Assembly: GCA_015680905.1 (NCBI GenBank)
Contig: CM027382.1
Span: 1,488,001 to 1,552,000, forward strand
From: Coptis chinensis
Taxonomy: Eukaryota > Streptophyta > Magnoliopsida > Ranunculales > Ranunculaceae
DNA length: 64,000 nucleotides
Direction of reading: 5' to 3'
This document shows, piece after piece, positions 1 through 64,000 of this stretch (within the stretch, counting starts at the first letter, position 1; every line of letters begins with the position of its first letter). A model generated the notes under the pieces. The model had not been told where the DNA came from. It made no database searches and saw only the letters and a program-made list of their open reading frames with translations. A program made the translations under genes and the position numbers.

Positions 1-1380
1 AGTGGTAACCGCCGTTGGATAAGAAGAAGTCATCACTACTCCACTTGGTGGTGGTGGTGGCGCAGTATAGTAGACTTGCCTTCCCGCACTATCAAACGCC
101 ACTTGTGTACTATACCCACCTGTTTCTCCCATCATCATTTTCGTGATTTGAGGCAGTGCCTGTACTTGTTGTGGTTGCTGCTGCATCTGTTGCTGCTGAA
201 GCACTGGTGGTGGTGGTGGGCCCATACTATACACCGGTTGTTCCCTGTAAACATCCGGTACACCTCTTTGTTGCACTCCTACTCCTACTCCATAATAACC
301 CTGACCACCACCCATTTGTCCGGTAACCTGTCGCACATTCATCGCCGGAGTATTATACCTTCCCGCCACCGCCGGTGGCGGAACAATATACACCGGTTGC
401 TGTTGGTTTTGCTGTATCTGACTTTCTACTCCGGGAACCGGATCTGAATACCCTCCTCCGGTCACTGCCGACATATTTCTATCTTGCCAATAACCACCAG
501 CCGGCATCTGACGTGGCACCGGAACAACCGTCGGAGCTGGTTTTTCCGGCATGAAAAAATCACCTTGAAATCCTCTACCAGCCATATTTAGATTCTCCTC
601 ATTTTTCCTAATAAACATAGCTTGTTGTTGTTGTTGTTCCTGATTTGCAATCTGCAGCCTCTGTAACTCCTGTATCTGTCTTTGAATCTCATCATTCCGA
701 TCCGAAATATCAGGCAATTTCGGTTCTGAAATCGATAATTCAATCTTCGGATCCGGTAATTTCGGCTTTTCGAAACCGAACAAGAAATCTTGATTCGAAG
801 CAGTAGAACATGGAGACGATGATTGAATACTAGGTACCGAATTCAACGCGTCTACAAACCACTGTTGATTCGGTTTATCACCACCATCAGCTGAAAAACT
901 CGATTGATTTGAATTATTATTACTATTCAAAACAAACAAAAACAGCCTTAATCTAGCTGGTCTAGCACCACCACCACCACCACCACCACCAGTACTAGTA
1001 CTACGATAAAGACGATCATATTCTAGCATCATATGTTCAAGATCTTCATCATTAGTAACTGAAATCAAAGCATCTAAATCTTCACCTGGTAATTGATATT
1101 TGAAACAAATATCGGAATCACTACAAATCGTTGAGAGTTTTGAGATGATGTTTGAGAATTTAATGTTTCGATCCATTGATAAGATTTTCGTATCTCCACC
1201 AACGTAAGACAGTTGATTATCGTGTGGTCTCGGGAGGATTTTTCCACCGTAGCTACACATGAATTTCACTTTGTAGTTTGATGATTGTTGTTGTTGTTGT
1301 TGTTGGTCATCCCATGATTCAGATCGGGGTGATGAGTCGTGTGAATCGGGGTATGATGACGTGTAAGGATAGTTTTCCAT
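1..1380 (-). CDS. PB1 (octicosapeptide/Phox/Bem1p) domain protein, 3' part beyond the window
   Basis: An uninterrupted reading frame of 460 codons starts at the ATG at 1378-1380 (MENYPYTSSYPDS) and leaves the window without a stop. Residues about 36-150 form a PB1 domain. It begins with the basic strand KVKFMCSYGGKILPRP and contains an acidic OPCA-type segment, YQLPGEDLDALISVTNDEDL, at about residue 94, so both interaction faces are present. A polyglutamine run precedes the domain and a polyglycine run interrupts its last part. The remainder is a low-complexity tail rich in Q, P, G and V with polyQ stretches. Plant PB1 proteins of this type act as protein-interaction scaffolds; the specific role here is unknown. 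No intron is evident in the visible part. The start is supported by the domain beginning soon after it and by a stop-rich upstream sequence. Confidence 0.88.
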   Translation of the reverse strand, partial: MENYPYTSSYPDSHDSSPRSESWDDQQQQQQQSSNYKVKFMCSYGGKILPRPHDNQLSYVGGDTKILSMDRNIKFSNIISKLSTICSDSDICFKYQLPGEDLDALISVTNDEDLEHMMLEYDRLYRSTSTGGGGGGGGARPARLRLFLFVLNSNNNSNQSSFSADGGDKPNQQWFVDALNSVPSIQSSSPCSTASNQDFLFGFEKPKLPDPKIELSISEPKLPDISDRNDEIQRQIQELQRLQIANQEQQQQQAMFIRKNEENLNMAGRGFQGDFFMPEKPAPTVVPVPRQMPAGGYWQDRNMSAVTGGGYSDPVPGVESQIQQNQQQPVYIVPPPAVAGRYNTPAMNVRQVTGQMGGGQGYYGVGVGVQQRGVPDVYREQPVYSMGPPPPPVLQQQQMQQQPQQVQALPQITKMMMGETGGYSTQVAFDSAGRQVYYTAPPPPPSGVVMTSSYPTAVTT

Positions 1381-1929
1381 TGTAATTTTAGGGTTTTGGC
1401 ATTTGAGGAAGAGAGAGTTTTTATTTTCTTGGGTCTCGTTTTTATTATTTTCTTTTGGAAGAAATGAAACACAAGAGATATATGGGAAGCAACAATGATT
1501 GGTTTGGGGACCGCGGTGTAATTAAGATCAACGCCACGTATATGCTTTCACGCGTTACGAGATATAATTCTAGTACACCACTCTGTCGACTATCCATTTC
1601 AATGAAATACACGTGCAATTCACATCATAATAAGCTGAATCGTAAAGCTCTTTTCTTCTACCAAGTTTAATTCTCTTCTTTCTCCTCCATCAAGAATTAG
1701 AGGATTTGTAATGCAAGCCTCCTAGCCACCTCCACGTAGACATTTATTTCCTCTCATTTCACCAAAAAGCAAAGTGAAGCTGTGCAATACAGAGGTGAAA
1801 AAAAAATCTCGATGAAATGCGAAATGTTAGATTCCGTTAAGAAGCATTTTGATTGAGACGGAATGTAACATCTCTCAAAACCACCAGTATTGCAAATGCT
1901 CTTAGAGACGTAGATCTAAACAAGGCTCA

Positions 1930-2325
1930 AAATATTGCCGATATATCTGATATATTATCGATATATATTGTTTTTTTATATACCGATATAAATATATTCG
2001 ATATATTTCAATTGAATATTGATTTTTTTTCTTGATATATATTGTAATTCTCGATATAACGATATATATCAACTGATATATACGATATAAATTGTTAACT
2101 TTGACTGATATTATTGATTTTGACCAAATATTGTTAATTTTAACCTATATATTGACAATATTTACAATATAATCAACAATATTTCTAATATATTAATATA
2201 CAACACAAAATTTTGACTAGTCAATAAAAAAAATAGATATTTCTGATATTTTCAATATATATATCAGTTTTTAGATACATCAAAATATTCACCGAATTTA
2301 ATATTTTAGAACTTGAATATTAGGA
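1930..2325. mobile_element. AT-rich GATATT-family MITE copy (degenerate)
   Basis: The sequence is dominated by ATATCGATAT-like motifs and begins with CAAAATATTGCCGATATAT, resembling the terminus of the element at 6840-7250. The block is missing at the matching place in the paralogous copy near 37,545, so it inserted after the duplication or was lost there. The ends are too degenerate to read a target duplication. Confidence 0.5.
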
Positions 2326-3710
2326 GAAGGAGCTTTAGAATCTGTACTGGAAACAATTCTCAATCATAATAAATGTCAGTGGGAACCACCGAAGAAACTC
2401 AAGAAAGCAATTGGGGTGAAAGAAGAAGTCCAAGTTCAAGATAGGGTCAGTGGGTCAGTAATCACTAATATTTCAACACACATCGCAACTGTATTATAGT
2501 CTGCAATAAAGAAAGGAGAGGAAATTATTTCATATATGACATAAACCTCTACTACTACAGACTCAATGAAACTTCAAATCCCGTTGATGTAAAAAACATG
2601 AAAGAAAAAGAAACATGATCCAGTCCAACAGTAATAATCTCCCTTCCGATTAAGCTGTATATCTCCATCAAGCAGTCCTTAATGGTGGTGAAACCAATAT
2701 TACACCATCTCCCCTAACAAACAGATACTGAACATTTCGCTTTGTAGTCTGAAACACAAACAAAACAAGAGAGCGAAATCATATTGATGATTAACTTGTT
2801 CAAAACATCGAAGGCATAACTAAGATTAAACCATAAAAAAAAAAAAAAAACGTGTAGAGAAGTATATGCAGTTTGCCTAGATTTCTCTTTTCCATCACAT
2901 GCTATGTACCCATTGTTTTTGAGTCATTTTCTTTCTTTTTAATTGTGAATTTATTTCTTATACTAGAGAGGATCATGTCGTAAAGAATCTCTCATCGCCT
3001 AAGTAGATCTTTCTTTTGTCAAACGAAATACCCATATGACGCCAATGAAGGGATCGACCCCACTCAGAGCCTCAGAGTGGTAACGAGGAAGACTACCAAG
3101 AGTTGTCGAGTTGAGGCCTGTACTAGATCATATGACACTTAAATGCTCAATGTTGTCAAGTACAATTAATTCAGATAATGCCTGGATCATATATGCTTTC
3201 TTTCTTAGGTGTGCAAAATAATTTAATTAAAGCTATTTGATTAGACATTTTAAAGAGCTGTTGATCATAATTAATATATAAATGCAATGAAGCTTGACTT
3301 CAGCATGAGCAAACATTCAAGGCAGAAGCTTACGAAAAGGTCTTAACAAGGGAACTATGTGCTCTGCATCAGCAAGTACGCTAATGTAAGAAATGTTACG
3401 TAAATTAACTCTACCATGAAAACCTGTTAGACAAGATGTGGAACCTTCTAGGTACAATAAGATCAATGGGTTAACTAGCAAAGAAAAAAAAAGGGTCAAT
3501 GGGTATTGTAATCCAAAAGCGTTAACATCTCAAGAGTTTCCAGAACTCAGTTTTTGAGCTACTCAAAATTCCAGAAATTTTCAAATCTCTAACTATGGTT
3601 ATCTCACCAGTATAGCTAATGAAAGAATTTGCAGCAATGTTTATACAAGAATACAGACCTAACATAAGAGAAAAGGTATAGGGCTATATCTGTTATTTCC
3701 CTTCCTATTA

Positions 3711-4293
3711 GGGCATCTCCAATGGAGAGTGTAGATATACACTTCCACCTAGGCTCCACATAGGAGCCACTAGACTTTTACCCCCGCAATTCCACGTTAC
3801 CATACAGTGTTAGATTTACACCCTAGGTGATGAGCCAATGGAGAGTGATAGCAGTTTGTAAATTAAGTTCACGGGCGTTATATAAAACAATGTACTAGTG
3901 TGTTTTCTAAATTCTAATCTAAACGTCATCAGAAATGACATGCCGTCATAAATACAGTACAACTTCCCTCCAGTTTAAAAAGTCAACACGTGGCTTTTTG
4001 TTTCTTTTGTGTAATAATACTTATTTTTGGAATTCTTGTCTTGTGGTCTAATGTGACCTAACACAGCAGGAACGCCATTTCGAAAATCGTCTGAATCATT
4101 TTAACACACACGTGAGACCAAATAATGCCTGTCTCTTTTAAGTGGTGTGTATCCCAGGGGGGGAATTTCCCAACGAGTTTACAAATTGTTAGCTAACATA
4201 TACGGTATACATACTCCATTGGGAGTGTCTTTTTTAAGTTGGAGGTGTGAAATTTACCTACTCTACGCTTTACACCTCCCATTGCAGATGCTC
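3711..4293. mobile_element. Tourist-like (PIF/Harbinger) MITE
   Basis: A 583-bp element with imperfect terminal inverted repeats: GGGCATCTCCAATGGAG on the left, and GAGCATCTGCAATGGGAGG on the reverse complement of the right end. It is flanked by TTA (3708-3710 and 4294-4296), the 3-bp target typical of PIF/Harbinger elements. The paralogous block at about 39,175 reads CTTCCTATTATGGAG with one TTA and no element, which is the pre-insertion site. No coding capacity is seen. Confidence 0.88.
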
Positions 4294-5465
4294 TTATGGA
4301 GATAATTATCATGTGTTGATATGAAAACCTACCTTACTTACAAACTAAAGAAAATATACATTGTCCAAGTTTAGAATAATTCTAACACTTTGACAGTTTC
4401 GTTATCAAACAATATTTATGCAACAAATATTATCTCAAGTAACACCTTCCCTAGGACATTAAACTTGCAACATGGCAATTCAAAACTTATTAACATAGAA
4501 ATGTGAAAAGAGTGGCATACCCGAATAATCTCCTCATAGGTTTCATCATCTATCTCCACTGTCGTGATAGTTTCTTAAACATCCCCGAGTATCATATTCA
4601 AATGCTGGTAATGGGCCTGAAAATTAAAACCAAACCAGTGAAAGCTAGTTAGTAAACCTCAGGAGAGAGAATCATAACACACAAATAATTCATCCCCCCA
4701 CCGGTAAAGCTTTCACTTCGACATAAGTTCCCACGCTGCTTCTTTCATGTGTTCCTTATAAGAACCAATGATGAATGCACATAAGGAGTAAGGGAGGGAG
4801 CTGGTGAGAAGACAACTCGCCAATTTTATAAAGTAAAACAATACACAGCAAAAAAAAGAGGCCAAACATACTTATAAACTCAGCAGCTGATCTAACAAAG
4901 GTCTTTCAAATGCATAACCCCTCCTCTCTATTTCACAAGACTTCCAACACCATATGAAAAGCTTTATTTTGGGCTTTGGAGGATAGTATGCTAAACCAAA
5001 GCCGGTTTATCTCTAAGAACAAAATGAACTAGTGATGCCCAAAAGCAATATAAAGGTAGTCAAGTGAGCGGAGCGAACGTTCTGGGCCGAGTGGGGGGTA
5101 TGTGGACAAAAAGTCATTTGGTTGGTTTCTGTCAGTCCTCATTCCTCATCTCTTCTCTTTGTCCCTCTCCCTCTCCCTCTCCGTTCACGCCCCCACTGCA
5201 TATCAGTACGCTGTCGAGAGTCGAGAGTCGAGACCATACAGGAGTAAGGCTGTTCATTGCAACTTTCAATCACTAGATAATTTTATCCATTCCATAATTA
5301 TATTTAATCCATTTAAAGGAAATGGTCAAACACAAAATCTTTGCCTTGGATCCGTCTATTACCCTAAAACCACACAAAGATAAACTCCACGACAGATCTA
5401 CCCAAGCATAAACCCCATGGCTTACATCCTAGACTAGGTACAACACATTCCCTATACTAAACATT

Positions 5466-6550
5466 TATATAGGACTAGCTAAACTCAAACAACTTCCTTC
5501 CCGAGCAAAAATCAATGAGATAAACAAACAAACAAACGGGAAAAGTATAAAGTAGACGGACCAAACTTGATATGGAGGAAGGAATGCATTCAACCTTATC
5601 TCAATGCACAAGCACACACAAATAACCACAGCGACATATCATATATACTCAAAAAGTTGGTGGAATCCATAACTTACCAAGCACAAACTCATGTATAGGA
5701 ATAGTTCTCCATCTGCGCGCGTTAGAGAAGAGCAGAAGAAGAGGAGTTGAAATGAATTTATTTCGTGGCTCTCTTTTTTCGAGTTTTTCTTCTTCGGAAA
5801 TGTGGATTGTCGTTATGAAACACACGTGCAGTTCACATGTTGGCACTGTGTCATGGTGTGTTCGGTCCATGAAATGCTAGAACAAGTGAACAACCAACCT
5901 TGTTGCTGATCTGCAGGTCCTACATTCTGCTTCATAGTTAGTTACCCACAGACCCTGAACAAGTACACCAACTATTTGCTTACCATGAACAACAAAAGTA
6001 CACCAACTATTTTTTTGTTTTTCATTAACGTAAGTTAAGCAAGCCGACTAGCAAAGTGGGTAAAATTTTGCCAACATCAAAGAGTCACTGATCTTATTTA
6101 AAATAGGTTTAAAAAAAAATATAAAATTGTACACCCCAATTAACGGCTAATTTTATATCAATTTAGAGTTGGTTATTATATTTAAGGTCAACTACCAATT
6201 ACATAAAAGATGCATATAATTAGAGCATACAATCGGAATTATAACAAATTTAGGCACTTTATTAAATGCCCAAGTCTTATCTCAAAATTAGGGTTTGGCC
6301 TCCAAACTTTAACGGTAAATTAGAATTTGGTCATAAGAGTAAATGTGTCAATATATAAAATATGGATGTGCAACCGTCAATTTTGACCTAAATACAAATA
6401 AACGATCAATAGGTGACCCACTGCAAATTATCCAATTGAAAAATAGCCCAAAAGCCAAATAGCCTATATATATTGGCTACGTTGAGATACAGAAAATGAC
6501 ATATCTAATTAACATACGCAATTCTATCTCCTATACAATGAACTAAAAAC
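5466..6550. other. Intergenic; truncated SINE-like fragment near 6045-6115
   Basis: No gene is supported here. At about 6045-6115 the sequence GCCGACTAGCAAAGTGGGTAA followed by CACTGATCTTATTTAAAATAGG resembles the ends of the tRNA-derived SINE at 35,737 with its middle missing. The rest is AT-rich and unremarkable. Confidence 0.4.
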
Positions 6551-6552
6551 TG

Positions 6553-6737
6553 ATTTTATGAGGATGTGATCTCCACAAAAAATCAGCTTCTTTGAACATG
6601 TCTAACCCTACCAAAGGTTGTGTTTAAGTTAGAAATTTATCTGACGGTCCAGAATTTTAACACTCTTTTGACAAGACTAGACACATCCGATTGAGCTAAT
6701 TTTTTGTGGAGATACTATTCATAATATGAAGGTAATA
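6553..6737. mobile_element. Small foldback (MITE-like) element
   Basis: The arms TGATCTCCACAAAAAATCAGCT (from about 6567) and AGCTAATTTTTTGTGGAGAT (from about 6694) are inverted copies of each other. They enclose about 110 bp without coding potential. No clear target duplication was found, so the family is unassigned. Confidence 0.4.
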
Positions 6738-6839
6738 TCTACCAAAAATCAACCCTTAGAGCATTGTGCAAGTCCGCAAATGAGCGACCATTCAATTTGA
6801 AGAACTCCGTACTTTCTGTATTTTTATAGAAGTTTAGAG

Positions 6840-7250
6840 CATAGTACAAAATATCCCGATATATCGCGATATTTGGGGATATCTATCTATATTTCAGAAA
6901 AAGATATTTAAATATCACGATATGTTTAGAGATATATACGACTGCAAATATCAGTTATATTTCGTTAATATTTGCGATATTTGTGATATTTATGGATATT
7001 TGGCGATATTTTGTATATATAACAATTTTATTTAATATTTACTATTATATTTCAAATAAATATAAATAATGTATCATGATATATCAATAAATATCCACAA
7101 TATCTATGATATTTGTCGATATTTTGGATATATCCACGATATTTGCATGTGAAACAATGTCAAATATTCCCAAAGAGGGGGATATATCCACGATACATAT
7201 CCAGAAATTGAATATCGATAAATATCTATATCCTGATATTTTGTACTATG
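6840..7250. mobile_element. hAT-type MITE, GATATT-rich family (best copy)
   Basis: A 411-bp element bounded by a perfect 16-bp inverted repeat, CATAGTACAAAATATC (6840-6855) and its complement (7235-7250). It is flanked by an exact 8-bp duplication GTTTAGAG (6832-6839 and 7251-7258), the hAT target length. The interior is made of ATATCG and GATATT-like motifs on both strands. Related degenerate copies lie at 1930-2325 and 59,785-60,150. No coding capacity. Confidence 0.9.
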
Positions 7251-7338
7251 GTTTAGAGTATTGATTGTTATGGTATGATTCGACTTCCCTTCCATATCCA
7301 TACATTAACATGTTGGTATCAAATGGGGCGAAGGAATC

Positions 7339-10145
7339 TCAATGGCCCACGTCCCCTTCTAGCATATCTACCACTTTCCTCATGGAAGGCCGCCTCGAAG
7401 GTTCAAACTGGATACACCATAATCCTACCATTTCCAATTTCATTGCAATCTCTTCCTCCTCTTTACCTTGGCATTCATGCCATTTTGAACCTCCTCCATC
7501 ACCATATGTGTTACGTACATGATCTTGAGAAGACCCACTTAGGGAAGTACATCTCACTTGTCTTGCTAACATCAACCTCAAAATTCCTCCTCTTCCCCGC
7601 CATCTCTAACACAACCATTCCAAAGCTATAGACATCGGACTTATCGTCCTTTGGACCAAACTTTGTTGTATGCGGATAAAAGAAAAACAATAGAAAAAGG
7701 ACGACGAATAGCGTGTAATAACCAAGGCGCGGATTAGGTCAGTCTTAAGGAAAGATTTAGCCCTTTCAATGGTGCGAGGAAAGGCTGGCGGTGGCGTCTT
7801 TCCTCACGAGGATTCAATGGTTAACAGCGGTCTAACTTTTGCACTAGAATAGACTACCCTCTAGAACAGCAATATAACTCTCTCTGGCGGGGACGACGGG
7901 AAGAAGAGAAGAAGAAGAAGAAAGCAATCAAAGACTTATCTGTTTCGTGTAGGTAAGAGAAGGGTGTATCACGACTTCAACTTCTGTTTCGCTGGTGTGT
8001 ATGGAGGCAGCACGATTTCTGTAGCTGTGTTTATGTCAACTCCAGCCGAAACTCTACTAGACTAAATGCCCAAGCCCACGACACGGCTCGGTGCGGGGCG
8101 GGCGGGTGGCTTTGGGTGAGTCCTCCCTCCTAACACAAAAGCCTTTGTACCCTAAGGGCACGCCCTTATGCTAGAGGTTCACCTCAAATACCTCACTAGC
8201 TAGTGGTGGTTCATCAATGTGGGACTAAACAACACACAAGTATTTGAAATACACATGAAGATTCCAACAAACTTCTCATACCACATTTCTGGTGGAGCGT
8301 AGCCTGGAGTGCCTGTACCATGTGTCATTGAGATGTGACTATTCTCTTTGTTCAAAGCCATTGCCAACCCAAAATCTGACACCTTTGGCTGAAATTTGTC
8401 ATCTAAAAGGATATTATGCGGCTTAATATCACAATGTAGTATTCTATTTCGACATTCCTCGTGGAGATAAGCAAGTCCTTTGGCTGTTCCAATGGCAATG
8501 TCAAATAGTTGACTCCAAGTCAAAGTCATTATTCCTGGTACATCTTGAGGTGACGATGTGTTTTTGGATTGACCTTTGTTCATATGCTTCTTTTGGAGAA
8601 TGTATTTTTCTAGAGAACCATTCACCAGGTACTCGTAAATAAGAGCTATTCTAAAATGATCAAAGCAATACCCAAGAAGCCGAACTAAATGATTGTGGTG
8701 TATGCAGCCGATCGTGAAGACCTCATTGAGGAACTGAGTCTCGATCTGATTAGTAGTCTCATCGAGGACTTTAACAGCAATGATGAAGCCATTGGGAAGT
8801 TGGCCTTTAAAAACTGAACCAAAGCCTCCTTGGCCAATCTTTTGAGAGAAGTTATCGGTGTACTTCTTGAGTTGCTTGTAGGAAAATCTGGTTGGCCTTT
8901 CTAAAGTGTAGTTGTGCAAGAAAGTCTCTATTGAAGCTGGAGTTGTACCGTTGTCCCGCTCAAAGTAGCGCTGCAACTCATGATCATCTGTGCTTCTAAA
9001 ACGACTATGTTTCTTATGCCTTCGTTTGTATGAAATGTACAAGGCACATAGAAATATGAATGCTGCTCCGGTCAACCCAATCCCTTTTTTCACACAAAGA
9101 AATAGATCAGTAACTGTATTATAGATCCAAACCAAATGAATCTCTCATGTTAAAGAACAACTTGAACCTGTTATTAACTTACCTAAAATAAGTCGAATCG
9201 TCTTGTTGTGAGGTTTGCTTGGAAAATTCATTCCTACAGCATTAAGAATAACAGGATCCCCTTCAAAACAACAATAAAAACTACATTAATCAACCAGAGG
9301 ATCGGATCAACATGACAATCTTGAATCTAAAAAAATAAATAATCACTTCCTGATTACTTACCATCAGTGCAATTGTGTTTGTGAACCCCATCACTACAAA
9401 AGCAATTCAACTCAATATTAGCCTTCCTTTCTTGATTCAAATACCCACATCTTCCGACATCATTTTCCATACATGAATTACAATCTTCATCCCAACTAAC
9501 CTCAAATCCTTCTTGAAGCACTCTTCGCAAATTCCCAACCTTACCAAGATTACCATAGATAGTAACTGGAATATTAACTCTAAATAGACTACAATAATCA
9601 ACATGATCAAGAAACCCATCATAATAAAAACAAAAATTACTAGTCTCACCACACTCCAAACAAGGAGACTTGATCATTTTACCCAGAGTATCTTTATCAG
9701 GTTCTTTAGTACAATTTAAAAAAATACCTCTCCTATAACCAGAAGTGCTATGAAAAGTATCTGTCATGGCCCAATTTTGTGTTTCACCTGAATTTGGCAA
9801 TAAACCAGTATAAGAAGAAATAGTACCACAACCAAAAAAAGATGTGTCAACAATTCTTATTAATTTATTGGTGTAGACTTCATTTGTAAGGTTTTGTAAC
9901 AATTTGAACTTCCTGTGTGTCTCTTCAACTGTGATATAAACTGAGCTGTTTTCACATGTTATCGTTCTGTCTACACCACTACAAAGTGGGCTTCTTCCAA
10001 AAGGAAATTTTAAGATTGAGTTTCCACATGTTGATGGTGCACACTGGTTGTAGTAGTCGGTTGAGTTGGTGGCCGAGTAAATGGGATGGAAGAAAGTTGA
10101 GAAGAAGAATAAGAATTGCAATATATGGTGTAGTGCAATCTTCAT
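7339..10145 (-). CDS. LRK10L/WAK-associated receptor-like kinase, C-lobe apparently frameshifted
   Basis: A plasma-membrane receptor kinase of the leaf-rust-10-like group. Predicted exons: 10145..9362 (signal peptide [25 protein letters not shown] and WAK-associated Cys-rich ectodomain ending NCFCSDG), 9260..9183 (linker), 9083..8269 (membrane segment [16 protein letters not shown] and kinase), and 7660 onward. Phases agree at every junction. Kinase motifs are the loop GQGGFGSVF, Lys in [13 protein letters not shown] (non-RD, as in this group), SDFGLA and GTPGYAPPE; exon 4 continues [20 protein letters not shown]. The frame then reaches a stop after [10 protein letters not shown], while the next frame carries the expected [20 protein letters not shown] and [16 protein letters not shown] further shift would explain the early stop after DVGH. 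It is either a recent pseudogene or has sequencing errors there. The start chosen is the second Met, just before the signal peptide. Confidence 0.85.
7661..8268 (-). other. Intron 3 of the receptor kinase, with locally G+C-rich sequence
   Basis: A 608-bp interval between subdomain VIII and the DVYSFG segment, bounded by GT (8268) and AG (7661) on the minus strand with phase kept at 0. Its middle (about 7720-8170) is richer in G+C and in GAAGAAGA repeats than the surrounding DNA, which suggests inserted foreign sequence. I found no clear terminal repeats and do not assign a family. Confidence 0.55.
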
Positions 10146-10279
10146 TTTTGTCAAAAAAAAGTTCTCTGTCTTTCTTTTGGTGGACACTTATTTTCAAGGG
10201 GAGGGGATGCATATATTGCCGGGAATATTCAAAAGTTAAAGCTCGACTTGGACTTTTGGCACCAAGTATCGGTTGACTT

Positions 10280-10674
10280 CAATGTTTTGAAAACTGAACT
10301 GGTGATCGAACCGATTTTTTTGTTAAAATGGTTTAACCAGATTCAACCATAGTTCGACTCAGTCAGACTGATTGATGTTTATTTAGCCAATTTTTTAATA
10401 ATTATAATAACAAAATGAATAAATACATATTTTATTTTAATATTATTTTGTATAACAAAATGAATTTCTTATACAAAAAACACATAATAGTATGTTGGTT
10501 TGGAGAGGTGCTAAGTTTAATTCCTATATTATTAATTTTTCAAAAAAAAAAAAAAAAAAATTATAATAAAAATGATCTGGTTTAGAACCGGTTCAACCAC
10601 GGTTTAAACTTAGACCGAGAGTCTAATAAAAAACTCAAGGAGGGTCAACCACCGGTCCGGTTTTCTAAACACTG
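10280..10674. mobile_element. hAT-type MITE
   Basis: A 395-bp element with imperfect TIRs: CAATGTTTTGAAAACTGAAC on the left, CAGTGTTTAGAAAACCGGAC reading in from the right. It is flanked by GTTGACTT (10272-10279) and CTTGACTT (10675-10682), a 7/8 match at hAT target length. The interior has no gene. It lies just 5' of the receptor kinase gene and so within its likely promoter. Confidence 0.75.
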
Positions 10675-10926
10675 CTTGACTTGTGAATTCTTGTACTGTA
10701 TTCAGTGATTTCTAAACACTGCTTTACTTGTGAATTCTTGTACTGTATTCAGTGATGTCATTATCCTGGACCCATAAAGCTAGGCGATTTTCCAAACACT
10801 GCTTGAATTGTGAATTCTTGTACTGTGTTGAGTGATTTCTAAACACTGCTTGACTTGTGAATTCTTGTACTGTATTTAGTGATGTCATTATCCTGGAACC
10901 ATAAAGCTAGGCAGCTAGTCCATTCT
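10675..10926. repeat. Direct repeats around TGTGAATTCTTGTACTGT
   Basis: The motif CTGCTTGACTTGTGAATTCT, followed by TGTACTGTATTCAGTGAT, occurs four times between about 10,672 and 10,885. Two longer copies also include the following GTCATTATCCTGGA and CATAAAGCTAGGC. This is a local tandem duplication of the sequence next to the MITE end. Confidence 0.8.
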
Positions 10927-13829
10927 AGTGTTGTCAAAATAGCCCTTAAGCCCTCCGCCCGATCCGGCCCATGGGCTGAAAAAGCCCTCAAAACAAAGCC
11001 CACATTGATTTGAGGATAGGCATTTCGCCCCTCAAACATGAAGGGAGGGAGGTGGGCCTAGACTTCAAATTTTAAGCCCGGCCCACAACCCGACCCTAAT
11101 TAGGCCCTCATTCAGCCCTGCAATAAGCCCTCATCTATAATTACCTATTTACCTTATTACCATATTAAAATTTTGTTTTACTTAAAATACCCTTAAAGTT
11201 ATAATATCTACCCTTTTAGAAATTGGGTAAAGTTGTCATTGTACTTAATATAAAAAGTACTAAACAACAAACCCTATTTTCCCAGCCCCTCATTTTCACC
11301 ATGGTTGCCGACAGGTTGAATCTCTCAAGATTAGTTTTCTCATGTCACTACATTTAATAAAGTGAATATTTTTTTCACTACTCTTAAATCCAAAACAAAA
11401 GGAAAAGAACAAATAAAAAGAGTACTGTTTAATAAATGTTACTGTCGTAAAATGGGGATTTCGACTGTGTAAACCACCCCTCCCCCTTTAATGGATTGGT
11501 AAGAAGAAATACTACTTGACTTGGCGGCTATATGTAGATACTTCTTTATCCAATAAAAGATTTAAAAAAAAATGAGAAGTGACATTAACAAGTTTACACT
11601 TATCATATGTACTCGAGTTTACATTATCATAAGTTTACACGTAAAGATTTCTATATGTTGAGATGTTAGTCCCACATGGGATATGTTAAGCCATGCATAA
11701 AAGTATATGATTCATGGGGCCTCTCCACTTATCATCAATTGGTTATAAGTTGGATGCCCATTTAAGAGTATACCTTTATTAGTATGCAATCGAAAGCCTG
11801 AGTAGGCCCATTGCTTACACTATAGGGTCACCCCTAGCGCCTCGCAGCTAACGTCGCCTTGGGTTGAGTATGGAAGTGAAAAGAAAAGATCTGACTATGG
11901 ACCCAAACCAAATGTGGCAAATATTTATTTTTATTTTATTTTTCTTTCTTTTGGGGGAGGGGTAGTATTTGAGACGGGAGTTGGTATAAGGCTAGATTTT
12001 TGTACTCGAGTCTGGTACACCGAATTATGCAATTACTCGTATAAATATCAATTTTGTCTAATTACATATATAATGTGCTTTTGTAAAATGCATATGCAAC
12101 AAACTTTTACGAGCATGTAACCCTCACCCTTACTTTGTAGAGCGTAGCTAAGTGAAGCCGGTCCGAACCGCCCTTTGTAAAGTTTTTTTTCGAATCGAGG
12201 ATGTTGGAAGGACCACGGATCTTTCGGTCCTTGGGTCGTCGAAGAGCTTTCTGATAAGTTAGCTAACATGTTTGGTATAGAAAAATCGAGAGATGCTCAA
12301 CCGTGTGCTCTAGGGATGCAAATGGTGCGATAAAAGTACTTTGGAGATGAACCTTTTAGGTAAGGTGTCGGATTTTATTTGCAATATATTGTTTATGTTT
12401 CTATGAATTCAATATCGAAGCCGCATTTCTCTTGTGAATCTCCATTCTCAACTCGGACAAAGGTTATTTCACTTGTATCATTGCAGCGAAGTTCGCAAAA
12501 CCGCATAAAAAAGACCGACGATTCTAATGGATTTAGGCGGTGATAACAAAGGAAGGTAGTGAAAGAAAGCTCAATTGTTTAAATGTAAAGTTAAATTATT
12601 CAAGACTCAGTCTTGGATCATTCTTCTTCCTAGAGTAGTGGGACAAACTGTTTGATTCATTTTTGAATGTCCGAGGTTGTCCCTTAGGGTAGATACGTTA
12701 TGAAATTTCTAATGAAAGTCGAACTTTGAACTACTACAATTTGAATTTGGCTATGTCATTGGCCATTTTATTCGAAGAATCCATCCAAATACGAGTCATT
12801 AAATATTTTGCAGAAGGTTTATCACAGGGTTGCAGACCGAGGGAAGTGGATTCAACTCTTCTTTTAAGAGGGGGCCTTTAAGCATTGTTGCTTAAGATGA
12901 GAAAGATTACTTTGTTATGGATTCCTTTTAATTTTTGTGGTCTAATATAGAATTCCAATATGTTATATTATGAAACTCAGTATATACCGCACTCTGCTAG
13001 AATTGTTACTGTTTTTTCTCTTTTCTAATGGACACCTCACGCTTAGCACATGCATGTACTGAATCCCCAATCCTTTGCTTGTTGTCAACTGCTTGAGCTT
13101 ACTCTCTATTTGACCTGCACAGATCTAGGAGAGAGACCAAAAGCGCTAAGGGGCGCTACACTAAGGCTGTGCAAGAGATGGAGGAAATAGAAATCCGAGT
13201 ATTCCATTTTTGTTTGTTCGTGCCAGTCTTTAGCAAACTTATAGGCAGAGGGACTTCGACCAAGAATTGAGAGCAGAAGCCGGCAAGAAGAAAGGAAGAA
13301 TGGCTACTTTAGCAAATCAAAAGCGAGCACCTACGACTAAGGGGAGTGAAATGTCGACCACATCTGGAGTGAGGGAGAAAATCAACCTAGTTTTGATTTA
13401 TTTTAATTGGTGAAAAGGGAACATGTATGGCTCGGGCTTCTGAGCCTTCAGTGCACATCATTACTCGTGTGATTGTATGGTATTAGAGTTGGTATCCTAT
13501 AGTGGTAGAGTTGGTATCCAGGAAAATGGGGTGTTTCAGCCAGAAGCGAATGAGGATGAGTTTTAGCTATGTTGGGTCCAGTTTAATATATGAGTCTTAC
13601 CTTTTTAATTTATGAAAAGGAATTTGAAGTTTGTTTTCTTAGTGCACTCAAAAAATTAATGGAATTTTTTTTATTTATTATTATTATCTTTTTTGGCAAT
13701 GTTTGATAGTTTATTGTACATTTTGAAATTTGTTGGGAAAATGGAAATGTAGTACGTAGGCAGGCTGTGTAAATTTTGTTACGCAGGTTCGGTTTTTAAG
13801 TGGAAGAATGCTACTAGTATTATTATTAA

Positions 13830-14155
13830 TATATATATATATATATATATATTCCATGGTTTGGCATAAACCGTAGTGTTTAGTATAACTATATACTACG
13901 TATTATAACACATACACTAATATAAACCATGGTTTCAATAGCTTATATGCCACGGTTCTGTTGACAACCGTGGTATATCATGGACATACAAACCACGGTT
14001 CTTTGAAAAACCGTGGTATCCGTTAAACATATATACCACAGTTTTGCTATTATTATATACCACACCACCTATTGTCACGGTTGTATAACAGTGGTAAATA
14101 TATTTATACCACACTTAAAAACAGTGGTATAAGTGTCATTCTATAGTAGTGAGAC
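13830..14155. mobile_element. CACTA-like terminal fragment
   Basis: Repeated ACCGTGGTAT and TACCACGGTT motifs on both strands end in GTGTCATTCTATAGTAGTG at about 14,153. Its complement begins CACTACTATAGAATGACAC, as expected for a CACTA (En/Spm) terminus with subterminal repeats. I did not find the matching opposite end, so this is probably a truncated element inside the 10,927-15,973 element. Confidence 0.5.
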
Positions 14156-14427
14156 CACATTTTTCTTAAAAGGCATGTATATTGTCGTTGACTCATTGTG
14201 CTGCATGTTCAGGTATGCCTTGAAGTCATGACCTGATTGCTGAATCATGACAGTGGATGGGGCCATAAACCACTTGAGACTTAAACTATGTATTTGTTCC
14301 TCATTTTGTATGGTTGGATCCCAAACATTATACATGTATTTGTAACCATAAATCAACACTCTATTTTGGGTCTAAGTGTTTGTATTGTAGTATGGGATAA
14401 GATCAGTATTTCAATATTGAATGAAGA

Positions 14428-14808
14428 TTGCTAGTCTGCGAGTTTCGTGTATTTGCACTTCTGCAGTCTTTGGTTATCTTCATGTTGGGTGAGCCAAATG
14501 GTATGTACCCATGTTACCCCTTATTATGGTTAATATGCACGCTTTTCGCTTTGCTGATAGGACATCGTCTGCCATTGATAGGTGCTTTCTTACAATTCCA
14601 ATGTGTTTTGCTTACAAATTTTTTCTATTACAAAAGTGTCTCTTTGAGCAAGCCATCAGATAATTTTGTAGAAGCTCTTCCTGTTGATTCCCAGCAACAT
14701 CAAATAGTTGCAGACGAGGCTTCGGTAAGCCTTTTGTCGGACTTGTCACCCATTGAGGAGCAACAAAGTTCTGAAATCAAGTTAGAGGGTATCTTGAAAA
14801 TGGAATAG
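14428..14808 (+). CDS. Unassigned open reading frame, possible captured gene fragment
   Basis: A 126-codon frame starting MLVCEFRVFALLQ, with a hydrophobic first half that could include one or two membrane segments (LLWLICTLFALLIGH) and an acidic, Gln/Ser-rich second half (VADEASVSLLSDLSPIEEQQ). Codon use in the second half looks protein-like. I do not recognise a family. It lies inside a large TIR element, so a captured host-gene exon is possible. It may equally be chance. Confidence 0.25.
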   Translation: MLVCEFRVFALLQSLVIFMLGEPNGMYPCYPLLWLICTLFALLIGHRLPLIGAFLQFQCVLLTNFFYYKSVSLSKPSDNFVEALPVDSQQHQIVADEASVSLLSDLSPIEEQQSSEIKLEGILKME

Positions 14809-16703
14809 AGTAGTCTTATCGTTGTACTACCATATAAAATTTAACTTACTAGAGATACTTGTTACTTGTACTTCCTAGATATTATTATGTGTATCAATTC
14901 TAATGTTGTCAGAATGCAACATTAGAATGCATCTTATTATCTATTATGTGTACTACCATACTCAGAATGCATCTTATTATCTGTTTGCTTTATTTAACGC
15001 ATAATTCTTTACCCGTAAGGAGTGAAAATTGTTCAACATGGAAGCCCAAATAGTTTATCCGCTCTTTGGATTCTTGAACACCATTTTCAGAAATTTGAAT
15101 GGCCTAATATTAGCCCGGTTTGCTAAATTACGGGGAATATTAGTTTGTTTTAAATTGTTCGTACCAAGCCTCTTTATATATTGGTTTTTATGTGTTCGAT
15201 GCTGATGGGGAGCACCTAATTTTCTATGTTTCCACGGGGGGAGTGTGGATTGGGAATATTGCAACAAGCCGACAAAACTATGAGAGGTGAGTAGGTAACT
15301 CATCGAGACTTAAATATCAAAAACAATCTCACAAAATTCTTTGTGGTGCTCCTCTATGGGCTACACTCTCGACTCTCCCAGAGAGTATTTTTTGGACATC
15401 CTCCAAGCAATAGTCCCCAATCATGGCCGCGGAGATGAAAGCCTTTCGGTTGAAGCGATAATTGAATGATAAGTTGATGGCCGTGTGGATCGACATGTTT
15501 TTGATGCACGTCCACAAATTCATTAATTATGTAGGTTAGTTGAGTAAAGGAAGTAGAGTATTGTTACGTGCAATAATGTGACATCTGATCTTTTAAGCTG
15601 TAGTCCACGAATAAAAAAGTTTAGGATGTGGTGGGCTGGTGGCTAAGTTTGAGTATCTGGGCACTAGTGTTCTTTTCAAATGTGTTGTACACTTGTACTA
15701 ATTGGACATGTACGTTTTTATTTCCTGAATTTCTTTGGAGTCCGAAGTCCTTGTCGTCTTTTGCTAACCACACCCAAAGATTACAGTGAGTAAAAAGCTC
15801 CTAACCCGCCCCGGCCGACTCTCTAACCCTCTAACAGCCCCTATATAATGGGCTGAAGAGCGGGCAAGGGCTTCATACATTTTCTATTAGCCCGTTTTGG
15901 CCCGGCCCTCAATTTGTGAAGGTTGTAAGTTTTGAGGGCCGAGCTGGCCCGGCCCGGCCCATTTGACAGCACTAGTCCATTCTACACGCAAATACGCAAT
16001 GTTAAGTTATTAACTCGTGTCATTATCCATACAGCTATGGGTGTTGTCAATTAGATTAGATCTCAAACATTTTCTAGTTTCTATCCTTTCCAAAACAAAA
16101 CAAAACAAAACAAATCCTAGCCACTTTCTCCCACTCCCACTCCCACTCCTCTCAAACATTTCTCTCCCTCGCCAATTACAAGATAATTTTTCGTCCTTGG
16201 TAAGTAAAACTCACTAGCTCTCCTATTGTATGTTTTGAAATTTTGTGGTGTAAAGAGATCTGTGAATATTTATCAATAATTATGAAATTTATGAATTATT
16301 TATAAATTTTCAAATTTTTTGAATTTGGAAATAGATTTTGAATAATATTAAAAAAAAAAAACTGAATCGGATTTGGCTAGCATATTGGATTCCGAAAAAA
16401 TTCGGAAAGAGATCAATCTGATCCTATTTGATTTGAAGTCACCCCTACATAGAGCAGAAGCACTTCTAGCTAGAAAAAAAAATATAAAATTAGATTTGCT
16501 CACAATTTGCCTCCATTTCCAGTCAAATGAATGATGATGCCTCTTGTGAACTTGTCATTTTCCCCACTGAATATGGGGAATTTTGATGGTTATCAGTTGT
16601 ACGTGCATCAACACACAGCTTTAAAGTTTTTTTTTTTAAATTTTCTTATCTTTAACGATAGTTAAACATGCAAATTATTGTACAAACTCTCTAATATATA
16701 TAT

Positions 16704-16945
16704 GGGTTAGGATACAGCCACAGGTACTGTAGCCACATTGTGGACACAGCCGATCCACACCTTTCATCTCCCCATCAACCCAACTGATCCTACGGACAAC
16801 AGAAAAAACGAAATTTCAGAAAAACCAAAATTTCAGAAAAACCAAAAAACACGAAATCAGACATAAACACGAAATGTTTACCTTCTTCTCTAATTAGTTC
16901 ATCGTTGTGAAAAACAAAATCTCCTCCAATTTCACCGATCTCTCT
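16704..16945 (+). repeat. Left terminal inverted repeat of the Mutator-like element
   Basis: About 240 bp that pair with 31,925-32,160. The outer 110 bp are the best conserved, with only scattered mismatches. Past GGACAAC the two ends run through A-rich CGAAATTTC repeats and then CACGAAATGTTTACCTTCTTCTC. Confidence 0.85.
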
Positions 16946-17290
16946 CCAAAATCTATAAAGGAGAAAGCGAAAACAAATCTATAAAGAGATTCATTTGAAG
17001 AAGAAATTAGGTATAATTATTCTCTCAACTTAATCTTATTTGGTATTAATGGTTCTTGGTGATTATGTATTTATGTGTAGTGATGATTAACCTTTATGTA
17101 TTCTCCACAAATCAGTATTAATGGTTCTTGATGACGAGTTCACAAATTCATTATTAATCTTATTTGGTATTAATGGTTCTTGATCGACAGAGTTCACAAA
17201 TTTCTTCTTCAATTTATGTGTGACTAATTATGATTATGTATTCTTTTCCTTGCAATGAGATAAGCTAGTGTGTAGTGATGATTAACCTTT

Positions 17291-17415
17291 ATGTTTCTTA
17301 TGTCATCTCATGGAGCATTCTTCATGACTTTAAGCGGACCTACCCTAACTACACAAGCGGTTGCTCCACCTACCTCTGCACCAAATCCAAACACCCGTAA
17401 ATTTGTTCCTCTTCC
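17291..17415 (+). CDS. Possible small exon inside the Mutator-like element
   Basis: An ATG-initiated stretch, MFLMSSHGAFFMTLSGPTLT followed by a Pro/Thr/Asn-rich segment ending RKFVPLP, stops at CC followed by GTGAGT, a strong plant donor. It could be a leader exon of the plus-strand cargo gene, but no connecting exon is clear between here and 19.7 kb. Low confidence. Confidence 0.22.
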
Positions 17416-17544
17416 GTGAGTTGCCATGTGGTTCTAACTTATTATTGTACACTTAGTTTGTTGATCTCAAGTACTATACTCTTACGGTTTCGTAATTGAA
17501 TTTATTCTTGCGAGGGCCCGGTAAGCACTTGATCGATTCATACG

Positions 17545-17890
17545 CGAGGAACGAGCGAGTAAGAATTTTTTTTCTTTTAATAATTTGTTTCTAATTTTGA
17601 TAATTTTTTTTCTTTTAATAATTTGTTTCTAATTTTGATAATTTTTTTTTTGTGTACTTTCATGTTAAACACAATCTTTCATGTGATACATGAAGTTTTT
17701 TGGTTCATTGATGAATCGACTTTTATGATGTCAACGACATTAATGAAATTACTACCGGAGACGGTAAAATGTTGGTTGTTAAAACTTATATGTGATGGTT
17801 TTGGTTCAGCGATGAATCGGACTTTATGATGTCAATCGACGACGAAATTACTACCGAGACGATAAAATGTTGGTTGTTAAAACTTATATG
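17545..17890 (+). repeat. Two short tandem duplications
   Basis: The unit TTTTAATAATTTGTTTCTAA with flanking TTTGATAA is repeated around 17,575 and 17,618. A second pair, about 100 bp each, begins GGTTCA(T/G)(T/C)GATGAATCG and ends ACTTATATGTGATGG (about 17,700-17,797 and 17,802-17,895), with small indels between copies. Confidence 0.75.
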
Positions 17891-18179
17891 TGATGGTCAT
17901 TGGCTCGACTATGCAAGTAAATGTTTTGATCTTGATATGAAAAATCGTCGCTTTGACTTGACCGTATATTGAGCAAGTATTGCAATGAATTATTATGGAA
18001 GTCTTCCTTTTTGTAGGACAAGCTTTAGTTAGTCTGCGATGTTGTGTAAAATTTAGAAACCACAACCTCTACTTACTCATTAGTGAGTATTATCTAGATC
18101 TCTAAATTGTTGAATGAAAGGGAACTATTAATTGAGCTGACAACCCAGCTTGTAATCATACAATCCAATAAATATGTCA

Positions 18180-18315
18180 CCAATTGGATTAATATTATTT
18201 AAAGTCGGTAAAGTTACATCATATATGATTAGAAACCACAACCTCTACTTACTCATTAGTAATACATCAGATATGATTAAACTTTACCGGCTTTAAATAA
18301 TATTAATCCAATTGG
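18180..18315. repeat. Long imperfect hairpin
   Basis: The left arm starts CCAATTGGATTAATATTATT at 18,180. The complement of the right arm ends at 18,315. They match over 36 bp with one mismatch, and a weaker match extends inward through ATCATAT. The loop repeats a 30-bp piece seen at 18,056 (AAACCACAACCTCTACTTAC). It sits at the outer edge of array Q. Confidence 0.8.
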
Positions 18316-18316
18316 T

Positions 18317-19397
18317 TTTGAACTCTATCAGAGTTTTGAACTCTGTCAGAGTTTAGAGTTCGGTGAACTCTGTCAGAGTTTTGAACTCTATCAGAGTTTT
18401 GAACTCTTTCAATGAGTTTGTTCTTTTAGCGATTTCTTCTTTTTTTTTTTTTTTTTTTCTTTAGAGGTTCATAGATGTAAGGTCGTGAATCGGACATTTG
18501 GTATGGCGAGGAGTGTGAGCGGATAAAATGTTATAAACCTAGAAGCACTACTCTAATTTTTTTTTCTTTTGTCCTAGAACTTTGACACGTTCGCTTAGTT
18601 ATTTCTTTTTATTTCTACCATCCTTTCTTTCATCTGTCGAATATCCAATTTCTATTTTTTTAGGACAGAAAAATTTGCAACATATTTAATATTGTTGAGG
18701 TTGAGTAGCGAGGGACAACTAAGTTGGTAGATACAAAGGCCCATTGATTAAGATGCGATTGTCGAACTCATTGAAAAACTTTAGTCTACCAATCTCACTG
18801 TCAGTGTTCAGAGTTTTGAACTCTTTCAGAGTTCGGTGAACTCTGTCAGAGTTCGGTGAACTCTATCAGAGTTTTGAACTCTTTCAGAGTTTTGAACTCT
18901 GTCGAGTTGAGTTTTGAACTCTGTCGAGTTCGGGTGAACTCTTCGAGTTCGAGAGTTGAGTTTTGAACTCTGTTAGAGTTCGGTGAACTCTTTGAGTTTT
19001 GAACTCTGTCGAGGAGTTGATGAACTCTTTCGAGTTAAGAGTTTTGAACTCTTTCGAGTTTTGAACTCTGTAAGAGTTCGTGAACTCTATCGAGTTTTGA
19101 ACTCTTTTCGAGTTTTGAACTTGTCGAAGTTGAGTTTTGAACTCTCGCCGAGTTAGGTGAACTCTTTCGAGTTGAGTTTTGAACTCTGTCGAGTTTTGAA
19201 CTCGTTAGAGTTGATGAACTCTTTTCGAGTTTTGAACTCTGTCGAGGGTTAGGTGAACTCTTCGAGTTAAGAGTTTTGAACTCTGTAAAGAGTTCGGTGA
19301 ACTATGTAAGAGTTTTGAACTCTTTCAGAGTTCGGTGAACTCTGTCAGAGTTTTGAACTCTGTTAGAGTTCGGTGAACTCTGTCAGAGTTTTGAACT
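18317..19397 (+). repeat. Array Q: palindromic tandem repeat AACTCTGTCAGAGTT
   Basis: Two blocks (18,317-18,415 and 18,808-19,397) repeat a near-palindrome AACTCTGTCAGAGTT spaced by TTTG or CGGTG to give a roughly 36-bp double unit. An inverted counterpart lies at 30,776-31,390. Many units in the middle read TGTCGAGTT where flanking units read TGTCAGAGTT. The sequence between the two blocks carries no repeats and no gene that I recognise. Confidence 0.9.
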
Positions 19398-19747
19398 TAG
19401 ATATAGATTGGCATGCACACCGCCTTATTTCGTTCTTTGTTTTTTCACGTTGGTATTGCAACAATTTGAATTAGTTGAATGTCTTATTTTTAACTCCTAT
19501 TTATTTTGTAGCAATGCCTCGAACAAAGAATCTGAAATGAAGAATGCGACAAAAGTGTTTTCCGCGGGTGCTAGAAGTTGTTAGGTGGGGGAGTAGTAGT
19601 TGGTCGCGATGAGGAGCCTGAAAAAGAGGAAGGAGAACAACCACTTCGCATCGGTTAAGTAGAGGGATCGGAAAAGCGGATGATCGGTAATGTTGTAAGT
19701 GGTGTAGAGTTAGGAAATCAAAAAGAGAAGAAAGGGGCACGGTTCTT

Positions 19748-21900
19748 AGTGATGTAGATGTAGATGTAGATTTAGATTTAGATTTAGATTTAGATGTAGA
19801 TGTAGATGTAGATGTAGATGGCGATGGCCGATGACGATGGCGATGGCGATGGCGTAAATATGGATCGTGGGAAGAGTGTAGTTCTAAGTCATGCCGATAG
19901 TGAAGAAGAGGGTGTTGATGATCACGAAGAAAGACCGGCCCGAGGAGGAAGAGGACGGAGGAGGAGGAGGAGGAGGATGACGAGGAAGTCCATGTACTGT
20001 ACCTCCGGTGAATATTGTGAGAAAGTCTAACAATGACTTGGAGTTCAAGAGAGGTGTTTATGGAGGTGGCCCTTGTGTGTCACATCTGTTGTATGACTAT
20101 CACTATCTGCATTGGCTCGCGATGTTTGGGGGGCAGGTAATATTAGTATTTAAATTTTGTATTACGAAACTTGTGCATACATTAATACTAAGTTTTTTGT
20201 TGTTTTAGGCGGGCGAGGGGTGTTGAAGTGCCATGGGCACCTAAACAAGTTGGTACAATGGGATATCCTCGGAGAGTGTTCAAACCTGTTCTACTTTTCA
20301 CGTGGAGCTTCAAAGAAGAACGGCTTATGTGCTCGGTCTTAGGTGTATACAGGCATCGGGGATCTGTGTTGGTCTGCGTTTGTGGAGAGGTGGCTTCGAG
20401 AGACCAACAACGTTTCTTCATATGCCGTGGGGGCGATGAGATGACAATCACGTTGGACGATGTTTCCCAACTCTTAGGAGTTCCGATCGAGAAAGCAGCT
20501 GGCGTGGGGACACCGATTTGACCTTTGGACAGAACAAAAAGACTCCTCCACAAAGATCTTGGCATACCCATGGATAAGATAGATCACGGAGATGAAATCC
20601 AATAAGTTCACTTCCAAAGTTAGGATGGATTTCTTGATGAAGCGATTTCTTTGGGAAGGTAACCGATGAAGATTTACGTGATGAAAATGGGGTTGTTGTG
20701 AAGAAAGCGTCAACCCAAAAAGAGGTGCAGTTCTTTGTGAGAGCTTATCTGTTATTTTTCTTTGGATGTACGCCTTCACCGACCGTCGGAAGGCTGGCAG
20801 TTCCGTTTGTTATCTGAGGCTGCTTTTCGAAATTTGCGAGATCGAGACTTCTGGCGTGGGGTGCGACCTTTACGGCTTACTTGTGCAGGGGTCTTGGGAC
20901 CGCCACAAGTACCAAGGTGAAGGGTGTTTTGGGGCTATTTCACTCTCCTACGGTATTATTTTTTTTGTTTTTCTTTTCAATTATCTATCTATTACAATAT
21001 TAACTGGGTGTCTATATTAATGTAGGCATGGATTTATGAGTACTTCCCGGTGTTCAGGCCATACCCAAATGAGGACTATCAGTTGAGCATGTGCCGTGCT
21101 CGTAGGTACTCGATTACTCGATCTTTTATGCTAGCACAACAGCTGCATTGAAGCATACCCGAGCCACCATTGATAATATGACTTGTACCGATGTAAGCAT
21201 TTTTGTATGTAAATAGTTTTATTTATTAATTGATATTATTAGTATGTGGTTAATGATTAATTTCCTCGATCATATGCTAATTTGACAGGTTGAATGGTAT
21301 CCCTATGTGCAAGTCCGAAAGCTATCACGGCGGTGGATGAAATAGCATTTTTCGAGGGATTTATATGCTTTCTTGATAATGTCGAAGCAATTACAATGTT
21401 TGAGGGTTATGCGTCGGTTAGGTCATATGCAGTTTGTACCCTCGGATCCCCAAGACCAAAGACCTCGAGCGAACTACTTCGGGCCGACGCGGGTATGATG
21501 TGAAATTTAATATTGCATCTTCTACTTGGAGTAAATGGCGAATCACTTGATTCAACTTGAACAACGAGGACCCATTCCGTCTTATCCATGGGAGTGTGTT
21601 AGTAGATACATGAGTTGGTGCGAAAACAATAGTCATATGAGAATGATAAACCCCGATCATCTTAGTCACTACTCCTCCCTGAGTCTTCCATATCATAATC
21701 ACGGTGAGTTAATATCCTACAGCGTTAATTTTTGTTTTGTTTTGTTTTGGTATTTTATAAATGTAAATGTATATACTAATGTAGTTTTTCGTTTTAATTT
21801 TGACAAACCCGTCGTCGATGAAATTTCTCGCTTGCTCAATCAAGGCGCAATTGGGTGGGACTAGCGATTCGTGACGATGCACGTAGCGAGTTCATGGAGG
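19748..21900 (+). pseudogene. Plant mobile domain (PMD) cargo gene of the Mutator-like element, broken
   Basis: The first exon encodes an Asp/Val-Asp/Leu repeat from a GATGTA hexamer run, then an Arg/Gly-rich basic stretch (RPARGGRGRRRRRR). After an intron the aminotransferase-like plant mobile domain follows in pieces: VLKCHGHLNKLVQWDI (about 20,223), FVERWLRETN and EMTITLDDVSQLLGVPI (about 20,385-20,495), a block around 20,800-20,950, WIYEYFPVFRPYPNED (about 21,030), RVMRRLGHMQFVPSDP (about 21,405) and PSYPWECVSRYMSWCENN (about 21,575). These occur in the family's usual order, with plausible introns between some. The reading frame changes between pieces, so this copy is damaged or the sequence has indel errors. 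PMD proteins occur in plant transposons and as host MAIN/MAIL proteins; here the position inside TIRs says transposon cargo. Confidence 0.72.
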
Positions 21901-21959
21901 CATACAATTTGACCCGGTGCAAGTTCATTGGCGGACGATATCGTGAATGAGCATCTTAT

Positions 21960-23930
21960 ACTAGGTATGTTGAGTTTGGTTAGTTTAGGGTTTAGTGGTT
22001 AGCATAGGATTTAGGTATGTTGAGTCCAAACTCAACATAGGGTTTAGTTTACCTCCTTTTATCTTGTGTTGGGACGAGTGTTGGAAATGGAAATGGTGAA
22101 CATGAGGAAGCAGGTGGAGAGGTTAGTTTTGTAGGAATAACCTCTCCACACATGTTGACTTTGAAACTGGAAAGCTTTAAGGATTGTGCTAGTGTATAAC
22201 AGATTAGGACAACAAGGCAAGTTTAGATATACCTTCATGATCCACCAGCACGGGATAGTCCCTAACATGGGGTTTAGGAAGGCCCTAAGGATACTTACAC
22301 AAAGTATGATTCCCAATTCACTAATACAAGTATCCAGTTATCTAAAGGTAAATTGCTCTGGACTATCAGTCCAAGCGATGGATTTCACCTTCTACCCACT
22401 GAACGACAACAAAAGCCCCACTGCCACAGACAGAAGCCTTAGTTTGTCTACTCTAAACTGTTATGCAAATGGCATGTTTACTCAATTTTCTTCGAGAATT
22501 GAAGTTGCTTCTTTCCCATTACTCTTTGATTAAAGAGTGGATGCTACTAAAAATTTCAAATATTACCCACATAATTCACCTTCTCATGTAAACTTGATAT
22601 ACATTTATCTTGTATCCCGGAATCATTGATCACCCATGAAACTAAAAAGTTTGTCTCTTTCAAACTGTTATACTAATGGCAATTCAACTCAATTTTCTTG
22701 GTGAATTTCAAGATACTTAACCCTACTAAATTTATTTGATGAAAGGATACTTAACTTTACAAATATTAGACACACACACTTCATCAGGATGGAAATTTGT
22801 CCAATTTGCCTTGATCATTACGAACTTATCTTATAGGCTGTTAATAGAAGCTTGTTTGCTCTTCTTGACTATTCTGAGAACTGAATCTTTGAATTTGGAG
22901 ACCTTAATAGAATAGATATTACGCTTTAATGATTGCAAAAGGTCTATTGCATAGTTAATTATATTTGGCTTTATCGGAAACATTTGTAATAATCGTTGTT
23001 GCTTACAATGTTCATCCTTATAAGACTTGTAGTGTTCCTCTTGGTGCAGGTTCGCGATAATGGTTTACGCAAAGAATGTTGAAGAAGTTGAAGTTAAGAA
23101 AGTGAGGAAAGCGGGTTCGGACTTGAGTGCCCTCTCTTTAGGCGATAAAAGCGGTGGTCTATTATATATCCGCTTATTTCTTTGAAAGTTATGTCCACTT
23201 CTTGGGAGAGATTGCAGACTTTTGGTCTTGGAGAAGCTGTAGTGTCATTTTTTGGGATGTCAAAGTATTTGAGCATGCGTAACAAACATGTTAACCCTGA
23301 AATTTCTGTTCTGAAACATGTTACTCTGAGTTCACGAGAAGCTTGAGTAACTTATCCATTTCACATTTTAGATTTTGATAACATAGATTTTGAAAACTTA
23401 TTAGTACTTTCGGAGGGTGTATGGTTATTATTGGTGTGGTCGAGGATTGATTACACAAACAAACACTATTCTTTTGCGACTGATTGATTACACTTTTATT
23501 TTTTTGTTTGTGTTACGTGCAAAATGTTGTGTTGTGTATTATTGCCTCTATAAGTCTATGGATTCATCATAGCACGAAAGTATATGGACTTGCAAAGGGG
23601 CACGAAACTTGACCCGAGCCCGATCTAATAATTTTTTCATTTCATTTTGTTGGTCTCCTCGGATAAACGCGGCATTGCTTCATTTGAATTTATTGCTTAG
23701 CCCACCGACAATATCCCGCTTCATTGCGTTTTGCTAGAAAAGTGGCGGACTATAACCCCATGGTTTTCTGAAAAAAAAAGTAATAAAACTTCGAGATGAT
23801 TCCTAAAAACTCAAACGAAATGCTTTCGGCGACTTAAAATTCGGACAATTTGTAGCGTTTACGATTCTTCTAACTATTTCTTCATTCCCTCTTTCAAACA
23901 CGAATCATCAAAGCAGACAACACCATTTTT
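21960..23930 (+). other. Gene-poor interval downstream of the PMD gene
   Basis: No confident gene. A candidate 3' exon follows the acceptor CTTGGTGCAG at about 23,049: in one frame it reads KNVEEVEVKKVRKAGSDLSA, a Lys/Glu-rich tail that could end the PMD protein. The remainder has only short frames without family resemblance. Confidence 0.3.
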
Positions 23931-23935
23931 ACTCA

Positions 23936-24640
23936 CCGTTTTGGGACTAAGGCCAAACGGTGTAGCCACACCGTTTGGGACTAAGGACAAACGGTGTGGC
24001 CACATCGTTTGGGACTAAGGACAAACGGTGTGGCCACATCGTTTTTGTACTAAAGGCCAAACGGTGTGGCCACACCGTTGGGGACTAAGGACAAACAGAC
24101 AACACCATTTTTACCCGGTTCAAATCCCAAAGCGGTGTGGCACACACCGTTTTGGGATAAGGACAAAACGGTGTGGCCACACCGTTTGGGACTAAGGACA
24201 ACCGAGACAACACCATTTTTACCCGGTTCAAATCCCAAATGGTGTGGCACACGTTTGGGACTAAGGACAAGCGGTGTGGCCACACCGTTGGGACTAAGGA
24301 CAAGCGGTGTGGCCCACATCGTTTTTTGTACTAAGGCCAAACGGTGTGGACACACCATTTTGGGACTAAGGACAAACGGACACCATTTTTAACCCGGTTC
24401 AAATCCCGGCGGTGTGGCACCGTTTTTTTAAGAACTAAAAAGCGGTGTGGCCACACCGTTTGGTCAATTAAGGACAAGCGGTGTGGCCACATCGTTTTGT
24501 CTTAAGAATGCCAACAAGCGGTGTGGCAACACCGTTTGGGACTAAGGAACAACCAACAACGGACAACACCATTTTTACCCGGTTCAAATCCCAAGCGGTG
24601 GAGTAAGTCCAAGCGGTGTGGTCACACCGTTCAAGAGGCA
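23936..24640 (+). repeat. Array P: perfect palindrome AACGGTGTGGCCACACCGTT in tandem
   Basis: More than a dozen copies, exact or with small changes, of a 16-20 bp perfect palindrome centred on GGCC. They are separated by TGGGACTAAGGACAA and interspersed with a second motif, CACCATTTTTACCCGGTTCA followed by AATCCCAA, about five times. The array separates the PMD gene from the transposase. An inverted copy of both motifs lies at 28,095-28,365. Confidence 0.93.
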
Positions 24641-24659
24641 AAAACACGCAGACACCACC

Positions 24660-25390
24660 ATTTTATCCAAGTTCAACTGTTATACTAAAACTCAAGTTCA
24701 TATAATTTACACAAACCCGACTTGTAAAACTTACGAAGGTAATCAAGTTCGACATATAATCAAGTTCATATAATTTACTAAACTTCCGATTGGTTCCAAA
24801 ATGAATAAATAGTTTACTAAAACTATGATAACTAAAAACTCGACAATTCACCCAAATAACTAAAACTCGACAATTCACCCAAATAACTAAAACCCAAATA
24901 AAACTCAAATCACTAAAACTTCTTCACAATTCGAACTCGACAGCCCCACCAAATAAAGTTGGTGACATGAATGGCGTAGATATTCGGTGTCCTCAAACAG
25001 CCCCACCACCGCTCCTTGCTAGGTTCCATCTGGCGGGATAAAACCTGGATAAAGGGAAATGTTATCATTTGTGCCCCTCGTCTTAGTTCTCCTCCCCATC
25101 CTCGTCTTCCCGTTCTCCTCTCAATTAAAATTCTCTCGTCCTCTAACTCTACATCCAATCGTAAATCAAAAGAATGGAAAAGCGTTAAGTTTTAAAGGCA
25201 ATTGTGTAAGATAGGATACTACGAATTAAGCTTAAGGAAACAATATTATACTTTGGGCCGCTTCTTTTTTGTTTGGATTTTCGGGACAATTTAAATCACT
25301 GTCATGGTTAACACCAACTTTGTTACAACATGTACATCTCCTCTCTGTCTTTGCTTTGGCTTTTGGCGCATGCTTGTTCAAGACCCCTTT
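24660..25390. other. Interval between array P and the transposase 3' end
   Basis: It contains a short direct duplication of CTCGACAATTCACCCAAATA at about 24,840-24,895. I see no recognisable gene; this may include the transposase 3' untranslated region. Confidence 0.35.
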
Positions 25391-25399
25391 TATTCTACC

Positions 25400-27700
25400 A
25401 TTTCGTCCTTAGTTTTCTTATAAATCTTCGACTTTTTTTTTCTTCCTTTTGTTTGAGAGATGTTAGGATTCAAAAGTAAAACTTGGGATAGGTCAAGTGG
25501 CGATCTTTGAACTATCGGCAATAGTGCATGAATTAACAACCGAAACACCGAGTGGTCAACTTCCTTCGTTTCTTGAGCTCCAGCGACAGTTCTTGCAGTC
25601 TTTGTAGCATTAATTGGTAAAATTTGAATCGGTTTCCGCGGCTTCATAAACCAACCGATTAGCAACCATTTGAAGTCGAAGTAATTCTCGATTACCTCGA
25701 GTTCTCATGGCCACTTACCCGATCCCGGTCATACTTTCGGCTATACTTATTTGCCCCTTTCATCCACCTCTTAAGAATAAAGAGCTCGGGAATCTCAATA
25801 TCGCGACTCACGAAATACCTTTATGAGGTGTCCACAAGGTATCCCCGAAATTCAAAAGTTTTGCATTCACAATTACCTTCTTTTGTCATTTGGGTTGAAC
25901 TTCACCTTCCATTCATTTTCACCGTAACTTCGCGACTTATAAGTGTAGGTTCTCATGTCGATTACCTTTTTATCATCATGCGGGACATACTTCGGTTTAA
26001 ATTTAACGAATTCTTGCTTGAATCTATCATAAGCATTCCTTGTGTATACACTTGTCGCACTTTTCAAGAGAAATGAATTCGCCTATAATCCGATTCGAGT
26101 GTTCAAGAATATAATCCTCTTTTTTTTCTCTTTCAACAATCCTCATCAAACACTTATCATTCTTCACTACAAACTCTCTAAGAGTTGTCGTAGATGTGAA
26201 AAAGTTCTTGTAAACGAAATTCATGCTTTTAAAGCGCCCGGTAGTGAAGTGGCGCCAACATAAAAAGTATCAAGTGATAAACTGGAGCCCATTTGTGTCG
26301 AATCTTGTACATCTCTTGAAGCCATTCATTCTCCTCCAACTTAAAACTAGACATCAATTCTGCCCACCTCCTTTCAAACACATCAGGGAATAAATATTTG
26401 CGAATACGATTGTTTGAATTCTTTTTTGAATTTTGACTTAGATAATAATAATTTGGAAGTTTTTCAGGGAACTTCTTCATAATATGCCATAGAATCAGGT
26501 CGAAAGTATTAGGGAATACCGCACCAATAGCTAGAGTCATAGCTCTATCTTGATCTGTGATAATTGCGGATGGGGCACGCCCCGCCCATAGCTCAAGCCA
26601 AGTCTCAAAACCCACTGAAAAAGAATCTTACGTTTCATCCAAAAGTAGTGCACAACCAAATTGGATTGATTGCATATGGTGGTTAACTCGATGAAATGGG
26701 GGCGAATGGCATTTCATATACATTCTTCCGATATGTGGTATCAAAGAAAACCACGTCACCAAAATATTGAAGGTGGTAATGCTTGACCGACCATCTACCC
26801 GAAAAAATTAATGGCCCTTGCTTCATGATCCATCCGTATTGCATAAAAAGAAATTAGGATCCTCTATACTTTTTTCTTGAAAAATGAAGCACCGCGGTAG
26901 CATCACCTCTCACGGTTTCTTGTATTCTTTTGAGGGGCCCAAATGGTTCCAACAATCCCTATCATCAAAACCAATTTGTACTCCGTCAAGTATATCAACA
27001 ACTTTATTCACAGGTACACCACCATCACGAAATGAGTCAATCAACACCTTAGCTGCAGCGGGCATATTTCTATTAACAGGGCATACGCATTCTTTTGCGG
27101 ACTAACCCGGGTTGTGATTGTGCTCGCTACTAAATTTCATCACTTTCCGTGATTCCACTATTTTGCTTTGTCACCCTCATTCAAGCAAGGCACCCACATT
27201 TAAGCAGTATTTGTGTTTCTTTTTCTCACTTCTTTCTCAGTTCCATCCACATTCTTATTTTTGCCTCCTCGATCTCTATAAACCCCAAATCGCGAGCAAG
27301 TCATTTGACAACTACTAACTTCATCCGAACGAGAAACTGATTTTTTGAGCTTCAATTCTTGGACTAAATCCAAACGATTTTCCGTAAGCTATATAGAATT
27401 GTTTTCTTTGCCTCAAGAGTTTCAAAACACATTCCCAAACATGGTGGCTTCACAATTTCCACTTCCACTTCAAACTCGGAGGTTGAACAGAGGAAGAAAA
27501 TGCCACGAAGTGCCGCAAAAGACTCGTATCTGCAAATAAATGTGTCCACGTCAAAAATAAAACAAATAAACTAACCGCGGTACAATATCTGATATTGAAT
27601 TAGTTGGTAGAAATCGAAAATAAAATTGAAACATTAGCTCACTCCGAACCGTATTCTTCCTTCTCTCCGACTTCATCAATCAATATTGAGTCGTCCATCT
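25400..27700 (-). pseudogene. FAR1/FHY3-like MULE transposase, broken
   Basis: Reading the minus strand: a likely first exon at 27,700-27,640 (MDDSILIDEVGEKEEYG, then donor GTGAGC). Next, an exon from about 27,520 carries the start of the FAR1 DNA-binding region (LGMCFETLEEAK-like). Around 26,870-26,640 come FFYAIRMDHEARA-like and HHMQSIQFGCALLLDE, the upstream part of the MULE catalytic domain. The best-preserved block at 26,615-26,229 includes WAGRAPSAIITDQDRAMTLA, then IGAVFPN, LWHIMKKFPEKLP and the NEWLQEMY/WAPVY region. At about 25,860-25,740 a SWIM-like segment CECKTFEFRG and EIPELFILKRWMKGANK complete the family order. Several frame changes and stops separate these blocks. The domain order is that of FAR1/FHY3-type Mutator transposases. 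It is flanked by inverted arrays P and P'. Confidence 0.82.
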
Positions 27701-28094
27701 GATAACAAAAATGTCAAAATTGTGGAAACAAGGGCATTGTGAACAAAGTATAGTAGCAACTACAACTCAAACAAATTGTTGTCCATTTAAGCAAGTCACA
27801 AGTGTAAATGTATAATAAGGCTAGTCGAGAAAATGCATAAGGAAATTCAAAATAGAGAAATTAATGAGAAATAGAGAAATTACCTTTTGTGAAAGAAGCA
27901 CCACGCCCAAAGAGAGAACCCAGCTCGTGAATTATGGAGAGAAGAGGGTAGAAATTTTTTGGAGAAGAATTCTCGATGTAATTTTTTGGAGAAGAATTCT
28001 CGATGTAATGTTTTGTTTATTTCGTGTTTTTTGCTTTGCAAAATTTTGTTTTTCTGAAATTTCGTTTGGGATTTGAGCGTGGATCTGTTTTTTT

Positions 28095-28365
28095 TCTCTC
28101 TTGAGCGGTCGCGGCCACACCGTTTTCACTAGGTCCCAAAACGGTGTGGCCATGCCGCCGTTTGGGATTTGAGCTTGATAAAAATGGTGGTCTGTTTTTT
28201 CCCTCTTGAACGGTGTGATCAAACCGTTTGGATTTAGTCCCAAAACGGTGTGGCCATGTCGTTTGGGATTTGAGCTTGGATAAAATGGTGTTGTTCTGTT
28301 TTTTGCCTCTTGAGCGGTGTGGCCACACCGTTCAAAAGGTGTTTAGGGTTTAGGCCACACCGTTC
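28095..28365 (-). repeat. Array P' (inverted copy of array P)
   Basis: Five or six copies of the CGGTGTGGCCACACCG palindrome, several altered. They are spaced by TTTGGGATTTGAGC and by a TAAAATGGTGTTGTTCTG motif that is the complement of the ACACCATTTTTACCC motif of array P. The orientation is opposite to 23,936-24,640, so the two arrays bracket the transposase as an inverted pair. Confidence 0.88.
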
Positions 28366-28892
28366 AAGATGCAAAAACAGTATTTTATGTGTTTTGGCAA
28401 AACATTACGTTCTGCAATGACAAACTAAAATGCAAGTTGTCGCCGAGTGTAAAACTAGTACGGACTTGTGTTATGTTATGTTAGCTTGTGCTTTTTCAGT
28501 CGGTGTTCTCATTGTCTTTTTTCTATTCTCTACTTGTTTTTTTTGTATGTTTTCGTGAAATACCAATACTCGGACGGCTTGTACTTGTTCTCGGCGGCTT
28601 GTAGGAACTTGTTTATCTTTATGTTTATGACAACAAAAAAACTATTTAAATTGTAGGAACTGTGATGGAGCTTTTATTTAGTTTTTTTTATTTTTACGGC
28701 CGAAACTATTAGAACAAACTACCAATCAAACTTATTCATTGTTATTAGAACAAACTACCAATCAAATTTATTCATTGTTACATCAACACAAGATTCGTAG
28801 CAAATAAATCGAGTCATAGTTTCTGATAGATAAGCACAAGTTCACCACAAGTTTATAACCGAGTCATAGTTACATGAGTCATAACCACAAGT

Positions 28893-29550
28893 TCACCACA
28901 AGTTGTTACCAAGATAAGCAAAATGGATTAACCAGACAAGTTCACAAAATGAATTAACCAGCATAATTACATTCACCACAAGTTCACAAAAAAAACACAA
29001 TACAAAGAACTTGAAATCAACCACGCACTCATCTAATTTTACAATGAAACTCGAATTCTTTCGACAAACCATCGTCGTCAATTTCAAGTGTAATTTTGAC
29101 TTTTTATCTTTTTTTGAAGACGAGGAAGAGGTGACTGTGGAAGAGCTTGAACTCGCTGCCAACTCAATGTTGCTCCTTAACCAAGCTAACAAAGTATCCA
29201 ACCATTCAAAATCCTTCCCACACTCGGTGCAATTCAAGAATTTTCTGCCTTTATTTTCCGTTTTTCTTCATTGTTGTGTTAACCTTTCAAACCCAGCGCA
29301 ATTCAAAATTTATGCATCTTAGATTCTCTAGAGGTACTAATGCGATGCTCTCGCGTCTTCCAACCATTGGAAGTCTCCGTAGCGGACAGTCAAAAAATTT
29401 TCCCAAGAGATGGATTTGGCTCGATTTGCTTCGGGATCCTACTTCCACGGCATTTTCGAATGCAACAAGGCGAAGACAACCAACAACATTTCTCGATGAA
29501 TGAGTGTTATCACCACACCTATTGCACAGAGTTCTTTCCATCTCTGATAA
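28893..29550 (-). pseudogene. Probable GRF zinc-finger-like cargo gene
   Basis: An ATG at 29,550 opens MERTLCNRCGDNTHSSRNVV. Downstream, in overlapping frames, are NPSLGKIF, DCPLRR, YGDFQWLED and NCTECGKDFEWLD, which resemble the C-x-C...NP-x-R-x-F...C-x-[FD]-F-x-W-x-D pattern of zf-GRF proteins common in plant transposons. A Ser-rich, Lys-rich tail (SSSSSKKDKKSKLHLKL) and a hydrophobic segment FFVLCFFCELVVNVIML follow, as in At4g04775-like proteins. Frames shift between the motifs, so the gene is broken or contains sequence errors. Alternative: unrelated reading frames with chance Cys residues. Confidence 0.4.
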
Positions 29551-29599
29551 CAAAAATCCAAACAAACAAACATCCATTTAGCTACACTTGTCTAACAAA

Positions 29600-30770
29600 C
29601 CAATAAAAAGAAAACTACGACCTATTTGAACTAGGACACAAGGACGCGACTAATTAAAAAGAAAACTATTTCTATTCTTTAGTTACACAACTAACTCTTG
29701 GGTTCAAGACCTTAAAAGTGTCTCTTTACAGATAAATAACTATGGAAGTGGCCATATGTCATATACAAAGTGTCCATGTTACTTAGCAAAATCCAAAATT
29801 TGATTTTTGTCATCACTCGAAGGTTTGAAGATATCTCTTGGACACCACCTCGATTGTATAACTATCCAAATCACCTTTTCCTTTGCAACTTCATCTCTAA
29901 AGCGTATTTAAGAATTAGCCTCACGCCTTCACATTAGATATTCTAACTTCAACTTCCCAATTTTGTATCAATGCTCTTTTTTCATATAGACTTTAAAGAA
30001 GTAAAGTCACGAGGTACTAAGTAAAACTTCACGAAAAAAAGGCTTCCATTAGCCTATAGTAAAAGTACATAGTCAAAAGAAGGAAAACCAACCACATAAA
30101 GTATCTTCCCTGCAGTAACCTTTACAAAGCGGGGGGTCAAGTCTATTACCCTAGTCCAATGCGGGTCGATTACTCATGAAAGTATTTTTGACCACGAGTT
30201 TGGTGAACATTTGGGCTTTAAACCTAGTGTTAGAGGAGGCTCTTGGAAATATGGCTTAGAAGACTTAAGATAAAATCAATGCAATCGATGTCATATGTCG
30301 TACTTTGTACAAATTCAGATCTCTTACAATGATTGTTAAGGTGAACTAAAGAGAAGAGGGTATTCCACACTCTCTTCATGGCAATGTGAGCGAAAGAGAT
30401 AAAGAGAGGCCTCCGGTTTTACGCAAGAGAATCAAATGTCTTTCAAAACCAAAACATCGCAAGCTTCAAACACATTTCCACGTAAGTCCCCTCGATCCGA
30501 CTAAATACAAAAGAAAGCCCATGCACAACCATAAAAGTGAGTTCTTCCCTACTTCACTTGTCCAACAAACCAATAAAAGTTGAGTTTTCCAATTTTATAT
30601 AGAAAGTCGGGGCTAAACCGGAGATCCAAGAACAACTTAAAACCTAAGCGCACAATGCGGATGCATCTAAAAGCTTGTTGTAGCTCACAGGCGCATTAAC
30701 TGGAGACAAAGAGGAAAAAGTATACATATTTCGAGGGTGGCTCCTAACTCACTTCATTTCAAATGAGCCA
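29600..30770. other. Interval between the GRF-like frame and array Q'
   Basis: No convincing gene; only short frames on both strands without family resemblance. I see nothing else in it. Confidence 0.4.
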
Positions 30771-30775
30771 ATTCT

Positions 30776-31444
30776 GTTAACTCTGAACTCTGACAGAGTT
30801 CAAAACTCTGACAGAGTAGTTCAAAACTCTGAAAGAGTTCACCGAACTCTGACAGAGTTCAAAACTTTGAACTCTGACAGAGTTCAAAACTCTGAACTCT
30901 AACAGAGTTCAAAACTCTGAACTCTAACAGAGTTCAAAACTCTGATAGAGTTCACCGTTCATAACTTCATTGCTTGATTTAATGATTTATTTATTTTGAA
31001 TCATTCATCTCTTATAACAGAGTTCAAAACTTTGAACTCTTTCAGAGTTCGGTGAACTCGGCCGACAGAGTTCACCGAACTTTGAAAGAGTTCAAAACTC
31101 GAACTTCTCGAAAGAGTTCACCGAACTCTAACAGAGAGTTCAAAACTCGAACTCGAAAGAGTTCAAAACTCTAACAGAGTTCACGAAGTTCAAAACCGAG
31201 TTCTGAAGTTCAAAACTCAAGAACTCAGAAAGAGTTCAAAACTCGAACTCGAAAGAGTTCACCGAACTCGACAGGCCGAGTTCAAAACTTTAAACTCGAA
31301 AGAGTTCAAAACTCGACAGAGTTCAAAACTCGAACTCGAAGAGTTCAAAACTCGATAGAGTTCACCGAACTCGATGAGTTCACCGTTCATAACTTCATTG
31401 CTTGATTTAATGATTTATTTATTTTGAATCATTCATCTCTTATA
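30776..31444 (-). repeat. Array Q' (inverted copy of array Q)
   Basis: Many copies of AACTCTGACAGAGTT, the complement of the array Q unit, with spacers CAAAA and CACCG. A unique stretch beginning ATAACTTCATTGCTTGATTT recurs almost exactly at about 30,960 and 31,388, so the array has duplicated itself at least once. As in array Q, the interior units often lack two or more bases. Confidence 0.9.
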
Positions 31445-31924
31445 AATCCAATCAAGTAAAACAAACAAAATATCTTCAATTAATTATTCAATCCCACTTA
31501 AATGTTTATAAAGCAAACAAATATCAAACAAACCCATAGCAACGCCAATTAGTTCCATAAAAAGAAGCAAAATCCCAATTTATGAACAACAAAATCTTGT
31601 TTGAATGGAAGAAACAAACTGTGAAAATAAAGGGTTGCTCGACTTAAACCAAGCTTGAAACGAAGATTGATTAGATCAATGAACACCTTAATTCAACACA
31701 ACAATGGTTAATTAGCACATTGTTTTCGAAGTGAAACTTGATTTTTGGAGATAAGATTAAAAGAGAGAATGTAAACACAAACCTTAATTGTTTTGGGAGA
31801 GTGTATTTGTGTCCATCCATTTTTTTTTGGAGATTGATTAAGTAAACACCGATTTTTTTGGAGAAGAAGGTAAACATTCGATTTTTTATTTGAATCCTAT
31901 TTTGATTGTTTATCACATCGATTG

Positions 31925-32160
31925 TCACAATGATTGTCTGCTTGAAATTGGAGGAGATTGTCCAATCGATTTTTTTTTTTTGGAGAAGAAGGTAAACATT
32001 TCGTGTTTTTGTTTTCAAAATTTACGAAATTTTGGTTTTTCGAAATTTCGTTTTTTTTCCGTTGTCCGTAGGATCGGTTGGGTTGATGGGGAGATGAAAG
32101 GTGTGGATCGGTCAGTGTCCACAATGTGGCTCAAGACTGTGTGGTCACGTATCCTAACCC
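31925..32160 (-). repeat. Right terminal inverted repeat of the Mutator-like element
   Basis: Pairs with 16,704-16,945. The outermost bases are GTATCCTAACCC, followed directly by the 9-bp repeat TATATATAT. Confidence 0.85.
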
Positions 32161-32193
32161 TATATATATTCTCTTCTCCATCCCCCTTATTCC

Positions 32194-32505
32194 TAATGGT
32201 GGAATTCAAACTAAATGAGCCGAGCTTTACTATGCTCAAGCTCGGCTTATTTATTATACGAGTCTTAAATTGAGCTCGAGCTCGGCTCATTTAGTTAAAT
32301 GAGCGAGCTCAAATTGAACCTGAGTAGCTCGGTTAGTTTACACTACAAAGATGCTATTTGAGCTAAACGAGGCGAGTTTCTTCAAGCTCATTTGTTACGC
32401 GAACTTTAATTTGAGTTCGAGCTCAGCTCATATAGTTAAACGAGCGAGCTCAAACCGAGCTTAAACTAGCCACGCCCGAGCTACTCGGCTCAAATTCAAC
32501 CCTTA
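32194..32505. mobile_element. hAT-type MITE rich in GAGCTCGGCTCA
   Basis: A 312-bp element flanked by an exact 8-bp duplication CTTATTCC (32,186-32,193 and 32,506-32,513). Left end TAATGGTGGAATTC; complement of right end TAAGGGTTGAATTTGAGCCG. The interior is built from GAGCTCGGCTCA-type inverted motifs. It belongs to the same family as 52,017-52,236. It lies 24 bp outside the second target repeat of the Mutator-like element. Confidence 0.88.
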
Positions 32506-32513
32506 CTTATTCC

Positions 32514-33160
32514 TTTTAATATGTCGATTAATCATATTAAATCAACGATTAATCATTGATTAACAGTTAATTGCATATATTGCTCCTTGACTGATTAGCT
32601 CTGAAAACTTATTTTAACTGCCTTAGCTCATCAATTATCTACCACGTGACTTTTGAGAAAAAACATAACTACTATTCTAGTAATGAGCTTCATAAAACTA
32701 TTATGGTCGATTCCTATAGTTTTCTCATCGATATCAATTATCGTTCTTGTAAACATAATTAGTCTATACTTTATGCTAATTAAGCCATATTAAAATATTG
32801 ACGTGGATTAATTAATCAGTCGACATTATGAGAATCATATCATATATCTGATAGGCGACATTATTAGAATCACATATATTTTATAAGAGTCCTATAGCGT
32901 GTAATATGGTCAAGACACGCGGATCTAACGACTTGATAGTAGAAGATCTGGTGAACTAAAGGGCAAAAGATAAATAAATAAATAAAAGCGTTAAACACTT
33001 AATTGGCATGAGCATGTCTTCATTGCGCATGCTATATGGTACGCAAGATGTATGGGTTTTTGGATCAGTACTTCTTTGGTGAAATACACCATCACCTCTG
33101 TGTGTGAGTAGCCCAGATGTGAAGGCACACGATATATCTCGCGCACAGTAGATTTAGCCA
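32514..33160. other. AT-rich intergenic DNA
   Basis: Several ATTAATCATTGATTAA-like inverted motifs near 32,525-32,570, and nothing coding that I can support. Confidence 0.4.
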
Positions 33161-33163
33161 ATT

Positions 33164-34265
33164 GGCATAGTATACAATGTACCATCACCTTTTTGGTACT
33201 TTAGCTACTATACAATTTTCTATGCACTGCAGTATAATGTACTATAAATTTTGTTTCAGGTGACGACTATGACCTAAATTCTATTCAGCTAAAGCTAACG
33301 TGGCCTACACGTGTCATTGTTTTTGCTGGTGTGGTATAGAGTCATTGTTTATGTCTCCACACCAGCTCAGAAACTATTATTGAAAAACACCGACTCAAAA
33401 CACACGTCATCACCTAACAAGATTAAATATTCATCTACCATCCAATTTAATGGTAAAGATCTTATCTCATAACAAACTTAAGTTGTAATCTGAACTGTAG
33501 AAAGAAAAATCAAGATTATGATCCAATGGCGGACATACTTTAATTATTAGCTTCATTTTCTCCATCTTTTTCCTAATCCAGCACCTTCACCACCCCACCA
33601 CCAACCACGTACAACCACCAACACAACCAAAACATGATTTAAATTTTTTAATAAATTAAATCAATATATTTTTAATTTCCACAAACTAAATCACTCAATT
33701 GAAAAAATGCCCATATATCAATGAATCAAATACTCCATTATTAAATACCCATTTGTATGAATACACATTTAACCGTACAATTCAATCAACTTTCACAATT
33801 AAAACCCACCAATTGAGAAAAAGAAAAATTAGAGAAAGGGGAGTTCGACGATGGGTGCATTTACCATATACCAACAACCCATTTGCCGGAAGATACATAT
33901 ATTTTTAAAGATTAATAGTTTCATGATGACGAAGGAGTTGAGATGGTTCAAGAGACATTTGATTAAAATATTTAATTAGAGAAATTGGTTACCAATTATC
34001 TATTTATTTATTTTTTGGTTTTCTTGATTTTTGGTTGGGTGTTTTTAATGGAGGTGTTGAAGAAGGAGGAGAAATGGAAGAAATTGATATCACATGCTGC
34101 TCACGTGCATGGATTTTAGCTTGTGTGTGAGCACTTGACTGACTGAAAATGGGACCTAGTATCAAAGTCCAATAAAACTAGTAGTACAATGAACGAAAGT
34201 GTACAAAACAAAATTATATAATAGCTAAAGTGCAAAAATGGTGATAGTATATTGTATATTATGCC
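33164..34265. mobile_element. Foldback element with ~70-bp terminal inverted repeats
   Basis: The left arm starts GGCATAGTATACAATGTACC. The right arm read on its complement starts GGCATAATATACAATATACT. They remain similar through the shared ACTTTAGCTA(C/T)TATA(C/T)AATTTT segment. The interior has no recognisable gene. No clean target duplication was seen. The long TIRs suggest a non-autonomous Mutator-like element. Confidence 0.6.
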
Positions 34266-35560
34266 AATTAAGTGTAAATTAGAAAAGAGAAAAATACGTT
34301 ATGTCATTCTTCTTCTCCAGTAAGTCTCATCAACTCCACCAAAAATTTAAACTAGGGATCACAATCTTTCTATATCTCCATCTCTCTAAACCCATCTCTA
34401 ACCTTACTCCAACTTCTCACAACATTTTTTAGTTCTCCCACTTTTCACAACATTTTTTAGTTAAAAAGTTTTGAAGATGAATTGTGTAGAATTTAGGGTT
34501 TTTTAGCCCATGTATTAGTTTGCGTATTTGATTTGGATTAATTAGAGAATGGTTATTCATTTTGAAGCTCTCAATAAAAGTATTATTTTCAGTAATAAGT
34601 TTTTTTTTTGTTTTATTTAAATTGGGGTCTACGATACCAATATGAAATTTCAAATGGTGATTTTCTAATGAATTTGTAATATGTGTCTTTCTTGATCTTA
34701 CCATTATTCAATTTCAATCGTGGTTTTTTTTGTTCTATATATTTTTTTTTGAGAAAAGTAATTATTTTGTGGATTGTTAATAAACTACAATAAAAATGAT
34801 ACCAAACACCCTCCAAACTAGTTTTGATTTTCTTATACAATCTACACACTTGTCTCACCCCCTCTATCCAATTTATTTGTTATTCTCGTTGACCAAACTG
34901 TTTAACCTCTCTCCCCCTTTCTCTATCTTCACTCACTCTTCATTGCTATGCAATTAATATAATTAATTATTATATGGAATGGAAAGTGGTTAGGAAATAC
35001 GAGTTTCAACTAGGACGGTCAAATGGATTCGAATGACCATGTAATTAACCAACCCAACCAAACTAATAAAAAATGGTTTTGGTTTGATAATTTGGTTTTG
35101 TTTTGGTAATGGTTTCAATTTTGAGTTTCGATAGGTATTGATTTGGTTTTGGATTTGCTCTCTATGATTAATTTTGAATAGATTATATAAATTGTGTGGT
35201 TAAAATTAATTGATATAATTTGATAGATGCACGATAATATATGGGTTCGGGTTGGTTTTGAATACCCTATTGTTTTAAAAAATATCCTTTTAGTTTCAGG
35301 CTTTCAGCTACCCTCGAGGCCTGATATTGCTGAATCTTATATGGGGAGGTTGTAAGTTGTAACCTTTCGATAGTGGACCCAAGTGGATTACGTGAGGGTG
35401 ATAATGGGCTGGGCTTTGGACTAGATCTGACCGGGCTTGGACTAAGAGTTTTTAAATTTCACGCGGTTTGCTTATTTCCCACGCTACCCGGTTTTAGGAT
35501 TTGCTATATATATATTGAAGTTGCCATCTATTATAGAATTTGCTAAGGTATAATTTTTTG
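34266..35560. other. Intergenic, AT-rich, no gene recognised
   Basis: Only short frames without family resemblance; poly-A/T and TTTGGTTTTGG-type low-complexity runs near 35,070-35,160. Confidence 0.4.
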
Positions 35561-35564
35561 CAGG

Positions 35565-36290
35565 AAGAAGAAGCATTTGCTAAGGTATTCTCCATGCTTG
35601 TGAATTTTTCCATGGAATAATTCATGGCGTGGAGAAGTTTCACTTGGCAATTGTCTTTCCTATTTCATGGATTTTCTTTTGTATCAAACGAGATTTGCTT
35701 GTCAAAGTTCTCTTAATCACTCGTGAACACCAAACTTGCAGGTGCCGACTAGCAAAGTTGGTAAAACCTTTGGGTGATGATACCAGAAGTCTGGGGTCGA
35801 ACCCCGCCAACTTCAAAAAGTTACTGATCTCATTTAAAACAGGCTTGCCAATCAAAAAAACAAAACACCAAACTCTCTACTGAATCTTTTTGTGCTCCTT
35901 GTTGTAAAACTTTCACAAATATTGCCAAAACACATTTGACATAGAATACCTAGAGAAAAGAATTTTCTTTTCAAACTGAAAACCACAGTAATAGGCATTT
36001 GCTAAGGTATTCTTCACCATGCTTGTGAATTTTTCTATTGAAGAATTCATGGTGTGTTCAAGTTTCACTTGGCAATTGGCTTTCCTACTCTGTGGAAGTT
36101 CTTTTGTATCAACTGAGGTTTGCTCGTCAAACTTCTTCTATCAATCAGTCGTGGCCACCAAACTCTCTATTGAGTCTTTTTTGCGCAAATATTGCCAAAA
36201 CATGTTTGACAGAGAATAGGTAGAGAAAAGAATTTCCTCAACAGAAAACATCTTCTTTTCAAACTGAAAACCATAGTAACAGGCATTTGC
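35565..36290 (+). repeat. Tandem duplication of a ~300-bp unit
   Basis: The unit begins GCATTTGCTAAGGTATTCT at about 35,572 and again at about 35,997. Both copies continue with CATGCTTGTGAATTTTTC, a TTTCACTTGGCAATTG block and CACCAAACTCTCTA. A third partial start, GGCATTTGCCAAATTTTC, occurs at about 36,282. The first unit is longer only because it carries the SINE at 35,737-35,863. Confidence 0.85.
35737..35863 (+). mobile_element. tRNA-derived SINE with target-site duplications
   Basis: A 127-bp insertion with a Pol III A-box-like TAGCAAAGTTGG (35,750) and B-box-like GGGTCGAACCCC, ending in an A-rich tail ATCAAAAAAACAA. It is flanked by an exact 11-bp duplication AACACCAAACT (35,726-35,736 and 35,864-35,874). 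The neighbouring tandem copy at about 36,149 has CACCAAACTCTCTA without the insertion, which is the empty site. A truncated relative may lie near 6045-6115. Confidence 0.88.
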
Positions 36291-37440
36291 CAAATTTTCT
36301 ATACAAGTATTTATGCGTTAGGGCCCTGGAGTTATCTAATATAATGTGTGTCATGTGTGTTGATTTTTAAACCATTTGACGTGTTAAATCATATTGAGGT
36401 GTCCTTGGCTTGCATATAGAAGTAAGCTTATCCCATTTTAACCTCTTTAGACTGTGATATATCGTCAGCTGCTTATTTTATTATGTTGTTAGACTCTCAC
36501 GTTTCTGATCCATTTTCCAGTGTATATTTAGGGTGTTCATGTTAATAGCAGAATATTTTGATGTCCTACATCATTGAACCTCATATTAAACCTCTAGGCA
36601 ATGTGATCTTGTGTTGTTCCCGTAATGGAAATGCTGCTGATTGGGTCAAAATCCTACCTGTAATTCCTTTGAAGTTTTCTTTGTGATGTGTGATGATGGC
36701 AATTTGTCCCTGCCATCCCGATCTGATCGTGGTAGTTCAGATACATCTCAAATGAAGAACAAGTTTTCTGTCGGTCTTTGTGTAATTATGATGTTTGGAG
36801 CTCAACTTTTATATTGCCCCTATATGTGTATGTATGTGAGGTTGGTTTTCTTATGTTCTATTCCAAATACCAACTAAAAGCAAGTGAATACTCAGATATG
36901 TGACAAGTATACTCAGCTGCTTGTAAATACACTTCAGAGTATTCAGACAAATATTCGGAGTTCAGAATGCCATTCCAGGATATTGTTTCAAACTTTCAAT
37001 TCTATGTAAATACACACTTCATTAAAACTCTGTACTTCATTTGTAGATGGCTTTGGTTCAGCTGCAGCTGCAGCTTGCAGGTGTTCCAGATGTCTCATAC
37101 ACAGCTGTGGTATGTAGAGAGAGAATGTTTCACTCTTTGAGGCTTTCTTTTTACTCTATAAAAACAATGACGAAAGCTTCAAGCCTTATCTAGCTTCACG
37201 CTTCACTTAAATGAAAGAGGTTAGAAAGCAACAGTAAAGGCTGTGAACCGAATACCAGCGCCACATCCATCGTCCTTTGCACCCTATCCTTCAAATGGAA
37301 ACCAGGCAACTAGTTCTTATTAAACAGTTCCACACTTCCGCTCATGGAATTATAAACCCATCATAGTTTGCGCAGAGAAACAATTATCATTTAAGTTGGC
37401 TGATTGGCTCCAGGTTCATGGTTTACTATTCAAACTTTTG
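36290..37440. other. Intergenic; no gene recognised
   Basis: A short stretch at about 37,047 reads MALVQLQLQLAGVPDVSYTAV, which could be an exon remnant, but I cannot connect it to a family. Otherwise nothing identifiable. Confidence 0.3.
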
Positions 37441-38098
37441 TCCTATAAGCTGAAACGTTAAGCTGTTTTCTTCGACCAAGTTTAATTCTGTATTTTCTCC
37501 ACGAAGTAAACCGTAGTAACAGAAAGAGTGACATGCAATTAGAGACGTAGACGATAGATATGAGGAAAAGGAGCTTAGAATTTGAGCAATGCCACATCGG
37601 CCCATAGTTCTATTAAGAGTAATCATAGTATGAATGGAAAGCAGAATTCAACACTAGCAACAAGAGATTCTCCGACATTTGGCATAAGGGTATAATGTTA
37701 CTGGATGACAATTCAATCATGATATATGTCAGTGGGAACCACTGAAGAAACTCAAGAACACTCGGGGTGAATTCCAACTTCAAGTCATGGGGGTCAGTGG
37801 GTCAGTAATCACTAATATCTCGACAACTTAGCAACTGTATAGACTGCAATAAAGAAAGGAGGGGAAAAGAAGCATCCTAAAATAATTTCATATATATGAC
37901 ATAAAAGTTGAGCCCAGTGCTGAAAAAAAATGACTGAATTACATTTTCAACCTTCTACAAACTCAATGAAACTTCAATCCCGTTGATGAAAAAATAGTCG
38001 TTCGGGACGGGGCTCAAACCTAACAAACATGAAAGAAACAGAAACATGATCCAGCGAAACAGCAATAATATCCCTTCTGATTACGCTGTATATCTCCA

Positions 38099-40431
38099 TC
38101 AAGCAGTCCTTAATGGTGGTGAAACCAATATTACACCATCTCCCCTAACAAACAGATACTGAACATTTCTCTTCGTAGTCTGAAAAACAAACAAAACAAG
38201 AGAGCAAAATCATATTTATGATTAACGGTTCAAAACATCAAAGGCATAACTAAGATTAAACAATTAATAAAACACGTAGAGAAGTATTTGCGGTTTGACT
38301 AGATTTCTCTTTTCCATCATATGCAGTACCCACTGTTTTTCAAGTCATTTCCTTTCTTTCTAATTGTGATTTTTTTTCTTATGCTAGAGTGGATCATGTC
38401 GCAAAGAACAAAGCCTCTCATCACCTAAGTAGATCTTTCTTTTGTCAAACAAAATATCCATACGACGCCAATGAAGCGATCGATGAGTAGGTGACGAGGA
38501 AGACTACCAAGAGTTGAGGCTTGCACTAGATCATATGATGCTTAAATGCACAATGGTGTCAAGTGCAATTAATTCAGATAACGCCTGGATCATATATGCT
38601 TTATTTTTGGTGTGCACAATAATTTAATTAAAGCTATTTGGTTATACATTTAAGAGCTGCTGATCAAGATCATGAAGGCAATGAAGCAAACATTCGAGGC
38701 AGAAGCTTACAAAAAGGTCTTAACAAGGGAACTCTGTGCTATACATTAGCAAGAAAGAAATGTTACGTAAATCAACACTACCACAAAATCCTGTTAGACA
38801 TGATGTGGAAACTTCTAGGTACAATAAGGTCAACGGGTTAATGAGCAGAGATATAGGGTCACTGGGTAATGTAATCCAATAACGTCAACATCTCAAGAGT
38901 GTACAGAAATCAGTTTTTGAGCTACTCAAATTCTCAAAATTCCACAAATTTTCAAATCTCTAACTATGGTAATAGGGAATCTCATCAGTATAGCTAATGA
39001 AAGAATTTGCAGCAATGTTTATACAAGAATACAGACCTAACATAAGAGAAAAGGTATAGGGCTATATTTGTTATTTCCCTTCCTATTTATACAAGAATAC
39101 AGACTTAGGGGTAAGTAAGTAAACAAATTTAACATAACGGATTAGGTATGTGGCTATATTTGTTATTTCCCTTCCTATTATGGAGTTAAATATCACTTGC
39201 GGATATGAAAACCAACTGTACTTCCAAAGTAAAGACTATCAAGATTCCAAGTTAGAAAAATTCTAACACTCTTACAGATTCTTTATCAAGCAACATTTAT
39301 GCAAACATTTTAAAAATGATCTCAAGTGAAACCTTCCCTAAGGCATTAAATTCGCAACAACGCCAATTGAAAACTTAAATTAACATAGTAATGTAAAGAG
39401 TGGCATACCCGAACAATCTCCTCATAGGTTTCATCGTCTATCTCCACTGTCGTGATAGTTTCTTCAACATCCCCGAGTATCATATTCAAATGCTGGTCAT
39501 AGGCCTGGAAATTAAAACCACCACCAAACCAGTGAAAGATAGTTAGTAAACCTCAGATAAGTTTTGAGCAGAGTTCCCACGCTGCTTCCCTCATTTGTTC
39601 CTTAAAGAACCAATGATGAATGCACAAAAGGAGCAAGGGTGGGAGCTGGTGAGAAGATAACACACCAATTATATAAAGAAAACAATAAACAGCAAAAAAA
39701 TGCCAAAAATACAAACCCAGCATCTGATCTAACATAGTCTTCCAAATGTATAAGCCCTGCTCTCTATGTTCTTTTAAACTATGGAGGATGGTATGCTAAA
39801 CCAAAGACGGTTTATCTCTAAGAACCTTATGAAGTAGTGATGCCAAAAAACAACATAAAGTAGTATAGCTCCAACGCTCTCGAGACCATACAGGGGTAAG
39901 GTTATTTATTTAAACTTTCAATCACTATATGAATTTATCCATGCCATACTCTAATTTTAAACATTTAAAGGAACTGGACACAAACACTAAATTTTTTGTC
40001 TTTGATCCGTTTATAGATAAACTCCACTATATATCTACCCAAGCATAAACCCCATGGCTTAAACCCAAGTAAACATCCTAGACTGGGAACCACTCAAGGA
40101 TAGACTTCCCTAACCTAAAGAAACCAATAAAAAAGAGATCTTTACTCAAACAATCCAGCTCATGAGTACACAATGAAGACAATAACAAGCCTAACGAAAT
40201 ATATTGCAAAAAGAAGGGTATAATAATTTGCCTAAGTGAACAGAAGATTAACAACAAGCCCATGACATAAACACCCAGAGAAAATTAAGTAGAAAATGAA
40301 ATTACGTGAAGCTTTCCACGGAGTTCTCTGTCGGAACGAAGCTTGACGTAGATACGTTCATCAAGACTTAGACGTATGAGATCGAGTGGCTCTTTCACTG
40401 CACTCTCTTCTTCATTGTTACTACTCGCCAT
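38099..40431 (-). CDS. LSM3: U6 snRNA-associated Sm-like protein LSm3
   Basis: Three exons with canonical GT-AG introns: 40431..40306 ([20 protein letters not shown] to the end of Sm motif 1, RELRGKLH), 39504..39409 ([16 protein letters not shown] through ETYEEIVR) and 38179..38099 ([20 protein letters not shown], then PPLRTA and stop). The phases are 0 throughout, giving 100 residues, the usual length for plant LSm3. LSm3 is a subunit of the LSm2-8 ring that binds the U6 snRNA 3' end in the nucleus and of the LSm1-7 ring in cytoplasmic mRNA decay. The Sm1 and Sm2 motifs, including the FVRGDGV RNA-binding loop, are intact. A decayed copy lacking exon 1 lies at 1,625-5,465. Confidence 0.96.
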
Positions 40432-40867
40432 TGTTACTACTCTTTTTTTTCTTCTTCTTTCAGCCCACCCCAGTTTTTAACATTCGGCCGCTTATTTTGT
40501 TTGCCAGGAAATGCCGACTCTTTGTTTCGTGAAATGTCGATAAATCATCTGGCAATTGAAATGTAGACCTATGTTGAAACTTTCGATTCTGTTCTAAAAC
40601 GAATTTACTACTATTAAGTCCTAAAAGTCTTCAGTTGTTGTAATAATCTGACATTGGAGAGTATGACACTTTTTGAACAAAAAGTATAGAGAGATATACT
40701 ACTAGTTGATTTTACTATTTTTTTCATGCACACCACTAGTTTACATAGCACATAAAAGAGATATGAAGTTTACGAACTCCTTCCGCAAATCTAGATTTTC
40801 CCTAATGTAATCATACTATGACAGTGCTACACACTAAACATAAAAAGCTTGATTGATGAATATATTG

Positions 40868-41655
40868 AGGGATATTTGTTTTTGTCTATTATAAAACCGG
40901 TCTTATAACCTCTTATAAGATGTGTCCTGTTCCAGTGATTTTGGATATTTTTTTTGTTTGTTTTTTGCCTATTATAAAAGGCATTCTTAGAAATGTCTTA
41001 TAAGATCTTTCCAATTCTATAAGTACCAAAATTGGATCTATTACCCCTAGCCTCATTTATCTTTTTTTCCCTTTTCATTATCTTTTTCTTCAAATAATTT
41101 CATTGCTCTGGCCACCACCGCCACTGCTGCCACTACTACCACCATTATTAAGACTATCACCACCACTACCATCGTACTATTAAGACTATCACCACCATTA
41201 CCACAGTGCTATTAAGACCAATATCATCACCTTCACTACTACCACCACCACTACCACCGTACTATTAAGACTATCACTACCACCACCACCACCACCGTGC
41301 TATTAAAATATCTACAACTTCCACTACCACTACCACCACCACCACCGTGATATTAAGACCAATATTATCACCTCCACTACCACTACCACTGTCAATTAAG
41401 GTAATTTCTTAAAATCGATATTCTAATTATCAAAATTGATTTGAAACCGAAAATCAAATTATACGCTTGTTTCAAATTAATCTATTCAAGTTAAATATGA
41501 TATAAAATAGGGTTATATTTGTCAAATAATCATCTATAGAATGTCGTGTATTTATTTTTTTTTTTCTATTTTTACAAATGTTTATAAGAGGAACTTAAAA
41601 TAAAAAACAAACCACTTTATAAGACCCTCTTATAACTCAACCCAAAAAAACAAAT
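40868..41655. mobile_element. TIR element (MITE-like) with CCACCA-rich interior
   Basis: The left end, GAGGGATATTTGTTTTTG, and the complement of the right end, AGGGGCTATTTGTTTTTTTG, are inverted repeats. Subterminal CTTATAAGA-type motifs also mirror each other. The middle (41,110-41,395) is a run of CCACTACCACCA repeats interrupted three times by TATTAAGAC(T/C)A. It is missing from the second copy of the duplication. The target duplication is unclear. Confidence 0.6.
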
Positions 41656-42339
41656 AGCCCCTGAATCACTTTTTTGATAATCACTTATTCACTAACTAAA
41701 TGAAAGGACCATTAATGTCGAAGCTATCGATCTTACATTAGTTGCAATTGACAATCTTATCAGCTAGCAATGGTCATTTCTTTGTAAAATTGAACCAATT
41801 AGATGTTTATGAATTTGAATAGTCTCATTGAGAGAGTAGATCATTATATCCCAAATGCTTATAAAATAAGAAAAATGAATATCAGTCAGTCAACAAACAT
41901 AAATTTAGTTAAGCCTAAAAAACAGTGGTATATTAAGAAAATTGATGGGAGGAGGTAGATCTTTATAAAAATATGTGGTGTAAATAATCAAGTAATTAAA
42001 GTAGCATTTGTCTTAGTTATAGACTTAATAGTAGATTGAACCATTAGTAAAAATATCAAACACCTACAAATGAGAGAGGTTAGGTCGGATAGTTGGTGAA
42101 ATAAAATCTCAAACATCACAATAACTTTTGTGTTCCACATAATTTGGGGAAATATTACATTGACTTGTCGATATTTCGGACAATTCGACAAAATTATTGT
42201 GTATACGTAGAAGAAAACTAGTCACTGTTTCACCTAGAACCGTGACATAAAATGAGACACACAAAGTTGGTTCCACGCTAACCCTCAATTCAATGAACCT
42301 TCACCCAAAAAACTCATTTTTTCTCCAACCCAAAAAACT

Positions 42340-42860
42340 CATTAGGCAACCCAGGAGCTGCTGGTGCTGGTTGCATTCTTCGAGATAGCCTAGGTGGTTT
42401 TATCTTTGGTATTCTTTGCTCCTATTCAGTATGCTACTTCCATCTTTCTTTGAAGTTCTATGCTTTAAGGTTGGGTGTTCTTGCTCTTATTAAGTTACAA
42501 ATGGAGAATATTGTTATTGAAGTCGATTCAAAATATTTACATGAATTGCTCCCCAAAAGATGTGATCAGGAAGTCCCCATTAAATTAAGATTCTCTATGA
42601 TGACATTTGTGATGGCTTGAGTAAGATTCGCTGAAAAAAGAATTGAATGGAATTATCGTAAAGCAAACAAGGCTGGCGATTGTTTGCTTAATTATGCTTC
42701 CAATTTGGTGACTCATTTGAATTGGAGTCTTTGCATAGGATCATCTCATCACTCAACCTACTGAATTTACCAATGTTTTACCTCCTGGGTCTTTGTATTG
42801 GTGGAAGATACCTCCACCTTTCCTGGGTCATGTATTAAATTTGGATGTACAAGGTCATGG
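42340..42860 (+). pseudogene. RNase H-like (RVT_3) domain remnant
   Basis: In pieces, the plus strand encodes GNPGAAGAGCILRDSLGGFI, ALIKLQMENIVIEVDSKYLH and EWNYRKANKAGDCLLNYASN. These are the conserved strands of the plant RVT_3 RNase H-like domain, which occurs in LINE-derived sequences and in small host genes. The remnant is broken and has no upstream reverse transcriptase in view. It lies between the two copies of the 40.6-44.5 kb duplication. Confidence 0.7.
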
Positions 42861-44900
42861 TACTGACCGATTAGTACCATCTTATTAGTAATATATATAT
42901 ATGCCATTGGAGAGTACGACACTTTTGGAACAAAAAAAGTATAGAGAGCTATACTACAAGTTGATTTTACTATTTTTTCATGCACACCACTAGTTTACAT
43001 AGCACATGAAGGAGATATGAAGTTTACGAACTCCTTTTGCAATGATAGTGTTACACACTAAACATAAAAAGCTTGATCGATAGTACTCGACCATGTTTAG
43101 GATATAGAAAACGAGTGGTGGATACTCAAAAAGTAGTTACTCTATAAATTGTTTGGTCTCTTTTTCTTTAGAGAGATTGTCTCATGTGGCTGTTTCTCAT
43201 TGTATTTTTTTTCAACTCTCCCAATAGAATAAAAATCTCAAAAAAAAAAAAAACACACACACACACAAATCGACAAAAAAAAACCCGTATTAATAACTTC
43301 AAAAAGAAAAACCAAACTCAATTCAACATAATTTTATTGAAGAATCAAAGTGATGGTCGGTCGATTGGAATGGAGATGGGGAAAAAGAATTAATCATAGA
43401 CCATTTATGTTTTTTTTGTTGTTTGCTCCTCCTATTTATGATCTCTAATTTTAATCTGGAAAGATGAAGGGAGAAATTTGTGAGAGAAGAAAATGAGTGG
43501 GTGAAAAAGAAAGCTCAATTTTTTGAGTGTATAACTTGAATGAAATCAATGAATAATAAAATGATGTATTTCTCTCTCCTGTCGTTATCTCACATAAACC
43601 CAAATATCTTTTTTTCTGGTTTCACAATCTACTTGGTTTATACCCTATTCCCCAAATATCTTTTTTTCTGGTTTCACAATCTACTTGGTTTATACCCTAC
43701 TCGTTAGTTGTGGCCCCAATTCATAAAATGGACGGGAACACTAAAAACTAGTATACATGGTCTTATTCCACAGGTTGGTCAATTCATGCTGCCAATACAA
43801 ACCTAAATACACTGAGTCACTTTTTTGGTAATCACTTATTCACTTTTCAACTAAGTGAAATGACCATTAATGTGGAAGCTATCGATCTTACATTAGTTGA
43901 AATTGGCAATTTCTCAACATCAACACATTAACAGTTCAATTAACAATCTTGAACTAGATTTGAAAACCAAATATTTTGAACTTTACCTCGCTAAATCTTA
44001 TCAAACAGCAATGTTCATTTCTTTGTAAAACTGAACCAATGAGATGTTTATGAATTTGAATCGTCTCATTGAGAGAGTAGATCATTATATCCCAAATACT
44101 TATAAAAAAAAAATGAATATCAATCCACAAACATAAATTTAGTTAATCCCCTAAAAAACATTGGTATATTAAGAAAATGGATGGGAGGAGGTAGATCTTT
44201 ATAATATGTGGTGTAAGTTATAGACTTAATAGTAGATTGAACCATTAGTAAAAATATCAAACACCTACAAATGAGCGAGGTTAGGTCTAATAGTTGGTGA
44301 AATAAAATCTCAAACATAACAATAACTTTTGACAAAATTATTGTGTATGCGTAGAAGAAAACTAGTCCACTGTTTCACCCACAAGTCTAGAACAAGAGAC
44401 GTTGTGACCGTGACATAAAAATAAGATGGTCCCACACTATTAACCCTCAATTCAATGAACCTTCACCCAAAAAAACTCATTTTTTTCCCCAAGCCAAACA
44501 GAGAATAAGAGAAGCGTCTTCTTTTATTCTTTTTCGTCATCTTTAAATTTTTTACTCTCACTTGAAAAATGCTCGATTCAAATCTGTAATTGCAAAAATT
44601 GGCATCAGCTCAAATGTCAAAAGTTACAATCTTTAGTCAAGGTATCAATTCCAGATAAGTTAATTGGCGTGGTTTTTTATTTATTGCCAGTAAAGTTTCC
44701 ATATTTTGTTAGTTAAACTTTTATGTGAGGTGTATTAAGTGATTTTGTGGCATGCCATTTTTGATTGTTGAGTTGAAATTTTTAGAGATTTTACTATCCA
44801 AGTGTTTAATGACAGAGAATCTTTAGATTTATTGTGGAAGATGTGTTGGAATTAAGTTAATTGAGGAGAATATGAGATGAGTTTGATTGGAATGTGAGAA

Positions 44901-46229
44901 ATGGAGGGGAATTTATCGACAGGGAGTTTGATTTCGGGTTCTTCGTATGGAGTTGTAGACTTGCAAGGGGGGATGCACGTTCATCATCAACAACACCCAC
45001 ATGCTTTGCATCAACAACAGCAGCCGAATTCTCAGCAGGGATCGATGGCTCACCAACCAATGCACGATGTTTTCCCCCTCACGGTTGGGAGCATGCACGA
45101 GTGTGAACAAACGATGGCCATAGCGGAATATAATAAAGGGGAGAGGGCAAAGACAACGACGAGTGATGAGGATGAACCCAGTTTTACTGAAGGTGGGGTA
45201 GATGGGCATTGTGAAGCGGGTAGAGGGAAGAAAGGGGGGTCGCCATGGCAAAGGATGAAGTGGAATGATACAATGGTGATACTTCTGATCACTGTTGTTT
45301 CTTACATGGGTGAGGATGCTGCTGCTGAATGTAGCAATGGGGGAAGAAGAAAATATGCAATTATGCAAAAGAAGGGGAAGTGGAAGTCAGTCTCGAAAGT
45401 CATGGCTGAAAGGGGATATTATGTATCGCCTCAGCAGTGTGAAGATAAGTTCAATGACCTCAACAAGAGGTACAAGAGACTCACAGACATCCTTGGAAGG
45501 GGCACTTCATGTAAGGTTGTTGAAAATCCTGCACTTTTAGATATGATGGACCACCTTTCGGAGAAAGCTAAGGAGACTGTTAGGAAGATTTTAAGCTCAA
45601 AGCATCTGTTTTATGAAGAGATGTGCTCATACCACAATGGAAACAGACTGCATCTCCCTCCTGATCCATCATTGCAGCGGTCCTTGCAACTGGCCCTCAG
45701 AAGCAGAGAGGATGATGAAATGCATGATACAAGAAAGAACCAACAAGATGATGTTGGCGACGGCGATCAAGACGCTGACAGTGACGACCGTGATGACGAG
45801 CCTGAGGAGAATCATGATAATGGGGCCATGTTTGGGTTTCAAGGCGGTTTTGCAAAGAGGATGAAGCAGGGGCATGACCATGAAGATGTGAGTTTTGGAA
45901 ACCCCTTAACTCAGGATTGTGACAAAAGATCTTATCCTCACCCACAGAACACCCCTGTCGACATGAATCAAATGCTCTCAGAAGGTAGTAAAACAGCTTG
46001 GTTACAGAAGCAGTGGATAAAGTCTCGCTCACTTCAGTTGGAAGAACAGAAGTTGCAGATTCAGGCACAAATGTTGGAGCTAGAGAAGCAGCGGTTCAAG
46101 TGGCAACGGTTTAGCAGGAAAAAAGATCGAGAGCTGGATAAACTGAGGATTGAAAATGAGCGGATGAAGCTTGAAAATGAGCTGCATGGCGTTAGAATTG
46201 AAACGGAAGGAATTAGAAGCTGGCTATAA
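44901..46229 (+). CDS. Trihelix transcription factor, SH4 clade (HRA1/At1g21200-like)
   Basis: A single-exon 442-residue protein. Residues 1-60 are His/Gln-rich. After an acidic linker comes a trihelix (MYB/SANT-like) DNA-binding domain at about 110-205: KWNDTMVILLITVVSYMGED, then KGKWKSVSKVMAERGYYVSP, then QCEDKFNDLNKRYKRLTDIL. A long acidic segment (DDVGDGDQDADSDDRDDEPE) separates it from a C-terminal coiled coil of about 75 residues (LQLEEQKLQIQAQMLELEKQ onward) likely used for dimerisation. This order fits the SH4/HRA1-like branch and not GT-2. It is nuclear by inference. The start is the first ATG of the frame and gives a normal-length N-terminus. The upstream region (44,490-44,900) is probably 5' UTR, perhaps with an intron. 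Confidence 0.9.
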   Translation: MEGNLSTGSLISGSSYGVVDLQGGMHVHHQQHPHALHQQQQPNSQQGSMAHQPMHDVFPLTVGSMHECEQTMAIAEYNKGERAKTTTSDEDEPSFTEGGVDGHCEAGRGKKGGSPWQRMKWNDTMVILLITVVSYMGEDAAAECSNGGRRKYAIMQKKGKWKSVSKVMAERGYYVSPQQCEDKFNDLNKRYKRLTDILGRGTSCKVVENPALLDMMDHLSEKAKETVRKILSSKHLFYEEMCSYHNGNRLHLPPDPSLQRSLQLALRSREDDEMHDTRKNQQDDVGDGDQDADSDDRDDEPEENHDNGAMFGFQGGFAKRMKQGHDHEDVSFGNPLTQDCDKRSYPHPQNTPVDMNQMLSEGSKTAWLQKQWIKSRSLQLEEQKLQIQAQMLELEKQRFKWQRFSRKKDRELDKLRIENERMKLENELHGVRIETEGIRSWL

Positions 46230-49005
46230 CTGACAGATGCAAGGCATCATATTATACACAGGGCTGAAAAAAACTTTTAATTTCCTGTACATCAATGGAG
46301 GATGGCGACTCATGTATACATCTTATCTATTCCCAAATTTGCTCAAAAGTCTCGGAAGGGCAAATATATGTGTTGTGGGTTTTAAAAATGTGATATTACT
46401 CAATCGTGTGCATTATGGAAAAAATTGTTTCCTTCTAATATTCATGTATGTGGTTGTACCATTTGAATATGTTAATTGTAGTTTCGATTTGGTGCGTCTC
46501 ATGATTGAATTTCTAGCAAATTTGAGTGAGTTGGCTGGGCTTAGATCTTGCTGTGTGGTAGCTTGGCACGGCTATTTCAGTTTTCCACTTTAGGTGTCAG
46601 CTGGGAGAGGACTGAGACAATGCTAGGAAAATATCCATGGAGACCATGTAGAAGACGGGAATGTGGTGCAATGTATTTTCGGTAGTCATGACTGCTACTG
46701 ACATGCTTATCTATTTTGATATACCAATACTATGACTGTTACTGACATGCTTATCTATTTGATATACCAATACTATGTTTAGTTTAGTTTTTCAGCTGCC
46801 AAATATCTTATCTATGTACACATTGATTGATGTTACAAATCCTCTAATATTTCAGTTGTTTTGGTCTAAGATTTGTCACGGTGATACTATGTACATGTTT
46901 AAAGATTTCTTGTGCCAGTCTTGTGTATGTGTGTAGGGGGGAGGAGTGTTGAAGAGTAGGTAAGTTTTTCCAGGTCTTTTATCGAAGTTCGGGCGACCTC
47001 ATCATCAAAAAGATTAAGAGCCTCTCATTCTTGTTTGGGATGGTGGTGTTCAGGTGAGCAAATTTTTTTAGTAAGCAATTAATCCATATTGCTTTATGTT
47101 CTTCCTTGTATTTATATGCCAGATATGAAAGCGACTTATACACTAGTCATTTATTGCACGCCCAGTAGTTGCAGCCCCAAATGTGTGATAACTTGTGTTT
47201 GAACTCTTAGCTGCACTTACTAGAACAACAGATCTAGCACATTGTTGCAATTACATCTGAAAGGGTCCCTGAACAAATTGTATATATCGGTACTTTTTTT
47301 TTGTTCAGGAGGATTGGTCGTCATTATTGGTTTGATGCATGAACAAGTGAACTGAAAGCTACATTTGCTGTGTCTTGGCATGTAAGCCCAGGGATTTCTT
47401 TCAAGAGGGAAGAAGGTAATACACTAATGGCTACGTTTTTTCAAAGATAACTGTGATTCCATTTTTGTTAGGATGCACAATTTTCTAGCATATATTTATT
47501 CATTTTTAATTTTTCTCTTCTGTTGGTTTACATTAAGATAAACAGGGCTACAAAATGATAGTTGAATCTTTCTTTGGCATAGGCTTGGCGGTGGTTTAGT
47601 GTTGATGGTGATGGTTGTGGTGGGAGAGTGGTCATTTAATCTGTGTCTTTACAGTGGTGGTGTTGGTGCAAGTGGTAAATTTGTGGATTTGGTGGTGGTG
47701 GCAGTGGTGAGGGGAGCTGTAAAGTGGTGGTGGCAGTGGTGAGGGGAGCTGTAAAGTGGTGGCTTTGGTGGTGGTGTTGGTGTGGCGGTGATTATTGTAT
47801 AGTGGTCGCCCTGGTGGTGTCAGTAATGATTTTGACGGTGGCAATGTGATGGTGGCGGTGATGTTGTAATGTGAATAGTAGCTTTGGTGGTGGTCTTACT
47901 AACTATGATGAAGGTGGTGGTGTCTGGCTGCAATGCTGGTGGTGGGCAACTGGGTATGCCAATTGATTTTGCTGGTGGTGATGGCCGTAGTAGCTTTGGT
48001 GGTGATGCTAGTAGGGTTGGTGATAGTTGCGACAGCAGTAATGATGGTGGTTATGAGATCTGTCAACGATTACTGTTTTGTGGAGAACTTACACTTCAGA
48101 TTGCAGAATGCAAATATTCCATGAAATGAGAACGAAGCATACATACCCACTTATTTACGAATGGAGACTGACCTCACAAGAGTTTCCACCTTGATGGCTT
48201 GACATATTTTCTTCAGTTGTGGTCTTATTCGTGCATTTCAGTCTACCGTAGAACAGACCTTTTCCCAGGCAGTCTTCTGATTCCTTTATGGAAGTCCCAA
48301 CATGTCAAATCTCTTGCACCATGTTTAAGGGTCTTGATTAAGAAAATGAGCTGTTGTCTTTAGCTTTTGAGAGTAATTGCTTTCTCAGGTGAATATTAAT
48401 GGAGTTCTTCAAAGTTGCTTAGAATGGTTTTTACTGACTGCTATTTTGATCAACATATCCCTTGTAAACAGGTAGACGCACTCCCCTGCTTGGAGCTGGA
48501 ATACAATGACTTAGTTCCACGCTGTTTAATATGATCGCTCTGATGTAAGATGAATTCCCTGGACAACCATTCTCAGGTATGATCTTTTGAGCCGTAAAAC
48601 ATTCCATCATACCACAGTATTGGAACAAGGAAACTGAATAATGATATCGAGGGAACATCTTCTCAAAAAGCAAAGATGACCTACACAGCTAACTTCTAAC
48701 TAAATTTAGATGGCCAAACAAATCAATTTATTGTCACTCTTGTCGGTATCTGCAGCTGTTGTTCCTGCTGACGAAATTGTTTCTATCTTTCTAACTTCTT
48801 TTGACATTTACTACCAACCATGAAGAGCATCAAACACGTATTTTCCCTTACAGAAAATAGCAAAGGAGCACAGAGAGAGAGATAAAGATTCCATCATTGA
48901 AGACAAATTTTTGATACCACAATAAATTCATCCAAACCATCTTCACAGAACTCCTGAATTTACTTCCTACTGTTAGATATCTAACTGTAATTTTCCGGTG
49001 AGTCG
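46230..49005. other. Intergenic/UTR stretch with GGT-rich simple repeats
   Basis: 46,230-46,600 is probably the 3' UTR of the trihelix gene. At 46,690-46,775 a 50-bp unit (ACTGCTACTGACATGCTTAT or its variant) is repeated. At 47,585-48,055 the sequence is a degenerate GGTGGTGGTGATG run, including an exact 32-bp tandem pair (GGCAGTGGTGAGGGGAGCTG) at about 47,699-47,755. No gene is recognised in the repeats; 48,100-49,000 may be 5' UTR or promoter of the next gene. Confidence 0.45.
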
Positions 49006-51734
49006 ATGTTGGTGACTAGTTTGGTAAGTTATCCCAATACTACCACCGATTGTAATGATGCTAAGGAGGTAATCGTTTTTAATCCAGTTACTGATGATGC
49101 TGGAGATGGGCATGGAGGGAGAGGTGAAGAAAGTCTCCAAAATTCAGTATCCACTAATTACACGGGAGATGGAGGTGAAGAAGGTTGCAGAAATTCAGTT
49201 GCAGTTAATGATATTGTAGATGAAGATGGTGTAAGAGGTGAACAAGGTGGTCAAAGTTCGGTTGCTATTAGATGGCCCAGACAAGAAACTTTGGCTCTGT
49301 TGAAGATTAGATCTGATATGGACATCGCATTTAAAGAATCTACACTTAAAGGTCCACTTTGGGAAGCCATTTCTAGGTAACAGTTCAATTTTTATTTTTA
49401 CTTGCCGCTTCAATTCTTGGCAACAGTTTCATTATTCTTCAGTTATTATCTGTGTTAGCTTTTTCTACGAACATCCAGAATTGGAGCGAGAATTTGTTAA
49501 AATATAGAGAAAACTTTTACACCAAGATTGGGAGGACATAATTAACCTTACTCTTAAAATATATTTATTATCATGCAAGAGCATGCCAAAACAATCTCGA
49601 AAGAGACAACTTTATACAGGTCACCTCCTAATAATTAAGTTGCTATTCTCATCACAAAATATATTTCAGTTTTCTAGGGAAACCTTCCATGTATGGGCAC
49701 TCTGTCAGCCAATTTGACAATAGAAAGTTGAAAAAAAATATATTTACTAGTTTGAAAGCTCAAATATGGAGGGACTAATTTGAGCAAAACGTTTCTTCTT
49801 TAAGTTCAAGTAAAATTGATTGTTTGTGGACAAAGCTGATATAACTTTGGTCTTTATACTGACCAAAAGAAATGGTAATTTGAAAAGGTGGGTTTAAATT
49901 TTGATTGGGACTAAATTACTTCCTCAAAAAGTGCTGATTTCTGTTTCGAAGACATTAGTTAATCCCTTTGAATCGGTTATTTTCCCAATATTTCTATGGT
50001 AAATTTGAACCTCACTCCAATTGTATGATTTCTCTCTGATCTTAGACGTAATTTTTATTTTTTTATTTTTTATTTTTTTTAGTGTGTGTGTGTGTGTGTG
50101 TGTCCCAATGTGAAAAGTATAGCTGTGTGTTATTTTCTTCTTCTTTTAATAATTTATCTTTTGATTGTTTTGCCTCTCGTGGTGTAAGTTTATCTGTTAA
50201 AAGATATTATGCTTTTATTGATCTTAACCTTGTACATTCTTTATCCTAACTTGTTAAAAAACAGGTAAGTTTCTCTACTATACCAAGGTACCATACTCGA
50301 CACCTTCCCATGTTAAGGAATTTTTTAGAATAGGACTCCTGTTTAATAGTTCAATTGGTGCATTTTCATCTTCAATGCGAGTCCCTTTATATGGTCTTTA
50401 TTTGTATTTACAAGGTAAAATGAACAGAAGTGAGTGTTGTGATCAGGAAACTAGCAGAGCTTGGTTACTGCCTTTATATGGTCTTTATTTGTATTTACAA
50501 GGTAAAATGAACAGAAGTGAGTGTTGTGATCAGGAAACTAGCAGAGCTTGGCTACTGCCGAAGTGCGAAGAAATGCAAGGAGAAGTTTGAGAACATATAC
50601 AAGTACCACAAAAGAACAAAAGAGCGGGCTGCAAGAGTTGATGGCAAACCCTACCGTTTCTCTAACCAATTAGAAGCTATAGACAGCCGTCCCTCTCTTC
50701 CACCACTTTCATTTGAGATTCAAATTCCAAATCCAATTCCAATATCAACAACAGTACTGAATGTGACACCAACAAATCCAGCAGACAGCCCTCAGGCTAA
50801 TGCTTACCAATCTTGCCAAAATATTTATATTTCTGAATTCATCTCGACTTCCCTCTCACCACGGTCGTCTTTACGCGAAAAGTCTGGCTACACGAAAAGG
50901 AAGTGGAGTACTTTCTTTGAGAATTTAATAGAAGAGGTAGTACGAAAACAAGAGATCTTCCAAAATCAGTTCTTAAAAACTTTGGAGCGACTCGAACATG
51001 AGCATATGGCAAGGGAAGAAGCTTGGAAGACACAAGAAATGGAGAGACTTAACAGAGAGCACGAGACTCTAGTCGAAGAGCGACTAGCTGCAACCACAAG
51101 GAATGCTGCTGTGATTGCATTTTTGGAGAAGGTATCTGAACAGAAGGATAGCCCATTATCAATGGAGAGAACTGTCGACAATCTGCATTTGGACAAAGGT
51201 CGGAATTTCATCAAAATGAGTTGTTCTCGATGGCCTAAAGCTGAAGTTCAGGCCTTGATTGTGCTCCGGAGTGACCTTGAACATAGGTATCAAGGTAATA
51301 TACCTAAAGGATCTTTATGGGAGGAAATCTCAGCGGCAATGAGAAGGTTTGGTTACAATCGGAGTGCTAAGAGGTGCAAGGAGAAATGGGAGAACATCAA
51401 CAAGTACTTCAGGAAGGTTAAAGAGAGCAACAAGATGCGACCTGAAGATTCTAAGACATGCCCCTACTTTCACCAACTTGAAGCTCTTTACAAAGACAAG
51501 ATGGATAAAATCGACAAAGTGCTCAGTCCAAGTTATGGTTTGAAGGCAGAAGACTTGGTAATGCACATGACGAGCCAATACAGACACCAATCTGAATCCC
51601 TTCGACTAGAACATATGGGCCTTGATTTGGCAGCCGAAGATCTCAGAAACGAGAATGATCATGAAAATGGAGATGCTGAAGATGTTTATGAGAATGTAAT
51701 CAACAACCCTTCTTCAAGGACCATTACTGAGTAG
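49006..51734 (+). CDS. GT-2-type trihelix transcription factor with two DNA-binding domains
   Basis: Exon 1 is 49006..49376 and exon 2 is 50534..51734; joining them gives AISR followed by KLAELGYCRSAKKCKEKFEN. The N-terminal trihelix starts RWPRQETLALLKIRSDMD; the C-terminal one starts SRWPKAEVQALIVLRSDLEH and continues EISAAMRRFGYNRSAKRCKE, KWENINKYFRKVKES. Between them lies the central helix (SGYTKRKWSTFFENLIEEVV, MAREEAWKTQEMERLNREHE) typical of GT-2/DF1/GTL1 proteins. These bind GT elements in promoters and act in the nucleus. The protein is about 523 residues. The exon 1 start is the first in-frame ATG and precedes a Gly/Asp-rich leader. The intron's 3' end carries an 87-bp tandem duplication that also copies the splice acceptor. 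Confidence 0.92.
50384..50557 (+). repeat. 87-bp tandem duplication across the intron 1 acceptor of the GT-2-like gene
   Basis: Two 87-bp units differ by one base (GGTTACTG versus GGCTACTG at the end). Each contains TTTGTATTTACAAGGTAAAA, then GTGTTGTGATCAG followed by GAAACTAGCAGAGCTTGG. The acceptor AG is therefore present at 50,446 and 50,533. Only the downstream one leads into the full-length frame. Confidence 0.95.
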
Positions 51735-52016
51735 ACCCAGAACCAAGACAGATACGCTTTTCTTTAAAGCTAGCTGAAGGGCGTGTACCATGAACTTCAA
51801 AATAGACGAGTTTTTCATACTGCAAAATCTGTACGAAGTGTACGTTGTTTGGTTAAAATTTGTGAACATATCAAGGGGAGAAACAAAGAAACATGTCACA
51901 AAAGTCCATATTTAAGAAAAGGTTTGGCACTTTGGCTTTTGGCTCTTGTGCAGTTGCGCTAAATTGTTTTGCTGTCTATTTGCTTCACTTATTAACACAA
52001 TCACAGTACAAGAGGG

Positions 52017-52236
52017 TAAGGGTAGAATTTGAGCCGAGCGACTCAGCTCGGCTTGAACTCGGTCATTTAGTTAAATGAGCCAAACTTGAGTCTATATTAT
52101 AGTTCGTTTATAACATCTTTATAGTGTAAAATAACTGAGCTATTTGGGCTCGGCTCGCTTAAAGTTCGGCCAAATAAAAGAACGGAGTTTAGAGTTTGAA
52201 CATAGTAAAGCTCGGCTTGATTAGCTTCCACCCTTA
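52017..52236. mobile_element. hAT-type MITE, second copy of the GAGCTCGG family
   Basis: A 220-bp element with TIRs TAAGGGTAGAATTTGAGCCG and, from the other end, TAAGGGTGGAAGC. It is flanked by an exact 8-bp duplication CAAGAGGG (52,009-52,016 and 52,237-52,244). Same family as 32,194-32,505 but shorter. Confidence 0.9.
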
Positions 52237-52724
52237 CAAGAGGGCGTCATTAGAAAGAGAGGGAAAGTTAAATGATGTCAAGAAATACAGTGGGCCGAAT
52301 GCTTAATTGACAAAAAGGCCCAGATCCATATAACATTCCGTTGCAGGTCTTGAAAGGGACAATGATAACAGAAGTGCAGAATCAAAAGTGCTCATCAAGT
52401 GAAGCAGTTAATGACAAAAAGAACTGACCAAGCTCACATGCGCTTCTTTATTTTACGTGGGGCACCAACACCCAAAGCCAAACGACCCTGCGCAATTATA
52501 GGACAAATGCAAGAGCAACGGTCCCATGCTCCCCAATACAAAATATGCAATTTTCATTTTAGAAACACTCTACTTTCATTTTCACATAAATCTTCTAGCT
52601 AAGATGGATCATTTTATATAATTTTTTTTTATTGTAAAAGAAGAAAAGTGAAGTCGGTTTATACAAAAGTCCTCACAAAAGAAGAAATCCTTATAATTCG
52701 GCACTAGATACTAGTAGATAGTTA

Positions 52725-53250
52725 GAGCATCTCTAGGTTGGTAAATATCGACTGCAAATGAGATTGTAGACTATACCACGCGCTATTGGTTACCATTGTC
52801 GCCTCCAAGTTAGAAAAAAAACTCACACGATATTCCCACTATTGCACCAAATTGAAAAAGTAAAAAATAAAAATAACTCGCGTGATAGTACCACTGGCGC
52901 GTGGTGCTGATCAAAGTCAAAAAATAATTTGGGCGACATTTGCAATGGCCCGCGACATTACCAATGTCGCTTCGCATCCGCATCCCCATCTAAATTACCA
53001 AATTTGCGAACAATAATGCAAACGAATATATTATACGATTGAATTTACTACCATCTAGAGTTGGAATTCCGAGAAAATTCAGATATTTGGGCAACATTAC
53101 CAATGTCACTTCATATCCGCATCTAAATTACCAAATTTGCGAACAAGAATGCAAACGAATATATTATACGATTGAATTTACTACCATCTAGAGTTGGAAT
53201 TCCGATAAAATTCAGATTTTAATATGTGATACTACCACCTAAAAATGCTC
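52725..53250. mobile_element. Tourist-like MITE with an internal duplication
   Basis: The ends, GAGCATCTCTAGGTTGG and (complement) GAGCATTTTTAGGTGG, are flanked by TTA on both sides (52,722-52,724 and 53,251-53,253). The right half contains a roughly 120-bp direct duplication (AAATTACCAAATTTGCGAAC through GGAATTCCGA). No coding capacity. It lies about 220 bp upstream of the next gene. Confidence 0.78.
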
Positions 53251-53476
53251 TTATAAATTATGATTGTCCCTTGAGGCCATGAGTAATTAATTGATTGATG
53301 TGTGCGACTAATGCTACATACTTGCATAGAACTGTACAAGATACCAAAATTCACAACACACTCGACAGTCATCACTGTAAACGTTAGTAAGTAGTAAGTA
53401 GCAACTAAGACCAACTCCATATTCCAAAAGAGTCTCTTTCTTCTACACCACACTGATACACTCAAACTATCCAGCT

Positions 53477-54028
53477 ATGGCAGACTATGAACACCAAATC
53501 ATCCCCAAAGAAACAGCACTACAAGCTCTAAACACCATTATTCAACTTCACTTTGAGAAAACTTTAGAGAAAAAAAGAGCAGTTGATCTTCAAAAGAAAG
53601 AACTTTGGAAGCTTTTTTCAGTTCTTTTTTTTCCTTTTTCTGGTTCTTGTTTTGCAGCCCAAGTTCAATCACCAAGATTACAATGTAGACATTGTTGGAT
53701 ACCCATTGGGCTTCTTTCTCTTGCACATATAATCTTCTATGTTTCAGTTGCTCAAACACTTAGATGCATTAATGGGTTCAAGTATCAAAGAAGGTGTCAT
53801 AAGTTAACTTTGGGCCTTGCAACTGAAAGATTAAGGCAGATGAAGATGAGGGTTAGTAGGAATATTGATGGAGATGAGAGTGGTGCTGAAGAGTTTGAGA
53901 TACATTATCAAGAACCACCAGAGAGTTATTTTGGTAAGTTCAAGAGGAATTGGGCTTTGCATTTTGGCTTCTTGATTTTGATCTATGGGTTTATGGTTTC
54001 TTCCTCTGTTGTTCTACTCTGTTTCTAG
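53477..54028 (+). CDS. Uncharacterised plant membrane protein, 183 residues
   Basis: A single-exon frame starting MADYEHQIIPKETALQALNT. The first 45 residues look like a soluble helix (IIQLHFEKTLEKKRAVDLQK). Three hydrophobic segments follow at about 45-64 (LFSVLFFPFSGSCFAA), 78-96 (PIGLLSLAHIIFYVSVA) and 162-183 (FLILIYGFMVSSSVVLLCF). Between them is a conserved-looking loop with CRHCW and INGFKYQRRCHKLTLGLATE, then an acidic stretch. The frame has normal codon structure and ends with a stop. I recognise it only as a plant-specific uncharacterised type and propose no function. Confidence 0.75.
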   Translation: MADYEHQIIPKETALQALNTIIQLHFEKTLEKKRAVDLQKKELWKLFSVLFFPFSGSCFAAQVQSPRLQCRHCWIPIGLLSLAHIIFYVSVAQTLRCINGFKYQRRCHKLTLGLATERLRQMKMRVSRNIDGDESGAEEFEIHYQEPPESYFGKFKRNWALHFGFLILIYGFMVSSSVVLLCF

Positions 54029-55150
54029 AAGGTTCTAGACAAAGGGTTTGTTCTGTAAGCAGGATTTACAGGAGAATGGATTATTTGAATTTTTTTTCTT
54101 TTTATATTTTGCTTAATTTTGCAATTTTTTTTTATGTTGTTTTTCTATAATAGAAGTTCAATGGATGATGCATGATGGAAATAGTTAAACATTGATACCA
54201 TGCTTGGTTTACCAGTCTTTATCAAAAAAGAAAAGAAAACATTCTTGTTACTGTTATTAAAACAAGACCATAAGTATGAGTTTACTGAATCCTGCTTAAT
54301 GTAATTATTAGAATGCTATTTTTATCAATAACTATTTCTGTTAATTCAATTTTAGTTTTAATTTTCTTGAATTTGTATTATACCCTGTCATCTTATAGTT
54401 TTGGAATTAAAACATTTTTCATTGGAAGTGATCGTTATCATTCTGATATGTAGGCCTAAATCTTACAGCAAGTTTATGCAAATGACATGTTATTCACTTA
54501 TTCCAATGGGGCATCTCAAAGTGCAAATTACAGACAAAAGACTAATGTAAGACTATTAAGTGGTGCTTTGTTGGCCTTTCTGGTGCTACTTGAACTCGTG
54601 TCAAATTTCATCAAAACCCTCAAATAACTTAATGAACACAAGAATCATTGGCAAAACTATGATTAGAAACTTCAGAAGGTGCTTATAAATCTAAGCTCCA
54701 GCATCATGCTGTTATTGTTTTCAGTAAACATGACATGACCTTGATCAAAGAGACAAACGCACCAGATTTTCAAAATATTCCCATAAAAGTCTTCAATGGA
54801 ATAATTGAAGGATGTGATCGATGGGTTGTAACAAAAATTGGTCAGGATGCATTCCAGTGTACACATTACACATAAGTATTGCTGAAATGCTGGGGAAGGA
54901 AAAGAAAAAACAAGAAGTAACAGCCACCACCACAAGGCCTTCAGCAAAATTGTGATACCTAATATACAGTTCAAATCAACAATATTTCATTTATTAACAA
55001 GAAAATGATAAAAAATAATAAATTGGATATAATTTTATTGAGGCAAATAATTTCACGTCGATCACCACTGGACGCCAGTCATCAGTAGCGGGGACAACAT
55101 TGCCAAGGAAGAACTTGTCCAGAAGAATAACACTAAGAGTTTGCCCTTAG
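54029..55150. other. Intergenic region between converging genes
   Basis: 3' flanks of the membrane-protein gene (plus) and the J-protein gene (minus), AT-rich. No further gene or repeat that I can support. Confidence 0.5.
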
Positions 55151-55151
55151 C

Positions 55152-58100
55152 TCATTTCGAAGGGAGGGCATTGCATAAGGCCTTGTATGCATTGACACAT
55201 TGTTTGAACTTTTCCTCGGCCTGTGCCTGTCCCAAACACATGTGAATCAGAATTGTACGGACCATTTCTAAGTTTAAGTGCTTTTTTTGTCAATATGTTA
55301 ACAAGAAGTAGTACCCCCTTTTAAATCCTACCCGACTTATTTAATGCTCTTCATCTACCTTCTCTAGTCTTGTGTCACAGACTCACAATAGTATGCCATC
55401 TATCATCTTGACAAATGAATAAGACACACAAGAAATATAACCTTACCTGTGAAGGACCTTGATGCTTATCAGGATGCCACTTCAAAGCCAAGGAGCGGAA
55501 TCTATAAGAAGCAATTTGAAATGTACATGTAAGTAAAGGCGAAACATTTTCTTTACCCATTCCAAGCGTAAAGGCAAAAACTACCATGTCAATGACTACA
55601 CGTTCATAATGCACAACAGTAATAGCCTACTTACGTGCTTTTGACGAAATCAATCTTTAGAGGGCCTGTTGGTGGCAAACCAAGAACCATTCTATCAGAG
55701 TATGAACCTACAATGCATGACTTGTCATCAACATCATCATCATCAATATCACTAGCAGAGTCCCAAACTCTTCTCCTATTTTTATTCCACCTTGATTGAT
55801 CTCTCCACTCAAATTCAGCCGAAGAAGTCTGGAAACTGGGTTCATCCCAGTCTCTAAATGACCACGTATAACATCTGTTTCCAAATGTAGCTCGAAAGAC
55901 ATTGTCCGACTCTTCGTCAGAGTCAGCACAGAATTTCTTCCGTCTTCGGTTGCCTGAACATGGGACACAATGAGATACCCAGTTGTAAGAGGGTGCAATT
56001 GTAAAAATGCAAACCCTTTCCCAAAAAAAAAAAAAAAAAGAGACCTTAGCTTCGAAACTTTGGTATTGATACTAATAGAGTCTATTATGTTATTTATGAT
56101 ATTAGAAGGCTATTACCTTATAGGTATCAATACCAATAAGGTTATTACTATGTCAAAGAACCTTAATCACATGTTACAAAAGAGAAATAATATGCAGTAT
56201 GTCGCTCATCCACTAAGGTTTCAAACAATGCAAAATACACATTTTCTAGAAATATCAATGCCTAGTCAGGGGTTATTAATGCTTAAACAGCAAAAGTTAT
56301 ATCCTAAGTTACACTGACACGGACACGTGTGTCCGTATCCGACACGGATACGAAGTGTCTGACACGGTAAGATATAAGAAATTTAGGTTACATACAATAT
56401 GTGTGTCCATGTGTGTCCGACACGGACACGTGGATACGTATCCGACACGGATTTTTTTTGAAATATGGCGTGTCCATGTAACATAGGTTATATCCAATAG
56501 ACTCGCCTTTTTTAGCTTGTGATGAACGGCATAACTTTTTTGATCGAGACTGCTTCTTCTTAGAATTATCTGCTTCTACTGCATCCCAGCCACTTGCCCT
56601 GTCAGTCTCCAATGTTGAACTGGCTTTCTGGACAGTAAACACCAGATGTCAAGCTAAAAAAAAAACTACATGGGAAATAATAGTTTTTTGCCAACATTGC
56701 ATCCTTGATTTTTGGATAGGCGACTTCATCTCTTCATTGCATCTAGTCAATGGAAAGAAGACATAAATAAACCTTTAAGTTGCCACAACCATATATATTT
56801 TTCCAAGCATAAATAAGAGGACTACCTTAAATGGCAAAGTAGAGCAACCTCTACTGAAGATAAAATCATTTAGCGCCTTTTTTGCATCCGCACGCCTTTG
56901 ACGTATTTCATATCTGACATTAGTCTAAATCCAAAGGTTGTTGTCAGTGGACAAATAAAATATTCCCGACACAGGTGCACATAAAAAAATCTACTTAAAC
57001 TTCACTCAGTGTAGTACCTCAAAACCAATATAAGTTTCTCGCAACACCGTTTTAAGCCCATATATATACTTGGTGACCATGTCAAGTGTGTACACATTTA
57101 ATGCACCCTATTGGTGAATCAGTATCACGAATGGATTTCTTTTCCTTTTATTTCTTCTTTTTGTTGTTGTTTCTCTACTTTTTGTGTGTGGGTGGGGTGG
57201 TTAATATCCACCAGAACATCACACACTCATATTTTTAGATTTTTCCTTATTTTCAGCATTGTTGCATTTTTCCAGTGATAAAAAAATAACTTCCCGTTTT
57301 CAAGGAAGGAAACTGAAATAGACACCTCCGTTCTAGGAGATTCCCACTCTGTGCAAACAGATTAACCATACATTCCACAACTTACACTACCAGATTAATC
57401 AAAAGTACTTCTGGGTTTGCATGCCTTGGTAGGTCGTTGAGCTCTTCCTGGGTCCTGCAAACAGATTTTCCAATTTAAACTTTGCGTGCAAAAAGGATTA
57501 CTTAAGTACATAACTTTTAAGCAAAAGCATGGAAAAAAGAGATATGCTTGTCCGTAAGCAGTTGAGTTACCAAAAGCATAACAGACTAACCATATGTTCC
57601 ACAACTTACACTACCAGATTAATCAAAAGTGCTTCTGGGTTTGCATACCTTAGTAGGTCGTTGAGCTCTTCCTGGGTCCTGACAACAAATTTTCCAATTT
57701 AAACTTTGCGTGCAAAAAGGATAACATAACTTTTTAAGGGAAAACATGGAAAACAAAGATATGCTCGTAGGTAAGCAGTTGAGTTACTAAAAGCATAACA
57801 GACTAACCATATGTTCCACGACTTACACTACCAGATTAATCAAAAGTGCTTCTGGGTTTGCATACCTTAGTAGGTCGTTGAGCTCTTCCTGGGTCCTGAC
57901 AACAAATTTTCCAATTTAAACTTTGCGTGCAAAAAGGATAACGTAACTTTTTAAGGGAAAACATGGAAAACAAAGATATGCTCGTAGGTAAGCAGTTGAG
58001 TTACTAAAAGCATAACAGACTAACCATATGTTCCACGACTTACACTACCAGATTAATCAAAAGTGCTTCTGGGTTTGCATACCTTAGTAGGTCGTTGAAC

Positions 58101-58564
58101 TCTTCCTGGGTCCTGCAAACAGATTTTCCAATTTAAACTTTGCGTGCAAAAAGGATAACGCCAACTTTTTGAGGAAAAACAAGGAAAACAGAGATATGCT
58201 TGTAGGTAAGCAGTTGAGTTACTAAAAGCATAACAGACTAACCATATGTTCCACGACTTACACTACCAGATTAATCAAAATTGCTTCTGGGTTTGCATAC
58301 CTTAGTAGGTCGTTGCACTCTTCCTGGGTCCTGCAAACAGATTTTCCAATTTAAACTTTGTGTGCAAACAGGATAACGCCAACTTTTTAAGGAAAAACAA
58401 GGAAAACAGAGATATACTCGTAGGAGCAGTTGAGTTACTAAACACATAAAGCTTTAAAAGGTGTACAAATGAAACTTGCCATCCAGTAAACCACACCAAC
58501 TTGCCTACTCAACCCATTGGTGACAGTCATGTTTAAACATGAGGAAATTATAACTTTTTAGTAT

Positions 58565-58611
<47 letters not shown>

Positions 58612-59541
58612 AAAAGCAATGGTGTGGAGCCCACAGAGACTCCATCCAATGGTTGTCATTGTCTTTTCTAAGTTGTGACATGGCAGATCCAAGTGTTTGG
58701 AGAGTTTGTGTAATTTTGTTAAGTGTAGTTAATACTATGAGATCTATCCAAAAATCAACCAAAAGTCAACAACAATTTTTGGACTTATAAATTGTTGGGC
58801 AAGCCCATAAACCGTTTGGCGCCTCCAATTGATTTGGGTTTATAGATAATGGGTAATTGGGATGGCCTTGCGGGTGTATTTATAAATTGAGTTGTTTCGC
58901 TGGTCTTGTGCCGAATATTTTACACCTAAAATGCGTGTACGCCTTGCGACGAAGCGCGATGAGTTGTCGGGGTAATGTGGCAGGCGCGTCGAGGTCTCGC
59001 GGGCCGTAGGCACGGGCATACCCTAGTATATATATAAACAAGATTACTGGTTTTAAATGTGGTTTAAAGTGTTTGAGCTTTGCCTCGATTCCTTGTTTGC
59101 CTCAATCCTACAGACCTTTTTGATGAACTAACTAACAGCTAGAACTTTAAAGTACATCTTACTGGCAAACAAAATGAAGAGTTCTAATGATTTGCCCACC
59201 ATGCATATCAAACCTTTCTCAGCATCAGTTCATGAAATTTGTTTCTTTTTCAAAATAGGACCAAACATTACAATGTCACAGAGTCTGGCTACACCTTAAA
59301 CAATGATAAATTCTCAGTCTTTAAGTCTTTGACCAATAAAAAAAACCCAGAAAAACAATTCAAACAGGTAAAAGAAGAGAAAAGATAATAACTTTAAGAG
59401 AAGAGAACTTACATCATTCCACTTGTTCTTCCATTTAGCTAGAGTTGCAGTAGTTGAGTGAAAGAAAGCATAATGAGAATACAAGGAGATAGAATTCTTT
59501 AAAATGAACAGAGTTTTCCACTTGGGCATTTGCATTTGCAT
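55152..59541 (-). CDS. J-domain (DnaJ/HSP40) protein with a five-copy microexon array
   Basis: Predicted exons: 59541..59413 (start, MQMQMPKWKTLFILKNSISL, ending WKNKWND), one 30-nt exon DPGRAQRPTK (five candidate copies, 58,330 to 57,425), 56924..56826 (TNVRYEIRQRRADAKKALND), 56627..56507 (KASSTLETDRASGWDAVEAD and a basic stretch), 55953..55635 (NRRRKKFCADSDEESDNVF, TFGNRCYTWSFRDWDEPSFQ, and the J-domain start LGLPPTGPLKIDFVKST), 55501..55447 (FRSLALKWHPDKHQGPSQ) and 55226..55152 (AQAEEKFKQCVNAYKALCNA, then LPSK and stop). Phases fit at every junction; with one microexon the product is 275 residues. The HPD motif needed to stimulate Hsp70 is present. The basic, hydroxylated N-terminus suggests mitochondrial or plastid import. 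Exon 4 appears to use a GC donor. Confidence 0.87.
56305..56486. mobile_element. MULE-type MITE in a J-protein intron
   Basis: A 182-bp element with inverted ends TAAGTTACACTGACACGGAC and (complement) CTATGTTACATGGACACG. It is flanked by an exact 9-bp duplication GTTATATCC (56,296-56,304 and 56,487-56,495). The interior repeats TCCGACACGGACACG-type palindromes. It lies about 20 bp downstream of the proposed GC donor of exon 4. Confidence 0.88.
57370..58440 (-). repeat. Five tandem ~217-224-bp units, each with a 30-nt microexon
   Basis: Each unit contains an acceptor (TTTGCAG or TTGTCAG), the 30-nt exon and a donor, followed by the conserved CAAACCCAGAAGCA stretch. Exon copies are 58330..58301, 58112..58083, 57895..57866, 57678..57649 and 57454..57425. 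The first two (in gene order) encode DPGRVQRPTK, the others DPGRAQRPTK. Four have a GT donor; the last reads AAG followed by GC. Spacing is 218, 217, 217 and 224 bp. Confidence 0.93.
58560..59026. mobile_element. Possible Helitron-like 3' end and TA microsatellite in intron 1
   Basis: 58,567-58,606 is a (TA)n run. The following sequence becomes unusually G+C-rich (58,930-59,020: CGACGAAGCGCGATGAG, CGTCGAGGTCTCGCGGGCC) and ends CCCTAG before T at 59,026, with a small CCGT-AGGC-ACGG hairpin just upstream. CTRR followed by T after a hairpin is the Helitron 3' signature, but the matching 5' TC end was not found. Confidence 0.35.
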
Positions 59542-59784
59542 TTCTCTTTAAAAAAAAAATAGCAAAATGGAAAACTTTTCTGCAGAATTATGAAGTTCCA
59601 TGGATTTTGCAAAAGGGATGGTTGGTTTGGACTTTTGGAGATGAGAAAAAATGGACTGCTACTCAAAAAGACCAACCCCCGAAACCTATGATTCCGCTGA
59701 GCAGCTCAAAAGTGGTTTGCTATAATTGGCGGCAAAGCCCAATCAACAAAATTAAGTGGCCCAAAAAAGAAGTGCCACAGTATT

Positions 59785-60150
59785 TACACCCCAAAATATT
59801 GATTCCTGATTTATAGATTTGTATCGTGGATATATCTTTTTCTTTGTAGATATTTGACATTGTTTCATATGTAAATATTGTGGATATATATATAAAATAT
59901 CGATAAATATCATAGATATTATAGATATTTTTTAATATATAATTTATATTTATTTGAAATATAATATTAAATATTAAATAAAATTATTATCTATACAAAA
60001 TATCACCAAATATAGTAAAATATCGCAAAATATCATAAATATTATCGAAATATCACGGATATTTGCGTCTTATATATATCTAAATATATCGTGATATTTA
60101 TATATCTTTTGTTGAAATATGGATATTTATCGCGATATTTTGTATTATGG
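59785..60150. mobile_element. GATATT-family hAT-type MITE, degenerate copy
   Basis: The right end GCGATATTTTGTATTATG matches the terminus of the 6840-7250 element and the interior has the same GATATTTATCGATAT-type texture. The flanks TACACCCC and GACACCCC agree at 7 of 8 positions. The left terminus is eroded. Confidence 0.6.
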
Positions 60151-60229
60151 ACACCCCCATAAATAGGACTAGCACCTTTTTGACCAATTCAAAGGTACTA
60201 GCACCACTCCATTAATCACACAAAATATT

Positions 60230-60790
60230 TACAGCAAGCAGTTGCCGCGAGAACGCACAATCTACGGCATTGAGTTGCCGCGAGATCTCATAACTCACAG
60301 AAGGTGGTTGTCGTGGGTCTTTTTTTCTTTTAATTTTTTTTAGTAGCAACTGTAAAAAAAAGTTAGTTGCTACGAGATGATTGTGTTTACTAAAATGGAG
60401 TCTTTGCTTGTATTAATTATCAAAACTCTTCTTTATTAATTTGATCACAAAATTTTCTTATAGCATATGAAAATATTTACCACGAGATAGTAAAATTATG
60501 GTTCGATTGTATATTTTTTTTGTCATGGTTTTAGTGATATTCTTGGAGTGTATAAAGAAACTTTAAAGAAGAAAATGAGGTATCCATATATTGTGTGTGT
60601 TTAATATGCAAAATTTGAAGTGGAAAAAAAAACAAAAAACAAAAAAAAAAAAACATGTCGCGGCAACTGATTGTCGTGGGATATGGGATCTCACGGCAAC
60701 CCAATGTCGTAAATTGTGCAATATCGCGGCAACTGCCTGCCGTGGGATATGAGATCTCGCGGCAACCCGATATCATAGAACTATAGGCAT
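60230..60790. mobile_element. Foldback element built from TTGCCGCGAGATCTCA motifs
   Basis: The left arm (about 60,238-60,325: CAGTTGCCGCGAGAACG, GAGTTGCCGCGAGATCTCAT) is mirrored by two successive blocks in the right arm (about 60,655-60,780: CGCGGCAACTG, GAGATCTCGCGGCAACCC). The AT-rich middle has no gene. No target duplication is clear. Confidence 0.55.
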
Positions 60791-61264
60791 ATGGAGTGTA
60801 AAATGACATATAAAGAATAACCATTATTGTTTTACTTCTTACCAAAGGGTGTTAGTCTGGGGGTGCCAGACATACACAGTGGCGGAGCCAGGAAATTGAA
60901 TGAGGGTGAGCCAACCCTGACTACAAAATATAAAAAAAAAAAAAAAAAAAAAAGTAAAAATCAATTTTTAACTAATTATTCATAACTCTTATTTGAAATT
61001 TTTATTTCACCCAAAATGAAAAGAATCAAAACTGAATGTCCGTGCAAATCTCTAGACCCATTAATGTTGTTTATATACTAATATCCAGATTTTTATAAAT
61101 AATTTAAATAGTTTTTTTTTTTTTTTTCTTCCGATAATGACTCTAATTTAAGTAGTTTTTGCATCTACATTTTTTATTTTCTTAATCCTCTCAAGTGGTT
61201 CTAGATATGATTAGGTTTTACTAATGCATGTCACATAAAGTGATGCAATTGTTGAAAAGGGGGC

Positions 61265-61655
61265 TATATTTTTTGTTGAAAATATTATTGATATAGGTAC
61301 TGAACTATAGTGGGTTTTACATTATGGGTATTGTATTATTTTTTTTGCAGAATAGGATACCGTATATTTCAAATATTACTAATATGGGTACTCATCATGT
61401 ACGTTGTTAAGTATTTATACGTATTTGATGATTTGGCAAACAGAGTCAACTAATTTTACAACGGTCAAAATTTGTTTGCTTCATAATTGTACAACGGTCA
61501 AAATTGACAACGGTCAAAATTTGAAATTAGTTAACTCCATTTGCCAAATCATCAGATACGGATAAATACTTAACATCATACATGACGAGTACCCATAGTA
61601 ATATTTGAAATATACGGACTGGAGTACTCATAGTAATATTATCAATTCTAGTTTT
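61265..61655. mobile_element. Foldback MITE nested in the DUF569-bearing element
   Basis: Arms of about 120 bp face each other: ATACCGTATATTTCAAATAT and TTTGGCAAACAGAGTCAACT-type sequence at 61,345-61,460 against its complement at 61,500-61,620. The outer parts also mirror each other weakly (ATTGATATAGG and ATTATCAATT). It interrupts the 3' end of the captured gene. Confidence 0.65.
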
Positions 61656-62220
61656 TTCTTCCAACTTCTGAATCAATTCATTTATTTCATTCCCTTTAAA
61701 ATTAAACGAATCCTCTTCAATCGCGTAGTTAACATTTTGATTATTATCAGCAGTACGATAATATATAATCCGATCATCTCCCGCCTTTTGCATCGAATTA
61801 GCGAAAGAACCACTTGACTGCAAAATCCAAAATTACAAACACAAATTAGCCCAGCTTCAAATTTTGACAAATACCCTTTTCTTAGAATACAATATTAAAT
61901 CAAGACTCAAAAGACCCAACCTCTAAGACTTGTTCTTCTTCTATGGGTTTCGGTAGTGAATCAGCATGATGTTGAAACTCTAAAACATCAATATCCCATA
62001 AAATCCATTCTTGAGTAGTAGTTCTATACTTCTATGTGGAATGTCATGAGTAAGAGAGCTTCCCCAAGGTGATAATAATAAAGCACGATTAGCTCTTAAA
62101 AATTTCCCATATCTAGTTTTCAACTTAACTTGAGAACCATCTTTAATAGGTTCCCATTCAATAGAAGAATCTAAACGTCTTGGTAAAGTTTGTGTAACTT
62201 TACAAACAGTCGTGTACTTG
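61640..62220 (-). pseudogene. Captured DUF569 gene fragment
   Basis: The minus strand encodes VTQTLPRRLDSSIEWEPIKD, then GSQVKLKTRYGKFLRANRAL, WGSSLTHDIPHRS and, after a frame change, TTQEWILWDIDVLEFQ. A likely intron (donor near 61,919) precedes a second exon, SSGSFANSMQKAGDDRIIYY, then NYAIEEDSFNFKGNEINELI. These match the core and the C-terminal part of plant DUF569 (beta-trefoil-like) proteins. The start of the domain is missing, and it lies inside a TIR element, so it is a transduplicated remnant. Confidence 0.75.
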
Positions 62221-62309
62221 CGCCATAACTAGCTAATAGTTTTTTTTTTTTTTTGTTCAAAGTGAGGGTACGCCCGGGTGTATGCTGGCCCCCCTGGCTC
62301 CGCCACTTC

Positions 62310-64000
62310 ACGTACAGACGTACAGTATACAAAAGAATATTCTAACGCTCCAAGTCATATGCAAAGTATTGTTGCCATAATTCATCTACCTTTAAAAATA
62401 TACGAATAATGTATTTCAGTCATGGAACCAGGATTTTGCTTTTCATTTTCAACACACCACAAGGTTGCTTTCTTTGTATTGCTGTCTAATTGGTTTAACG
62501 CAATGACGCCATGCATCTTTAATTTATTGTAAAAATTACAACCAGATGATGGATAGATGGATACTTGTGGCCTCTGGGATCAATAATCTCATGTCGTAAA
62601 TAAAATGATAATGATGATCATAGGAATCTTTGTACACTAGTACTCAGACGAAGGCCATGTAGGTTTCTTGTTTGTAAATTGTATATATGACATCTATTGC
62701 TTAAATTTTTTTTGGCAACACTGATGTATCTGCTGAAAAAACAATTCTACGGTGGATTTAGAATTGGGAGAGTAGACATGATGATAAGAGCTAAAGAGCC
62801 TGCTGAGACCAATCTACATTTCAAAGGACTAAGACGCCCAATTTTCAATAAAAACAGTTGAACTTCTTTATTGTTTGAAAAGTTGTCATTCCGACCAGAA
62901 AATAACTTTTCTCACTTCTGTGTTCCCTATTTGAGGGACTTCTAAGATGTGAAACTCTTTCCAAGGTGGAAACAATCAAACCTTAATGGTGGATTGATCA
63001 TTGAATCGTGCCTAGCATAAGAGCTGTGCTAAAGGTGTCAAGTAAAGCCAAACACGATGACTTATTCTAATTCTTTTCTTAAATTTGGAATGAACCAAGA
63101 ATGTTCACCTTAACGCACTGCAAATTGTAGGGCTATAGGCTCAACCCCACCCCCACCAACTTAAGGTACCTGTAATTCTGTAAAGGTGCAACGGTAAATT
63201 TTGTTTTTTCAGTATGAATTTGTGAATCAATCTTTTCATGCGTTTACCATTTAGACAAAGTCACGCAAGTTATATTCCGTTGCATTACCTAGCAGTTTTA
63301 GTTCTTTCCGTGGAATAAGAAGTGGCGGCCTAGAAGCCCATTAAATGTAGTTTTGGTTTTGTGTATATTAGATACTTAGATATGATTCACTAGCTTTTTA
63401 GCTAAGTCTAATGAAAGATAATTGATGAAACTAAGATAATGGAGGGAACTAAAGAAAGAAACCCCTTGGTCGTGACTGGAAGCGGAGAGCCGGAGACAAA
63501 GATTCATGGAATATGACCAATGAGGGGAGAGGTGATGTTGTTGGGGATCGCACTAATCAAAATCAACAAGGTTGTTCTGGCTAGCGCTCCAGTTTTAATT
63601 AAGTTAAGGATTCCAAGGTCCAAAATCCAATATGGTGCAAATCTTTCAACTTTCCATGGAAGGAGAAACCTTGTGTATAATAGTGGCGAAACTATATGTG
63701 TCTGCTTAACTAGGAATTCTTCTTAAGGGCACATTATAACTGGGCTAATTTCTTTTAATTTTAGCATTTGTTACTCAGCCTAAAAAAAAAGAAACTTAAT
63801 TTTGGGTTCAATCTGCATTAAGTTACAGTATTTGTAAATTGTGGGTGATGTTCTATTTATTTACATAGAGAAGTATTTACCTTATAGAAGTATTTACCAG
63901 TTTGATTATGTGTAAATTAACCAGTAGATTAGATTCTATGCCCAAAAAAACTAGGTTACTAATTTAGAGAATTATTTAACAGTTTGATTATGTGTAAATT
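62310..64000. other. Intergenic; no gene recognised
   Basis: Short frames only (for example 63,520-63,726, MRGEVMLLGIALIKINKVVL) without recognisable similarity. A direct repeat CAGTTTGATTATGTGTAAATT occurs near 63,898 and at the right edge. Confidence 0.4.

Follow-up and report, generated by a model that had tools for sequence, protein, structure and literature searches.

A large three-gene Mutator-like element of Coptis chinensis with two nested, inverted pairs of motif arrays

A stretch of 64,000 nucleotides of the Coptis chinensis genome (hereafter the window) holds a locus in which dense arrays of short motifs alternate with transposon genes, raising the question of what this locus is and what its arrays may do. 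The locus is one inserted, large, multi-gene plant Mutator-like element (MULE) of 15,457 bp at window positions 16704-32160 (Table 1). The positions of its parts confirm the order given in the initial annotation, i.e., TIR - Q - plant mobile domain (PMD) gene - P - FAR1/MULE transposase - P' - GRF-like gene - Q' - TIR, and both the Mutator-like identity and this three-gene order hold. Alignment of the left end with the reverse complement of the right end gave TIRs of about 231/218 bp, close to the 240 bp first proposed; the outer 118 bp contained 108 matches, 6 substitutions and 7 gap openings, and a 59-nt core showed 97% complementarity. The inner limit of the TIRs depends on the scoring, and laxer scoring extends them to 594/538 bp at low identity. 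The 9-bp flanking repeats were also as annotated, with 9/9 bases identical between both flanks; however, the 9-mer TATATATAT is a low-complexity TA repeat with 35 overlapping matches in the window (both flanks counted), and the target site duplication (TSD) alone is therefore weak evidence. Because the TIRs match, the flanks share 9 bp and the MULE domain lies above the Pfam cut-off, the locus is read as one single element; this domain, the long TIRs and the 9-bp TSD (8-11-bp criterion) are traits of the MULE superfamily. At E up to 1e-3, a BLAST search of the element against the window returned three matches elsewhere in the window, all short and low-complexity, and none touched a TIR or an array unit. 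The exact P pattern was found zero times in viral_contigs and genome_contigs, and the exact Q pattern zero times in viral_contigs; these collections are viral and prokaryotic, so the zeros have little bearing on a plant element.

Table 1. Coordinates of the features of the element within the window
Feature	Position	Strand	Basis
Left TSD, TATATATAT	16695..16703	.	low complexity
Left TIR, tip GGGTTAGGATAC	16704..16934	+	alignment to right TIR
Putative PMD-gene leader intron, holds Q	17011..19511	+	splice sites by eye
Array Q, imperfect palindromes GAGTTTTGAACTC and GAGTTCGGTGAACTC	18310..19400	+	motif counts
PMD gene, approximate extent, frames broken in present copy	19514..23150	+	Pfam PMD
CpG-poor stretch (o/e 0.29) in PMD gene	21967..23049	.	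CpG ratio
Array P, palindrome CGGTGTGGCCACACCG, asymmetric linkers	23930..24645	+	palindrome search
FAR1/MULE transposase gene, approximate extent, frames broken in present copy	24900..27698	-	Pfam MULE, FAR1
Putative short transposase-gene leader intron	27699..27883	-	by eye
Internal copy of inner-TIR block, just 5' of transposase gene	28009..28067	-	score vs shuffles
Array P', inverted vs P	28090..28375	-	palindrome search, inverted/direct alignment
GRF-like zinc-ribbon gene (weak), approximate extent	28893..29543	-	Zn_ribbon_GRF_2
Putative GRF-like-gene leader intron, holds Q'	29544..31782	-	by eye
Array Q', inverted vs Q	30779..31385	-	motif counts, inverted/direct alignment
Right TIR	31943..32160	-	alignment to left TIR
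Right TSD, TATATATAT	32161..32169	.	low complexity

The gene labels of the initial annotation stood to different degrees, as domain support was strong for MULE, partial for PMD and weak for FAR1 and GRF. MULE (PF10551) matched with E 9.8e-11 and 42.4 bits against a cut-off of 27.6 when the frame was read with stops as X, and the open piece 26229-26627 alone gave E 4.2e-6 and 27.5 bits, just under the cut-off; transposase homology covers only about 26474-27401. The two FAR1 matches (E 0.012 and E 0.0061) lay below the Pfam cut-off in a broken frame. A search for a C-terminal SWIM or CCHC finger in three frames of 25000-26230, which are disrupted, gave zero families at E up to 10, and comparison of the transposase piece with the PDB gave just two matches, both weak and to nucleoproteins (E 0.055 and E 0.35). 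PMD (PF10536) matched partially at 20713-20940 (E 9.3e-4, 18.9 bits, below the cut-off of 34.9); the piece 20192-20518 gave E 0.089, and two further pieces had no Pfam match. The PMD match lies on the + strand and the MULE match on the - strand, an antisense, convergent arrangement that rests on the partial PMD match. The GRF-like piece matched Zn_ribbon_GRF_2 below the cut-off (E 0.053-0.054), with DUF6434 slightly ahead (E 0.037). The CpG-poor stretch of the PMD gene is probably an intron into which DNA of host type was captured or inserted. Coding sequence was also considered for this stretch and rejected, since a six-frame Pfam comparison with E up to 1 gave zero matches.

The element retains CpG, with a mean o/e of 0.91 in 15 windows inside it and 0.58 in 47 outside (transposase 0.96, PMD 0.84, GRF 0.78). 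A young or little-methylated element would be expected to retain CpG in this way, and youth alone could account for it. In the present copy the PMD and transposase frames are broken. Four hand-picked pairs inside the element (the outer 118 bp of the TIR arms, a duplicated 98-bp stretch, P units and P' units) summed to 18 substitutions and 23 gap openings, compared with 56 and 15 in six hand-picked pairs outside (Fisher P 0.0003); one outside pair, at 32245 and adjoining the element, is gap-rich (18 and 10), and the outside sum without it is 38 and 5. The full 231/218-bp TIR alignment (11 substitutions, 17 gaps) overlaps the 118-bp piece and was therefore not counted in the sum. Given this indel excess and two long host ORFs of 443 and 407 aa that are open, the broken frames may reflect either indels left over from the assembly of a repeat or genuine decay.

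The motif counts were confined to the arrays. All 21 of the 21 GAGTTTTGAACT sites in the window fall in Q, and all 13 of the 13 sites of its reverse complement, AGTTCAAAACTC, fall in Q'. The second Q unit, GAGTTCGGTGAACTC, occurs seven times in the window, six times in Q and once in Q' (31045, an exception in orientation), and its reverse complement occurs four times, each in Q'. Array Q consists of two blocks (18310-18411 and 18808-19397), and 26/32 successive GAACTC intervals in it measure 16-24 bp. The palindrome CGGTGTGGCCACACCG, with up to three mismatches, was found 15 times in the window (11 in P, 4 in P', 0 elsewhere) and zero times in 20 dinucleotide shuffles. These counts and shuffles indicate that the arrays are non-random and confined to the element within the 64-kb window. 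Inverted alignment scored well above direct alignment both for Q and Q' (382 vs 71) and for P and P' (149 vs 55), which bears out the nested inverted pairs of the initial annotation. Palindromes without orientation were ruled out by the same scores. The annotated palindromes themselves are apt for P and P', whose units are dyad-symmetric, five of them perfect over 16-22 nt; the Q units are imperfect palindromes. The motifs of P and Q are unrelated to each other (scores 18-20). The same two Q unit types are kept on both arms in mirrored orientation and the TIR-to-Q spacers of the two arms are dissimilar (score 29, against a null maximum of 45), and the arrays are therefore what is retained. Array units are variable and indel-rich, and array turnover appears recent, since an identical 70-nt segment lies in and beside Q' (30948-31017 and 31376-31445).

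The P pair occupies the intergenic spacers flanking the transposase gene, 7.2 and 3.8 kb inside the element, while Q and Q' start 1.6 and 0.8 kb from the tips, outside the TIRs, in what were predicted by eye to be long leader introns of the outer genes. For the PMD gene, an AG/GT donor at 17010/17011 and an acceptor TTTTGTAG ending at 19511 would precede the ATG at 19514; in the putative GRF-like leader, three frames of 29600-30760 gave nothing better than E 0.22 in Pfam. The "gene compartments" of the initial annotation hold as a positional description only. An inner block of the left TIR (16806-16869) is common to 28009-28067, with a score of 73 against a dinucleotide null maximum of 41 in 300 shuffles and 37 in 500. 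This block stands 5' of all three genes, where it may act as a promoter. A full second TIR inside the element was ruled out; just the inner block is present there, and the outer 102 bp, tip included, are missing from the copy.

We tentatively favor, among the possible readings, a single multi-gene MULE whose arrays would serve as recognition platforms for DNA-binding proteins that it encodes itself, by a logic like that of VANDAL elements and their VANC proteins. The non-coding DNA of VANDAL21 contains motif arrays to which VANC21 binds (PMC5735166, available text). The FAR1/MULE transposase, the separate convergent PMD gene and the third, GRF-like gene would share one element, with dense dyad-symmetric motifs in the predicted leader introns of the outer genes (Q/Q') and in the spacers around the transposase (P/P'). 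Proteins of the element, most likely dimers, would bind these arrays, the bound arrays would mark the element as self, and the bound proteins may protect its control regions from silencing by the host, in the way VANC acts on VANDAL arrays. That the arrays are binding sites of the element's own proteins is plausible by this analogy. The dyad symmetry of the P units, the non-random arrays, the Q unit types kept on both arms between dissimilar spacers, the inner-TIR block 5' of three genes and the retained CpG were counted in support. Counted on the other side were that tandem arrays can expand neutrally, and the broken PMD and transposase frames, the GRF and FAR1 matches below cut-off and the introns drawn by eye. 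DUF1985, the domain that VANC carries, is absent from the Pfam matches of the gene regions, whose frames are broken, and the VANC21 motif YAGTATTAY has no match in the element and just one in the whole 64 kb, against a mean of 2.6 by chance; the motifs of other VANDALs are different, according to the available text of the sources. It is distinctly unlikely, though conceivable, that a FAR1-type MULE has its own two-word code, with Q in accessory-gene leader introns and P flanking the transposase gene, each read by a different element protein (the PMD or GRF-like protein, or the transposase), as an anti-silencing or expression-timing system separate from VANDAL/VANC.

Arrays on both arms could also be subterminal repeats through which a FAR1-type transposase binds Q (and P) and joins the ends, the inverted orientation then following from the symmetry of the ends. 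The placement of Q and Q' on both arms, inverted save for one exceptional unit, fits this account, as does the precedent of Aedes aegypti, where 10/12 long-TIR MULE families, Muta1 among the described ones, have subterminal tandem repeats (PMC5225508, available text); however, Q and Q' lie outside the TIRs at the distances given above, P and P' lie kilobases inside, and two unrelated motifs would be needed, and we regard it as somewhat unlikely. An origin of the arrays as functionless leftovers of tandem expansion and inverted duplication, with gene conversion holding them similar, would explain the variable, indel-rich units, the identical 70-nt duplicate and the other short duplications of the element, but would leave two separate motif types forming inverted pairs outside recognised domains, with unit types common to both arms despite dissimilar neighboring spacers; this origin is judged unlikely.

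A composite, in which an inner transposase element (P ... P') was inserted into or recombined with an outer TIR/Q/PMD/GRF/Q'/TIR element, is improbable. The P pair does bracket the transposase, the inner-TIR fragment lies inward of P', and MULEs with extra internal TIRs are known (PMC3310237, available text); however, the intervals 23750-23960 and 28330-28520 share not one exact direct repeat of 8-12 bp, their inverted alignment beyond the arrays scored at chance level (24; null mean 24, max 42), the internal copy lacks the TIR tip, and the inner part retains CpG just as the outer part does. A nested insertion was ruled against, as neither a TSD nor inverted sequence was found outside the P pair within these two intervals.

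The self-recognition reading draws on VANDAL21 and VANDAL6, Arabidopsis MULEs with VANC anti-silencing proteins; VANDAL21, in the available text, is likewise a three-gene MULE, and dense short-motif tandem arrays, in one orientation, occupy introns as well as intergenic and terminal non-coding DNA (PMC5735166, PMC10398659). PMD and/or DUF occur in half of the members of the VANDAL group in Table 1 of PMC6446971, which gives TIRs of 46-174 bp for that group. VANDAL TIRs are termed degenerate; unlike VANDALs, the present element has long TIRs and two unrelated motifs as inverted pairs. The PMD-bearing plant MULEs (groups 42 and 45-50 of PMC6446971; PMC5418596) share the PMD gene, antisense to the MULE transposase in several groups, but for these groups Table 1 of PMC6446971 gives FAR1 in just two members, both of an oomycete sub-group, and mentions no arrays; Ikeda et al. 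describe PMD-transposase fusions in the available text (PMC5418596), whereas PMD here is a separate convergent gene. The Jittery group (group 36 of PMC6446971) has the FAR1 N-terminus, weakly supported here, and TIRs of 39-292 bp or none, but as tabulated there it has one ORF, no PMD and a TSD of 8 bp or not indicated. AutoMuTAnT, with a Jittery-like transposase, is 4.9 kb long; MuTAnT insertions lie in TA repeats, and the elements have at most four distal G/C (PMC4486113, available text). Hvu_Abermu resembles the element in its three ORFs, one opposite to the transposase, its 9-bp TSD, its TIRs of >100 bp and a size large for a MULE, but is 8.2 kb long with a MURA-like transposase and other ORFs of unknown function (PMC9168764, available text); its main text contains neither "tandem repeat" nor "palindrom". 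Both arms of Muta1 likewise contain tandem repeats plus a palindromic motif, but the repeats lie within 145-bp TIRs of a 3.2-kb, one-gene element (PMC5225508, available text). Multiple-TIR MULEs share internal TIR-derived sequence without its own TSD (PMC3310237, available text), but in the present element the internal repeat comprises no more than about 64 bp of the inner TIR and sits at the 5' end of a gene.

The initial annotation knew of no described family with this layout. Its components are in print, as far as the available texts go: plant MULEs whose PMD gene runs antisense to the transposase (Table 1 of PMC6446971), three-ORF MULEs (PMC9168764), and the motif arrays of VANDAL21, found in its introns as well as in intergenic and terminal non-coding DNA (PMC5735166). 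The combination of PMD, three genes and two distinct inverted array pairs was not found in the open-access literature among the matches listed. PMD proteins act in Arabidopsis silencing and have been captured by DNA transposons, and Ikeda et al. speculate, in the available text, that captured PMDs serve transposon anti-silencing (PMC5418596). A PMD gene together with dense element-specific arrays in likely control regions would make this idea directly testable, and would also indicate whether self-recognition of the VANDAL type has had more than one origin among MULEs.

The element is a large Mutator-like element (MULE), probably of the FAR1/MULE type and probably bearing a plant mobile domain (PMD) gene, that carries two pairs of dyad-motif arrays, nested and inverted; its family status is drawn from one copy. 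The terminal inverted repeats (TIRs) and 9-bp flanking repeats reported in the initial annotation were both seen: the TIRs align over 231 bp (left) and 218 bp (right), their outer 118 bp showing 108 matches, 6 substitutions, and 7 gap openings, and the 9-bp flanks are identical (TATATATAT). However, this word has 35 overlapping matches within the window, and the flanks are therefore consistent with a Mutator target site duplication, short of proof. In the available text of PMC4486113, MuTAnT elements are described as inserting into TA repeats.

Coordinates of the element and of two open reading frames in the window
Feature	Position	Detail
Whole element	16704-32160	length 15,457 bp
Myb/SANT-like DNA-binding ORF, open	44898-46226	Myb_DNA-bind_4, E 7.9e-16
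Myb/SANT-like DNA-binding ORF, open	50511-51731	Myb_DNA-bind_4, E 9.7e-32

Both tabulated ORFs are presumably trihelix-like. Elsewhere in the window, a 217-bp unit is repeated five times in tandem at 57356-58449 (93% matches), and 8200-10187 holds two minus-strand ORFs: one (8200-9144) gave a protein kinase match (E 1.8e-34), and the other (9354-10187) resembles a receptor-kinase extracellular region.

Pfam domain searches, in which stops were translated as X, bore out the proposed three genes in part. The MULE domain was clear (E 9.8e-11) and was the sole one of the four domains above its Pfam cut-off, whereas FAR1 (E 0.012; 0.0061 with a smaller region), PMD (E 9.3e-4 across 76 residues), and the GRF-like ribbon (E 0.053) all fell below theirs. 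Searched alone, the GRF piece matched DUF6434 (E 0.037) slightly better than the GRF ribbon (E 0.054); the piece beside it (29287-29577) and two further PMD-region pieces, searched in one frame each, had no Pfam match. The PMD gene lies on the plus strand and the transposase and GRF-like genes on the minus strand, so the PMD and transposase genes converge on array P. Stops and shifts are present in the gene frames of this copy; indels left over from assembly may account for them, because gaps outnumber substitutions in four hand-picked repeat pairs within the element, whereas six hand-picked pairs outside mostly have more substitutions than gaps (less so the pair beside the element), and two long host ORFs of the window are uninterrupted.

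The arrays are real and orientation-specific. Their nested inverted pairing, proposed previously, held up in local alignments: the outer arrays, Q and Q', scored 382 inverted and 71 direct, and the inner arrays, P and P', scored 149 and 55, while P and Q are unrelated (scores of just 18-20). Q words are sorted by strand, with 21 of 21 window copies of GAGTTTTGAACT inside Q and 13 of 13 copies of its reverse complement inside Q'; a second Q unit breaks the orientation rule once, at 31045. Allowing up to 3 mismatches, the P palindrome has 15 matches in the 64-kb window, of which 11 fall in P and the other 4 in P', and none in any of 20 shuffles; two short Q words, at up to 2 mismatches, have one match apiece outside the element (11995 and 55758; shuffle means 1.55 and 1.4). 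Among the P/P' units, five form perfect palindromes (16-22 nt), Q units are imperfect palindromes, and GAACTC is spaced at 16-24 bp in 26 of 32 successive intervals in Q. A 51-nt inverted repeat (18179-18316; 92% complementary, 36 nt between arms) adjoins the first Q block. In and beside Q', a 70-nt segment is present in two identical copies (30948-31017 and 31376-31445), a sign of recent array turnover.

An inner-TIR block recurs at 28009-28067, directly 5' of the transposase gene and in the same direction (against the left TIR it scored 73, with null maxima of 41 and 37 in two shuffle tests; against the right TIR, 51, with a null maximum of 43), and thus stands upstream of all three genes. 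Read by eye, an AG/GT donor follows each of the three blocks (putative introns starting at 17011, 27883, and 31782), and an acceptor lies just ahead of the ATG of each gene (19514, 27698, and 29541). A short stretch common to the transposase and GRF-like acceptor regions scored 31, reached by 0 of 300 shuffles; the PMD acceptor matched neither of them above the shuffle level, with 23 and 239 of 300 shuffles scoring at least as well. Should these by-eye introns prove real, each outer gene would have an array (Q or Q') in its leader intron, and P and P' would occupy one intergenic spacer each. Both arms carry two Q unit types, and no similarity was found between their TIR-to-Q spacers (score 29, null maximum 45) or between the outer (24, 30) or inner (23, 32) flanks of the P pair. 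The TIR and arrays are the parts retained between arms, and their retention fits constraint or gene conversion.

Mean CpG observed/expected was 0.91 inside the element (15 one-kb windows) versus 0.58 outside (47), with two windows spanning the element ends excluded; the one-sided Mann-Whitney P of 1.8e-5 for this excess comes from neighbouring windows that are non-independent. Within the PMD gene, 21967-23049 has 10 CpG (0.29; 0.94 for the rest) and gave no Pfam match in a six-frame search; this exception is probably a PMD intron into which host-type DNA was captured or inserted. CpG retention of this kind is what a young element, or one with little methylation, would show, and it is in keeping with anti-silencing, short of proof. 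Ikeda et al. describe MULE-captured PMD as fusions and offer anti-silencing as speculation (accessible text of PMC5418596).

Known MULEs offer partial parallels in the portions of the sources available. PMD is common in several plant MULE groups, often antisense and including half of the VANDAL group, and the plant Jittery/FAR1 group is given one ORF, with no PMD listed in that portion (PMC6446971); a three-ORF precedent is Abermu (PMC9168764). The element was not classed as a VANDAL because the TIRs are long, whereas VANDAL TIRs are termed degenerate (PMC10398659), DUF1985 is absent among the Pfam matches of the gene regions, and no VANC21 motif occurs within the element. VANDALs differ from each other in motif, so the missing motif rules out the VANDAL21 target only.

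Four readings of the arrays were weighed. That they serve transposase-end binding is rather unlikely, and subterminal tandem repeats are known in mosquito MULEs from the accessible text of PMC5225508; neutral expansion of the arrays is also doubtful, and a composite of two elements is improbable. Ranked first, and held tentatively, is that the arrays form a recognition platform for element-encoded proteins. Dense motif arrays are common to this element and to VANDAL21, whose arrays lie in non-coding regions and are bound by its own VANC21 protein, as described in part of PMC5735166; by analogy, the Coptis chinensis element may work in a VANDAL-like way.
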